Positions 1 through 50,605 of a DNA stretch of 50,605 bases are shown one piece after another (position 1 is the first letter of the stretch; every line of letters starts with the position of its first letter). Origin of the DNA: a virus. Position numbers and translations under genes: made by a program. The notes under the pieces were generated by a model. It saw only the letters and a program-made list of their open reading frames with translations, had not been told where the DNA came from and searched no databases. The stretch spans positions 1 to 50,605 of IMG/VR virus record IMGVR_UViG_3300037493_002198, one strand, 5' to 3'.

Positions 1-424
1 GTGTTTGTGGATCAAACCAAACATTATGACAAGTCTCAACCATTTTCCAAGTCCTATCATTTGAATAAAGTTGATTTAACAATGGTAGTGGGATTTTATT
101 AAAACTTTCAAATCCTTCTAACATTTCTTCAGAATGGACAATATCAATATTATTGTTTTTAATAATATCAATTAACTCATATTTTCTTTTTGTATCAGTT
201 GTATCACCTAAACTAAAAAAATGAACTTCACCCAATAGATCAATTATTTTATCTCGTTGAACAACATATGTATTACTAAACTGAGAATACTCAACCAAAA
301 ATATTTCAATTTGGTCTTTGTGTTTTTGAAGTTCTTGAATTCTTTTTAATACGAATTGTGGCATTCCACCTGTTGACAGGTGCGGTGTAAGATATAATAA
401 TTTAATTTTTGTTAATTCATTCAT
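1..424 (-). CDS. Glycosyltransferase, GT4/GT-B-like (partial, N-terminal part only)
   Basis: The gene reads leftward off the window edge, so only about 141 N-terminal residues are visible. They begin MNELTKIKLLYLTPHLSTGG. A beta strand followed by a TPHLSTGGM loop and a helix is the usual start of a GT-B glycosyltransferase of the GT4 kind, where the GG loop lies near the nucleotide-sugar site. A second Rossmann-like stretch (IIKNNNIDIVHSEEML) follows. The ATG at 424-422 overlaps the stop of the upstream gene in an ATGA (424-421), suggesting translational coupling. The catalytic C-terminal domain is outside the window, so donor and acceptor cannot be judged. Confidence 0.7.
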   Translation of the reverse strand, partial: MNELTKIKLLYLTPHLSTGGMPQFVLKRIQELQKHKDQIEIFLVEYSQFSNTYVVQRDKIIDLLGEVHFFSLGDTTDTKRKYELIDIIKNNNIDIVHSEEMLEGFESFNKIPLPLLNQLYSNDRTWKMVETCHNVWFDPQT

Positions 425-1350
425 AATAATTTTATTTCTATAACGTTTTGTGTAATATTTTTTATTTTTTCGGTTATATCCGATACAATCCCATTATAAG
501 ATATTAACACATTTTTTATATTGTATGGTTTAAACCCTAAATTAATGATGTCTCTATTGGATATATTATAAGGGGTCTCAACACCATCTACAGTTATAAA
601 CACATTTATTTTTTCTTTATTATCATAAAAATATAAACAAACATCATTGTTAAGTATAACATCTTTAACTATAAAAAAAACTAAACCATTAATGTCGGAG
701 TAATCAAATAAATTTTCGTCTTTATGAAATAATATTAAATCATCAATTTTTTCTAATTCAATTTTATAATTCATATCACTATTAACTATAGTGTCGTAAA
801 GCCAGTTCTCAACAATACAATTAAATTTAAGGTAACTATCAAAAGTTATTAGATTTGAAAATTTCAATAGGTTTTCTCTATCTAACGCAATTAAATGTAA
901 ACTAACTTTGTGTTCGTGAAATGGAAAAAAGTTACATTTTTTATCAGATAAAAAAGTAGAAACCACCGTATCATCAATTTCCGTATCATATATAATATGA
1001 TAATATCTATCATAGTCATAAGTTAAAGCATATTCAGATAACTTTTTAGTTTGGTAAAGTGCGGCCCAACCATAATCAATTACCGATCTTTTAACTACAA
1101 TTTCCCTATCCTTTCCAATGTATCTTGCCCAAGACATAACAGATTTTTGAGGCCAATAAAGTAATGGGTTTTCTTTTGTTTGTACATAAAAATCACACAT
1201 ATTTATTACATCGGAAGGTAAAGGTAAAGGACTATTTACCATTACATCTAAATTGTAACTCTTAATGGTTTTGATGGTATTTATCAGAACATTAATTTTT
1301 TCTTTGGTATCACAATAAGAACTTATGAGAACTATTTTAGTTTTTTCCAT
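421..1350 (-). CDS. Putative GT-A-fold glycosyltransferase
   Basis: The product is about 309 aa. It opens with a beta strand and helix (EKTKIVLISSYCDTKEKI) and has a later acidic YDTEIDD segment in the place of a GT-A DxD metal/nucleotide-sugar site. It resembles phage glycosyltransferase-like proteins by overall pattern only; no family signature is decisive. An in-frame ATG at 1368 would add six residues (MFYFYV). The ATG at 1350 is preferred because the first core strand begins directly after it. The stop overlaps the next gene's start (ATGA), so the two form a leftward operon divergent from the GT9 gene. It could also be a sugar-modifying enzyme of unknown type. Confidence 0.5.
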   Translation of the reverse strand: MEKTKIVLISSYCDTKEKINVLINTIKTIKSYNLDVMVNSPLPLPSDVINMCDFYVQTKENPLLYWPQKSVMSWARYIGKDREIVVKRSVIDYGWAALYQTKKLSEYALTYDYDRYYHIIYDTEIDDTVVSTFLSDKKCNFFPFHEHKVSLHLIALDRENLLKFSNLITFDSYLKFNCIVENWLYDTIVNSDMNYKIELEKIDDLILFHKDENLFDYSDINGLVFFIVKDVILNNDVCLYFYDNKEKINVFITVDGVETPYNISNRDIINLGFKPYNIKNVLISYNGIVSDITEKIKNITQNVIEIKLL

Positions 1351-1423
1351 AACATAAAAATAAAACATTTAGTTTATTTGTGTAGTTCCCTATAATTTAA
1401 ATATTAAAGATATTTGTATTGAT

Positions 1424-2329
1424 GTGTTAGGATGTAGGGCATTAGGTGATACTTTAGCGGTTACCCCCACATTAAGAAAACTTTATAATTCTTACGGTAA
1501 AAAAATATCCGTAGCAACACATCACCCCGAAATTTTTAAAAACAATCCTTACGTGGATAATATTTTTAATGAAATTACAGACGACATTAAAAATGATTAT
1601 GAAGTATTTGAATCCTTTAATATTGGGTATCACCCAAATGGTATTTGTTATAAACATAACGCAATGGATATTAGACAATTTCATGCGGTTAATTTAGGGT
1701 TTATGTTGACCAAAGATGAAATGTCAATGGACTATTTTCCTGATGAGGTGGAATCAATTGAAGGATTACCTGAAAAATATGTTTTAATTCACCCTGTTCA
1801 AAATTGGGATTCAAGAACGTGGGATGCAAAAAAATGGCAACTACTTGTTAAACTTTTAAATCAAAAAGGAATTGCGGTTGTGTCGGTAGGAAAAGATTCA
1901 TCTGAACTTGGTGGATCCAATGTGGATAAACCTGTATTTAATTTCCCAATAGAATTAGGCATGAACCTAATGAACCAAACAAGTTTATCTCAAACTTGGC
2001 ACCTCATCAATAAATCAATGTGTTTCATCACAATGGACTCAGGTCTATTACATTTAGCAGGGACAACAGATATTGATATCATTCAATTGGGTAGTTCAAT
2101 TAATCCTGAGTTCAGATCACCATATAGAAAAGGATCACAAGAATATAAATACCATTACGTGGTTGGTGGTTGTGGTCTTAATTGTGCATCAGATATGAGA
2201 TACGGAGTTAGAGAATGGCAATCAATACAAGGTATACCTTCACTCGTTAATTGTTTAGAAAGAAAAGAAACATTTGAGTGTCACCCAACAATCTTCGCGG
2301 TTTATAATAAAGTGTTAGAAATAGTGTGA
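1424..2329 (+). CDS. GT9 (heptosyltransferase-like) glycosyltransferase
   Basis: The sequence shows GT9/ADP-heptose:LPS heptosyltransferase hallmarks: an N-terminal ALGDTLAVTPTLR loop, the inter-domain strand YVLIHPVQNWDSRTWDAKKW (in GT9 enzymes HPG....KRWP), and the C-terminal CFITMDSGLLHLAG, matching the family's D(S/T)G..HLA donor-site motif. Family enzymes transfer heptose or related sugars from nucleotide donors. The GTG start at 1424 removes the expected first beta strand. The frame is open back to 1373 and encodes a plausible strand (IKDICIDVLG) with no ATG, GTG or TTG in frame. A TATAAT at 1391-1396 could be a -10 element. True start unresolved. Confidence 0.8.
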   Translation: MLGCRALGDTLAVTPTLRKLYNSYGKKISVATHHPEIFKNNPYVDNIFNEITDDIKNDYEVFESFNIGYHPNGICYKHNAMDIRQFHAVNLGFMLTKDEMSMDYFPDEVESIEGLPEKYVLIHPVQNWDSRTWDAKKWQLLVKLLNQKGIAVVSVGKDSSELGGSNVDKPVFNFPIELGMNLMNQTSLSQTWHLINKSMCFITMDSGLLHLAGTTDIDIIQLGSSINPEFRSPYRKGSQEYKYHYVVGGCGLNCASDMRYGVREWQSIQGIPSLVNCLERKETFECHPTIFAVYNKVLEIV

Positions 2330-2336
2330 TTTATGA

Positions 2337-2343
2337 TATTTAT
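2337..2343 (+). promoter_or_regulatory. TATTTAT promoter-like motif
   Basis: GATATTTATT lies 15 nt before the ATG of the 34-codon ORF at 2359. It belongs to the family of TATTTAT(A) elements that precede most leading genes here. Confidence 0.4.
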
Positions 2344-2358
2344 TGTTAAACAACAATA

Positions 2359-2463
2359 ATGGCAACAACAAGACCTTTTTCATATAATACAGGATCACCA
2401 ATCTCAGGAACAACTCAAGTGTTACAAAACTTCAATACCAATAAATCTAAATACGTGTTATAA
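2359..2463 (+). CDS. 34-aa ORF, possible remnant of a virion protein N-terminus
   Basis: ATG at 2359 opens a 34-residue frame beginning MATTRPFSYNTGSPISGTTQ and ending ...SKYVL with TAA at 2461-2463. It has a TATTTAT motif just upstream, like real genes here. The opening looks like the N-terminus of longer phage structural proteins (recalled pattern MATTRPF.YNTG..I.GT.QVG). After TTQV the expected continuation is lost, so this may be a truncated copy or decayed remnant left by recombination at the adhesin locus. It could equally be a genuine small protein. Confidence 0.4.
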   Translation: MATTRPFSYNTGSPISGTTQVLQNFNTNKSKYVL

Positions 2464-2515
2464 TCATATATTTACAGTTACCTAAACTTACCTATTAATT
2501 AAATATAAAAATCTA

Positions 2516-2523
2516 TATTTATA
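2516..2523 (+). promoter_or_regulatory. TATTTATA promoter-like motif
   Basis: The perfect octamer lies 13 nt before the ATG of the 526-aa Pro/Thr-repeat protein, in an AT-rich gap with no other signal. Confidence 0.5.
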
Positions 2524-2536
2524 TTAAAAGAATTTA

Positions 2537-4117
2537 ATGCCACAAGTAGTTAATATACTTACCTCAACAGGTATACCACCATATGACGTTTATGTTTGTG
2601 ATATAACAAATACATTTTGTTATTTGGTTGCGAACGGGGTAACTTTACCTTATCAATTTACGGTACCAGCACCATTAGATACCTCAACTTCGGTTATTAT
2701 AAAACTTATTGATTCAACGGGTTGTGAATTCTTTGAATTATATCAGTGTCCTGTTACCCCAACCCCAACGGTAACACTAACACAGACTCCCACATCAACA
2801 GTTGTAAATCCATGTAACTGTATTGACGTTGTTAATTTTACATCATCCGTTGTTGGATATTTTGATTATGTGGATTGTAATGGAACTCAACAATATTCAA
2901 TCCCTGTTAATCCGGGTATCACATATTATGTGTGTGGTAGTAATCCAACAAATACAATTGGTGTTATTGCCAATGAAGGTATCCCTTGTGTTAATGGTAA
3001 TTGTGTTCCAGTTCCATCCGTTACCCCAACAATAAGTTTAACTCCAACTAATACGGTCACACCAACGGTTACACCAACCATAACACCAACCATAACTTTA
3101 ACACAAACACCAACTAACACCCCAACTAATACCCAAAACACGACCCCAACTAACACCCCAACAACAACAACGTCAGAAACACCAACCCCAACACCAACCC
3201 CAACATTATCAAGTACAATAACCCCAACCCCAACTAATACGGTTACACCAACGGTTACTCCAACAAACACCCAAACACCAACCGTAACACCAACAGATCC
3301 CCCACCGACGTATTCTCCAACACCAACAAATACCCCCACAAACACAATAACACCAACAAACACAATCACACCAACTAATACGGTTACACCAACAAACACA
3401 ATCACACCAACAAATACGATTACACCAACTCAAACACCAACACCGACTAACACAATAACACCAACTAATACGGTTACACCAACAAACACAATCACACCAA
3501 CTAATACGGTTACACCAACAAACACAATCACACCAACCGTTACACCAACAACATATTACTCAATATTTTTTGTTAAAATTTGTGATAATTGTTCTGGGTT
3601 ATTTCCCGCAGATGGGTTTATGTCTCTACCCTCAACTTCAACAATAGGTAGTGCAATAGTGGCAACAAATGGTAGGTGTTACACAATTTTTTCCATGTTT
3701 TTGGGTACTATTACATTATATTGGAATTCGGGTGGTGGATCGTACTTAAATTGTCCTGACTGTGACGCATCAAATCCTTGTCCAACACCAACTCCAACAC
3801 CAACAAACACAATCACACCAACCGTAACACCAACAATGACAATGACTAAGACACCAACAATGACACCAACAAGAACAGTGACACCAACTCCAACTCCAGG
3901 GTTTATATATTTAGTTACTTCTTGTTGTATTTCAGGTTCAACTAGATATGTTATACTCCCAACAAATGGATTACCGGCGGGTAGAAGAATTTCGTCAAGT
4001 TCCCAATGTTGGACTATAGTTTCCCAAACTTCAGGCTCACCATTATTTACGGGCGCACTATTACCAATTTTTACAAGTTGTGCTACTTGTATATCACTTT
4101 TCCCTTGTAGTGGATAA
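2537..4117 (+). CDS. Pro/Thr-repeat, Cys-rich modular virion-surface protein (adhesin-like)
   Basis: The product is 526 aa without a signal peptide. Visible order: a small N-terminal domain (1-73, [20 protein letters not shown], two Cys); a short PT linker; a Cys-rich module (about 92-160: [18 protein letters not shown]); a long PT tract (about 160-339) of 6-residue TPTNT(I/V) units; a Cys-rich module (about 341-413) ending CPDC...PCP; another PT tract; and a last Cys-rich module (about 455-526: CC, QCW, CATC...PC). Modules recur in the proteins starting at 9939 and 13677. It is probably a tail-fibre or surface-decoration protein in which PT tracts are extended linkers. Function is inferred from architecture and company. 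It sits alone inside the glycosyltransferase block. Confidence 0.6.
3224..3346 (+). repeat. 123-nt segment shared with 16983-17105
   Basis: Encodes a 41-residue linker containing [19 protein letters not shown]. The identical amino-acid string occurs in the 1562-aa protein at 16983-17105, with the DNA differing mostly at third codon positions. This is more specific than generic PT repetition and points to a duplication or recombination between the two genes. Confidence 0.8.
3337..3553 (+). repeat. Imperfect 18-nt tandem repeats encoding [12 protein letters not shown]
   Basis: Unit acaccaacaaacacaatc, alternating with acaccaactaatacggtt, is repeated head to tail and codes for six-residue steps. 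The only longer interruption is a TQTPTPT segment. Length change by slippage in multiples of 18 nt would keep the frame. Confidence 0.85.
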
Positions 4118-4151
4118 GAATAAAAGTTTTTTACTATTGTTTTTTTTTAAT

Positions 4152-4159
4152 GATATTTT
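4152..4159 (+). promoter_or_regulatory. Variant TATTTTAT-type motif
   Basis: GATATTTTATT about 20 nt before the ATG at 4181 resembles the TATTTATA elements with one extra T. The only gap upstream (4118-4180) holds nothing else recognisable. Confidence 0.25.
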
Positions 4160-4180
4160 ATTATTAAAATAAAAAATCAT

Positions 4181-5428
4181 ATGAAAATATTTGTTCAAAT
4201 CGCATCGTATCGTGATCCACAATTGGAACCAACAATTAAAAGTATGTTGGAGAACGCGAAAAAACCTAAGAATGTAATAATTGGTATTTGTAGACAGTAT
4301 CACCCTGAAGATGGGTTTGACACATTAGAGGAGTACAGAAAAGATAAAAGATTTAGAATTTTAGATGTTTTATACTCGGATTCTAAAGGAGTTTGTTGGG
4401 CAAGAAATCAAGTTCAACAATTATATGGTGGCGAAGAATATACTTTACAAATTGACTCACATATGAGGTTTGAAAAGGATTGGGATGACACATTAATTAA
4501 AATGATTAAACAACTTCAAAAAAGAGGATTTGAGAAACCTCTTTTAACGGGTTATGTTTCCTCATTTGATCCCGATAATGATCCTGCGGGTAGAATACAA
4601 GAACCTTGGAGAATGGCGTTTGATAGATTTATCCCCGAAGGTGCGGTATTCTTCTTACCCGAAACAATCCCAAGTTGGCAAGAAATGAAAGAACCCGTTA
4701 CGGCAAGATTTTATTCCGCTCACTTTGCATTCACTTTAGGACAATTTAGTACCGAAGTACAACACGACCCCGAATTTTATTTCCACGGTGAAGAGATTTC
4801 AATTGCGGTAAGAGCATACACTCACGGTTATGATTTATTTCATCCACATAAAGTAGTTATTTGGCACGAATATACTCGTAAGGGTAGAACAAAACAATGG
4901 GACGATGATAAAGATTGGGTTAATAAAAATAATTTATCCCACCAAAAGAATCGTCAGTTATTTGGTATGGATGGTGAAGAAGTTACAATGGACTTCAGTA
5001 AATATGGGTTTGGAACTGAAAGAACATTAAGAGATTATGAAATTTATTCAGGTCTTTTATTTTCTAAAAGAGCGGTACAACAACATACATTAGATAAGAA
5101 CTATCCACCAAACCCTTATATTTTTGAAACTGAAGAGGACTTAATGGCAAGTTACGCATCAATATTCAAACACTGCATTGATGTTGGTTTTACTCAAGTA
5201 CCTGAAAAGGATTATGAGTTTTGGGTTGTTGCATTCCATGATCAAAATGATGAAACTATCTTTAGAAAAGATGCCGACCTTAATGAAATAAATATGATGA
5301 TGATGGATCCTGATGGGTATTGTAAAGTATGGAGAGATTTCCAAACGGTACATAAACCAAAATATTGGGTTGTTTGGCCCTATAGTACATCAAAAGGGTG
5401 GTGTGAAAGAATAACAGGAAATTTATAA
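4181..5428 (+). CDS. Glycosyltransferase, GlcNAc-transferase-like (GT60/PF11397 type)
   Basis: The product is 415 aa. The start (MKIFVQIASYRDPQLEPTIK) and the segment QIDSHMRFEKDWD match the family typified by Dictyostelium Skp1 GlcNAc-transferase, in which ASYRDP begins the GT-A domain and D-S-H acts as the DxD-type metal site. A downstream FYFHGEEISIAVRAYTHGYD stretch fits the same family, with GEE as likely catalytic acid region. Known members add GlcNAc to hydroxyproline or other protein hydroxyls. This is interesting beside Pro/Thr-rich proteins, but acceptor and donor cannot be read here. It is followed after 1 nt by the next gene, so it leads a rightward operon through 9900. Confidence 0.75.
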   Translation: MKIFVQIASYRDPQLEPTIKSMLENAKKPKNVIIGICRQYHPEDGFDTLEEYRKDKRFRILDVLYSDSKGVCWARNQVQQLYGGEEYTLQIDSHMRFEKDWDDTLIKMIKQLQKRGFEKPLLTGYVSSFDPDNDPAGRIQEPWRMAFDRFIPEGAVFFLPETIPSWQEMKEPVTARFYSAHFAFTLGQFSTEVQHDPEFYFHGEEISIAVRAYTHGYDLFHPHKVVIWHEYTRKGRTKQWDDDKDWVNKNNLSHQKNRQLFGMDGEEVTMDFSKYGFGTERTLRDYEIYSGLLFSKRAVQQHTLDKNYPPNPYIFETEEDLMASYASIFKHCIDVGFTQVPEKDYEFWVVAFHDQNDETIFRKDADLNEINMMMMDPDGYCKVWRDFQTVHKPKYWVVWPYSTSKGWCERITGNL

Positions 5429-5429
5429 A

Positions 5430-6137
5430 ATGGAATTTGCTATAGCTACATTTTGTTATGGTGAAAGATACCATAAACAAACAAATAGATTAATTGAATC
5501 TATTAATAAGTTAGAAGATAAACCGAATCTTTATGTTGTTACAGATAACCCAGAAAGTATAACAAAAGAAAGTTTTGTATTTGTTAAAGATATTTCAGAA
5601 TATAATGAAAAATATAAAACTTATAAGACTAACTATTATGACTTTGACTTTTCGGTTAAAAGATTTTCGGTTAGGTTTGCACTTGAGAGTGGATTTACTA
5701 AAATAATTTTAACCGATACTGACGTAATTCCAAATTACCCAATATTCAATGAAAAGAATGTTTTGGAATGTTTTATCCCAAATAGCGTATCAGGTCAAGT
5801 CGTGTACCTTTTTGAAAACGAGGTTAAGACTAATAGTATGTTAGGTAGAAGATTCCTACATTATGAAAATAAATTCAATGTTAATTATAATAAAACAAAC
5901 TTATGGATGCCAGAGGATTGTATTCAATTTTTAGATATTGAGAAAGATAAATTCTACTCATTTTTATCTACATGGGATGAGTGTGTGAAAATAAAAGATA
6001 TTGATAATCTACATAACATTCCCGCAGGGAACATAGATGAAATGTCTTTTTCGGCACTTCATAATGGGGTACAACTTAATAATAATTCAAATATACATGT
6101 TAATTTGTTGGTTGCAAATCACGAAAAATGGTATTAA
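5430..6137 (+). CDS. Putative GT-A glycosyltransferase with DxD motif
   Basis: The product is 235 aa. An N-terminal strand (FAIATFCYGERYH) is followed by a helix and second strand (NLYVVTDNPES). Later comes FTKIILTDTDVIPNYPIF, a hydrophobic strand running into D-T-D, the arrangement of the metal-binding DxD site of GT8-like and related GT-A enzymes. No named family can be assigned from sequence alone. It sits one base after the GlcNAc-transferase-like gene and 6 nt before the next gene, so it is almost certainly co-transcribed with them. Confidence 0.5.
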   Translation: MEFAIATFCYGERYHKQTNRLIESINKLEDKPNLYVVTDNPESITKESFVFVKDISEYNEKYKTYKTNYYDFDFSVKRFSVRFALESGFTKIILTDTDVIPNYPIFNEKNVLECFIPNSVSGQVVYLFENEVKTNSMLGRRFLHYENKFNVNYNKTNLWMPEDCIQFLDIEKDKFYSFLSTWDECVKIKDIDNLHNIPAGNIDEMSFSALHNGVQLNNNSNIHVNLLVANHEKWY

Positions 6138-6143
6138 TCTAAT

Positions 6144-7058
6144 ATGAATAAAGTATATTACACAAGAAAAGAAGATAGTTTATGGACTATTCACGATTTA
6201 TTTAATGAGATTTCATTACATATGAAAAATAATTATGAATCTGAAATTATAACCCAATTTGGCGGTCTTGTTTATGTTAGTGAATTTGATTACCATATTG
6301 GTGATTGTGAGATTATTATTTATGATAATACTAGTGACATTCTTAAAGTCATATCGTTTTCTGAAACAAAAACAGAGATTATAGATATACTGAAAAATAG
6401 GAACAATAAAGACGATATTTTTGTTGTATTACACTATCTAAATTGGGGGGATAATTTAAGAAACTTAGAAGGGTATAATTTCACGTTAGAAATAACCACA
6501 TCTTATCCATTTAGTCCAAAAATTAATTATGATTATTTTTATCATATTAGGCAATTAAAAAAACAAGAGGATCTTATTGATCAAATGTTTTTTAAAACAA
6601 CAACAGGAAGGGGAGATGAAAAAAAACTATCTGATATTAATTTAATTAACCAATCATTTTCACCTAAACCATTTGACCAATACTTAGAAATGTCTATAAA
6701 CTATAAAATTGGTTTATCAATACCTGGTGGTGGATATGAATTATGTCATAGAGATTTTGATTGTATGTCGGTAGGTTTACCATTACTTAGGTTAGAACTC
6801 GTTGGTAAATATAACCCTGAGTTAATACCAAATTACCATTATATCTCAGTACCAAGAGATAATATCGGGTATGATAATTTTATTGATTTAAAAGGTGGTG
6901 ATAACTACATTAACGAATATAAAAAAAGATTTATGGATGTTAAAGATGATTTTGAGTTTTTAAACTTCATAAGTAAAAATTCCTTTCTATATTATAAGGA
7001 GAATTTAAGTCCTGAAAAAAGACTAATTAAAATATTAAACACATTAAAAATAAATTAA
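6144..7058 (+). CDS. Putative GT-B-like glycosyltransferase (hypothetical)
   Basis: The product is 304 aa. The N-terminal half is not recognisable. The C-terminal half contains IGLSIPGGGYELCHRDFDCM followed by SVGLPLLRLEL, which resembles the donor-site region of exostosin-like and other GT-B enzymes (Gly-rich loop, Arg/Asp, then M..G.P.l). The C-terminus is Lys-rich. Company in a run of glycosyltransferases and methyltransferases supports a sugar-transfer role, but the call is an inference. Confidence 0.4.
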   Translation: MNKVYYTRKEDSLWTIHDLFNEISLHMKNNYESEIITQFGGLVYVSEFDYHIGDCEIIIYDNTSDILKVISFSETKTEIIDILKNRNNKDDIFVVLHYLNWGDNLRNLEGYNFTLEITTSYPFSPKINYDYFYHIRQLKKQEDLIDQMFFKTTTGRGDEKKLSDINLINQSFSPKPFDQYLEMSINYKIGLSIPGGGYELCHRDFDCMSVGLPLLRLELVGKYNPELIPNYHYISVPRDNIGYDNFIDLKGGDNYINEYKKRFMDVKDDFEFLNFISKNSFLYYKENLSPEKRLIKILNTLKIN

Positions 7059-7061
7059 AAA

Positions 7062-7586
7062 ATGATAAATTATACTATTGAGAGTGAAAACTCTACCGAT
7101 CACTGGCCTTACTTTGAGAGTTCTAACCATAATGTTTTAGATTTGGGGTGTGGTAGATGGTACACGGATTTAAAAGAGGAGTTAAGTCCTTTTTATTTTG
7201 GGAGAAATGCTAATAAAGTTATTGGGATAGATTCAAACCCACAAGACATAGAATATTACACAAATGAAACAATTGATGATCCAAAATACACATTTGAAAG
7301 AATTGAATTGACTCACTCGGATCAATTTAAAGATTTAATAGTTAGATACTCAATTACCGCAATTAAATGTGATATAGAAGGATATGAATTAGCTATGTTA
7401 GATTTAACTAATGATGATTTAATTAATGTGGAAGAGTTAGCAATTGAGTACCATACTGAAGAATTAAAAAATAGTTTTATAAGTAGGGTTCAAGATTGGG
7501 GTTACGAAATAAAAGTAATGGCAAATTTTGCAAGAACTCCAGACAATTTAGGTGTTTTATTTTGTACTAAAAAAAATAAAAATTAA
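7062..7586 (+). CDS. FkbM-like SAM-dependent methyltransferase
   Basis: The product is 174 aa. Motif I is visible as NVLDLGCGRWYTD, the acidic end of beta 2 as VIGIDSNPQD, and the FkbM-type signature as IKCDIEGYELAML (family pattern K-D-x-E-G-x-E). FkbM enzymes O-methylate sugars and other hydroxyl groups. At 174 aa it is shorter than most but retains the whole core. It lies 3 nt after the preceding glycosyltransferase-like gene, consistent with capping or decorating a glycan made by this operon. Confidence 0.7.
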   Translation: MINYTIESENSTDHWPYFESSNHNVLDLGCGRWYTDLKEELSPFYFGRNANKVIGIDSNPQDIEYYTNETIDDPKYTFERIELTHSDQFKDLIVRYSITAIKCDIEGYELAMLDLTNDDLINVEELAIEYHTEELKNSFISRVQDWGYEIKVMANFARTPDNLGVLFCTKKNKN

Positions 7587-7597
7587 TTATTTAAGTG

Positions 7598-8227
7598 ATG
7601 AATATAAAAGAAAGAATAACAAAATTTACGGACTTAGAAAGTAATGATAGTTTATCAGAATTTGATAAACATTCCGCACAACAATTCCACGAAGCGTATG
7701 AAGTTTTTTATGACTTTATTAAAGAGATTAAACCAAAAAGAATTTTGGAGATCGGAACCGCAATGGGAGGGTTTACTAATTTTTTAAATGTTTGTTGTTT
7801 AGATTTAGGGTTAGATGTAAACATAAGAAGTTATGATATAAACAATTATCCATGGTATAACGACTTTATTAGTAAAGGTATTGATATAAGAGTTGAGAAT
7901 ATCTTTTCCAATAATTTTACTGAGATAGATAATGAGGTAATTGAATATATAAATGGTGAAGGTGTGACAATTGTTTTGTGTGATGGTGGTTGGAAAATAG
8001 GTGAGTTCACCTTAATCTCTAAACATATTAAACCTAATGATTTTATTTTAGCTCACGATTATGCTGAAAATAAAGAAATTTTTGAAGAAAAAATTAATGG
8101 TAAAATATGGAATTGGTTTGAAATATCTGACTCAGATATTTATCAATCAACAATTGATAATAACTTAATCATTTATAATAAATCCACATTTGAAAATGTG
8201 GCTTGGACTTGTAGAAAAAAAATATGA
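7598..8227 (+). CDS. Class I SAM methyltransferase, CmcI/rhamnosyl-O-methyltransferase-like
   Basis: The product is 209 aa. Motif I is RILEIGTAMGGFTNFL, beta 2 end IRSYDIN, and a later VLCDGGWKIGEFTLISKHIK leads to FILAHDYAEN. This pattern (ElGt..GgS...D...D.gh....) is that of the cephalosporin hydroxylase/CmcI group and small sugar O-methyltransferases. A GTG at 7595 directly precedes the ATG at 7598; the ATG is taken. The stop overlaps the next start as ATGA (8224-8227). Sugar methylation is inferred from context. Confidence 0.65.
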   Translation: MNIKERITKFTDLESNDSLSEFDKHSAQQFHEAYEVFYDFIKEIKPKRILEIGTAMGGFTNFLNVCCLDLGLDVNIRSYDINNYPWYNDFISKGIDIRVENIFSNNFTEIDNEVIEYINGEGVTIVLCDGGWKIGEFTLISKHIKPNDFILAHDYAENKEIFEEKINGKIWNWFEISDSDIYQSTIDNNLIIYNKSTFENVAWTCRKKI

Positions 8228-9900
8228 ATAATACAACATTAGTAACAGGATTATGGGATATTGGTAGAGGTGATTTAAGTGAAGGATGGTCAAGGTCATT
8301 TGATACTTACCTTACCAAATTTGAGGAACTTTTAAAATATGACGATAATATGATCATATTTGGTGATCAAAGAGTAATTGATTTTGCCAAAAATATTAGG
8401 GACGAAAAAAACACTCAATTTATTGTTAGAGATCTTGATTGGTTTAAAAATAATGAGTTCTATGAGAAAATCCAAACAATTAGAAATAATTCAGAATGGT
8501 ATAATCAATCCGGTTGGTTAAAAGACTCAACTCAAGCAAGATTAGAAATGTACAACCCTTTGGTTATGTCTAAAATATTTTTATTACATGATGCTAAACT
8601 TTTAGATAAATTTAATTCTGATTCATTATATTGGATAGATGCGGGGATTACCAACACTGTTCATTGGGGATATTTTACTCACGATAAAGTAATGGATAAA
8701 ATAAAAACCTTAACAAATAAGTTTTTATTTATTTGTTTTCCTTATGAAACTGATGTAGAGGTCCACGGGTTCAAATATTCCGAAATGAAAAGAATTACTA
8801 ATGACGAACCAAATATTGTTGCTAGAGGTGGTTTTTTTGGTGGTAGTAAAGAAACAATAAGTGAAATGAATGTATTATATTATAATATTATGTCAGACAC
8901 TCTAAATAATGGTCTAATGGGTACCGAAGAAAGTTTATTCACATTATTATTATATCAAAACCCACAACTAATTGATTATTGTGAAATTGAGGGTAATGGA
9001 TTAGTTTCTAAGTTTTTTGAGGATGTTAAAAATGATGAGGTTGTCATTAAGAATAAATCAAAACAAACACTATCAATAATTGAAAGACCAAATAATGTTG
9101 GGGTTTATGTTATAACATTTAATTCACCAAATCAATTACAAACCTTAATTGATTCTATGTTATTATATGACTCAAGTTTTATAGATAAAACAAAAAAGTT
9201 TTTGCTTGATAATTCAACGGACTTGGATACCACACCAAAATATTTAGAGATCTGTGAAAAATATGGTTTTAAACACATTAAAAAAGATAATATTGGTATA
9301 ACTGGCGGCAGACAGTTTATTGCAGAACATTTCAATGATCAGGAAGATCTTGGTTATTATTACTTTTTTGAAGATGATATGTTTTTTTATAACGGATCTG
9401 AACAAACTTGTAGAAACGGTTTTAATCGTTACATTAAAAACATATTTAACAATAGTTTAGATATAATTAAAAATGAAAATTTTGATTTTTTAAAATTAAA
9501 CTTCACAGAATTTTACGGGTCTCACGATAAACAATGGGCTTGGTATAATGTAGCTCAAGATTTTAGACAATTACATTGGCCAAATAACCAAAGACTACCA
9601 CAACAAGGTTTAGACCCAAATTCACCAAATTTAGAATTTAAACATATAAAATCATATCGTGGCACACCATATGTGTCAGGTGAAATATATCTTTCAAATT
9701 GGCCAATATTAATGACAAAAGAAGGTAACTATAATTGTTATCTTAAAACAAAATTCCAATACCCATATGAACAAACATTAATGAGTCATTGTTATCAGGA
9801 AACGATAAAAGGTAATATAAAGTCAGGTATTTTATTAGCAACACCAACCGAACACAATAGATTTGATCATTATGATGGTTCTTTAAGAAAAGAATGTTAA
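8224..9900 (+). CDS. Bifunctional HtrL/YibB-like and GT2-like glycosyltransferase
   Basis: The product is 558 aa with two parts. Residues about 1-270 match the HtrL/YibB pattern: TLVTGLWDIGRGDLSEGWSR at the start, then FDTYLTKFEELL, MIIFGD, and a YWIDAGI segment with acidic residue. HtrL/YibB proteins are encoded in LPS and capsule loci and are thought to be glycosyltransferases. Residues about 290-558 form a separate GT-A domain: VGVYVITFNSPNQLQTLIDS, a GITGGRQF loop, then YYFFEDDMFF with an acidic DxD-like site. The fusion would let one polypeptide add two sugars or add one and modify it. It is last in the operon, with translation coupled to the methyltransferase before it. Confidence 0.6.
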   Translation: MNNTTLVTGLWDIGRGDLSEGWSRSFDTYLTKFEELLKYDDNMIIFGDQRVIDFAKNIRDEKNTQFIVRDLDWFKNNEFYEKIQTIRNNSEWYNQSGWLKDSTQARLEMYNPLVMSKIFLLHDAKLLDKFNSDSLYWIDAGITNTVHWGYFTHDKVMDKIKTLTNKFLFICFPYETDVEVHGFKYSEMKRITNDEPNIVARGGFFGGSKETISEMNVLYYNIMSDTLNNGLMGTEESLFTLLLYQNPQLIDYCEIEGNGLVSKFFEDVKNDEVVIKNKSKQTLSIIERPNNVGVYVITFNSPNQLQTLIDSMLLYDSSFIDKTKKFLLDNSTDLDTTPKYLEICEKYGFKHIKKDNIGITGGRQFIAEHFNDQEDLGYYYFFEDDMFFYNGSEQTCRNGFNRYIKNIFNNSLDIIKNENFDFLKLNFTEFYGSHDKQWAWYNVAQDFRQLHWPNNQRLPQQGLDPNSPNLEFKHIKSYRGTPYVSGEIYLSNWPILMTKEGNYNCYLKTKFQYPYEQTLMSHCYQETIKGNIKSGILLATPTEHNRFDHYDGSLRKEC

Positions 9901-9917
9901 TATTTATTAGTTCCGTA

Positions 9918-9925
9918 TATTTATA
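9918..9925 (+). promoter_or_regulatory. TATTTATA promoter-like motif
   Basis: The perfect octamer lies 13 nt before the ATG at 9939; a second TATTTAT partly overlaps the previous stop at about 9901. Confidence 0.5.
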
Positions 9926-9938
9926 GAAAAAACTATAA

Positions 9939-11720
9939 ATGGAATTTTTCATTAAAAAGAACGCTACTCTCCCTATATTAAAATTACAGGTTGTAAAAGA
10001 CGGTAGAAGCGATTACAATTCTTTCATGGATATGATTGAAGAGTCTGCTATCTTCTTTTCAATGACTAATGTTGAAACCGGGATTCCTAAAATATCAACA
10101 AGTCCTGCTGGATTTGTTGAGAAAGTACTTTTGGAACCTAATGCGGAACCTGAGTATTACATTTATTATCAATTCAAACCACAAGACACAAATAAAACCG
10201 CAAGATATGAGGCACAATTCTTATTAAGAAATTCTCAAGGAGTCTTAATACTACCAATACGAGAACAATTATTTATTAATGTACAAGAAAGTTTTATTGC
10301 GGAAGATTTACCATATGAAAGTTGTTATTTAATAGAATTCCCTTGTTGTAATAATGTATGTCCAACAACAACCACAACTACAACAGTTTGTTGTTGTCCA
10401 CCGGATGTTCCAACACCTACACCAACACCTACACTAACATCAACACCACCACCAACACCATTTGTTTCTGAACCAGCACCAATCGACGAATTCTGTATGG
10501 AAGTATCAATACAAACTTCAACTCCAACTCCAACACCAACAGTTACACCAAGCTCAACTCAAATACCTTGTTGTAATACTTGGTATTATTATGGTGGCAC
10601 ATCCGTTACAGGATCAACATTCTCTTATGTTGATTGTTCGGGTAACACATCCACATTTAGTGCTGCTACCGATTATGCCGCTACAATATGTGCAACTTCA
10701 GTTACAAAACTTACAGGTAACGGAACAACTTACCTTGAAAGTACTTGTACTTGTGTTCCTGTTCAACCAACACCAACACCAACATCAACTTTAACTCCAA
10801 CTCCAACTGTAACATCAACAGATCCACCACCAACTCCAACACCAACACCAACAAGTAGCGCAATACCCGTATTACAATGTATCACAAGTGTTGTGCCTCC
10901 AACAACAATTGGTGGGATAACAATAACCGAAACATTTACCGGTAGTGTCCAAATCTTTACAACCGCATTTAGTAGTTGTAGTGGGGGGGTAACAACTCCG
11001 GCTAACTCAAAATGGTTAGGACAAGGTGGTCCATTTTCTTATACTATGAATTTTAGTTTACCCGTTAATAATATTATCATATTTTTAACTGCGACTGATC
11101 TAAATGAAAATTTCATTTTCACAACTAATAGTGGAAGTGGTATACCAACAATCTCGACCACATTAAGTTGTTTTATAACAATAGTTGGTAATCAAATTAT
11201 TTGTGGAACAGCAATCGGTCTTGGCGGGGGAGGTAAGTTTCTTATACAAAATTCGACAAGTTTCACATCTCTTACAATTACCGGTAATGGTGGAGGGAGT
11301 GGTTCTTTATTATCAATATGTAGCAACTCAATTCAAACGATAACACCAACACCAACACCAAGTATAACACCAAGTATAACACCAACTAATACGGTAACGC
11401 CAACTAATACGGTAACACCAACAGTAACACCAACAAACACAATTACTCCAACGCCAGGATTATCCCCAACACCGACAAACACAATTACACCAACACCAGG
11501 ATTATCCCCAACCCCAACAGTTACTCCAACTTTAACAGTTACCCCAACTTTAACCAAAACTCCAACACCTACTCCAACTAAAACAAAAACACCAACGCCA
11601 ACTAAGACAACAACTCCAACACCTACTAAGACAACAACACCAACACCTACTCGAACCCCACCTAGTCTTGCGGTAGGACCATTTACGGCATTTGTGTCAT
11701 TTGACTCATATAATTGTTAA
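9939..11720 (+). CDS. Pro/Thr-linker modular virion protein with structural N-terminal domain
   Basis: The product is 593 aa. Residues 1-135 form a globular beta-rich domain ([20 protein letters not shown]; later [20 protein letters not shown]) reminiscent of phage baseplate or fibre adaptor domains. They are followed by a Cys cluster and poly-Thr ([18 protein letters not shown]). Then come PT linkers, a Cys module (about 210-277, YVDCSG and CTCVPV, shared with the 526-aa protein), another PT linker, a 150-residue Gly/Ser-rich beta module (about 318-467, [12 protein letters not shown] to LLSICS; three more copies in the 1562-aa protein) and a C-terminal PT/KTKTPTP tract. Probably a virion fibre or decoration anchored by its N-terminus. 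Its 3' end abuts the protease gene. Confidence 0.6.
10891..11340 (+). repeat. Beta-rich 150-residue module, copy 1 of 4
   Basis: Pattern: (I/V)xGxT(I/V)T..F.G, a F.Y.(M/L).FS.PVNN sentence, an ITTNSG/TFTTN segment, Cys in the middle, then G(G/T)F.I.(N/S)S.SFT.LT(I/V).G and a terminal IC. The other copies are at about 14256-14748, 15684-16206 and 17216-17704. It is a protein-domain repeat rather than a DNA repeat. Confidence 0.75.
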
Positions 11721-11730
11721 TAATAAAAAA

Positions 11731-13647
11731 ATGATAACAGAAGAAATAAATAAAATATTAAAAGAATGGAATGATAATACATCATCTGACGTTGGTGTTG
11801 GTTATGCCTTTAAACAAACCGGCGGTGTTTATAATGGAGAAATTTGTATATCGTTTAGTGTAAAAGAAAAAAAACCATTATCAGAATTATCTGAAGATGA
11901 AATATTACCTTCTGAAATAAAAATAAATAATAACTTAACATTAAAAACCGATGTAATACAAGTTGGGGAAGTTTCTGTTCTACAATGTAGTAGGACCACA
12001 CCAATAACCCCTAACCAACCTTGCGAACCTTTCGTATTAACGGCACCAACAAATAGATCTGCATTTGCCACGTTAAGAGGTGGTATATCAATAACCTCTG
12101 TTAATCAAGGATCATCAGTTGGGACATTAGGAATGATAGTTCAAGATATACATACAAATGCTTTGGTTGGTTTAACAAATAATCATGTTGTTATTGGAAA
12201 TTCAATTGCCGCTCAATATCAAAATTTAAATCCCTATTTAGGAAGTAATTTCCCGGCAACAAATGAAGTTTTACCAAATAGTAATTTTACTTGTCAACCA
12301 GGAGAATTTGGTTTCCAAACAAATATTAAATTTGGTCAAGTGGTAAGATATGTACCTTTAGTACCAAATGGTACTTTAAACTTAACAAATGGTGGTGGTT
12401 CCGGATCACCTTCTTTAGTTCCAAGAAATAGAGTAGATGGGGCCTTAGTTAGTATTGATTGTACTAAAATAGATTTTAATCAATCTTTTAGATTTTCGGG
12501 GTTTGAGGCTTTAATGCCTAATCCATTGCCTTTTGCAACAACGGCAGAAATTGATAACTTAATGGTCACAAACCCACAATTATACAGTTCGGGTAGATCA
12601 ACAGGACCAAAAGGTTTTGGTACGCCCGGTTGTGAGTTAAGAGTATTTGGTATTAATATGGCTCCAACACCAATTAATGGTTATAAATGGCACGTATCTG
12701 GAGGAGTTCAGTATGGAACGGCCGCCGCTTATGATAATAGATTAATTGCATTTTTTAAACCAAGTGGAAACGCGGCTCAACCCCATTGTTTATGGCCATG
12801 CGCCGCAGGAGATTCGGGGTCAATGTTAATTGCTAACTTTGGAACACAAACCGATCCAAACTTTAAAGTAATAGGTTTAGTATTTGCCGGAAATAGTTCA
12901 CCCTCTTATCCAAATACATGGAATGATAACAGTGGTTGTAACGTATTTACTTGTAATTACGGATCATACTCAGCTTGGTTAGGTTTTGCGTGTCGTATTG
13001 ATGATGTAGCAAATCAATTAGGTATAAAAGCATGGACAGGTGGGACCGCACCATTAGTTAATCCCGCATCAATAAATGTAATAACTTTACCCGGATTATC
13101 CCCAATAACAGCAACAACGTGTCAAAATAACTATTACTATCAGATTGGTACAACAATGGTACAAAATTCTTGTGGTGGTGCAAATTTTGGAGCAAAAAGC
13201 ATATTGCTTCAGAGCCCACAATTCCTTAATAGTCAAACGTTAAATACCGGTGTAAGACACCCTAACTGTGGTGGATTTAACTATAGTGTTGGTTTATTAT
13301 GGATTTTAACTGACTTCACAATAAACGACGTTATTAGTTATAGTTTATTAATGGAAGATATTAATGCACCTGGAACAAGTCTTAGTGGTTATTTTGTTCA
13401 TTGGAAAGTAATAAACATACTACCATCACAAACATCGATTAATTTATGGACATCAGGACCTTCTGGATGGCAACCAGGAGCAACAATACAACAAACAGAT
13501 TGGTTCCCAAGTACGGTTAACCCAAATGGTTATGGCGGACCTTGTCAACCTGGTCACACATATAGAATATCCATTACCGCAATTTTAAATCCAGCCGCCG
13601 GCGGAGGTACAGTAACAAGTAATTTACTTACATTTATTAGTAGTTAA
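11731..13647 (+). CDS. Trypsin-like serine protease with C-terminal accessory domain
   Basis: The product is 638 aa from the ATG at 11731; a longer frame from 11692 would overlap the previous gene and adds no domain. Residues about 105-430 form a chymotrypsin-fold protease. LTNNHVV places the catalytic His at about 152, RVDGALVSID the Asp at about 236, and CAAGDSGSML the Ser at about 362 with the canonical GDSGS. The N-terminal 100 residues carry a possible interaction or inhibitory segment. Residues about 435-638 form a Cys-containing beta-rich domain like the surrounding adhesins. It has no signal peptide and no PT linker. Lying between two PT-linker proteins, it may process them or act on the virion or host surface. 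T4-like prohead proteases are a different family, so this is not the capsid protease. Confidence 0.8.
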   Translation: MITEEINKILKEWNDNTSSDVGVGYAFKQTGGVYNGEICISFSVKEKKPLSELSEDEILPSEIKINNNLTLKTDVIQVGEVSVLQCSRTTPITPNQPCEPFVLTAPTNRSAFATLRGGISITSVNQGSSVGTLGMIVQDIHTNALVGLTNNHVVIGNSIAAQYQNLNPYLGSNFPATNEVLPNSNFTCQPGEFGFQTNIKFGQVVRYVPLVPNGTLNLTNGGGSGSPSLVPRNRVDGALVSIDCTKIDFNQSFRFSGFEALMPNPLPFATTAEIDNLMVTNPQLYSSGRSTGPKGFGTPGCELRVFGINMAPTPINGYKWHVSGGVQYGTAAAYDNRLIAFFKPSGNAAQPHCLWPCAAGDSGSMLIANFGTQTDPNFKVIGLVFAGNSSPSYPNTWNDNSGCNVFTCNYGSYSAWLGFACRIDDVANQLGIKAWTGGTAPLVNPASINVITLPGLSPITATTCQNNYYYQIGTTMVQNSCGGANFGAKSILLQSPQFLNSQTLNTGVRHPNCGGFNYSVGLLWILTDFTINDVISYSLLMEDINAPGTSLSGYFVHWKVINILPSQTSINLWTSGPSGWQPGATIQQTDWFPSTVNPNGYGGPCQPGHTYRISITAILNPAAGGGTVTSNLLTFISS

Positions 13648-13676
13648 AATTAAAGAAAAAAAACAAATATTAAAAA

Positions 13677-16600
13677 ATGAATTATGATTTTAATTTTATT
13701 GGGTATTATAACTCAAAACCTTCATGGGTTGGTTATGATGGTGCAACACCATTAACGATTAGATGGAATTTAAACGGTTATTGGGAAATGATTGGTTGGC
13801 CTTATTGTGGTGAACCAAGATCAACAGATAACGATTCTTTTCCGGACATAAATTGGTTTATTTATGATCCAAGTAATACTTGTTCGTCAACATCTTTTGA
13901 TGTGACAATTGGTGCTTGTCCTTTACCCGGAATTGCATCATTCCAATCTTGTTGTGATTCTAACGTTATAATTAGAATAACAGATATACCAATAGGTTTA
14001 TTCCCTTTTTCGACTAATTCATATTATTTAATTTCCGCATTCTTTACAGGTTGTCTAACCTATGTTTCACCAAGTACACCACCAACACTTTTCTTTTCAT
14101 TTGACGATTTAACGGATCAGTTAATAGAACAACTTGGTGGATGTGGTCCGTGTACAATAAATTATCCTTGTGATGCGGTAACACCAACACCAACTCCAAC
14201 AACATTACCACCAACACCAACACCAACACCTGTTTGTCCAATATGCCCAACGGTTAGTGCCTTACCCGTTTTAGGATCTTCAACAACAATTAATGGTGTT
14301 ACAGTAACCGCCTCAGGTTTTGGTGATGTGTCCTTTACCTCATCATTCGGATTTGTTTCGTGGTGTATGGTCGGATCACCTCCGACAGTGAATGGAAATG
14401 TATGGTTAGGACCAACAAGTTCATTTACATATATATTAAATTTTAGTGTACCGGTTAATAATATAGTGATAAGATTAATAAATTATAATATTAACTCAAG
14501 TGGTAGTGAATCATTTACGTTTACAACAAATACAGGTAATCCTATATTATCATCTTGTGATTATTGTTGTGCAACAATTAACGGAAATGTTGTTACCGCA
14601 GCCTATTGCCCATTAGGATCACCATCCGCCGATATGGGTGGGGGTACATTTACAATTTCAAATTCTTCATCTTTTACAACATTAACAGTAACAGGTCCTG
14701 GAGGTTTGGGAGGAACTATTATGGACATATGTTCAGATTCGGTACAACCCCCATCAACACCTACACCTACACCTACAGTTACACCAACAGATCCACCCCC
14801 AACACCAAGTAACACTCCATCATCCACACCAGCACCTGTTAATACAGATTGTTTTCCATTGTTGATGGAAAATTCATGGACTGGTTCAGGATTTCTTTTA
14901 AAAGTTTATGTGTACGACCCAATCAATTCGATAGCAACTCAAATTAATTTACCTCAGTCAACAGGAATAACCGGTCAAGGTATTGCCAATACAACAAATA
15001 AATTATGGATTCTTATGCAACCCGGTAACATAAGAGAATGGAATATAACTTTATCCCCATGGTCTGCGGTTTGGTCAAGAGATATAATATCTCCAGATTT
15101 AACAATTCCGGACATCGGTTGGTTGGCGAATGGATTATGTGTTTATAGAGATCCAATCACAAATTTAATTAACCCAAATATATTAGTATCCATGGGGTAC
15201 AATGTTCCCGTAATTGGTGGGTTCCAAGTAGTTTTAGTTGATATAACAGGATCTGTTTGGGTTAAAACACCAATATATACTTTTCCAAGTACAACTAGGG
15301 TTGTTGAAGATATTATAATGAACCAAAATGGTAAAATGATAATGACAACTAGTGATAATTTAACTGGTCAAGCTTATATAACACAACTACAGTTTGTTGG
15401 GGGGTCTTGGCAATCACAGATTGACTTTCCAATACCAATAACTGTTGCACAATCAATATTCCAATGGGGAACCTTCTTTTATATTCCAACAACAAATGGT
15501 ATTTTATATACAATACAAACATCACCACCATATACAACAACACTATTAGGTTCTTTAACACCTGCTGGTGTTATGGATTCATCACAATCAGAAGATTGTG
15601 TTACATTAGAATTTACAGTTCCCGCACCAACACCTACACCAACCCAAACACCTGTTTCAGTTGTTTGTTGTGAAAACGAATACGAGGCACCATTATTGGG
15701 CAATAGTGTTGTAATAAATGGAATAACGGTTACAGGTTCAGGATCAGGTAGTGTAATTTCACTTTCTCTACCTAACCCAGCAATTCCCGGTTGTGAAACA
15801 ATACCACTTCCTTTTAATAACTGCGTTCGATTGGGTAACAACTCATTTCCATTTAATCTTAACCCATCTTTCATTTACACGATGACATTTAGTTCACCCG
15901 TAAATGATGTGACCATACATTTAATCGATTACACAATAGTTAATGGTATTCCAGAATCATTTACTATAACAACAGATGTTGGTAACCCAACTATAAGTGG
16001 ATGTGGTAATTGTTGTTCGGTAATCACAAATAACACAATTACAGCAAGTTTAAGTGGTACTAATTGTATCATAACAATTTTTGGACAAGATGGCGGATCG
16101 GGAAGATTCACAATTAGCGCATCATCATCATTTACAACATTAACAATATCAGGTCCTGGAGGTGGTGGAGGTTCATTATTAAAACTTTGTGATATTGGTA
16201 CACCACTAACCCCAACCCCAACATCAACCCCAACCGTAACACCTACACCAGGTTTACCTTGTTTGGCCGAATGTAACATATTGTTTAATAACTCACCAGA
16301 TATATTTTCATACAATTTTTTATTAAATACAAGTACCTATCTAAACCCATTTATTAGTGGATTTATACCTGGAAGTTCTGACATTGCCCACACATCTAAT
16401 AAAATATTCATGTATACAAGTGATAAGATTTATGAATATGATTACATAAACTGCCCATTTAGTGCGTCTTTTAACAGAATAATAAACATTCCTGTTGGAA
16501 CTCAGTTAGGGAATGGATTGACTGCAATAAATAATACGACACTAGTTAGTACTAATGGTTTCTCACTCGGACAGTTGTGTATTGAAATAGATATTACAAC

Positions 16601-18365
16601 CACGAATGCACTTGTTGCAACTCAATTCCCACTTACTAATAGAAGTGTACAGGGTGACTTAGTATATACCACAACAGCCCAACCTAAATTATTGGCATTA
16701 GTCGGAGATATTGCGGGAAATTCATATTTATCCCAATATGATTATGCAACAGGTATTCTTGAGGTTGATGTTAATATTAATGTAATCAATGGTCCTTTTG
16801 GTTTATTTATTGAAAACGGTCAAATTTATGTAACTTCCGCAAATGGACAAATATGGGGGGTTGGTTTGACTTTCCCTTACCCATTAACATTAATCCAAAA
16901 TTCACCTTATCCAGTTGGTGGAGCATCAAGTATCCCTGAGTGTTCAGATGTGGAGTTATACCTTAGTGGTGCCACACCAACACCAACTCCAACTAATACG
17001 GTTACACCAACCGTAACACCAACAAACACCCAAACACCCACAGTTACCCCAACAGATCCTCCACCGACGTATTCTCCAACACCAACAAATACTCCAACAA
17101 ATACCTCAACCACAACTATTACCCCAACCCCAACCACAACTATCACCCCCACTAAAACAAATACCCCAACTCCAACCCCAACAAACCCAATAGGTGGTTG
17201 TTGCCCGATAGATAATGCATTACCATTAGAATTACCTGTAAACATAAGTGGAGTTACAATAAGTGAAACACATACAGGATTTGTATCACAAGGATCACCA
17301 ATAACTTTTGTTCCTTCATGTGGATCATCATCAATCACATTAAACCCACCACTATTATTAGGTCAAAACGCATTCTCATATGTGTTAACATTTAGTAATC
17401 CTGTAAATAACTTAACAATTAGATTAGTTAATTATAGATATACACCAACAGGTACCGATTCATATACAATCACCACAAATAGTGGTAACCCAGTAATAAC
17501 ATCATGTGAGTATTGTTGTGCAACTATTGTTAATAATGTTATTACGGCAACACAAGACCTGACCAATATTTACTGTAACAGTACTTTTGGTATTGGTAGT
17601 GGTTTATTTACCTTTAACGCAGTGGTTCCATTCACAACACTTACAATTGCAGGTCCGGGTAATGGATCAAGTGGTGTTTACGCATCTATCTGTAATTTTG
17701 ATGCAATACCTGCGGTAACACCAACTCCAACACCAACCAAAACTCCAACACCAACTCCAACACCTCAACCAGCAATATTAACATATTTAGTTAATGATTG
17801 TTGTACCCGAACACCAAAATATGTTAATTTACCAAACTATTTTGTTGCGGGTAATGTCATTGTTGGATCAGATTTTAAATGTTATGTAGTTGTTAATGTT
17901 CAATTTGGTATAGTAAATTTAACATGGTTTAATAACATAACATTTAGTAGTTGTGTTGATTGTTTAACTGAATTACCATGTACAACACCAACCCCAACAC
18001 CAACTAATACTAAGACTCCAACACCAACAGTTACTAAAACTCCAACGGTAACCCCAACGATAACCCCAACTAAAACGGTAACACCAACTAAAACGGTAAC
18101 ACCAACACCAACTAAAACGGTAACACCAACAGTAACTAAAACAAAAACTCCAACTCCAACACCAACACCAAGTTGTTTTTATTATAGAATTGTTAATAAT
18201 AATGCAACAAAAGAGATTTCAATAACATTTACACCTTGTTGTCTTACCGAAATTTCACCATTAATTATTGGACCATTAGGGATAACTTTTATTTGTTCGT
18301 CTACCACACCATCAGTACCTGCGAATGTTACCGCTACTTTATTAGGAAATTGTCCTACTTGTTAA
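13677..18365 (+). CDS. Giant Pro/Thr-linker modular adhesin
   Basis: The product is 1562 aa. Visible order: an N-terminal domain (1-85); a Cys-rich module (about 88-165, CC...CGPC...PC); PT; beta module copy 2 (about 194-357); PT with DPPPTP; a 240-residue repeat-rich domain resembling a beta-propeller (about 392-641: NKLWILMQPG, KMIMTTSDN, FFYIPTTNG); PT; beta module copy 3 (about 670-843); PT; a second propeller-like domain (about 861-1097: NKIFMYTSDKIYEYD, GQIYVTSANGQIWG); a long PT tract containing the shared 41-residue string; beta module copy 4 (about 1180-1343); PT; a Cys-rich module (about 1365-1435); a KTPTPT tract; and a terminal Cys domain. It is probably a long flexible virion fibre. 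It follows the protease gene by 29 nt, likely in the same transcript. Confidence 0.6.
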   Translation: MNYDFNFIGYYNSKPSWVGYDGATPLTIRWNLNGYWEMIGWPYCGEPRSTDNDSFPDINWFIYDPSNTCSSTSFDVTIGACPLPGIASFQSCCDSNVIIRITDIPIGLFPFSTNSYYLISAFFTGCLTYVSPSTPPTLFFSFDDLTDQLIEQLGGCGPCTINYPCDAVTPTPTPTTLPPTPTPTPVCPICPTVSALPVLGSSTTINGVTVTASGFGDVSFTSSFGFVSWCMVGSPPTVNGNVWLGPTSSFTYILNFSVPVNNIVIRLINYNINSSGSESFTFTTNTGNPILSSCDYCCATINGNVVTAAYCPLGSPSADMGGGTFTISNSSSFTTLTVTGPGGLGGTIMDICSDSVQPPSTPTPTPTVTPTDPPPTPSNTPSSTPAPVNTDCFPLLMENSWTGSGFLLKVYVYDPINSIATQINLPQSTGITGQGIANTTNKLWILMQPGNIREWNITLSPWSAVWSRDIISPDLTIPDIGWLANGLCVYRDPITNLINPNILVSMGYNVPVIGGFQVVLVDITGSVWVKTPIYTFPSTTRVVEDIIMNQNGKMIMTTSDNLTGQAYITQLQFVGGSWQSQIDFPIPITVAQSIFQWGTFFYIPTTNGILYTIQTSPPYTTTLLGSLTPAGVMDSSQSEDCVTLEFTVPAPTPTPTQTPVSVVCCENEYEAPLLGNSVVINGITVTGSGSGSVISLSLPNPAIPGCETIPLPFNNCVRLGNNSFPFNLNPSFIYTMTFSSPVNDVTIHLIDYTIVNGIPESFTITTDVGNPTISGCGNCCSVITNNTITASLSGTNCIITIFGQDGGSGRFTISASSSFTTLTISGPGGGGGSLLKLCDIGTPLTPTPTSTPTVTPTPGLPCLAECNILFNNSPDIFSYNFLLNTSTYLNPFISGFIPGSSDIAHTSNKIFMYTSDKIYEYDYINCPFSASFNRIINIPVGTQLGNGLTAINNTTLVSTNGFSLGQLCIEIDITTTNALVATQFPLTNRSVQGDLVYTTTAQPKLLALVGDIAGNSYLSQYDYATGILEVDVNINVINGPFGLFIENGQIYVTSANGQIWGVGLTFPYPLTLIQNSPYPVGGASSIPECSDVELYLSGATPTPTPTNTVTPTVTPTNTQTPTVTPTDPPPTYSPTPTNTPTNTSTTTITPTPTTTITPTKTNTPTPTPTNPIGGCCPIDNALPLELPVNISGVTISETHTGFVSQGSPITFVPSCGSSSITLNPPLLLGQNAFSYVLTFSNPVNNLTIRLVNYRYTPTGTDSYTITTNSGNPVITSCEYCCATIVNNVITATQDLTNIYCNSTFGIGSGLFTFNAVVPFTTLTIAGPGNGSSGVYASICNFDAIPAVTPTPTPTKTPTPTPTPQPAILTYLVNDCCTRTPKYVNLPNYFVAGNVIVGSDFKCYVVVNVQFGIVNLTWFNNITFSSCVDCLTELPCTTPTPTPTNTKTPTPTVTKTPTVTPTITPTKTVTPTKTVTPTPTKTVTPTVTKTKTPTPTPTPSCFYYRIVNNNATKEISITFTPCCLTEISPLIIGPLGITFICSSTTPSVPANVTATLLGNCPTC
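14256..14748 (+). repeat. Beta-rich module, copy 2 of 4
   Basis: INGVTVTASGFGDVSF to GTIMDICSD, with FSVPVNNIVIRL and SFTTLTVTGPGG in the conserved positions. Confidence 0.75.
15684..16206 (+). repeat. Beta-rich module, copy 3 of 4
   Basis: INGITVTGSGSGSVIS to GGSLLKLCD, with FSSPVNDVTIHL and SFTTLTISGPGG in the conserved positions. Confidence 0.75.
16983..17105 (+). repeat. 123-nt segment shared with 3224-3346
   Basis: Encodes the same 41 residues as 3224-3346, including [17 protein letters not shown]. Differences in the DNA are mostly synonymous. Confidence 0.8.
17216..17704 (+). repeat. Beta-rich module, copy 4 of 4
   Basis: ISGVTISETHTGFVSQ to GVYASICNF, with FSNPVNNLTIRL and FTTLTIAGPGNG in the conserved positions. 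Confidence 0.75.
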
Positions 18366-18372
18366 AAATAAT

Positions 18373-18401
18373 TTGACACACGATTATTTTTTTCATATAT
18401 T
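18373..18401 (+). promoter_or_regulatory. Sigma70-like promoter of DNA polymerase gene
   Basis: TTGACA (18373-18378), a 17-nt spacer, then TATATT (18396-18401): a near-consensus primary-sigma promoter, 16 nt before the polymerase ATG. It also reads as Bacteroidota-style TTTG (18372-18375), 20 nt, TATATTTA. A TATTTAT (18398-18404) overlaps the -10, so both promoter classes may converge here. Confidence 0.7.
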
Positions 18402-18417
18402 TATTTGAAGAAGGTGA

Positions 18418-21258
18418 ATGTCGATATACTCGGCAGCCAATGTACCAAATTTAAATTATATGATATCACAAGAAGAAATTAAAAGTTTCCTAGAAGGGAA
18501 TGATCCTGAGCAGCATATAGTTGCCGTAGAGTTTGATTATGTATCAGACAACATTTTTAAAATCAAAGAAGTACCGGGAAAGGGTAAAGTTATCCAACAA
18601 GATTCATTCATTGCATTCGCTTGGGTTGGTGATCTACATGGATTAAATTTTTACGAAGGATCCAAATCATTACAAAAACAAGCGATGGGTAAATACGGTA
18701 TTATCATAGAAAAACTCCGAACAGATGGTAATGAACGATTAGAGAATGGTTTAACATTTATTGTTAAATCAATCAAAGGTTATCGCACATTAATTCAATT
18801 CTTCCGTGATGGTGGAATTGATCCTTGGGGTGAAAAGGCAAAAGACAAAATATTAATGGTTTCACCCGTGGAACAATACCTCATCTCAAAAGAGAAAAGA
18901 TTATTTAAAGGGTTTGAGGAATACAATGATATAACAAGATTTGTATTTGACCTTGAGACGACCTCATTAGAACCAAAGGATGGTCGTATATTCATGATTG
19001 GGATGAAAACAAATAAAGGTTTCCAAAAAGTTATTGAATGTTCAAATGTTGATGAAGAACGAGCAGGTCTTGTTGAGTTCTTTAGAACAATAGATGAAAT
19101 CAGACCATCGATTATTGCCGGTTATAATTCAGCAAACTTTGACTGGTTTTGGATTTTTGAGAGATGTAAAGCACTAAACTTAGATATTAAGAGAATTGCA
19201 ACATCAATGAATGGAAAGAAAACAATCTCACAAAGAGATTCAATGTTAAAATTGGCAAATGAGGTTGAAAGATTCAATCAAGTTCAAATGTGGGGATATA
19301 ATGTAATTGATATTATTCACTCAGTTCGTAGATCACAAGCAATCAACTCAAACATTAAAGAGGCAGGTTTAAAGTATATTACAAAGTTTATTGATGCCGA
19401 AGCAAAAGATCGTATCTACATTGATCACACAAGTATTGGACCAATGTATGCAGAAAAAGATGAATATTGGTTAAATACCGAAAATGGTAAGTACAAAAAA
19501 GTTGGTATTGACACAACGGTAGATGAGATATGTGTTAGACGAGGAGATGTATATCTTAAAACAACGGGGGACAACATAGTTGAACGTTATCTTGACGATG
19601 ACCTTGAAGAAACTTTGATTGTGGACGATGAATTCAACCAAGCAACATTTCTATTGGCGTCCTTAGTTCCGACAACATATGAAAGAGCATCTACAATGGG
19701 TACCGCAACATTATGGAAAATGGTAATGTTGGCTTGGTCATATAAATATGGTTTATCAATCCCTAAGAAAAAAGAACGAAGAAGTTTTGTTGGTGGTCTA
19801 TCACGATTATTAAAAGTAGGGTACTCTAAGGACGTTCTTAAACTTGACTACTCGTCACTATACCCATCCATTCAGTTAGTTCACGACGTGTTCCCTGAGT
19901 GTGATATAACGGGAGCAATGAAGGGGTTATTAACTTACTTCCGTAACTCTCGTATTATGTATAAGAATTTAGCCGCAGAATACAAGACTATCGATAAGAA
20001 AAAATCGACCTCATTTGACCGTAAACAATTACCTATTAAAATCTTTATCAATGCGTTCTTCGGATCATTATCGGCACCACAGGTATTTCCATGGGGAGAT
20101 ATTGACATGGGGGAACAAATTACTTGTACGGGTAGACAATACCTACGACAAATGTTAAAGTTCTTTAGTAAACGAGGATATAGTCCTCTCGTATGTGACA
20201 CCGATGGTATGAACTTCTCATTACCTGAGGGTGGTGTTGATGACAGAGTTTACATTGGTAAAGGAAAAAATTGGTTGGTTAAAGAGGGTAAAGAATATCG
20301 TGGTTATAATGCCGATGTTGCGGAGTTTAACGATATATTTATGAAAGGTGAAATGGGACTTGATTGTGATGGTACTTGGGATTCTTGTATTAATTTGTCT
20401 CGTAAGAACTACGCAACGATGGAACAAAATGGTAAAGTTAAACTAACGGGTAATAGTATTAAATCCAAAAAGATGCCAAAATATATTGAGAAGTTCTTAG
20501 ATAAGGGAGTTAAACAATTACTTAGAGGTGAGGGAAAAGAATTTATCGAATGGTATCATGAGTATATACAAAAAATATTTGACCAACGAGTTCCATTGGC
20601 TGAGATTGCATCTAAATCAAGAGTTAAATTAAGTGTTGAGGATTATCTTAAACGTAGTAAACAAACCACTATATCAGGTAATCTTAATTCGCGAATGGCA
20701 CATATGGAACTTCTCATAAAAGATAATATACAAGCAAATCTTGGTGATACGATTCTATATGTTAACAATGGAACAAAGGCATCTCATGGTGATGTTCAAA
20801 AAGTTAACAAATTAAAAAAAGGATGGACAGAGGAACAACTTAATTATTATTTTGTTAATAATGGAAAATTTCCTGACGACTCATTAACATCAATGATACA
20901 ACTTAACTGTTATCGTATTGATCCATCGGATTTAGAGAATAACCCCGAAATGTTAGGAGAATATAATATCCAAAGAGCAATTGCAACATTTAACAAACGA
21001 GTGGAACCTTTGATGATTGTGTTTGATGATGAGGTTAGAGATACTTTATTAGTTAAAGATCCTGAAGATAGAAGTTTTTACACAACCGAGCAATGTAAGT
21101 TGATTAATGGTAAACCATTTAGTCCTGAAGACCAAGATGATGTTTATGAAAACTTAATCAAAATGGAACAAGGTGAAGTTGATTTTTGGCAATCAGTTGG
21201 TATTAGCCCTGACCACATCTACGATATTGCCGAACCAGGTTGGGAACAATACCTATAA
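18418..21258 (+). CDS. 43: Family B DNA polymerase with 3'-5' exonuclease (T4 gp43-like)
   Basis: The product is 946 aa, close to T4 gp43. Exonuclease motif I is FVFDLETTSL (D178, E180) and Exo II is GYNSANFDWFW (D242). Polymerase motif A is LDYSSLYPS (D477), motif B is KIFINAFFGSLSA, and motif C is VCDTDGMNFS (D594, D596). All catalytic acids are present, so it should be an active replicative polymerase with proofreading. The C-terminus is acidic, as expected for clamp contact. Unlike most genes here it has a Shine-Dalgarno-like AAGGTGA directly before its ATG and a sigma70-like promoter, suggesting early or middle expression. It ends convergently with the reverse-strand block, only 20 nt from the next gene's stop. 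Confidence 0.95.
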   Translation: MSIYSAANVPNLNYMISQEEIKSFLEGNDPEQHIVAVEFDYVSDNIFKIKEVPGKGKVIQQDSFIAFAWVGDLHGLNFYEGSKSLQKQAMGKYGIIIEKLRTDGNERLENGLTFIVKSIKGYRTLIQFFRDGGIDPWGEKAKDKILMVSPVEQYLISKEKRLFKGFEEYNDITRFVFDLETTSLEPKDGRIFMIGMKTNKGFQKVIECSNVDEERAGLVEFFRTIDEIRPSIIAGYNSANFDWFWIFERCKALNLDIKRIATSMNGKKTISQRDSMLKLANEVERFNQVQMWGYNVIDIIHSVRRSQAINSNIKEAGLKYITKFIDAEAKDRIYIDHTSIGPMYAEKDEYWLNTENGKYKKVGIDTTVDEICVRRGDVYLKTTGDNIVERYLDDDLEETLIVDDEFNQATFLLASLVPTTYERASTMGTATLWKMVMLAWSYKYGLSIPKKKERRSFVGGLSRLLKVGYSKDVLKLDYSSLYPSIQLVHDVFPECDITGAMKGLLTYFRNSRIMYKNLAAEYKTIDKKKSTSFDRKQLPIKIFINAFFGSLSAPQVFPWGDIDMGEQITCTGRQYLRQMLKFFSKRGYSPLVCDTDGMNFSLPEGGVDDRVYIGKGKNWLVKEGKEYRGYNADVAEFNDIFMKGEMGLDCDGTWDSCINLSRKNYATMEQNGKVKLTGNSIKSKKMPKYIEKFLDKGVKQLLRGEGKEFIEWYHEYIQKIFDQRVPLAEIASKSRVKLSVEDYLKRSKQTTISGNLNSRMAHMELLIKDNIQANLGDTILYVNNGTKASHGDVQKVNKLKKGWTEEQLNYYFVNNGKFPDDSLTSMIQLNCYRIDPSDLENNPEMLGEYNIQRAIATFNKRVEPLMIVFDDEVRDTLLVKDPEDRSFYTTEQCKLINGKPFSPEDQDDVYENLIKMEQGEVDFWQSVGISPDHIYDIAEPGWEQYL

Positions 21259-21278
21259 GTTTCTTAAATGATGAGGTT

Positions 21279-21626
21279 TTAAGATATCTTCAACCCGTCT
21301 GAAGATAGTATATACCAGTTTCTTTCCACATAATGAAACTGTACGCAAGCCCCCCAATCTAATTGGAGTTCGTCCCATTCCTCATCAATTTTACCAATGT
21401 CAGGTAATACCCTAACACTTGTTAATACTTTTACTATTACTTTAGTATTCTTTGTGGAATCTAAAGTGATCGTTGTTTGGTTAATATTTTTAGCAATAAT
21501 TAATTTTTCACCATTAGAAGAATACTCAGGTTCAGAAACAATTTTATATTCGGGAATTACAGGCGGATTAATAGATTGTCCTCGTCTAATTGTTTTTCTT
21601 TGTGGGATATTAATTATTTGTGGCAT
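21279..21626 (-). CDS. Small virion-associated-like protein, unknown
   Basis: The product is 115 aa, beta-strand rich with no Cys cluster or membrane segment. It begins MPQIINIPQRKTIRRGQS and ends WGACVQFHYVERNWYILSSD with GLKIS. The GACV..........WYI.SSDG ending resembles the C-terminal turn of small phage structural and fibre-tip proteins, recalled from general experience, not a search. It starts 1 nt after the stop of the gp13-like gene, so it is co-transcribed and probably translationally coupled with it. A head or neck accessory role is likely but unproven. Confidence 0.45.
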   Translation of the reverse strand: MPQIINIPQRKTIRRGQSINPPVIPEYKIVSEPEYSSNGEKLIIAKNINQTTITLDSTKNTKVIVKVLTSVRVLPDIGKIDEEWDELQLDWGACVQFHYVERNWYILSSDGLKIS

Positions 21627-21627
21627 A

Positions 21628-22752
21628 TTATATAACGTAAATTTGTCTTGGCATCGCTCTAAACTTAAGTGATTTATTTAAGTTTTCCGCAATTAATGCT
21701 TCTCGTTCCATTACTTTTTCAGGTTTTAACCTTGTTAATCTACCTTCAGGTCCGGTAAGTTCATCAATAAGTTTTGTTTTTTCATCTTTTGCCTCAGTTG
21801 CTAAAGATGTATAATCCATTGTTAACTCAGAATCGGGGGTTTTAATGTTACCACTAAATTTACCTCGAACTCTTGCCAATGTTTCTTTACAGTATGCGGT
21901 AAACCATCTACGAACCCAAACTTGTGCCGGATTATTTAGATCAACCCAAGACATCTGTTGGAATGGAACGTCCGATGGCATTTGAATGATGTCTGGGTTA
22001 TTTTTTAAACAATTGTCTTTATCTTCCTCACAGGCATCATAATACCAATACCAAACTCTACCTTTCATTAATGTACCATTTCCAAAGTCAAATTTACCTC
22101 CGGGTGTATTCATTAAGTGAATCGCTTTTTTACCTTCAGGTAACGCTGTAACCCTATATGTTAAATCACCTTGTATTATTCTTCTTTGTATATTAATTTC
22201 TTGCATTCTTAACAACATATCAAACGCTGGCATCATAAAGTAACTACCTGCCATATTACCCATTTGAGTAAATCCGCCAGGTCCCCCCAATCCTCCACCG
22301 GCAATTCCACCAAAAGTCCACGGATCTATTAATGTATTATTTAATTCTGCCGGAGAAAACCACAGTAATTCGTTAAGTTCTCTACACGCAGGTATTTCAT
22401 AAATTTGTTGGTTACCAACTAATTGAATGTAATCTTTCTTTAAAACATAGTCACCACCAGCCTGTAATCCTACAATTTTAGAATAGGCATATGTGTATCT
22501 TGTTTCATAATCTAAACTTTTAGAAATAAATGCCTTTGCCAAAGATTGGGTTTCAACATTTAACCCCCAAAGGTTTGACCATTGAGATTCAATTAACCAA
22601 TCTTGGATATATTGTGAATAATCATCAATAGAGAATTCTAACAATGTGTCCATTTGTTCATCCTCTAACTCGACACTACGAAGTGGTGCACCTAATAGAT
22701 GACGAATTCTTGTGTATAATTTACTTCTTTCTGGTTCTGAAATTATTGCCAT
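21628..22752 (-). CDS. Neck protein, T4 gp13-like
   Basis: The product is 374 aa. The N-terminus (RHLLGAPLRSVELEDEQMDT followed by LLEFSIDDYSQYIQDWL) matches the gp13-like pattern LG.P...VEl.DEQ.d..l..a...y. A Gly-rich insert (GGIAGGGLGGPGG) follows at about 147-160, then VDLNNPAQVWVRRWFTAYCK with ETLARVRGKFSG, a conserved stretch of head-completion proteins in marine myoviruses, and a basic C-terminus. Gp13 sits on the portal and joins head to tail. It is separated from its usual partner gp14 (26536) by a reverse-strand block, an uncommon arrangement. It has a TATTTATA motif upstream (complement 22765-22772). Confidence 0.6.
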   Translation of the reverse strand: MAIISEPERSKLYTRIRHLLGAPLRSVELEDEQMDTLLEFSIDDYSQYIQDWLIESQWSNLWGLNVETQSLAKAFISKSLDYETRYTYAYSKIVGLQAGGDYVLKKDYIQLVGNQQIYEIPACRELNELLWFSPAELNNTLIDPWTFGGIAGGGLGGPGGFTQMGNMAGSYFMMPAFDMLLRMQEINIQRRIIQGDLTYRVTALPEGKKAIHLMNTPGGKFDFGNGTLMKGRVWYWYYDACEEDKDNCLKNNPDIIQMPSDVPFQQMSWVDLNNPAQVWVRRWFTAYCKETLARVRGKFSGNIKTPDSELTMDYTSLATEAKDEKTKLIDELTGPEGRLTRLKPEKVMEREALIAENLNKSLKFRAMPRQIYVI

Positions 22753-22764
22753 AAGTTCTTTTTA

Positions 22765-22772
22765 TATAAATA
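22765..22772 (-). promoter_or_regulatory. TATTTATA promoter-like motif
   Basis: On the reverse strand, GATATTTATATA lies 12 nt before the gp13-like ATG, in a 22-nt gap after the metallopeptidase-SOD gene. Confidence 0.5.
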
Positions 22773-22774
22773 TC

Positions 22775-23869
22775 TTATTTTTTAGTTCTTAAAAGATATA
22801 ACTCATTTACAAACTCCCAATTTACGTGATCCCAAAACTTTTTAACATATTCGTCTCTTTTGTTTCTATAACGTAAATAATATGCGTGTTCCCAAACATC
22901 AAGACCTAATAAAGGATAACCACCGTCTTTAACGACACTCATCATTGGATTATCTTGGTTGGGGGTCGATACAACTTTTAATCTACCACTTTTAGTGAGA
23001 ACTAACCAAACCCACCCTGATCCAAATCGATCTTTTGCCGTTTGATTAAATTCATCTTTCATTTTTTTTATGTTACCATATTGTTTTGTAATCTTTTCAA
23101 ATACTTCACCACTTGGTTTTTGTCTTTTCGGAGATAACATTTTCCAAAACAATGCGTGATTAAAGGCACCCCCCGCATTATTTCTAATTGTGATATTATA
23201 TTTACCAATAGATTTAACAATATCTTCTAACTCAACATCACCATAATCTTTTTTAGATAATGCATCATTAAGTTTTTTTACATATCCTTTATAATGTTTA
23301 TTATAATGTACATTCATTGTTTCAGGATCAACAAACTGATTTAATGAGGAATATGAGTATGGTAATTTATCAATACCAATTTTTTTCATTTCCATTAAAA
23401 AATTTTCACGGATGTTTTCCTTTTCAGTTAATAATATTTGTTCGTTTAATAAATTGATTTTTTTTCCAATACCAACTAAACCTTCATACATTATTTTTTC
23501 ATATTTTGGGAAATCACGTTCAAATTTTTTAATTACGGAACCCGCTTCAGAGTTTGCTTCATCCTCATTTGGACCACCAATATCTTGACCTCTTTCCATA
23601 CCTTTAGTTGATCTTTGCCACTCATGAACCCATTCGTGCGCCAATGTTCTACAAACATCTCTGTTTAATCTACCTTTGGTTAAAATTTTAAGTTCCGAAT
23701 TATCATTTCTACTACCCGTTGACATACCTTCAGTTTTCTCACCTAAAAATAAAACTGTAACATCATTTTTAACGGGGTATTTTTTTTGTAGGTATTTTAA
23801 AAAATCCCTCATTAGTTCCCTATCCTCTTTGGACATATCACATTTAATATGTTTAACTGTAACTTTCAT
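22775..23869 (-). CDS. Fusion of HExxH zinc metallopeptidase-like domain and Mn-type superoxide dismutase
   Basis: The product is 364 aa. Residues 1-130 hold LAHEWVHEWQ (H78, E79, H82) followed by GGPNEDEANSEAG, an HExxH plus E-(A)-N arrangement like gluzincins of the ImmA/IrrE kind. About 168-360 is a complete Fe/Mn SOD: LPYSYSSLNQFVDPETM then VHYNKHY (ligand H188, gateway Y196), NNAGGAFNHALFW (H238), FGSGWVWLVL, STPNQDNP (Q305) and LGLDVWEHAYY (D324, H328). All four metal ligands are kept. Gly234 together with Gln305 is the pattern of Mn rather than Fe enzymes. A Lys/Glu-rich helix joins the halves. It has its own TATTTAT motif and follows a terminator. SOD removes superoxide; what the peptidase half does is unknown. 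Confidence 0.85.
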   Translation of the reverse strand: MKVTVKHIKCDMSKEDRELMRDFLKYLQKKYPVKNDVTVLFLGEKTEGMSTGSRNDNSELKILTKGRLNRDVCRTLAHEWVHEWQRSTKGMERGQDIGGPNEDEANSEAGSVIKKFERDFPKYEKIMYEGLVGIGKKINLLNEQILLTEKENIRENFLMEMKKIGIDKLPYSYSSLNQFVDPETMNVHYNKHYKGYVKKLNDALSKKDYGDVELEDIVKSIGKYNITIRNNAGGAFNHALFWKMLSPKRQKPSGEVFEKITKQYGNIKKMKDEFNQTAKDRFGSGWVWLVLTKSGRLKVVSTPNQDNPMMSVVKDGGYPLLGLDVWEHAYYLRYRNKRDEYVKKFWDHVNWEFVNELYLLRTKK

Positions 23870-23874
23870 TAATC

Positions 23875-23881
23875 ATAAATA
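23875..23881 (-). promoter_or_regulatory. TATTTAT promoter-like motif
   Basis: GATATTTATGATT on the reverse strand ends only 5 nt before the ATG at 23869. If it is a promoter, the mRNA would be nearly leaderless or the true start lies further in (Met12 of the product). Confidence 0.4.
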
Positions 23882-23890
23882 TCATATAAA

Positions 23891-23917
23891 ACAAAAAACC
23901 CACCGAGTGGTGGGTTT
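23891..23917 (-). terminator. Rho-independent terminator
   Basis: Perfect 9-bp stem AAACCCACC (23896-23904) / GGTGGGTTT (23909-23917) with a GAGT loop. On the reverse strand it is followed by TTTTTTGTTTT, so it ends the 24298-23933 transcript just before the promoter of the SOD fusion gene. Confidence 0.85.
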
Positions 23918-23932
23918 AATAATTTTATTTTT

Positions 23933-24298
23933 TTAATTCAGATCTTCTTCTGGCTCTTCTTCTGATGGTGGTTCTTCGTTAAGAAATAAACCTAACTCAG
24001 TTGCCTTTGTTGTCATACAGTTAAAAAATGTATCGTACACGTTTGTTGGTGTTGTTGTAATATTTTGACTTAAACTATTCATTACGTAACTTCTACAATT
24101 TAAAAAATTTTCTTTTGTTTCAATTTGTTGACAAGGACCAGGAATCATATCAATAGAATACCCTAACATATCAAAGCAGTTAATAAAATCATCAGTTGAC
24201 TCAACTAATAAACCTTTTTGTTTAAGATATCTTTGCTCAACAATTAAATTAGCTTGTTGAGTTTTTCTAATTTTAGTTTGACTCCTACTATTTGACAT
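23933..24298 (-). CDS. Hypothetical protein, acidic C-terminus
   Basis: The product is 121 aa and unrecognised. The N-terminus is basic and Gln-rich (MSNSRSQTKIRKTQQANLIV), the middle has four spaced Cys (CFDML, PCQQ, NCRSY, NCMTT), and the tail is strongly acidic (EEPPSEEEPEEDLN). Its ATG overlaps the stop of the gene before it (TAATG, 1 nt shared), so the pair is translationally coupled. Both have regularly spaced Cys and similar size and may form a complex. A strong terminator follows. Confidence 0.6.
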   Translation of the reverse strand: MSNSRSQTKIRKTQQANLIVEQRYLKQKGLLVESTDDFINCFDMLGYSIDMIPGPCQQIETKENFLNCRSYVMNSLSQNITTTPTNVYDTFFNCMTTKATELGLFLNEEPPSEEEPEEDLN

Positions 24299-24669
24299 TA
24301 ATATCTTCTATTAATTCTTCTTTTATTTTCATTAATACTTGCGTTCATAACTGGTGAAACATTTCCGACACATTCCAAACATTTTTTCGCTAAATCCATT
24401 ATTCTTTTAGCACTACCCATAGGGTCTAAAATATTAATATCAAGTTTCTTTTGTGCCATAGGGATAACTTCTTGTACACAAGCCTGAATTTTTGTTGTGT
24501 CTGTTGGGTTTTGTTGTAATTCAAGACAAGGTGCTAATTTAATTAAATCTTCGACACTCATATTAGTTGCAGTTGCTAAACAAGTTAACACATCTCCGTT
24601 ACCTTCTTTTATAATTCGTCTAATTAATCTAGATAAATCAGCTTCGGTTAATCTTATAGTTTTTCTCAT
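24298..24669 (-). CDS. Hypothetical protein with capsid-targeting-like N-terminal leader
   Basis: The product is 123 aa. It opens MRKTIRLTEADLSRLIRRII then KEGNG, an amphipathic helix ending Ile-Lys-Glu before Gly23. T4 prohead protease (gp21) cuts after (L/I)-x-E, and T4 internal proteins carry such cleavable N-terminal targeting sequences, so residues 1-22 may be a packaged-protein leader. The rest has Cys pairs (CLATATN, CLELQ, CVQEV, KKCLECVG) and a basic C-terminus. The prohead protease itself is not in this window. A TATTTAT motif lies at complement 24689-24695. Confidence 0.55.
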   Translation of the reverse strand: MRKTIRLTEADLSRLIRRIIKEGNGDVLTCLATATNMSVEDLIKLAPCLELQQNPTDTTKIQACVQEVIPMAQKKLDINILDPMGSAKRIMDLAKKCLECVGNVSPVMNASINENKRRINRRY

Positions 24670-24688
24670 AATTCATTTGGTTTTCAAA

Positions 24689-24695
24689 TAAATAT
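24689..24695 (-). promoter_or_regulatory. TATTTAT promoter-like motif
   Basis: GATATTTATTTG on the reverse strand, 19 nt before the ATG at 24669. Confidence 0.45.
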
Positions 24696-24712
24696 CAACC
24701 TAATTGAAAAAG

Positions 24713-26476
24713 TTATCGTTTCTTATTTATAATATCTAATATTTCTTCAACAACATCTCCACTATTCTCAGGATGTTCATCTCCCATGACAGTTCTAATA
24801 ATTTGTTTTTTACGATTTAGGATATCATATATCGCACCCTCAATTGTATTTTCATATAATGGATAATACACAAGTACATTAGATTTTTGACCATATCGAT
24901 ACGCCCGATCTTCTGCCTGAGCATGTTCGGCAGGGACAAAAGATAAGTCATTCATAATAACAACCTCAGCGGCGGTTAAAGTTAAACCAACACCGGCTGC
25001 TTTTAAGTTACCAACAAATACTCTAATCTTTTCGTTATCTTGAAATTCATCAACTGCGTGTTGACGATGAGGTTTGGAACAACTTCCGTCCAAATAAACC
25101 GCTTGTTTACCAAAGTGTTGATAAATTGTTTGTAATGTGTCAGTAAAGTTTGTGAAGATAATAACCTTTTTACCTTGTTCGATAATATTCTCAACAAACT
25201 CAATTGTTTGTTTTGTTTTTTCGTTTGCAATAACTTTTCTTACACTCATTAGTTTTGAAAACTGAATGGTTAACGAAGATGATTCTTCTTTTTTATTATC
25301 AACCCAACTATAATATTCACCCATAAGTTCTTCGTACTCTTTTGATTTCAAACGAAGATACACAGGTGAAATAATTTTATCGGGAAGATCCAACACATCT
25401 TCTTTTAACCTACGAAGAATTTGTTTTGAGGTTCTATCCCTTAATTCCTCCAAATTAGATGCTCCCGTAACATTCCATACTTTTCTATTTCCCGCAGTAA
25501 ATTGATATCCTTGACAATAACGAATAGCATAAGCCATCCAATTTTGAGCAACAGGTGATTCAATAATGTTTAGTAGGTTATAATAGTTCATTGGACGAGA
25601 TGTCATTGGTGTTCCCGTTAATAACCAAACCCTTTTAACATCTTTAACATAATGGTTAATAATCTTTGTTCGTTGTGCTTGGGGGTTTGAAATCATATGA
25701 GCTTCATCTAATATGACCAACTCAAAATCAGATTGATTTAATAATGACTTATTCTTATCCTTCATATCATGAAAGTTTTTTAATATGTCGTAATTAACGA
25801 TAACAAAATCAGATTCGGTTGAGAATTTTTTACCTTCTCCAATATAAACAGGTCGATCCGTATAATTTTCAATTTCTCGTTGCCAATTAATTTTTAATGA
25901 TGCAGGACAAATAATCAATATTTTCTTTGCCCCCGTTTCTAAAGCAGCAATAATCGTAGCCGTTGTTTTACCAAGACCCATATCATCGGCAAGAATAAAT
26001 CTTCTAGATCCTGCCAATTTTTCTATTGCTTCTTTTTGGTGGTGTAATGGTGGTCTATGATCATATTTAGAATAATCCACCTCAACCTTCTCAACATTGT
26101 GAGATTTAATTAATGATGACTTAGGTACCCAAAATTCACTTAAATGATCTTTCTCAAAGAATTTCCCCCAAATATGATATGATTTTTCTTTTTCAACCAA
26201 TAACTTCTCAATGAATATTTTTTCAGGTGTTTCCAACAAATATTTTTCTTCGGCAAATTTTTTGGCAAAGTATGTATCCAATTCAACCCATTTACGAGCG
26301 ACCTTTGGTGTTGTGTTAAAATAGTTTATTACGTAATCTGCTTGAGTCCTTGTTGGGTAAAACTTTTTGTTAGTTTCTTTTTTGGTTTTAAGGTATATAA
26401 TATAGTTATTGGCACCCGAATACGAGTCCAACAATTCTAACGCTTTATGCTCTATCAGTGATTGATTAATCTCCAA
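24713..26476 (-). CDS. SNF2-family (SMARCAL1/HARP-like) DNA helicase
   Basis: The product is about 587 aa with a complete SF2/SNF2 motor: LADDMGLGKTTAT (Walker A, about 164-172), ILICPASL (Ia), a DEAH box (LVILDEAHMI, about 256-259), WLLTGTPM (III), FTNFTDTLQ (IV), NLKAAGVGLTLT (V) and QAEDRAYRYGQ (VI). The pattern fits single-polypeptide annealing helicases; T4 UvsW is the functional analogue for fork regression and recombination. No ATG exists before Walker A. The TTG at 26476 is chosen because AAGGA (complement 26481-26485) sits 4 nt upstream. The longer frame from a TTG at 26521 would start inside the TATTTAT motif. Confidence 0.85.
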   Translation of the reverse strand: MEINQSLIEHKALELLDSYSGANNYIIYLKTKKETNKKFYPTRTQADYVINYFNTTPKVARKWVELDTYFAKKFAEEKYLLETPEKIFIEKLLVEKEKSYHIWGKFFEKDHLSEFWVPKSSLIKSHNVEKVEVDYSKYDHRPPLHHQKEAIEKLAGSRRFILADDMGLGKTTATIIAALETGAKKILIICPASLKINWQREIENYTDRPVYIGEGKKFSTESDFVIVNYDILKNFHDMKDKNKSLLNQSDFELVILDEAHMISNPQAQRTKIINHYVKDVKRVWLLTGTPMTSRPMNYYNLLNIIESPVAQNWMAYAIRYCQGYQFTAGNRKVWNVTGASNLEELRDRTSKQILRRLKEDVLDLPDKIISPVYLRLKSKEYEELMGEYYSWVDNKKEESSSLTIQFSKLMSVRKVIANEKTKQTIEFVENIIEQGKKVIIFTNFTDTLQTIYQHFGKQAVYLDGSCSKPHRQHAVDEFQDNEKIRVFVGNLKAAGVGLTLTAAEVVIMNDLSFVPAEHAQAEDRAYRYGQKSNVLVYYPLYENTIEGAIYDILNRKKQIIRTVMGDEHPENSGDVVEEILDIINKKR

Positions 26477-26511
26477 ATTTTCCTTTTTATTAAAAATAAC
26501 AATAAAAAAGA

Positions 26512-26518
26512 TATTTAT
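26512..26518 (+). promoter_or_regulatory. TATTTAT motif, forward half of a divergent pair
   Basis: GATATTTATC, 17 nt before the gp14-like ATG at 26536. With the reverse copy at 26521-26527 it makes a compact divergent, near-palindromic promoter region. Confidence 0.5.
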
Positions 26519-26520
26519 CA

Positions 26521-26527
26521 ATAAATA
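26521..26527 (-). promoter_or_regulatory. TATTTAT motif, reverse half of a divergent pair
   Basis: GGTATTTATTG on the reverse strand, about 44 nt before the TTG start of the helicase gene. Confidence 0.5.
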
Positions 26528-26535
26528 CCGTAATT

Positions 26536-27048
26536 ATGGCGAATAAAGTTCCTATTACAAGGATAGGTAAATTTTTTGGTGAGAACGATTTTGACCTTGA
26601 TATTTCAATGGGTGAAGAGTGGTTAGTTGGTGATATGAATTTCACTTGTGTATTATATCGTATTGATAGATATAAAACAAAAACAGATGATGTATATGGT
26701 GAAACTGTTTCAGATGGTATAAAATTTTTACCCCCTGTTGAATTTAATGCTTTTGTTCAAATATCGGCACCTGAAAATAAACTGTTAGGATCAACAAGGA
26801 TGGATCAGATGGAGCCAGGTAATATAAGAATTTCTGTTTACCAAAAAACTTTAGATAATTTAAATATTGATATAAATTTTGGTGACTATATTGGTTATTA
26901 CGAAACTGAAACTTTAGTGAGATACTATACCGTAAATAATGATGGTCGTGTCGTAGCTGACAATAAACATACTTACGCAGGTTATAAACCTTTTTATCGT
27001 ACAATAAGTGCATCTCCTGTCGGACCAAATGAATTTAGAGGATTATGA
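26536..27048 (+). CDS. Neck/head-completion protein, T4 gp14-like
   Basis: The product is 170 aa. It shows MNFTCVLYRIDRYKTKTDDV then YGETVSDGIKFLP and later INFGDYIGYYETETLVRYYT. The order recalls T4 gp14: a residue run giving the YxxR.....D.iyGE loop, a hydrophobic interface, then a GDyI turn. T4 gp14 (256 aa) closes the neck above the tail. This one is shorter, and the call leans on position just before the gp15-like gene. Its last codons overlap the next gene as ATGA (27045-27048). Confidence 0.45.
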   Translation: MANKVPITRIGKFFGENDFDLDISMGEEWLVGDMNFTCVLYRIDRYKTKTDDVYGETVSDGIKFLPPVEFNAFVQISAPENKLLGSTRMDQMEPGNIRISVYQKTLDNLNIDINFGDYIGYYETETLVRYYTVNNDGRVVADNKHTYAGYKPFYRTISASPVGPNEFRGL

Positions 27049-27473
27049 AAATAATAATTACAGAAGAACAAGAATCACTTTTAAAAAGTAAGATCGATGA
27101 CTTAATCGGTAAAAAAGTTATGTGTTATTATGATTTACATAGACACACATTTTCTGTTGTATATAAAAGTCTTGTTGTCTTGAAGTCGGACTACCTTAGA
27201 TTAACAAATGTTGAATTTAGAGTTAGACAGGGGGGGAAACAAAAAGTTAGAGACGAACAAAGAAAAAATGTTCATGCATTTGTAATTGGGACTTTAGAGG
27301 ATTATTGTGAATTCCCTTGTGAGGAAATTCCTCAACCTGAAACAAATGATATTATTACTTATAACCCATACAAATATGACACATTTGTTGTAAAAAGAAC
27401 AGAAGAACCTATTTTTAATGCAAATGAGATTGAAATGATAAACTTAAGTAACAAAATATTTTTGATTAATTAA
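27045..27473 (+). CDS. Hypothetical protein
   Basis: The product is 142 aa. It begins MKIIITEEQESLLKSKIDDL, a strand and helix leader seen at the start of several small phage proteins, then a basic middle (FRVRQGGKQKVRDEQRKN) and Cys-Pro-Cys region (EFPCEEIPQPE). No family is recognised. It is translationally coupled to the gp14-like gene (ATGA) and 1 nt before the gp15-like gene, so it is probably a neck or tail-completion component or its chaperone. Confidence 0.6.
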   Translation: MKIIITEEQESLLKSKIDDLIGKKVMCYYDLHRHTFSVVYKSLVVLKSDYLRLTNVEFRVRQGGKQKVRDEQRKNVHAFVIGTLEDYCEFPCEEIPQPETNDIITYNPYKYDTFVVKRTEEPIFNANEIEMINLSNKIFLIN

Positions 27474-27474
27474 T

Positions 27475-28536
27475 ATGGGGTTTCCAAAACAAATAAAAAA
27501 AACAATACCGTTAATTGATAAGAAAATACTCTTACCAAGAAGACATGAGATTGCAAATATGATTTCGGAGGATGGCACTTATCTTCCCAAATCTTTATTA
27601 CATGCGGATTTAGACCGTGGTTTTTTAGATTTTGTTCGAGATGAATTAAGATGTGTTGTTGAAGGAAAGATAATCCCCGCCGTTGATATTTTAATTACAA
27701 CACAAAATTGGTCACAGTTTGTTGAGACTTGGGATTTCCAAAATATCGATAAAAATGCCGAACCACCATTTATTACAACAATTAGAACACCAGAAGTTAA
27801 GTATGGTACAAATCCCGCATTAAGATGGAATATTCCAAATAGAAAACAATATCATTACGCTAAAGTACCGACTTGGGACGGACAAAGACATGGAATGGAC
27901 ATTTATAAGATCCCCCAACCTGTACCTGTAGACATAAGTTATACAGTTGTCATTGTTTGTAATAGAATGAGAGAATTAAATAAGTTAAATCAGATTATAA
28001 TTGAGAAATTTTCATCGAGACAAGCATACCAAGTTATTAAAGGACATTATATTCCAATTGTAATGAACGATGTAACCGACGAATCTACTTTAGATCTTGA
28101 AAAGAGGAAAGTTTATATTCAAAAATATACATTCACATTATTGGGGTTTTTAATTGATGAGGATGAGTTTGAAGTAAGTCCGGCAATAACCAGAGTTTTT
28201 CAAATTTATGAGACCGAAACAAAAACTAAAAAAAGAAGACAAAAGAAAGGAGAACCGACACCACCTTCAGTTAAAAGATATGACTTTGCAACAGGAATAA
28301 CTGCAACACAGGTTATTGAAACATTTGATTATAATGTTAATTTAAGATTTGTGGATAGTGATAATGTTTCTAATGGTACCCCTCCGTCAGGATATGATGT
28401 TTTTATTAATAGTTTGTATTATGGAAACGATGTTAGAGAAATTCAAATTAACAGTGGGGACGAATTAAAGATCGATATTTATAAACAATTCCCTAATGAT
28501 ACATCATATCTTATTTTTAATCAGGAATTACTATAA
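27475..28536 (+). CDS. Tail completion/sheath stabiliser, T4 gp15-like
   Basis: The product is 353 aa. Characteristic stretches are KVPTWDGQRHGMDIYKIPQP then VPVDISYTVVIVCNRMRELN and FSSRQAYQVIKGHYIPIVM. T4 gp15 likewise has P.......YD..iftr...q.nqi...il..F.p....f. and caps the finished tail, binding sheath and neck. The C-terminus adds a basic KTKKRRQKKGEPTPP patch and a 75-residue domain that T4 gp15 lacks. Position directly ahead of the sheath gene supports the call. Confidence 0.65.
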   Translation: MGFPKQIKKTIPLIDKKILLPRRHEIANMISEDGTYLPKSLLHADLDRGFLDFVRDELRCVVEGKIIPAVDILITTQNWSQFVETWDFQNIDKNAEPPFITTIRTPEVKYGTNPALRWNIPNRKQYHYAKVPTWDGQRHGMDIYKIPQPVPVDISYTVVIVCNRMRELNKLNQIIIEKFSSRQAYQVIKGHYIPIVMNDVTDESTLDLEKRKVYIQKYTFTLLGFLIDEDEFEVSPAITRVFQIYETETKTKKRRQKKGEPTPPSVKRYDFATGITATQVIETFDYNVNLRFVDSDNVSNGTPPSGYDVFINSLYYGNDVREIQINSGDELKIDIYKQFPNDTSYLIFNQELL

Positions 28537-28701
28537 TTAATTTTCTCCGTAGATATCTTTTTTTTCCTTACATTTTTCTATTATTAAGTTTTCTAAAAAA
28601 CGATACATCTTAATACCACGTTTGTCACAATACTTTTTTAATGTTTCGTGAGCATCAACTGAAATCTTCAAATTTTTTATCTTCTTAGTATCTTTATCCA
28701 T
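28537..28701 (-). CDS. Small ribbon-helix-helix DNA-binding protein
   Basis: The product is 54 aa. ATG at 28701 and stop at 28537-28539, directly after the gp15-like stop. The sequence MDKDTKKIKNLKISVDAHET continues with LKKYCDKRGIKMYRFLENLI and a basic tail. A short beta strand (NLKISVD), helix, turn and second helix is the CopG/Arc-type ribbon-helix-helix arrangement. Such proteins usually bind operators as dimers. It is transcribed leftward against the tail operon, with its own TATTTATA motif. The divergent promoter region it shares with the sheath gene is a natural target for it. Confidence 0.65.
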   Translation of the reverse strand: MDKDTKKIKNLKISVDAHETLKKYCDKRGIKMYRFLENLIIEKCKEKKDIYGEN

Positions 28702-28736
28702 AGGTAGAAAAAAGGCAGACTAAAATCTTACCAAAA

Positions 28737-28744
28737 TATAAATA
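28737..28744 (-). promoter_or_regulatory. TATTTATA promoter-like motif
   Basis: CTATTTATATTTTGG on the reverse strand, 35 nt before the ribbon-helix-helix ATG. Confidence 0.45.
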
Positions 28745-28780
28745 GTTTCTAATATGTAAAGTTTTTACAAAAAAAACTAA

Positions 28781-28788
28781 TATTTATA
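28781..28788 (+). promoter_or_regulatory. TATTTATA promoter-like motif of the tail sheath gene
   Basis: The octamer lies 33 nt before the sheath ATG, followed by a purine-rich leader (aacaaacaaaaaacaagaca). Confidence 0.55.
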
Positions 28789-28821
28789 TATAAAATAAAT
28801 TAACAAACAAAAAACAAGACA

Positions 28822-31800
28822 ATGGCTAACAGTAAAGTATTTGTATCACCAGGCGTCTACACTTCTGAAGTGGATTTAAGTTTCGTAGCACAAAGTGTTG
28901 GTGTTACGACCTTGGGTATTGCGGGGGAAACTTTAAAAGGTCCCGCGTTTGAACCAATCTTCATCAGAAACTACGATGAGTTCCAAACCTATTTTGGTGG
29001 AACTGTTCCTGAAAAATTTGTGAATACACAAATCCCAAAATATGAGGCGGCATATATTGCTAAATCATATTTACAACAATCTAATCAATTATTTGTAACA
29101 AGAATCTTAGGACTTTCAGGTTATGATGCGGGACCATCTTGGTCAATTGTAACGAAGGCAAATGTTGATTGTTCAACAATTGACGTTCACTGTTTAAGTG
29201 CAGTAACTCCTTCAGGTACTTGTATTCCTATATGTGTATCCGCAAAAACAGAAATGTTTAGTGTTGATTTCACCGCTTGTACTAATTCTGATTCAACAAT
29301 TGATTATATCACTAGTTTCCCTCAAGAAATTGAAGATTTATTATATATAACATATGAGACACCTCAAGGGGGCACATCAACATTAGATCAAAACATTAGG
29401 GATTTAATTTTTGATGTGATAACAAGTTCAAACCCAACAATTGCCGAAGATCAAAATATTAGTTATTTTGGTAGTGTGGATGATATGGACTACGATTCAT
29501 TAACAGTTAATGGTTCTTATACTGCGGCAACTAATGTGTATGGAGTTCCATCGATAGGTTTCACAGGTAATAGTTTATGTGATACTGCTAACACTTCTTG
29601 GTACTATTCATTATTTGATAATGTTGGTGGTGGAAGCTATACAGGTTTCTCATTTTGGTCAATTATTACAGGAATTACTAACATTACTCCTATAACAACA
29701 ACTACAACATCGTTAACACCATCACCAACACCAACACCAAACCCTTGTATTACACCAGTTCCTACTACAACAACAACCACAACTACACCAATTCCTGTTG
29801 AATGTTTTTCAGGTACTTTAGTTGGTATGATTTACTATTATACGGGAACATCATATACAGAATACGACGATATGGTAGTTGCAACATTTAGGTCAAGAGG
29901 TATTTCAACTTACGCAGATGGACAAAACCCGGTTTATGAAGTTACAGGATTAACTGATGTTACATTAAATTTAACTAATCAATATTTTGGAGCATTAAGT
30001 AATCCTTATTTACCATTTGGTGTTAACGTTACAAATAAAGACGGTGTAAACTTTTCGTTTGAAACATCATTTAGTATTTCTGATTCACAATATATAACAA
30101 AAGTATTTGGTGGTGATAACTTTGGTAAACCAAGGAATATTGTTCCATTGTTTACTGAGGAGAAATTCCAATCGTTGTTAAATTATGGATGGAGAAAAGG
30201 TTTCATTAGAGGTATTAGCCCATCATTAGTTGAGTTAGATTCTGCAACTGGTATTAATAATCAACCAATAACATCAATTGGATGGTACTTAGATAGATAC
30301 CAAACACCAAGTTCTCCTTGGGTTGTTTCCGAACTTCGTGGTACTAAAGTATACAACTTATTTAAGTTCTATACAGTTGCTGATGGTGATGCCGCTAACT
30401 ATGAATTAAAAATGTCTATTGGTAATATATCATTTGCAAATGAAACATTTGATGTATTCATTAGAGATTATTATGACACAGATACTAATCCAATTGTTGT
30501 TGAAAAATACACTAACTGTAGTATGGATCCAAGTCAAAATAACTTTATTGCAAAGAAAATTGGATCATTAGATGGCGAATACGCATTAAATTCTAAATAT
30601 GTAATGGTAGAAATGAACGAGGATGCTCCTGTGGACGCATTACCTTGTGGTTTTGAAGGGTATAACTTTAGAGTATATGACTCGGCTACTTCTCCATTCC
30701 CAGTTTACAAAACTAAATATGACTTCCCTGGTGAGGTAATTTACACACCTCCATTTGGTGGTCAAATATTAAGTAATGGTGATAATATTAGAAGAACTTA
30801 TTTAGGATTCTCAAATTCTATTGGTTGGGATGGTAATTACTATGAATATATTGGTAAACAAAATCCTTTAACAACTTGTGATTTAGAAGGAAATGATTGG
30901 AGTTATAGATCAAAAGGTTTCCACATGGATAAAGACGCTTCTGGCATTACCATATCAGATGCATTTACAACATCAGGTACTCCAAGATTCTATGTTGGTG
31001 ATGCAACTTTCCAAACAGAACCTAATAACCAAACAAGTCCTTATTACAGAATATACTCAAGAAAATTCACATTATTAGTACAAGGTGGATTTGACGGATG
31101 GGATATCTATAGAGAATATAGGACTAACAGTGATAGATTCGTACTTGGTAGATCAGGTTATTTAAATGGGGCTTGTCCTGATAACAGATATCCAAACGCA
31201 GTTGGTTGGGGAGCATTCAAACAAATTGCAGTTGGTGATGGTACTCAAGACTTTGCAAATACCGATTATTACGCTTACTTATTGGGTATCCAAACATTTG
31301 CTAACCCTGAAGCAGTTAACATTAATGTGTTTGTATCTCCGGGTATTGATTATGTAAATAATAGTGACTTAGTAGAGTCTACAATCGATATGATTGAAAA
31401 CCAAAGAGCGGATTCACTTTATATAACAACAACACCTGACTACAACTTATTCTTACCTACAACAACAGGAATGGATGGAATAATTTACCCACAAGAAGCG
31501 GTAGATAATTTAGAAACTACGGGTATTGACTCTAACTATACGGCGACTTATTACCCTTGGGTATTGACTCGTGATACTGTAAATAATACTCAAATCTACA
31601 TTCCGGCAACGGCTGAAGTAACAAGAAACTTGGCATTAACTGACAACATCGCATTCCCTTGGTTCGCGGCAGCAGGTTATACAAGAGGTATTGTAAACTC
31701 AATCAAAGCACGTAAGAAGTTAACACAAGAAGATAGAGACACTCTTTATCAAGGAAGAATTAACCCAATTGCAACCTTCTCAGATGTAGGTACTGTAATT

Positions 31801-32151
31801 TGGGGTAACAAAACTCTTCAAGTTAGAGAAAGTGCTCTTGACAGAATTAACGTAAGAAGATTGTTATTACAAGCTCGTAAATTGATTTCTGCGGTATCTG
31901 TAAGGTTATTATTTGATCAAAACGATGAACAAGTTAGACAAGACTTCTTGAACTCCGTTAATCCAATATTAGACGCTATCAGAAGAGATAGAGGTTTATA
32001 TGATTTCCGAGTTACGGTTTCTTCTGACACGGCTGATTTAGATAGAAATCAAATGACAGGTAAGATTTACATCAAACCTACAAGATCCTTAGAATTTATA
32101 GACATTACGTTCTATATTACACCAACGGGAGCATCATTTGAGGACATTTAA
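28822..32151 (+). CDS. 18: Contractile tail sheath (T4 gp18-like) with Pro/Thr-flanked insertion
   Basis: The product is 1109 aa, against 659 in T4. The N-terminus VFVSPGVYTSEVDLSFVAQS with GVTTLGIAGETLKGPAFEP is the canonical sheath start. The C-terminal core is typical, including INVRRLLLQARKLISAVSVR, TADLDRNQMTGKIYIKPTRS and a final FYITPTGASFEDI that makes the sheath-sheath linker strand. Extra mass lies between about residues 110 and 700. It contains a poly-Thr/PT tract (about 291-327: TTTTTSLTPSPTPTPNPC, then a second poly-Thr run) like the adhesin linkers. The insert is likely surface-exposed on the sheath. It has its own promoter motif and a terminator, so it is probably a monocistronic abundant transcript. 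Confidence 0.95.
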   Translation: MANSKVFVSPGVYTSEVDLSFVAQSVGVTTLGIAGETLKGPAFEPIFIRNYDEFQTYFGGTVPEKFVNTQIPKYEAAYIAKSYLQQSNQLFVTRILGLSGYDAGPSWSIVTKANVDCSTIDVHCLSAVTPSGTCIPICVSAKTEMFSVDFTACTNSDSTIDYITSFPQEIEDLLYITYETPQGGTSTLDQNIRDLIFDVITSSNPTIAEDQNISYFGSVDDMDYDSLTVNGSYTAATNVYGVPSIGFTGNSLCDTANTSWYYSLFDNVGGGSYTGFSFWSIITGITNITPITTTTTSLTPSPTPTPNPCITPVPTTTTTTTTPIPVECFSGTLVGMIYYYTGTSYTEYDDMVVATFRSRGISTYADGQNPVYEVTGLTDVTLNLTNQYFGALSNPYLPFGVNVTNKDGVNFSFETSFSISDSQYITKVFGGDNFGKPRNIVPLFTEEKFQSLLNYGWRKGFIRGISPSLVELDSATGINNQPITSIGWYLDRYQTPSSPWVVSELRGTKVYNLFKFYTVADGDAANYELKMSIGNISFANETFDVFIRDYYDTDTNPIVVEKYTNCSMDPSQNNFIAKKIGSLDGEYALNSKYVMVEMNEDAPVDALPCGFEGYNFRVYDSATSPFPVYKTKYDFPGEVIYTPPFGGQILSNGDNIRRTYLGFSNSIGWDGNYYEYIGKQNPLTTCDLEGNDWSYRSKGFHMDKDASGITISDAFTTSGTPRFYVGDATFQTEPNNQTSPYYRIYSRKFTLLVQGGFDGWDIYREYRTNSDRFVLGRSGYLNGACPDNRYPNAVGWGAFKQIAVGDGTQDFANTDYYAYLLGIQTFANPEAVNINVFVSPGIDYVNNSDLVESTIDMIENQRADSLYITTTPDYNLFLPTTTGMDGIIYPQEAVDNLETTGIDSNYTATYYPWVLTRDTVNNTQIYIPATAEVTRNLALTDNIAFPWFAAAGYTRGIVNSIKARKKLTQEDRDTLYQGRINPIATFSDVGTVIWGNKTLQVRESALDRINVRRLLLQARKLISAVSVRLLFDQNDEQVRQDFLNSVNPILDAIRRDRGLYDFRVTVSSDTADLDRNQMTGKIYIKPTRSLEFIDITFYITPTGASFEDI

Positions 32152-32175
32152 TAGACTAAAATGAAAAAAAACACT

Positions 32176-32203
32176 AAAAGGGAGACAAGTTCTCCCTTTT
32201 TTT
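32176..32203 (+). terminator. Rho-independent terminator after tail sheath
   Basis: 10-bp stem AAAAGGGAGA (32176-32185) / TCTCCCTTTT (32191-32200), loop CAAGT, then more T. Confidence 0.9.
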
Positions 32204-32213
32204 ATTACCTTTG

Positions 32214-32221
32214 TATTTATA
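32214..32221 (+). promoter_or_regulatory. TATTTATA promoter-like motif
   Basis: GTATTTATAAG, 14 nt before the ATG at 32236 and just after the sheath terminator. Confidence 0.55.
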
Positions 32222-32235
32222 AGACATAAAAAAAT

Positions 32236-39600: not shown

Positions 39601-41702
39601 TTAGTTTAACCTCAAATGGTGCAACAAGTGCAAATGGACAATGGTATTCAATTCCGGCTATGGCTTGTAGGAGAGTAAGAATATCAAAAGTTAATGTTGT
39701 AATGCCACCTGAACCAAAAAATCCTTGTGATGATGAGAGTTATAGAAATCTTCATGGTGAAGATTGTTGTTCACAAGGTTATAAAGATGTTTGTGTTGAT
39801 AAAGAAAAAATACCACCTCCCGTTAAGAAAGATGATACGATACCACCTGACATACCACCACCAATTAAACCCGTACCACAAAAAGACCCAATTGCAACGG
39901 TTAAACAGGGAATATCTAAAAAAATATTAAGATACTTGTTTAGTGAATGTGATTACTTTGAAGTTATTAAAGAATCAAATCCTATGGTATATGATAGTAT
40001 TAAGGAAAAGATTAAATATTTTAGTCCCGCATTCCACTCAACAACACCTGAAGGATTAAATGCAAGATTAACATTTTTAAATCAATGTATGAGACCAGGG
40101 CAAACAATCCCTGTGATTGGTACTGATGGTAGACCAAAATACAATGATGCTTTAAATACATCATTTGGGGCACCCCCTGTATTAGTATTAAGAATAGGTG
40201 ACTTCTACCACACTAAAATTATTCCGAATAGTATTGGTATCACTTATGATCCGTTATTGTTTGACATCAACCCTGAGGGTATTGGTGTACAACCTATGAT
40301 TGCCAAGATTACATTATCATTTGACTTTATTGGTGGTAGTGGACTTGCGGGTCCTGTTGAACAATTACAAAATGCATTATCATTTAATTATTATGCGAAT
40401 ACTGAGATTTATGATGAAAGAGCGGTTGAAACCGAATCAACAAAAGAAAGAGATGAACAAATTGTTGGTAAGATTGCTCCGGCTCCGTCCGTAAAAACAA
40501 ACAGTGTAACCGGTGCGGTTAACAATAAAACCACACCAAAAGGTGGGGAAACCATTGGTACTTTATTAAGTACAAATGCAACTGACGACGGAAAGATTGA
40601 AAATGGGGATATTGAATATACTTCTTTAATAAATGAATTGTCAGAAGGAACAAAAAATTATAATTCAACAATTTATAATAAATTAAAAAGTATTTGTGAG
40701 ATCACTAATCTTGGTGTCTTACAAATTGTTAATTTTGAAAGAAAATATTCTGATGGTGAATTAAGTTCATACACAATTAAGACACCGGCATCGATATACG
40801 GTAAACCTGCCAATGTTGAACAAAGAATAAGTGATGTTATCAAACAAACTGTGGATGATGTTGATAATAATGTAGCACCAATAATAAAACCAATTAAAGA
40901 CTCACAGAATAAATGGCCTGATGCTGCGATTAGACAAATACGTAATAAACTTAAAGATATTGTTAAAAGTAGAGAAACTTTGGTTAATCAAGCAATCATT
41001 GTACAAATGAATGAAATGACCACATACCAAGAAAATTATAACTATACTTTAAGAAAATACAATGTGGTTTTAGATAAGACTGACGGAATCAAATTAAAAT
41101 CAGGTGAAATTAAACTTTATACCTTTACAGGTGATACGGTTGGTACTGTTTTACCAAAAATGGAGGGTGGGATGAAACAAGTTGGTGATTACCTTAAAGT
41201 ATTTAAAGATGTAATGGACCAAAATTATATAATGAATGGTATCGCAAATTATGATCCAGCGCTAAAAGATTTTACAATACCTGATTCTTGGGAAAAACCG
41301 TTTGAACCTATTGAAAACCGTAGATTTTATATAAGTATGTCTGAAATATTTTTAAATGATAACCAATATAATTCATTTGTTGATAGTTTAACTAGTCTTG
41401 ATAAAGTAAAAGGTGATGAAAAACTTATTGTAGAAATAAAAAGTGTTTGTGAATCATATAAAAGTAATTGTAAGATAGAAAAAGATAGTGAGAAAAAAAT
41501 GTTTACGGATTATGAAGCAAGTCCTGAATACGTCAAGTTACAAAGTTTTAAAATAATAGAATTTGATAGTAAAATGGGGTATACCACAAATAAAGATTCT
41601 GCTCAAAATTACGATGATTCGGTTAAGAAGGTTAAAAATTTATATAGTGATATTAATATAAATAATGACAACAAATATACATTTAAAGTAAAATTTAATT
41701 AA
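36609..41702 (+). CDS. Very large baseplate protein with OmpA-like domain
   Basis: The product is 1697 aa. Recognisable parts: NWKITVPEFPISAAISFANR and PVSFIPGDYFDDP (about 240-275); RIMWFPPYDISFSED and FLGRPEPIYTYGNTTRSGSI (about 650-695), a pattern of baseplate adaptor proteins; an OmpA-C-like domain (about 890-1030) with LTIELQGSASAPAEVGYNQN then LSKRRIDSVLQWF; a Pro-rich linker (about 1070-1095); and a conserved structural block (about 1140-1270) with FHSTTPEGLNARLTFLNQCM, VLRIGDFYHTKI and NPEGIGVQPMIAKITLSFDF. The C-terminal 350 residues are helical and charged. Likely a baseplate hub or wedge component that can touch peptidoglycan on injection. The reading frame is intact throughout. 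Confidence 0.7.
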   Translation: MPESFLSFTSSSSFRDSLIARNLAPYQIQGVFTPPSGNIVYEVSPLNDSNVIDSPDVLISTNQLANNLYPLNEWGPDGGFIGKYSVPGAPIPVASNNGPYDPNDTQLDIINEFYIDAAYITNIYGPEGGYKDLVIITDIQISLHYYLPYYDKKPTNFIPSSYTPYSILLSSNPSGDMGLLSQDSYLAKIGALYLRGYFDDRIAQEIYQLTLGSINLDTLQDPFSATMLATGQQPFFTKNWKITVPEFPISAAISFANRLTGTYFPVSFIPGDYFDDPDPINSPQTQNALNTINNLTLGALGPILNKFRNPSQVFLANTGNGQQSVLFKSIEYNKFRPTYQKNLIQGATAAVSALFGVGTNAGGGYYVGSDMAEPSMITQPANQVAVDSLGVQQNTLVYGPSELGKLYEGNEDKINFGLQAESYSDGGGISGKLVWTSPKYKDNAGFKVGPGGEPKILDSEFNVIQNSYNQSLSTDIEFKQGSILDETQRIINAADSLNGQARLKHVGNAMNQVSKVFNDGYKEMTKGSQVIAYYDSSTGDETIGVSGIEVGREYCRVFQKDTPYLTYADLQKTDGITTSGRKFTNSVLDNTYNLNIAPIRNPGSTNIGDSKVKKYMFSLENLAWRTSDQSGYRYDDLPTCEKGPNGGRIMWFPPYDISFSEDVRSSWNPTKFLGRPEPIYTYGNTTRSGSINWKIVVDSPSAMNTIIEKQLANRPSKEVDSIMDSFFAGCVKYDIYDLATKFNTIPTSELYTYQQLLNEPRLTDEELNNIIGNISVDMSTDTNGGGAGGNGADGAPGIINNDKLTVGSDESETIDVNEINTTFTDYAFYFENDCPECGTSQAIVSSQPYNYWYNSYSQLQATYVSKANDVVYVGTEKYENKSVIPKFFSDVIIGNFNSIQNDFLKKVKEVIEKGGKLTIELQGSASAPAEVGYNQNLSKRRIDSVLQWFRTQTVGESTIKDLESQGTIAFVPRPSGETISNVVANGLSFNPVNCTQNISLTSNGATSANGQWYSIPAMACRRVRISKVNVVMPPEPKNPCDDESYRNLHGEDCCSQGYKDVCVDKEKIPPPVKKDDTIPPDIPPPIKPVPQKDPIATVKQGISKKILRYLFSECDYFEVIKESNPMVYDSIKEKIKYFSPAFHSTTPEGLNARLTFLNQCMRPGQTIPVIGTDGRPKYNDALNTSFGAPPVLVLRIGDFYHTKIIPNSIGITYDPLLFDINPEGIGVQPMIAKITLSFDFIGGSGLAGPVEQLQNALSFNYYANTEIYDERAVETESTKERDEQIVGKIAPAPSVKTNSVTGAVNNKTTPKGGETIGTLLSTNATDDGKIENGDIEYTSLINELSEGTKNYNSTIYNKLKSICEITNLGVLQIVNFERKYSDGELSSYTIKTPASIYGKPANVEQRISDVIKQTVDDVDNNVAPIIKPIKDSQNKWPDAAIRQIRNKLKDIVKSRETLVNQAIIVQMNEMTTYQENYNYTLRKYNVVLDKTDGIKLKSGEIKLYTFTGDTVGTVLPKMEGGMKQVGDYLKVFKDVMDQNYIMNGIANYDPALKDFTIPDSWEKPFEPIENRRFYISMSEIFLNDNQYNSFVDSLTSLDKVKGDEKLIVEIKSVCESYKSNCKIEKDSEKKMFTDYEASPEYVKLQSFKIIEFDSKMGYTTNKDSAQNYDDSVKKVKNLYSDININNDNKYTFKVKFN

Positions 41703-41703
41703 G

Positions 41704-42027
41704 ATGCAGATACAGTACTATAATAGATATAATCAATTTTTAATTAATGGTGAACAAATAGTCGTTCCTTACATTGCGTTAACCCCAAAAAATTCGGATA
41801 AAAGATACATTTATAAAGTTGGTATTTCAAGATTAGATAAAGTTTCACAACAACATTATAACTCACCATTTTTTGGGTGGTTAATATTACAAGCAAATCC
41901 CGAATTTACTGGGTTTGAATTTAATATCCCTGATGGTGCTGTATTGACTATTCCATATCCGTTACTAACTTCATTACAGGATTATAAAAACGAATTAGAT
42001 AATCACACATTCTATTATGGTAAATAA
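41704..42027 (+). CDS. LysM/tail-protein-X-like baseplate protein (gp53-like)
   Basis: The product is 107 aa. YIYKVGISRLDKVSQQHYNS followed by FFGWLILQANP and FNIPDGAVLTIPYPL is a LysM-like fold signature (D.is..yY....W.i...NP....ip.G..L.iP), as in phage tail protein X and T4 gp53. It would connect baseplate wedge to the hub or tube. It begins 1 nt after the 1697-aa gene and overlaps the next gene by 11 nt, so the three are co-translated. Confidence 0.65.
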   Translation: MQIQYYNRYNQFLINGEQIVVPYIALTPKNSDKRYIYKVGISRLDKVSQQHYNSPFFGWLILQANPEFTGFEFNIPDGAVLTIPYPLLTSLQDYKNELDNHTFYYGK

Positions 42028-45000
42028 CGGAGAAAATATATTAGTTGAATTTGATTACCAAAACATATCAGTTATTGACCCAAACAAAGTTATTGACGAA
42101 CAAGGTAAACCAAAGGAAAGACTGATAGATCATGAAAATCTTGTGTTCTATGCAAATTTAGAATGCTCAGTTCTCCCAAGAACAAAATTGGCATTGGGAG
42201 TTTCATTAAATGAATCAGTTAAAACTATTTCTGTTGGTAAAATTAACTTTTTAAATCCTGGGTTTAAAAAATTTATTGACAATGGTTGGACCGATGAATT
42301 AACAGGTAAAAATACTTTAGAAGGAAATGGAGTTAACCAACAAAGAAAATCAATAAGTAAAAACCCGGATAAAAGTAATGAATATTATTATAGTCAAAGT
42401 ACCATTTCTAATGGAACACCTGGTGCGGTAGATAACGGATTATTAGGAATAACAAATATTAATATAAGTTACTCAACCGAATTTTTACCAACAATTAGAA
42501 TAACATTAGAGGATGTAAAAGGAAGATCTTTATTTGAGGGTGGTAACAATTCACCATATGCCGCATTTTTTCAATTCCCATATCCAATATTTCATTTAAC
42601 AATTAAAGGATATTTGGGTAAGGCGGTAAGATTACCATTAATGTTACAAAAATTTGGTAGTTCATTTGAACCTAGTTCTGGTAACTTTAGGGTTGATTTA
42701 GATTTTATGACATATAAATATACAATTATGTCTCATGTTAGTTTTGGTGCGATGATGGGTACCCCACTAATGTATAAGTCTATTATTGAAACAAAAGAAG
42801 TAAAACCAAATAACGGTAGTAAGAATACAACAACAGTTGCAACGAAATTTGCAAGTGAGGGGTATCAAAAAATGAAGGAATTATATTCTGAGTATAAATC
42901 AAAAGGTTTAATTGATGATGATTTTCCTGAGTTAACCATACAACAGTTAAAATATAGATTAGATCAGTTTATAAAAAATATTATTGAAACTTTTAAAAAA
43001 ACAAATTTAAATGTTTTAAATGATCTTGATGATTACTCCACTCAGTTAACGGAATATGAAAAAGAAGTTTACTACTATAGTCCGGACTCTTGGGCTAAAA
43101 AATATTTAGACCAAGATAACGTTATCATTACATCAAATGGTGACATTTTATATTCATTTAAAAAACAATATCAAACCGCAACTGAAAAGGCGGCTGCCTT
43201 AACCGCATTAGATGGAATTGTTAAAAAGTATAATTTGGTTTTATTTAACAATAAAACATTGGGCAACGGTCAACCTAATTTTATCCCAAATACAATAAAA
43301 CTATCGACCTTTAATAGTAAGGCAAAAATGACAGACATTAATGAAACTGCGTTGAATAAAACATACTATAAAAGAAATAATAAAGAATTATCAATTGTTA
43401 TATCAGAAAGAGATTCATTTAGAAATACGATTAGTTTACAAATCATGGCAGGGACATTCCAATTTGATGGGGAGGGTTATTTTTTAAATGAAACTAAAAA
43501 AATGTCACAAAAATATTTGACCGCAAGACAAAGTATTGAAGAGGGTCTAACCGCTAAACTTGCTGAGGAAATGGTAAATCCTGTTACGGGTATAGGTTTT
43601 AAACCAACAATAAGAAATGTTTTGGCAATATTCTTCGCACAAGGTGAGGCGTTTTTACGTTTATTGGATGATGTTCACACTAAGGCTTGGAATTTAAGGG
43701 ATGATAGATATAGAAAAGACGCGGTTTTTGGTGGCACATCAACAACAAAAAGTGTTGATAATAAAAATGATGGGGAAGAAAACGCACCAATTTACCCTTG
43801 GCCCCAATTGATTGTTGAAAATACAAAAAGTGATGGTGGGGAAAAATATGAACTTAAATATCCTGGAGATCCTATATTGGCGAATACCGTAAGGGCGTTT
43901 GTTCCTGAAATATGGCCTGAGGTTGAATTTGTTGAGGAGTTTATAAAGGGATATACCGAGAGGGAGGTTGTTTTACCCGAACCTGGTAATACAAATAATA
44001 CATTATTGAGACCGGATAGATTAAGTTTCAATGCAATCGAATTCCCAATAAGTAATCAAGTATTTCAAAATACTGAAGAGGTAAAATTTTTATATGAAAT
44101 ATACGAAAGATTAACGTTAAATTCTTTTTATAGTTTAATGAGTCGTGACTCCGCTAAAATATATAATATGAGTTTTTATTCTTCTGAAGCGGAAGTAATT
44201 GATATTATAAAGGCATTAAGTGACGACAATCCGTACTTAACAAAAAAACTTAAGGAATATAATCTTAATTCAAATGTTTATTTAGGGTTTTTAAGACATA
44301 TTTCAAATAACGGTGAAGGATTATCTTGGCAAAACTTTATAAGGGGAGAATACAACACACCTTATATTAAAAACAATGTGTCCAATTCGTTTGAATTACT
44401 TGATGGTAATATTTTATCTAATGATAAAGGAAAACCAACAGTTAGTTTAGAAAAAACTGAATATGTGGAGAAATATTTTGGTATTGATTATGTTATTGAG
44501 AATTATGATTTTTGTGATTTATATCCATTAACAAATTTAAATTGGGATAAAGATTATTTGGCGAATGGTTCTAACATTATTAATAGTAATGCAGCATTTA
44601 AAACATCCGACGTTTTAAATTATAATTTAAATAATAAATCTATTGTTAATTTTAATGACAGTAAAAAAATAGAACCGATAACAAATTTTAATTATATTAA
44701 AAGCGTGTTTGAACAAACTATTAACATAGATAATTTAAAGACATTTTATACAAATCGATTAATAAAAAACCAATATATAACTGAGGGTAATGTGTTTTAT
44801 AAAAACTATAATGGTCAATTAACATCGGATCAAACAACATCTATGTTAAACACCCCTTATTTTATAAATGCAATACAACAAGGTGTTTATAATTTTAGAT
44901 ACAACACAAGTGACTCCGCACCATTTAAAGTTGCGGCATATTTGTTTTTAAATAGTTTACCTTTGGCGACCTTAAAAGAAAAATATAAATTATTTGATGA

Positions 45001-48000
45001 TGCTAACAACAGTACGAATGAGTTAAGTTATATAATATCAACACTTAAAAAATTTGGTGGTATCCATAAATTACCATATGCTTGGGTTGTTAAATATGGT
45101 TCATTATGGCATAGGTATAAAACATGGGTTAACACGGGTACTGATATTTTGTCTGATTCGTGGAAAGATTTTAATTATTCATACAATTATGACCCATCAA
45201 ATAGTGCAACTACTAAAGTGTATAGTATAACACTTAGTGGATCACCATATGATTTTGTTTTACAGGATAATGTTACCTCTACAGTAAATTTAATTAATTA
45301 TTCTAAAACTGTTATTAATAAAGGTTTTTACCCTAAGTTGATTGACGACTTCAATGTCTTTTATCAAGGGGTGAGAGTATTCACCACACAAGCGCAGATT
45401 ACGGGAACCGGAAATGTAATTAATGGAAATGAACTTGAAATTACGACTATTAATAGTAATGATATTATCGGTGGTATGGTTTTATCAGGAACTGGTTTAG
45501 AATTAAATACAACTGTTATTTCACAAATAAGTGGTACAACAGGTGGTGTTGGTAGATATGTTATAACCCCAAGTCAAACGCCAACTGGATCAACTTATGG
45601 TCCAAATATAACATTTGTTGTAATAAACCCAAATAATAATAATGGGTATACAAATTTAGAAATACAAGACGCATTAAACACAAAAATAAAATTAATAACA
45701 TCTCCTGGATCGGTAATAAATGGGTTAATAAGTTTTGATCCTCAATCACCAAATAGATCTATAAATATAACACCATGGTCGTCTTATGTTATAACAACTG
45801 ACAAATCAAGCATATACCCATTACCTTCTTTTGGGTGTTTAATTGATCAAACTTATGGTGAATGTTTTACCAATACGGGTAAATTAAAAACTGAAGTTGT
45901 TAACAACGATGCGATGTATAATGGTTCCGTTAGATTATTTTGGAAAGCACCGAATTATGGGTATTATGATAATAATAAGGTAGTGCCACCAGATCCTGAC
46001 AGTTATTTAAAATACATTGATAATAGCGGCACGACCCAACAAAATTTCTCAATTAATAAAAGTGTTAATGATTATTCTAAGTTTGATGAATTATTTAGTG
46101 CATTTGATAAGAAATCATTAGATATTTTAGAAACAGAATTTTTAAATTTTAGTAGATCCGCATATGATTATGACACAAGTATTTTAATAACTAATAACCA
46201 AGAAACAGAAACAGAAAAGGGATATAAGAATTTTCAAATGTTAATGAGAATGTTGATGAAAATACCTAAACCTCTCCAAACAACTGAAAAAGCGATTATA
46301 GAAGAAATACAAAATAATCAAATTAACACATTTAATTCTTATTTTATTGGATTTATGGATTATAAAGTTGTGATAAAATATGGTAACCCAACAAACTACG
46401 ATAAAAAATTATTTTACACATTTTCAAATAAATATATTGAGGATCCTTATGTGTATCAGGGTTATCAACAATCATCTCCAAACACACTACCAAATGGTAT
46501 AACTAGTCCTGTTACATTATCACAATCCAAAACAAGTAATCCAAAAACGTGGAAAGCGTTAGAAACATATGTTGGGTTTTCTGAAATACCACAATTAAAA
46601 TATGATAATAATGGGTCGTATATTACGGACTTCTTTATTGATCTAAATGTACAATTCAATGAACAAAATGTAATTGATTTTGCACCAATTATAAAAATAT
46701 ATGCAACCCAAAAATTAAAAAATAATAATATTACTAGAAGTGAATTTTTTGGTTTGATGAATAATTACATTGAAAAAAATGAGTTATATATTAGTACGGT
46801 TTTAGATTTAGAGTTTAATAGATTAAGAAATAAGTTACCCAATCTAATTGTTACACCTGAAAGAGGTAAAGTTAAATCTGATCTTCAGGGAGAGCAAACA
46901 AGATACGAATTGTGGGATAGTTTTAAATCAATAAACGATAAATTTATTTCGGGTAATGATTATAAAACAAAAACATTATTTGAGGATATATTATTATTTG
47001 ATAGAGCAAGTAGAGATGTTGGTCAAAAAATATATGTTGATGTGTTTAAAGTTAAAGATTTAATTGAATACGGAAAATATGATAATAATATGTTGGACAT
47101 GGTAACAACAATTCTTGTTCAAAATAATTTTACTTATTTTACATTACCGGCATATGCTAATTTTTATAATGTACAAGATGTTAGTAAAAACCCAACACCA
47201 AACCCTGAGGGAACATTAGAATTTGCAAATTCATTATTTGGTACATTTTTATCTTTAGATTATAGGGACACAACATCTAAATTTTTATGTTTATATGCAA
47301 ATAAACCAAGTGAATATTTGGCATTAAATGATAATGTTGATTATCGTTTTAGAGATGATGCGTTTGATTTAAGAAGATCAAGTGATAATCCATTAATGGA
47401 TAATTTAAATGGTAAGACTGATTGGGATAAATCAAATAAAGTTGTTGGATTTAATGTTGACATTGGACCACAAAATCAACAAGTATTTAAACAATTTGAT
47501 ATTTCCCAAGATCCAGGATCCCCAACCACAGAATCGTTAGAGGTTTTAAATCAAATGGCAAATTTAAATAGGAACAGAAGTGAATCATCACAAAGTGTAT
47601 CTCTTTATAATTTATATCGAAATAGAAGTTATAAATGCAGTGTTGATATGTTAGGTAATGCAATGATCCAACCTATGATGTATTTTAATTTAAGAAATGT
47701 ACCAATGTTTAGTGGTCCATATATGATTTTAAAAGTAACACATAGAATAAGTGAAAGTGGTTTCGACACAGTATTTGAAGGTCAAAGACAACCTTTTTAT
47801 AGTATTCCTGCAATTGACAAGTTTTTACAATCGTTAAGTACTAAGATACTACAAACAATACAAGAAAAAATTGCACAAAATGATATCGCGGTAAATGCGA
47901 GCCCTGAAAATGTTTTAAATAAACAAAAAAACATTGTGGACAATGTAACTAATGGTAATGGAACTTTAACAACTAACCAAAATTGTTCTGATAAGTTAAA

Positions 48001-48568
48001 TAATACATATACGTCATATACAAATGAGACTCCGGTAAAAACAAGTATTTCACCTAAAGATGTTCGTTTATTAATTATCAATGAGATAAACACAAATTCA
48101 GGTTTAACAGAACCCAAGGATAAAACTGACTTATTATCATTTATTTTCTGTACAATGTATGTTGATAGTTTTAAATCTGGTAAATTTGAAACGTATGGTT
48201 ATAATTATGCGTCGGTTAAATTAACGGAAAATTATGGTGGTTCCGCAACTTATTTTACAAGTACATATTTCTGCGTAAATCAAGGAAATACTCAGAATAT
48301 ACCTTTGGTTATATTTGATAGTGATTTAGATTTTATTAGATTCTTTATTAGTAAATTCAAAAGTAAAGTAAAATATATTGCACAACAAATACCACAAACC
48401 ACACCTATTACAGAAGATATGATTATTAAAGCATTAGTGAAAACATATATATTAAAATGGACAACTGATTTACCTGATAATGTATATTCTGATATGACTG
48501 AGTCTGATTTAAAAATAATAACGGATAAATTTAAAGAGGGGTATAATACACTTATTTCATTATCCTAA
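42017..48568 (+). CDS. Giant baseplate hub protein with gp27/gpD-like C-terminal part
   Basis: The product is 2183 aa. The N-terminal 250 residues contain TLEDVKGRSLFEGGNNSPYA and FFQFPYPIFHLTIKGYLGKA, a pattern of phage hub proteins. Near 1865-1945, YKCSVDMLGNAMIQPMMYFN, NVPMFSGPYMILKVTH and GFDTVFEGQRQPF match hub proteins of the late-control-D/gp27 type. The last 180 residues (LLIINEINTNSGL; NYASVKLTENYGGSATYFTS; FDSDLDFIRFFISKFKS) may be a separate domain related to peptidoglycan-hydrolase regions of other phage hubs, but no catalytic residue can be named. The middle 1500 residues are unrecognised. Probably the central spike-hub scaffold. Confidence 0.65.
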   Translation: MVNNGENILVEFDYQNISVIDPNKVIDEQGKPKERLIDHENLVFYANLECSVLPRTKLALGVSLNESVKTISVGKINFLNPGFKKFIDNGWTDELTGKNTLEGNGVNQQRKSISKNPDKSNEYYYSQSTISNGTPGAVDNGLLGITNINISYSTEFLPTIRITLEDVKGRSLFEGGNNSPYAAFFQFPYPIFHLTIKGYLGKAVRLPLMLQKFGSSFEPSSGNFRVDLDFMTYKYTIMSHVSFGAMMGTPLMYKSIIETKEVKPNNGSKNTTTVATKFASEGYQKMKELYSEYKSKGLIDDDFPELTIQQLKYRLDQFIKNIIETFKKTNLNVLNDLDDYSTQLTEYEKEVYYYSPDSWAKKYLDQDNVIITSNGDILYSFKKQYQTATEKAAALTALDGIVKKYNLVLFNNKTLGNGQPNFIPNTIKLSTFNSKAKMTDINETALNKTYYKRNNKELSIVISERDSFRNTISLQIMAGTFQFDGEGYFLNETKKMSQKYLTARQSIEEGLTAKLAEEMVNPVTGIGFKPTIRNVLAIFFAQGEAFLRLLDDVHTKAWNLRDDRYRKDAVFGGTSTTKSVDNKNDGEENAPIYPWPQLIVENTKSDGGEKYELKYPGDPILANTVRAFVPEIWPEVEFVEEFIKGYTEREVVLPEPGNTNNTLLRPDRLSFNAIEFPISNQVFQNTEEVKFLYEIYERLTLNSFYSLMSRDSAKIYNMSFYSSEAEVIDIIKALSDDNPYLTKKLKEYNLNSNVYLGFLRHISNNGEGLSWQNFIRGEYNTPYIKNNVSNSFELLDGNILSNDKGKPTVSLEKTEYVEKYFGIDYVIENYDFCDLYPLTNLNWDKDYLANGSNIINSNAAFKTSDVLNYNLNNKSIVNFNDSKKIEPITNFNYIKSVFEQTINIDNLKTFYTNRLIKNQYITEGNVFYKNYNGQLTSDQTTSMLNTPYFINAIQQGVYNFRYNTSDSAPFKVAAYLFLNSLPLATLKEKYKLFDDANNSTNELSYIISTLKKFGGIHKLPYAWVVKYGSLWHRYKTWVNTGTDILSDSWKDFNYSYNYDPSNSATTKVYSITLSGSPYDFVLQDNVTSTVNLINYSKTVINKGFYPKLIDDFNVFYQGVRVFTTQAQITGTGNVINGNELEITTINSNDIIGGMVLSGTGLELNTTVISQISGTTGGVGRYVITPSQTPTGSTYGPNITFVVINPNNNNGYTNLEIQDALNTKIKLITSPGSVINGLISFDPQSPNRSINITPWSSYVITTDKSSIYPLPSFGCLIDQTYGECFTNTGKLKTEVVNNDAMYNGSVRLFWKAPNYGYYDNNKVVPPDPDSYLKYIDNSGTTQQNFSINKSVNDYSKFDELFSAFDKKSLDILETEFLNFSRSAYDYDTSILITNNQETETEKGYKNFQMLMRMLMKIPKPLQTTEKAIIEEIQNNQINTFNSYFIGFMDYKVVIKYGNPTNYDKKLFYTFSNKYIEDPYVYQGYQQSSPNTLPNGITSPVTLSQSKTSNPKTWKALETYVGFSEIPQLKYDNNGSYITDFFIDLNVQFNEQNVIDFAPIIKIYATQKLKNNNITRSEFFGLMNNYIEKNELYISTVLDLEFNRLRNKLPNLIVTPERGKVKSDLQGEQTRYELWDSFKSINDKFISGNDYKTKTLFEDILLFDRASRDVGQKIYVDVFKVKDLIEYGKYDNNMLDMVTTILVQNNFTYFTLPAYANFYNVQDVSKNPTPNPEGTLEFANSLFGTFLSLDYRDTTSKFLCLYANKPSEYLALNDNVDYRFRDDAFDLRRSSDNPLMDNLNGKTDWDKSNKVVGFNVDIGPQNQQVFKQFDISQDPGSPTTESLEVLNQMANLNRNRSESSQSVSLYNLYRNRSYKCSVDMLGNAMIQPMMYFNLRNVPMFSGPYMILKVTHRISESGFDTVFEGQRQPFYSIPAIDKFLQSLSTKILQTIQEKIAQNDIAVNASPENVLNKQKNIVDNVTNGNGTLTTNQNCSDKLNNTYTSYTNETPVKTSISPKDVRLLIINEINTNSGLTEPKDKTDLLSFIFCTMYVDSFKSGKFETYGYNYASVKLTENYGGSATYFTSTYFCVNQGNTQNIPLVIFDSDLDFIRFFISKFKSKVKYIAQQIPQTTPITEDMIIKALVKTYILKWTTDLPDNVYSDMTESDLKIITDKFKEGYNTLISLS

Positions 48569-48598
48569 CAATAAATATGTTTTTTTTCTTTTAATAGA

Positions 48599-48606
48599 TA
48601 TTTATA
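48599..48606 (+). promoter_or_regulatory. TATTTATA promoter-like motif
   Basis: GATATTTATAAT, 12 nt before the ATG at 48619. Confidence 0.55.
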
Positions 48607-48618
48607 ATAAAAAATAAT

Positions 48619-48843
48619 ATGAGCACAAAATTAATATTAGACAACTATCTTGGTAAAAACACAAGAATGTCAGAAAAAGATGCTGGTAACGGATTCAAAG
48701 AAGTTTGTGATTTGGACACTGGTGATTGTTACACAATAAGAATGAAAGATGGGTTAATTGAACGTGTTGATAACACTTTAAAAACTCACAAAAAAATACA
48801 AGTTGAAACCAAAACAGGTATTAAACAATTATTAAACGGATAA
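48619..48843 (+). CDS. Hypothetical small protein
   Basis: The product is 74 aa, basic overall: MSTKLILDNYLGKNTRMSEK at the start, a CDLDTGDCYTIRMKDGLIER centre with two Cys and a beta-hairpin-like D-G turn, and a Lys-rich end. No family is recognised. A promoter motif directly upstream and 1 nt spacing to the next gene make it the first gene of a small operon. It may be a structural accessory protein or regulator. Confidence 0.6.
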   Translation: MSTKLILDNYLGKNTRMSEKDAGNGFKEVCDLDTGDCYTIRMKDGLIERVDNTLKTHKKIQVETKTGIKQLLNG

Positions 48844-48844
48844 G

Positions 48845-49456
48845 ATGGCAATTGATAAAAAAATATTAGAAGAAATTAATAGATATAAAAGTATTAACAA
48901 ATATATCTTAGAACAAGGTGAAATAACTCCTCCAGCAGATTTAGGTGTGACACCACCACCTGTAGAAGGTACACTTCCACCACCACCACCGGGAGCGCCT
49001 GAGATGCCGGCACCACAACCTGTAGACATTAAAAATGACCCTGATGTTGAGGAAGTTGGTAATGAAACTGAAGAAGTTGAAATTACTGATTTAGTTAATT
49101 CACAAAAATCAATGTCCGATAAACAAGAAGAATACTTTAATAATTTATTTGATCAGATAAAAAATCTTGAAAGTAAATTAGGTGAAATGGACAATTTGGT
49201 TAATATTGTTAACAATTTAGAAACAAAAATTGAAAAGATGAGACCAAAAACACCTGAAGAAAAATTAGAACTAAGAAGTTTAGATTCGGGACCATTCAAC
49301 CAAAAACTAAGTGATTTTTTTGATGACAAAAAAGATGATATGGAAAAATCAGGAAAAAACGAATATGTTTTAACGACTGATGATGTTGAGGACTATTCCC
49401 CAAGCGAGATTAAGGGTAGTTTTAATGATTATGATGAAGAAGACGAAATGATTTAA
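48845..49456 (+). CDS. Acidic coiled-coil protein with IxE leader (scaffold-like, hypothetical)
   Basis: The product is 203 aa. The leader MAIDKKILEEINRYKSINKY then ILEQ ends Ile-Leu-Glu (21-23), a possible prohead-protease site. Residues 25-62 are Pro-rich (TPPADLG; LPPPPPGAPEMPAPQP). Residues about 85-140 form a coiled coil (YFNNLFDQIKNLESKLGEMD; VNNLETKIEKM). The tail is acidic (DYDEEDEMI). Leader, coiled coil and acidity are scaffold-like, but a structural protein is also possible. A moderate terminator follows. Confidence 0.5.
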   Translation: MAIDKKILEEINRYKSINKYILEQGEITPPADLGVTPPPVEGTLPPPPPGAPEMPAPQPVDIKNDPDVEEVGNETEEVEITDLVNSQKSMSDKQEEYFNNLFDQIKNLESKLGEMDNLVNIVNNLETKIEKMRPKTPEEKLELRSLDSGPFNQKLSDFFDDKKDDMEKSGKNEYVLTTDDVEDYSPSEIKGSFNDYDEEDEMI

Positions 49457-49460
49457 TATT

Positions 49461-49498
49461 TTTGAGAGGGACATCAATAGATTTCTCAAATTTTTTTT
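49461..49498 (+). terminator. Possible Rho-independent terminator
   Basis: 7-bp stem TTTGAGA (49461-49467) / TCTCAAA (49484-49490) with a 16-nt loop, followed by eight T. Confidence 0.55.
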
Positions 49499-49508
49499 AC
49501 TTACCTTA

Positions 49509-49537
49509 TTGACTACTATTTTTATTTAACTTATATT
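49509..49537 (+). promoter_or_regulatory. Sigma70-like promoter of gp32 gene
   Basis: TTGACT (49509-49514), 17-nt spacer, TATATT (49532-49537), then 32 nt to the ATG. The same boxes and the same spacing as at the polymerase gene; no TATTTATA is present here (only an inverse AATAAATATATA next to the start). Confidence 0.65.
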
Positions 49538-49569
49538 TTCTACGTAAACCTTTAATAAATATATACAAA

Positions 49570-50430
49570 ATGGCGACAAACAATGTTTTAGATGCAGTTT
49601 TGGCTCAGTATGAGAGTTCAAAACAAAGTGGTTCTTCTTCCACTTCAAAATTCACACAAGAAGAAAGAATGAAAAAGTATTTCGCGGCAATCCTTAAGGA
49701 TAACGAAAAACAAGGTCAACGGACAATCCGTATTTTACCTACAACAGATGGATCATCTCCTTTTAAAGAAGTTTGGTTCCACGAAATTAATGTTGATGGT
49801 AAATGGCAAAAGTTCTATGATCCGGGAAAAAATGACAACGAACGTTCACCTTTAAATGAGGTCTATGAAGAGTTGATTTCGACAGGTCGTGAATCCGACA
49901 AACAATTAGCAACACAATACAAAGCACGTAAGTTTTATATTGTTAAAGTAATTGACCGTGATCACGAAGATGATGGTGTTAAATTTTGGAGATTTAAACA
50001 CAATTACAAACAAGAAGGAATTCTTGATAAAATCATTCCAATTTGGAAAGCAAAAGGTGATGTTACTGATTCTGATAATGGTCGTGACCTTATCCTTGAA
50101 CTTGCAAAGGCAAAAACTCCAAAAGGGGCAACATATACGGTTATTCAAACCGTTATGTACGACGATCCGGCACCAACACACGAAGATGCGAAACAGTCAT
50201 CAACGTGGATCAATGATGAGTTGACTTGGGAGGACGTATACTCTAAAAAACCTGTAGAATACCTTGAGTCTATTGCTAGAGGAGAAACCCCAAGATGGGA
50301 TTCAGATGCTGGAAAATACATGTATTCTAATAATGAGGTTTCAGAAGTTTCATTAGGAGGTTCAAAATCTATTAATGAAGTGGTAGACCCTCAATTAAAT
50401 TCAGAGGTAGACGAAGAATTACCTTTCTAA
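49570..50430 (+). CDS. 32: Single-stranded DNA-binding protein (T4 gp32-like)
   Basis: The product is 286 aa (T4 gp32 is 301). The N-terminal basic region is followed by an OB-type core with GQRTIRILPTTDGSSPFKEV and WFHEINVDGKWQKF, then SPLNEVYEEL, ATQYKARKFYIVKVIDRDHE and a C-terminal acidic tail (NSEVDEELPF) as used for partner binding. It coats ssDNA during replication and recombination. There is no Cys in the protein, so the zinc-binding module of T4 gp32 is absent. The KEVWFHEINVDGKWQKFYDP segment occupies its place. It has a sigma70-like promoter like the polymerase gene and a terminator after it. Confidence 0.9.
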   Translation: MATNNVLDAVLAQYESSKQSGSSSTSKFTQEERMKKYFAAILKDNEKQGQRTIRILPTTDGSSPFKEVWFHEINVDGKWQKFYDPGKNDNERSPLNEVYEELISTGRESDKQLATQYKARKFYIVKVIDRDHEDDGVKFWRFKHNYKQEGILDKIIPIWKAKGDVTDSDNGRDLILELAKAKTPKGATYTVIQTVMYDDPAPTHEDAKQSSTWINDELTWEDVYSKKPVEYLESIARGETPRWDSDAGKYMYSNNEVSEVSLGGSKSINEVVDPQLNSEVDEELPF

Positions 50431-50442
50431 TTAAATTTTAAC

Positions 50443-50478
50443 ATGGGCACTTGGAAATACTGAGTGTCCATATTTTTT
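50443..50478 (+). terminator. Rho-independent terminator after gp32
   Basis: 12-bp stem ATGGGCACTTGG (50443-50454) / CTGAGTGTCCAT (50460-50471) with three G-U pairs, loop AAATA, then ATTTTTT. Confidence 0.8.
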
Positions 50479-50492
50479 AAAATCAAAAAAAA

Positions 50493-50605
50493 ATGAGTAA
50501 AATAGCAGAAAAAATGTATGAGGCATTGTCCTTAAAATATCGTAGTGAAATGGCAGAATCGGAAGCAACCTTATTAGTTTATTTAACTTCATCTGTTGGT
50601 ATTGG
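50493..50605 (+). CDS. Hypothetical protein (partial, runs off window)
   Basis: Only the first 37 codons are visible: MSKIAEKMYEALSLKYRSEM then AESEATLLVYLTSSVGIG. The helix KY..E.AE....L.VYL and VG(I/V)G ending recalls small phage proteins of about 70-90 residues found near replication genes. No function is known to me. The A-rich leader (tcaaaaaaaa) has no Shine-Dalgarno. It lies 62 nt after the gp32 stop, beyond the terminator, so any expression must read through or use an unseen promoter. Confidence 0.5.
   Translation, partial: MSKIAEKMYEALSLKYRSEMAESEATLLVYLTSSVGI

Follow-up and report, generated by a model that had tools for sequence, protein, structure and literature searches.

The window, by which we mean the whole 50,605-base IMG/VR record that was analysed, belongs to a tailed phage of the contractile type. 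At 11731-13647 it carries a gene for a predicted serine protease, placed between two genes for proteins with PT linkers, as an earlier note on this DNA had stated. The features that matter here are the following:

9939-11720, plus strand: upstream PT-linker stalk protein, 593 aa, with an N-terminal domain (aa 1-145) common to relatives
11676-11717, plus strand: C-terminal tag of the upstream stalk protein, 14 residues, just before the protease gene
11731-13647, plus strand: predicted NAL1-like serine protease with a C-terminal PEBP domain, 638 aa, ATG start
11731-11979, plus strand: N-terminal NAL1-type leader region (aa 1-83, GVGYxxK...TDVIQVGE), from phrog_20754 and the NAL1 profile
12067-13041, plus strand: predicted chymotrypsin-fold (alpha-lytic-protease-like) domain, aa 113-437, from the VIA comparison with alpha-lytic protease
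12184-12186, plus strand: catalytic His152
12436-12438, plus strand: catalytic Asp236
12808-12822, plus strand: GDSGS with catalytic Ser362 (12814-12816)
13198-13644, plus strand: PEBP (YbhB/YbcL-like) C-terminal domain; Pfam PF01161 match at aa 534-617 (13330-13581)
13677-18365, plus strand: downstream PT-linker stalk protein of 1562 aa that lacks the tag and has beta-rich module repeats
18418-21258: family B DNA polymerase
28822-32151: tail sheath
33197-33685: tail tube
33791-34555: baseplate hub

The two flanking PT proteins gave no PHROG, Pfam or NCBIfam family beyond a low-complexity match to phrog_15511. In the 29 bases up to and including the ATG (11705-11733) there is no Shine-Dalgarno-like sequence and an A-rich stretch instead, an arrangement common in Bacteroidota.

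The protease and its relatives

The earlier note had described a complete His152/Asp236/Ser362 triad with GDSGS, and the positions are as claimed: among 59 viral homologues His152, Ser362 and GDSG are each found in 59/59, and Asp236 in 58/59, the sole exception (L067) having Glu there. Both domains of the gene are under purifying selection, with a dN/dS against three relatives of 0.16-0.20 overall and 0.12-0.22 per domain, and six relatives of 73-94% identity retain the protein, one of them clipped by the contig end. The absence of a signal peptide is likewise borne out, since there is no hydrophobic N-terminal segment; over the first 75 residues, the 15-residue Kyte-Doolittle mean peaks at 0.73.

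When a profile of the viral protein and its bacterial homologues was compared with the PDB, rice NARROW LEAF 1 (NAL1) was the only significant family (E ~2e-6 to 9e-6), with a match that covers aa 18-152; HV and GDSGS of the viral protease align to NAL1 in a profile comparison, the GDSGS segment being non-significant by itself. The leader also matches phrog_20754 ('protease') over aa 18-159 (E 2.8e-14), and it is common to the bacterial homologues, in whose alignment the GVGxxxK and TDVxEVG motifs are present. AlphaFold modelled the protease part from an input alignment of the 59 viral homologues, with a pLDDT mostly above 85 in the protease domain, while seven close sequences gave a pLDDT of only 27.5. 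The best fold matches of the model are NAL1 entries (Foldseek E 2.1e-14; rice NAL1 VIA Z 26.5, rmsd 3.3, 307 residues aligned), alpha-lytic protease comes second (VIA Z 17.2, 192/198 residues), and the HtrA/DegP fold scores lower (Z about 13). Pfam finds no PDZ domain in the protein, neither Pfam nor PHROG matches it to prohead-protease families, and the gene sits among stalk genes.

Sequence and model together indicate that the ORF encodes a genuine serine protease of the NAL1-like family, and by its leader, triad and fold it is to be classed as an active-type member of a virus-specific branch of that family. 'Trypsin-like', the term used in the earlier note, is apt as a fold class only: residue 356, six before Ser362 by ungapped count, is a nearly invariant Pro where the S1 base of trypsin is Asp, so trypsin-like specificity should not be assumed.

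The likeness to NAL1 (PDB 8hau, 8pme, 7y77) extends over the N-terminal leader and the chymotrypsin-fold domain with its His/Asp/Ser triad, at about 17% identity; the plant protein, however, has no PEBP domain, and the viral ones are found beside stalk proteins or as part of them, with a tagged partner encoded upstream. Bacterial NAL1-like proteases (Rhizobium, Gemmatirosa plasmid proteins) and the putative serine protease of Aeropyrum coil-shaped virus (ORF 25-326) share the leader and triad motifs, but they lack the PEBP domain, no tag was found near them, and a long-branched tree places them apart from the viral branch. The best viral structural match is A0A7S9XDX3 of Virus NIOZ-UU157 (E 2.1e-41, 35% identity), an uncharacterised and unannotated protein whose 449 residues leave no room for a PEBP domain.

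A search of 50,697 named phage records gave no match to the protease, nor to three sampled viral relatives. Among uncultured viral contigs, in contrast, a single scan with the protease-domain alignment yielded at least 79 loci (best 80 of 100 relatives), so that the earlier statement on the rarity of chymotrypsin-fold proteases in tailed phages is right for named phages and fails for uncultured ones. The contigs reach 321,624 bases (~322 kb) among the matches listed; with a bacterial homologue as query, a 484-kb uncultured phage and Aeropyrum coil-shaped virus were matched. A sheath gene is present on 17 of 37 protease-bearing contigs examined (14 over the Pfam cut-off), and with about half of them lacking one, either the tail type varies or the contigs are fragmentary; terminase PF03237, found on 1 of 17 contigs, was uninformative. 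In bacterial genomes a scan returned three loci, one at 35% identity and two more remote ones (24-27%); at that sensitivity, bacterial genomes thus hold next to nothing of the viral branch. The closest of the three (L100, CALPIE020000194.1) is a short contig under a Bifidobacterium breve MAG; it codes for a protein related to the viral protease and is probably a mis-binned phage fragment.

The C-terminal domain

The region downstream of the protease domain had been called adhesin-like in the earlier note; we find a PEBP domain instead. Residues 534-617 match PF01161 with 31.1 bits (E 3.5e-7, cut-off 24), the corresponding domain of four relatives scores 37.6-48.8 bits, and the C-terminal region aligns with two bacterial YbhB-type proteins with the D, HW and GPCxP-H motifs kept. 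The anion-pocket residues D543, H557 and H609 align with bacterial YbhB-type proteins and are invariant across the clade, and the resemblance to E. coli YbcL (1fux) and PF01161 lies in the motifs around D543, H557-W558 and GPC-P-x-H609. In the PDB profile search 1fux was a weak match (E 0.32), NCBIfam TIGR00481 (YbhB/YbcL) gives 24.6 bits, below its cut-off of 57.75, and AlphaFold models the region at pLDDT <50, so the assignment is one of family, with a fold that the model does not confirm.

What distinguishes this member of the PEBP family is its fusion to a serine protease in a phage. The domain is found only in the clade of the window protease (P0001), which forms a single group on a long branch of the tree; elsewhere in viral contigs none was found. 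The PEBP family includes binders of lipid head groups and inhibitors of serine proteases, and either property could apply here. We picture the domain as an outer module that may attach to lipid or phosphate-bearing head groups, or cover the active site.

The tag on the upstream stalk

In most loci the neighbouring upstream ORF, usually one for a linker-rich stalk protein, stops a few bases short of the protease gene, and its final residues, placed after a linker, form a tag with the consensus NT-[ILV]-[FYW]-x-x-[FI]; examples from upstream ORF ends are GFNTIYTHFESL, GVNTIYKYLDIL, PSTIWIKFDPITPV, VNTLFIHIPTI and NNTIYIKYNTKSC. In its strict form the motif occurs in 46 of 60 ORFs directly upstream of a protease and in 2 of 772 other ORFs. 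Among linker-rich proteins a relaxed form is found in 40/46 upstream of the protease and in 0/75 others. Since the motif was derived from these same, related loci, Fisher p-values overstate the strength of these contrasts. The tagged stalk bodies fall into 8 groups with no homology detected outside the tag; it is missing from the PT protein downstream and from other PT proteins. A Hint-like look of the N-terminus of one upstream protein (L053) was rejected, as Pfam gives it no support.

The association was also approached from the tag side, by scanning three DNA patterns for tag variants. The first, NTIYTHFD/E, returned 11 true C-terminal tags, seven with the protease next to them, all on known contigs; the remaining four are new, belong to one lineage (L105, L106, L107, L109) and are followed by a tail-fibre gene, with no protease on these contig fragments despite the same tag. 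With TIWIKFDP, 13 true tags were found, and the protease comes next in 12/12 that have enough downstream DNA, five of these 12 on previously unseen contigs; the thirteenth (L133) is on the contig of L072, which does bear a protease. The single true tag for NTLFIHIP is on a known contig and has the protease; the other matches are due to chance. Exceptions exist on the other side as well: in L041, L044 and L076 the protease stands alone and the upstream tag is absent, and a hidden frame-shifted tag, sought in the exception loci, was not found. The link between tag and protease is thus strong, but not absolute.

Two variations on the tag were seen. In the upstream stalk of L007 (6096-7985) a tag-like sequence is internal (AAIGPFTSFVSFEAYDC) and is followed by another linker and domain, and in L023 and L030 the tag of the upstream ORF stands in tandem, twice at the C-terminus (NTVFVKYDII...NTVFVKYDVY).

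The position of the tag, at the very C-terminus of the protein encoded just before a protease whose triad is invariant, and its presence on unrelated bodies speak for dedicated processing, in which the protease would cut the tag, or transpeptidate the stalk onto a partner, during assembly; the logic resembles that of bacterial C-terminal sorting tags and their neighbouring enzyme. However, the tag by its sequence has neither the hydrophobic helix nor the basic cluster of known sorting signals, the protease is in many cases part of a stalk, and the lineage of L105, L106, L107 and L109, represented by fragments, keeps the tag without a protease. We regard processing as possible but doubtful. The related proposal of the earlier note, a maturation protease for the flanking PT-linker proteins, is helped by the tag as far as the upstream stalk is concerned, strong support for this protein as the partner; it finds no support for the flanking PT-linker proteins in general, given that the downstream and other PT proteins carry no tag.

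The same four tag proteins, with a tail-fibre gene where the protease would be, would suit a tag that is a general end-piece of stalks, a cap or attachment strand, and that neighbours the protease by inherited synteny, the two making no direct contact; in L055 the same tail-fibre PHROGs as in that lineage come after the protease. Against this speaks that the other linker-rich stalks of these loci are never tagged (0/75), and that unrelated bodies have the tag in common only at this one position. This explanation appears improbable to us.

Fused architectures and a proposed role

Most viral relatives are stand-alone proteases of about 400-440 aa, and the others are joined to further modules in one chain. 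P0003 (in L003) and L016 combine the protease with a C-terminal PT stalk, L079 with a PT stalk and a Gly-rich domain, L048 with DUF285 and PKD, and L090 with DUF285; L088 (8968-17268) encodes a single chain of 2766 aa with a NAL1-like protease, an M12B reprolysin-type metallopeptidase, many PT stalks and vWA. In L036 the protease gene is flanked by a connector gene, stalk genes, a baseplate-like protein and the tail sheath. Where the fusion is to DUF285, Gly-rich or M12B modules, the ORF directly upstream has no tag (4/4 phages: L048, L079, L088, L090); P0003, L016 and the P0001 clade are fused and have a tagged neighbour nonetheless.

The fusions to stalks and extracellular-type modules argue for a surface-exposed role on the virion, and they recur too often to sit well with an intracellular enzyme that acts on host proteins in the cytoplasm and lies among late genes only by position. 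Such a role would match that of the bacterial and plant relatives, NAL1 as the solved homologue being a plant intracellular protease; it would also agree with the lack of a signal peptide, none being evident by eye in the bacterial homologues either, and with L062 and L067, where the gene stands amid small, non-structural-looking genes. Yet these two loci, too, have a tagged linker protein upstream, and we consider cytoplasmic action quite unlikely.

The region around the window stalk seems to have gained or lost genes or gene parts by recombination. The N-terminal 145 aa of the upstream PT protein are 98% identical to P0004 of L003, its last residues match P0003 (13/16), and its middle domain is 48% identical to the stalk module of P0003; in L003 an extra protease gene separates the parts that match the N-terminus and the C-terminus of the window stalk. 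The gene order there is P0004, which ends in the tag, then the protease P0003, which also ends in the tag, and then the P0001 orthologue.

We favour, at a probability of roughly 0.45, a protease that is displayed on the virion and docked on the stalk by the tag. The enzyme would belong to a stalk or fibre assembly on the particle of a large tailed phage; the upstream stalk would end in a short beta-strand-like tag recognised by the protease, most likely as a docking strand, and the protease, borne at the distal end of the stalk, may cut host surface proteins. Support for docking and display comes from the conserved triad, the NAL1 fold and the purifying selection, from the fusion of the same protease domain to stalk modules in relatives, from the stalk and tail gene setting, from the pairing of the tag with upstream linker proteins that have unrelated bodies, from the chain-like anatomy of L003, and from the lack of the upstream tag in the four phages with DUF285, Gly-rich or M12B fusions. 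Counting against it are the tags without a protease and the three stand-alone proteases without a tag, the fused proteases whose neighbour is tagged, and the absence of a sheath gene from about half of the contigs searched. The virion-borne enzyme of the earlier note gains from the fibre and virion setting (stalk neighbours, fusions, the L036 locus), and its clearing of host surface proteins stays a proposal.

A variant that we hold to be rather unlikely is a modular fibre chain, in which each stalk tag would be held, or covalently joined, by the NAL1-like protease domain of the next protein. The protease of such a chain might carry a tag at its own end, as P0003 does in L003 (order P0004, P0003, P0001), with proteases and binding domains hung at the stalk ends.

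Phage particles are known to carry enzymes that degrade sugars and peptidoglycan. Dedicated phage surface proteases, to our knowledge, have hardly been described, and none was found in the open papers searched; nor did the open literature searched yield a description of the tag partner, of the fusion of protease and PEBP, or of how broad the viral branch is. The whole family is common in large uncultured phages, absent from the named phage records searched, and paired with a conserved stalk tag. If docked display is confirmed, the locus would offer a testable pair of tag and enzyme, a new route by which phages may open host protein coats, and a rare protease-PEBP fusion.

Some other genes of the window deserve mention. 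Between two PT-stalk genes, at 4181-9900, lie glycosyltransferase, methyltransferase-like and HtrL/YibB-type genes, a content that varies in relatives. A 364-aa protein on the minus strand (22775-23869) has an iron/manganese superoxide dismutase domain in its C-terminal part, and the tail sheath protein, with 1109 aa, matches sheath proteins only in its last ~300 aa and so has a very long N-terminal extension.

Follow-up and report, generated by a model that had tools for sequence, protein, structure and literature searches.

A fused HExxH metallopeptidase-like and superoxide dismutase gene of T4-like phages, a candidate head cargo

The fusion gene and its neighbours

The window (the whole stretch of 50,605 nucleotides analysed here, IMG/VR record IMGVR_UViG_3300037493_002198) carries on its minus strand an open reading frame in which an HExxH domain is joined through a linker to an Fe/Mn superoxide dismutase (SOD). 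The frame agrees exactly with the limits given in the preliminary description, and the fusion of an HExxH metallopeptidase-like domain with a Mn-type SOD proposed there is borne out by Pfam, by PDB comparison and by the relatives, so that the fusion of the N-terminal domain (N-domain) with the SOD can be regarded as a confirmed feature of the window phage. The gene, its parts and its surroundings are as follows.

21628..22752, minus strand: neck (gp13-like) gene, head-tail adaptor Ad2 (PHROG 211, E 9.7e-11)
22775..23869, minus strand: fusion gene of 364 aa, HExxH domain, linker and Fe/Mn SOD, with 134 distinct full-length relatives
22796..23380, minus strand: predicted Mn-type Fe/Mn SOD domain, residues 164-358 (Pfam, PDB, NCBIfam)
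23306-23308, 23156-23158, 22898-22900 and 22886-22888, minus strand: codons of the SOD ligands H188, H238, D324 and H328, in that order
23381..23491, minus strand: linker, residues 127-163 (37 residues), rich in hydrophobic-x-Glu sites (by motif density)
23387..23398, minus strand: candidate site LME/M (cut after E), residues 158-161; E160 and M161 invariant in 134/134
23438..23449, minus strand: candidate site LNE/Q (cut after E), residues 141-144; [LI]xE in 118/134
23480..23491, minus strand: candidate site MYE/G (cut after E), residues 127-130; [MVIL][YF]E in 134/134
23492..23869, minus strand: predicted zincin-like metallopeptidase domain, residues 1-126 (AlphaFold2 and Foldseek)
23552..23566, minus strand: E102-D-E104-A-N, probable third metal ligand on the next helix; E102 and E104 invariant in 134/134
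23624..23638, minus strand: HExxH motif H78-E79-W-V-H82, invariant in 134/134
23875..23881, minus strand: TATTTAT element 5' of the fusion, a 7-mer enriched upstream of genes (13/33 window genes)
23896..23917, minus strand: terminator-like hairpin separating the fusion from the upstream gene
23933..24298, minus strand: small upstream gene with LIVEQ and LLVES within its first 35 residues (translation)
24298..24669, minus strand: small gene with the N-terminal tag MRKTIRLTEADLSRLIRRIIKEG (translation, tag family)

The position between a terminator and a gp13-like gene, and the promoter motif, had both been described from the letters of the window, and both descriptions hold, the hairpin and the Ad2 gene flanking the fusion and a promoter of its own being plausible. 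The TATTTAT element (core of GATATTTATA) also stands ahead of 12 of the 32 other window genes, including sheath, tube and neck, with about 11-fold enrichment in the 60 bases before genes, and it is likely a phage promoter element; generic sigma-70 matches are no commoner than in shuffles. It corresponds to the T4 late promoter box TATAAATA read in reverse complement, and because it is also found before the DNA polymerase gene it is not strictly a late signal. Homologues of the small gene at 23933..24298 lie upstream of the fusion in many loci.

On the other side, the same neck-like gene follows the fusion on the same strand in 120/120 distinct proteins with room for it on the contig, and the gap is nearly always within about 200 bases. 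The constant adjacency of the neck gene could be read as the mark of a neck-associated structural protein, bound to the gp13-like ring on the outside of the virion, whose SOD would protect the particle from environmental oxidants. We consider this very improbable, given that gene adjacency is weak evidence for contact, that no locus shows a shared domain or a fusion with the neck protein, and that the linker sites are typical of the prohead interior. A SOD fused to the neck protein had been suggested by the first long relatives (about 700 aa) and was rejected, the neck gene being always separate and the additional residues belonging to other modules. As regards the host, the isolate whose neck gene comes closest is Microcystis phage Mel-JY01 (22% identity).

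Elsewhere in the window, three plus-strand genes (2537-4117, 9939-11720 and 13677-18365) encode proteins with long stretches of Pro-Thr-rich repeats and PHROG 15511 in common, and adjoin a glycosyltransferase cluster (1424-9900); the products are possibly glycosylated surface or fibre proteins. A further plus-strand gene (11692-13647) combines a GDSGS-type protease-like region (PHROG 20754, protease) with a following PEBP-like domain (Pfam PBP, E 3.5e-7).

Two conserved domains in a large phage family

The SOD half matches both domains of the Fe/Mn family in Pfam, Sod_Fe_N at residues 166-246 (E 8.7e-21, 74.6 bits against a cut-off of 27) and Sod_Fe_C at residues 252-356 (E 2.3e-39, 134 bits against 20.9), and the nearest solved chains to the fusion are Fe/Mn SODs (6gsc, E about 2e-61). 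The NCBIfam Mn model scores 190.6 bits and the Fe model 164.1, both under the strict cut-offs of those equivalogs. The four metal ligands H188, H238, D324 and H328, the gateway Y196 and the G234/Q305 pair, all singled out in the preliminary description, are invariant together with G322 in 134/134 distinct full-length relatives. A C-terminal Gln and a Gly at X(D-2) are strong indicators of Mn preference, although not proof of it (PMC10172142), and both are present among the invariant residues, as Q305 and G322. The conserved residues support a SOD half that is catalytically complete and of the Mn type.

The first half is recognized by fold. Residues 1-130 match no Pfam family above its cut-off, none of the Pfam metallopeptidase models reaches its cut-off on the HExxH domain, the ImmA/IrrE family gives no match even at E 0.1, and a PDB sequence profile search with the N-domain and modules A2 and A3 returned chance matches only. 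An AlphaFold2 model built from a 23-sequence alignment (pLDDT 88.7, pTM 0.84) has helices at 69-89 and 100-119, with the HExxH motif followed by a Glu on the next helix. The fold search proposed earlier for this half leads to Wss1, IrrE-like and SprT-like folds: Foldseek against PDB gives metalloproteases at high probability with weak E-values (Wss1, probability 0.98, best E 9.6e-3), and against the BFVD viral models it gives many phage proteins, with E down to 5e-14, some of them named IrrE N-terminal-like or SprT-like (E down to 3e-7), as well as similar domains within larger phage proteins that bear other enzymes. This model and these matches make it very likely that the N-domain is a small zincin. 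H78, E79, H82, E102 and E104 are invariant in 134/134 relatives, and the acidic D103-E104-A105-N106 motif pointed out earlier is present in the window protein, residue 103 being D in 132 relatives and N in 2. The E-x-x-A-N sequence is reminiscent of ImmA/IrrE. A cellular origin of the domain was considered and rejected, a pattern-limited scan of 84,980 prokaryote genomes having found 0 relatives.

Related phages also encode short HExxH proteins that stand alone and do not lie at the neck gene, and several of them stop exactly at ...MYE, the domain border in the fusion. Relatives of 129 aa lie near 8001-8390 in L153, L154, L158 and L173, far from the neck gene, and adjoin FKBP-like genes, in L173 also a DnaK-like one.

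The queries put to IMG/VR were the N-domain alone, the full-length protein, a profile, and two distantly related members. This search of metagenomic contigs, which had been recommended at the outset, recovered 134 distinct full-length fusions of N-domain and SOD; the window's own genome record holds one copy. Because the fusion recurs on independent contigs, chance and assembly error are excluded, the latter having been named in the preliminary description among the things that could undo the finding. The T4-like phages that carry the fusion form a large family from lakes and other environments. Its dN/dS against close relatives is mostly 0.03-0.10 in both domains, and both are, by this measure, under purifying selection. 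None of the recovered loci showed an intact gene in which the SOD part stood without an HExxH part. At one locus (L277, match 5001-6080) a stop within the SOD part splits the fusion into frames of 202 and 523 residues.

Among annotated phage genomes, 0 of 50,697 records cover 80% of the fusion, so that no isolated phage in this collection carries it, and the open-access papers searched contain no earlier report of it, in agreement with the initial statement that no description was known. The accompanying statement that SOD genes are rare in phages stood, yet such genes are already known, for example in PA5oct-like Pseudomonas phages and Vibrio phage 2.275.O (24-28% identity). One SOD-bearing record from freshwater, 'Bacteriophage sp.' MW462191, was set aside, its neighbouring genes looking bacterial or prophage-like. 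In the open-access literature searched we found no phage precedent for a phage-encoded or virion SOD, nor the fusion, its abundance, the exchange of its modules or its predicted head-protease joints, and SOD is not named in the polyvalent-protein or jumbo-phage surveys examined. Fe/Mn SODs, zincins, T4 internal proteins, polyvalent proteins and SOD genes in a few phages are already known.

Exchangeable modules and candidate prohead-protease sites

Like the window protein, 34 of the 134 fusions end after the SOD, and about 70% carry further C-terminal modules (nucA 26, nucB 30, modD 26, small 12, small plus nucB 4); the labels come from clustering and regular expressions, a few may be misplaced, and 2/134 are cut by contig ends. 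The nucA module is supported as a nuclease-like family by its AlphaFold model (pLDDT 81.5), whose best PDB matches in Foldseek are restriction endonucleases (Eco15I N-domain, entry 3ndh, NhoI and PvuII, with probabilities of about 0.5-1.0 and E 0.009 to 0.7), and its invariant E...D...SCK pattern is consistent with these matches. The nucB module is assigned to a nuclease-like family by motif only: its NE..YA...GQD...QVK pattern is invariant and of the kind seen in PD-(D/E)XK nucleases. The remaining families are modD, without an assigned kind, and one small repeated module, of which a stand-alone homologue, 66% identical to a fused copy, lies in the head cluster of G001, a genome that carries the fusion (L200:6713-7159). 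The longest architecture among those recovered (L169:2308-5184, 958 residues) runs HExxH, SOD, small, small, nucB, with INES or INEH at its joints. On the tree of N-domain and SOD the module type changes at least 24 times (least possible 5), which indicates that the C-terminal modules have been exchanged many times. PADLOC gave nothing convincing on the fusion and its modules, and its Cas3d match to the SOD region (E 0.0067) was judged to be chance; Pfam gave no confirmation of a Bacteroidota secretion domain that had been suspected in one relative.

The joints between these parts share a motif. In the fusions, [LI]xE[SAGQ] occurs 2 times in 16,723 residues of N-domain (0.01 per 100 aa), 136 times in 5,220 residues of the first linker (2.61), 4 times in 25,757 residues of SOD (0.02), 83 times in 3,430 residues of the second linker (2.42) and 32 times in 28,936 residues of C-terminal modules (0.11). 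Per 100 aa the first linker has 2.6-2.9 motifs where the domains on either side have 0.00-0.05, and 22 diverse members hold 23 motifs in this linker against a shuffle mean of 3.4 and maximum of 8. Because the first linker is one homologous stretch, its counts are not independent events, and the second linker together with the additional joints of L169 is a stronger argument. The known gp21 substrates of T4 give 3.7 (gp22) and 2.5 (gp67) per 100 as positive controls, against 0.19 in portal and 0.15 in sheath as negative controls.

The prohead proteases of T4 and of giant phages recognize x-x-E motifs and cleave behind the Glu (PMC5694885), a rule that the joint motif fits; in T4, gp21 trims IPI, IPII, IPIII and Alt and also breaks down the core (PMC9958956). 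The head protease of the window phage is not visible within the 50 kb window and lies outside it. The related G001 and G009 contigs both carry the fusion; G001 encodes a head maturation protease (PHROG 207, E 6.9e-43), and G009 a homologous open reading frame at the same place in its head cluster (L202:10800-11531). On two fusion contigs the gp23-type capsid protein has SFLINE/ATG, as against SFLTE/AEI in T4 gp23 (the slash marks the cut, predicted for the relatives), a comparison made by motif and position and not column by column, the aligner having placed a gap inside the stretch. The portal gene of G001 (L200:2874-5969) has an in-frame interruption, intein-like and with an HNH endonuclease (portal matches at 658-917, HNH at 229-335).

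The same motif recurs in other proteins of these phages. Fusion contigs also encode a scaffold protein that is acidic and has ends of the type SINESTSINES. When 296 non-redundant proteins are ordered by how strongly the motif is enriched, many of the highest places fall to core and scaffold proteins of the head, and after these come small proteins whose recurrent N-terminal tag ends in the motif; over all ranked proteins, the first 38 residues hold 0.67 motifs per 100 against 0.24 elsewhere. Because single p-values are modest (best 1.2e-4 before correction), the ranking serves as supporting evidence only. The tag, of 20-25 residues, reads M(K/R)(K/R)xIRLTExDLxRIVxRVIxE followed by S, G or Q and is found on diverse small proteins (window 24298-24669, minus strand; L202:9917-10264; L301:2820-3092; L319:4695-4937; L243:2663-3076), and a second type reads M..KILITEEEKxxIKSLYNINEQ. 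These tags look like capsid-targeting propeptides that end in a head-protease site. That the first linker might be a copy of them was rejected, no significant similarity being found.

The fusion itself starts with a folded domain and shows no T4-type N-terminal capsid-targeting propeptide. It could be a soluble bifunctional enzyme acting in the producing cell only, in which the SOD clears superoxide from the cytoplasm of the dying host, the metallopeptidase degrades a host or phage protein and the linker is merely a flexible helix. The lack of a targeting tag suits this explanation, as do the SOD being a normal catalytic domain and the free-standing SODs of the PA5oct relatives. We nevertheless hold it to be rather unlikely, because the motif is near-absent in the domains and concentrated at every joint, those of unrelated modules included, because the neck-gene link is unbroken, and because modules, nucleases among them, have been exchanged repeatedly, as is more to be expected of cargo than of a housekeeping enzyme.

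A different agent for the cutting is suggested by the polyvalent proteins (Iyer et al. 2017), where zincin-like metallopeptidase domains form the hub and are proposed to process the chain (PMC5512222). Here the HExxH domain would itself cut the fusion, before packaging or after injection; none of the 134 fusions lacks the domain, whereas their C-terminal modules vary, and in the fold searches similar domains turn up as parts of larger phage proteins that hold other enzymes. However, the joint motif belongs to a Glu-specific head protease, and it recurs in the scaffold, the core and the capsid propeptide, none of which the HExxH domain need touch, the stand-alone copies have nothing attached to cut, and the domain falls below every Pfam metallopeptidase cut-off. 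As a full account self-cutting seems improbable, and for part of the processing it is a live alternative.

We lean, with no great confidence, towards the reading that the fusion is a modular head cargo of a T4-like myovirus, cut by a gp21-type prohead protease and delivered with the DNA. Because the joints resemble head-maturation protease sites, the enzymes are probably packed in the head and injected. The protein would be made beside the neck gene and taken into the prohead core, where the protease would cut the linkers at hydrophobic-x-Glu sites and leave inside the capsid a free zincin-like metallopeptidase and a free Mn SOD, and in relatives nucleases or other modules. The freed enzymes would stay in the head and enter the cell together with the DNA; the SOD would remove superoxide, either in the newly infected cell or near the genome as it lies packaged or enters. 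The metallopeptidase may act on a host protein, as the nucleases may on host targets. What is observed is the fusion with its conservation, the module exchange, the neck-gene link, the position of the candidate sites and, in related genomes, the protease; from these we infer packaging, cleavage, injection and the enzyme activities. The cargo reading draws on the invariant SOD and HExxH residues, the low dN/dS, the motif density at the joints, the module changes and the neck link; against it stand the missing targeting peptide of the T4 kind, the location of the window phage's head protease outside the window and the 16/134 fusions without [LI]xE at 141-143. The preliminary description had suggested that the peptidase half tethers the enzyme or targets a regulator, and the comparative evidence points instead to a modular cargo that is probably processed by the prohead protease.

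A broader view, which we hold tentatively, is that T4-like phages in nature free, by means of their head-maturation protease, a rotating set of enzymes (metallopeptidase, SOD, restriction-type nucleases) from one polyprotein within the capsid, so that an antioxidant defence is injected together with the genome. If this is true, the phage head holds a ready-made superoxide dismutase, superoxide limits the packaged or entering genome, which points to a host response or environmental stress seldom considered, and module swaps at protease-site joints are a general route for changing phage cargo. The joint rule (hydrophobic-x-Glu and N-terminal tags) would then predict internal head cargo in uncultured T4-like phages.

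Comparison with known systems

With the Fe/Mn SODs (SodFM) the fusion shares both Pfam domains, the four ligands, the gateway Tyr, the C-terminal Gln and the Gly two residues ahead of the Asp ligand, associated with Mn preference (PMC10172142); it differs in its N-terminal metallopeptidase domain and linker and in being phage-encoded, and its relatives add C-terminal modules. The N-domain resembles the IrrE/ImmA-like, SprT-like and Wss1-like zincins in predicted fold and in the arrangement of HExxH and Glu, and differs from them in that its sequence matches neither Pfam families nor PDB chains significantly. Like the polyvalent proteins (PMC5512222), the fusion is a multidomain chain with a zincin-like metallopeptidase hub, at least two enzymatic or effector domains and exchangeable effectors such as nucleases; it is shorter, has head-protease-like joints and an HExxH domain below the Pfam cut-off, and the words 'superoxide' and 'dismutase' are absent from that survey. 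For giant eukaryotic viruses, too, a viral SOD is listed among the virion proteins (reviewed in PMC9405923); the megavirus enzyme cited there is a free-standing Cu,Zn-SOD, and the viruses are different ones. A SOD is not described among the T4 internal proteins in the sources examined. The internal head proteins of T4 (IPI-III, Alt) and the fusion have in common candidate hydrophobic-x-Glu sites, a genome with a gp21-type protease, a structural neighbourhood and a presumed delivery of enzymes with the DNA, and the fusion is set apart from them by the absence of an N-terminal capsid-targeting sequence and by carrying several enzymes per chain.
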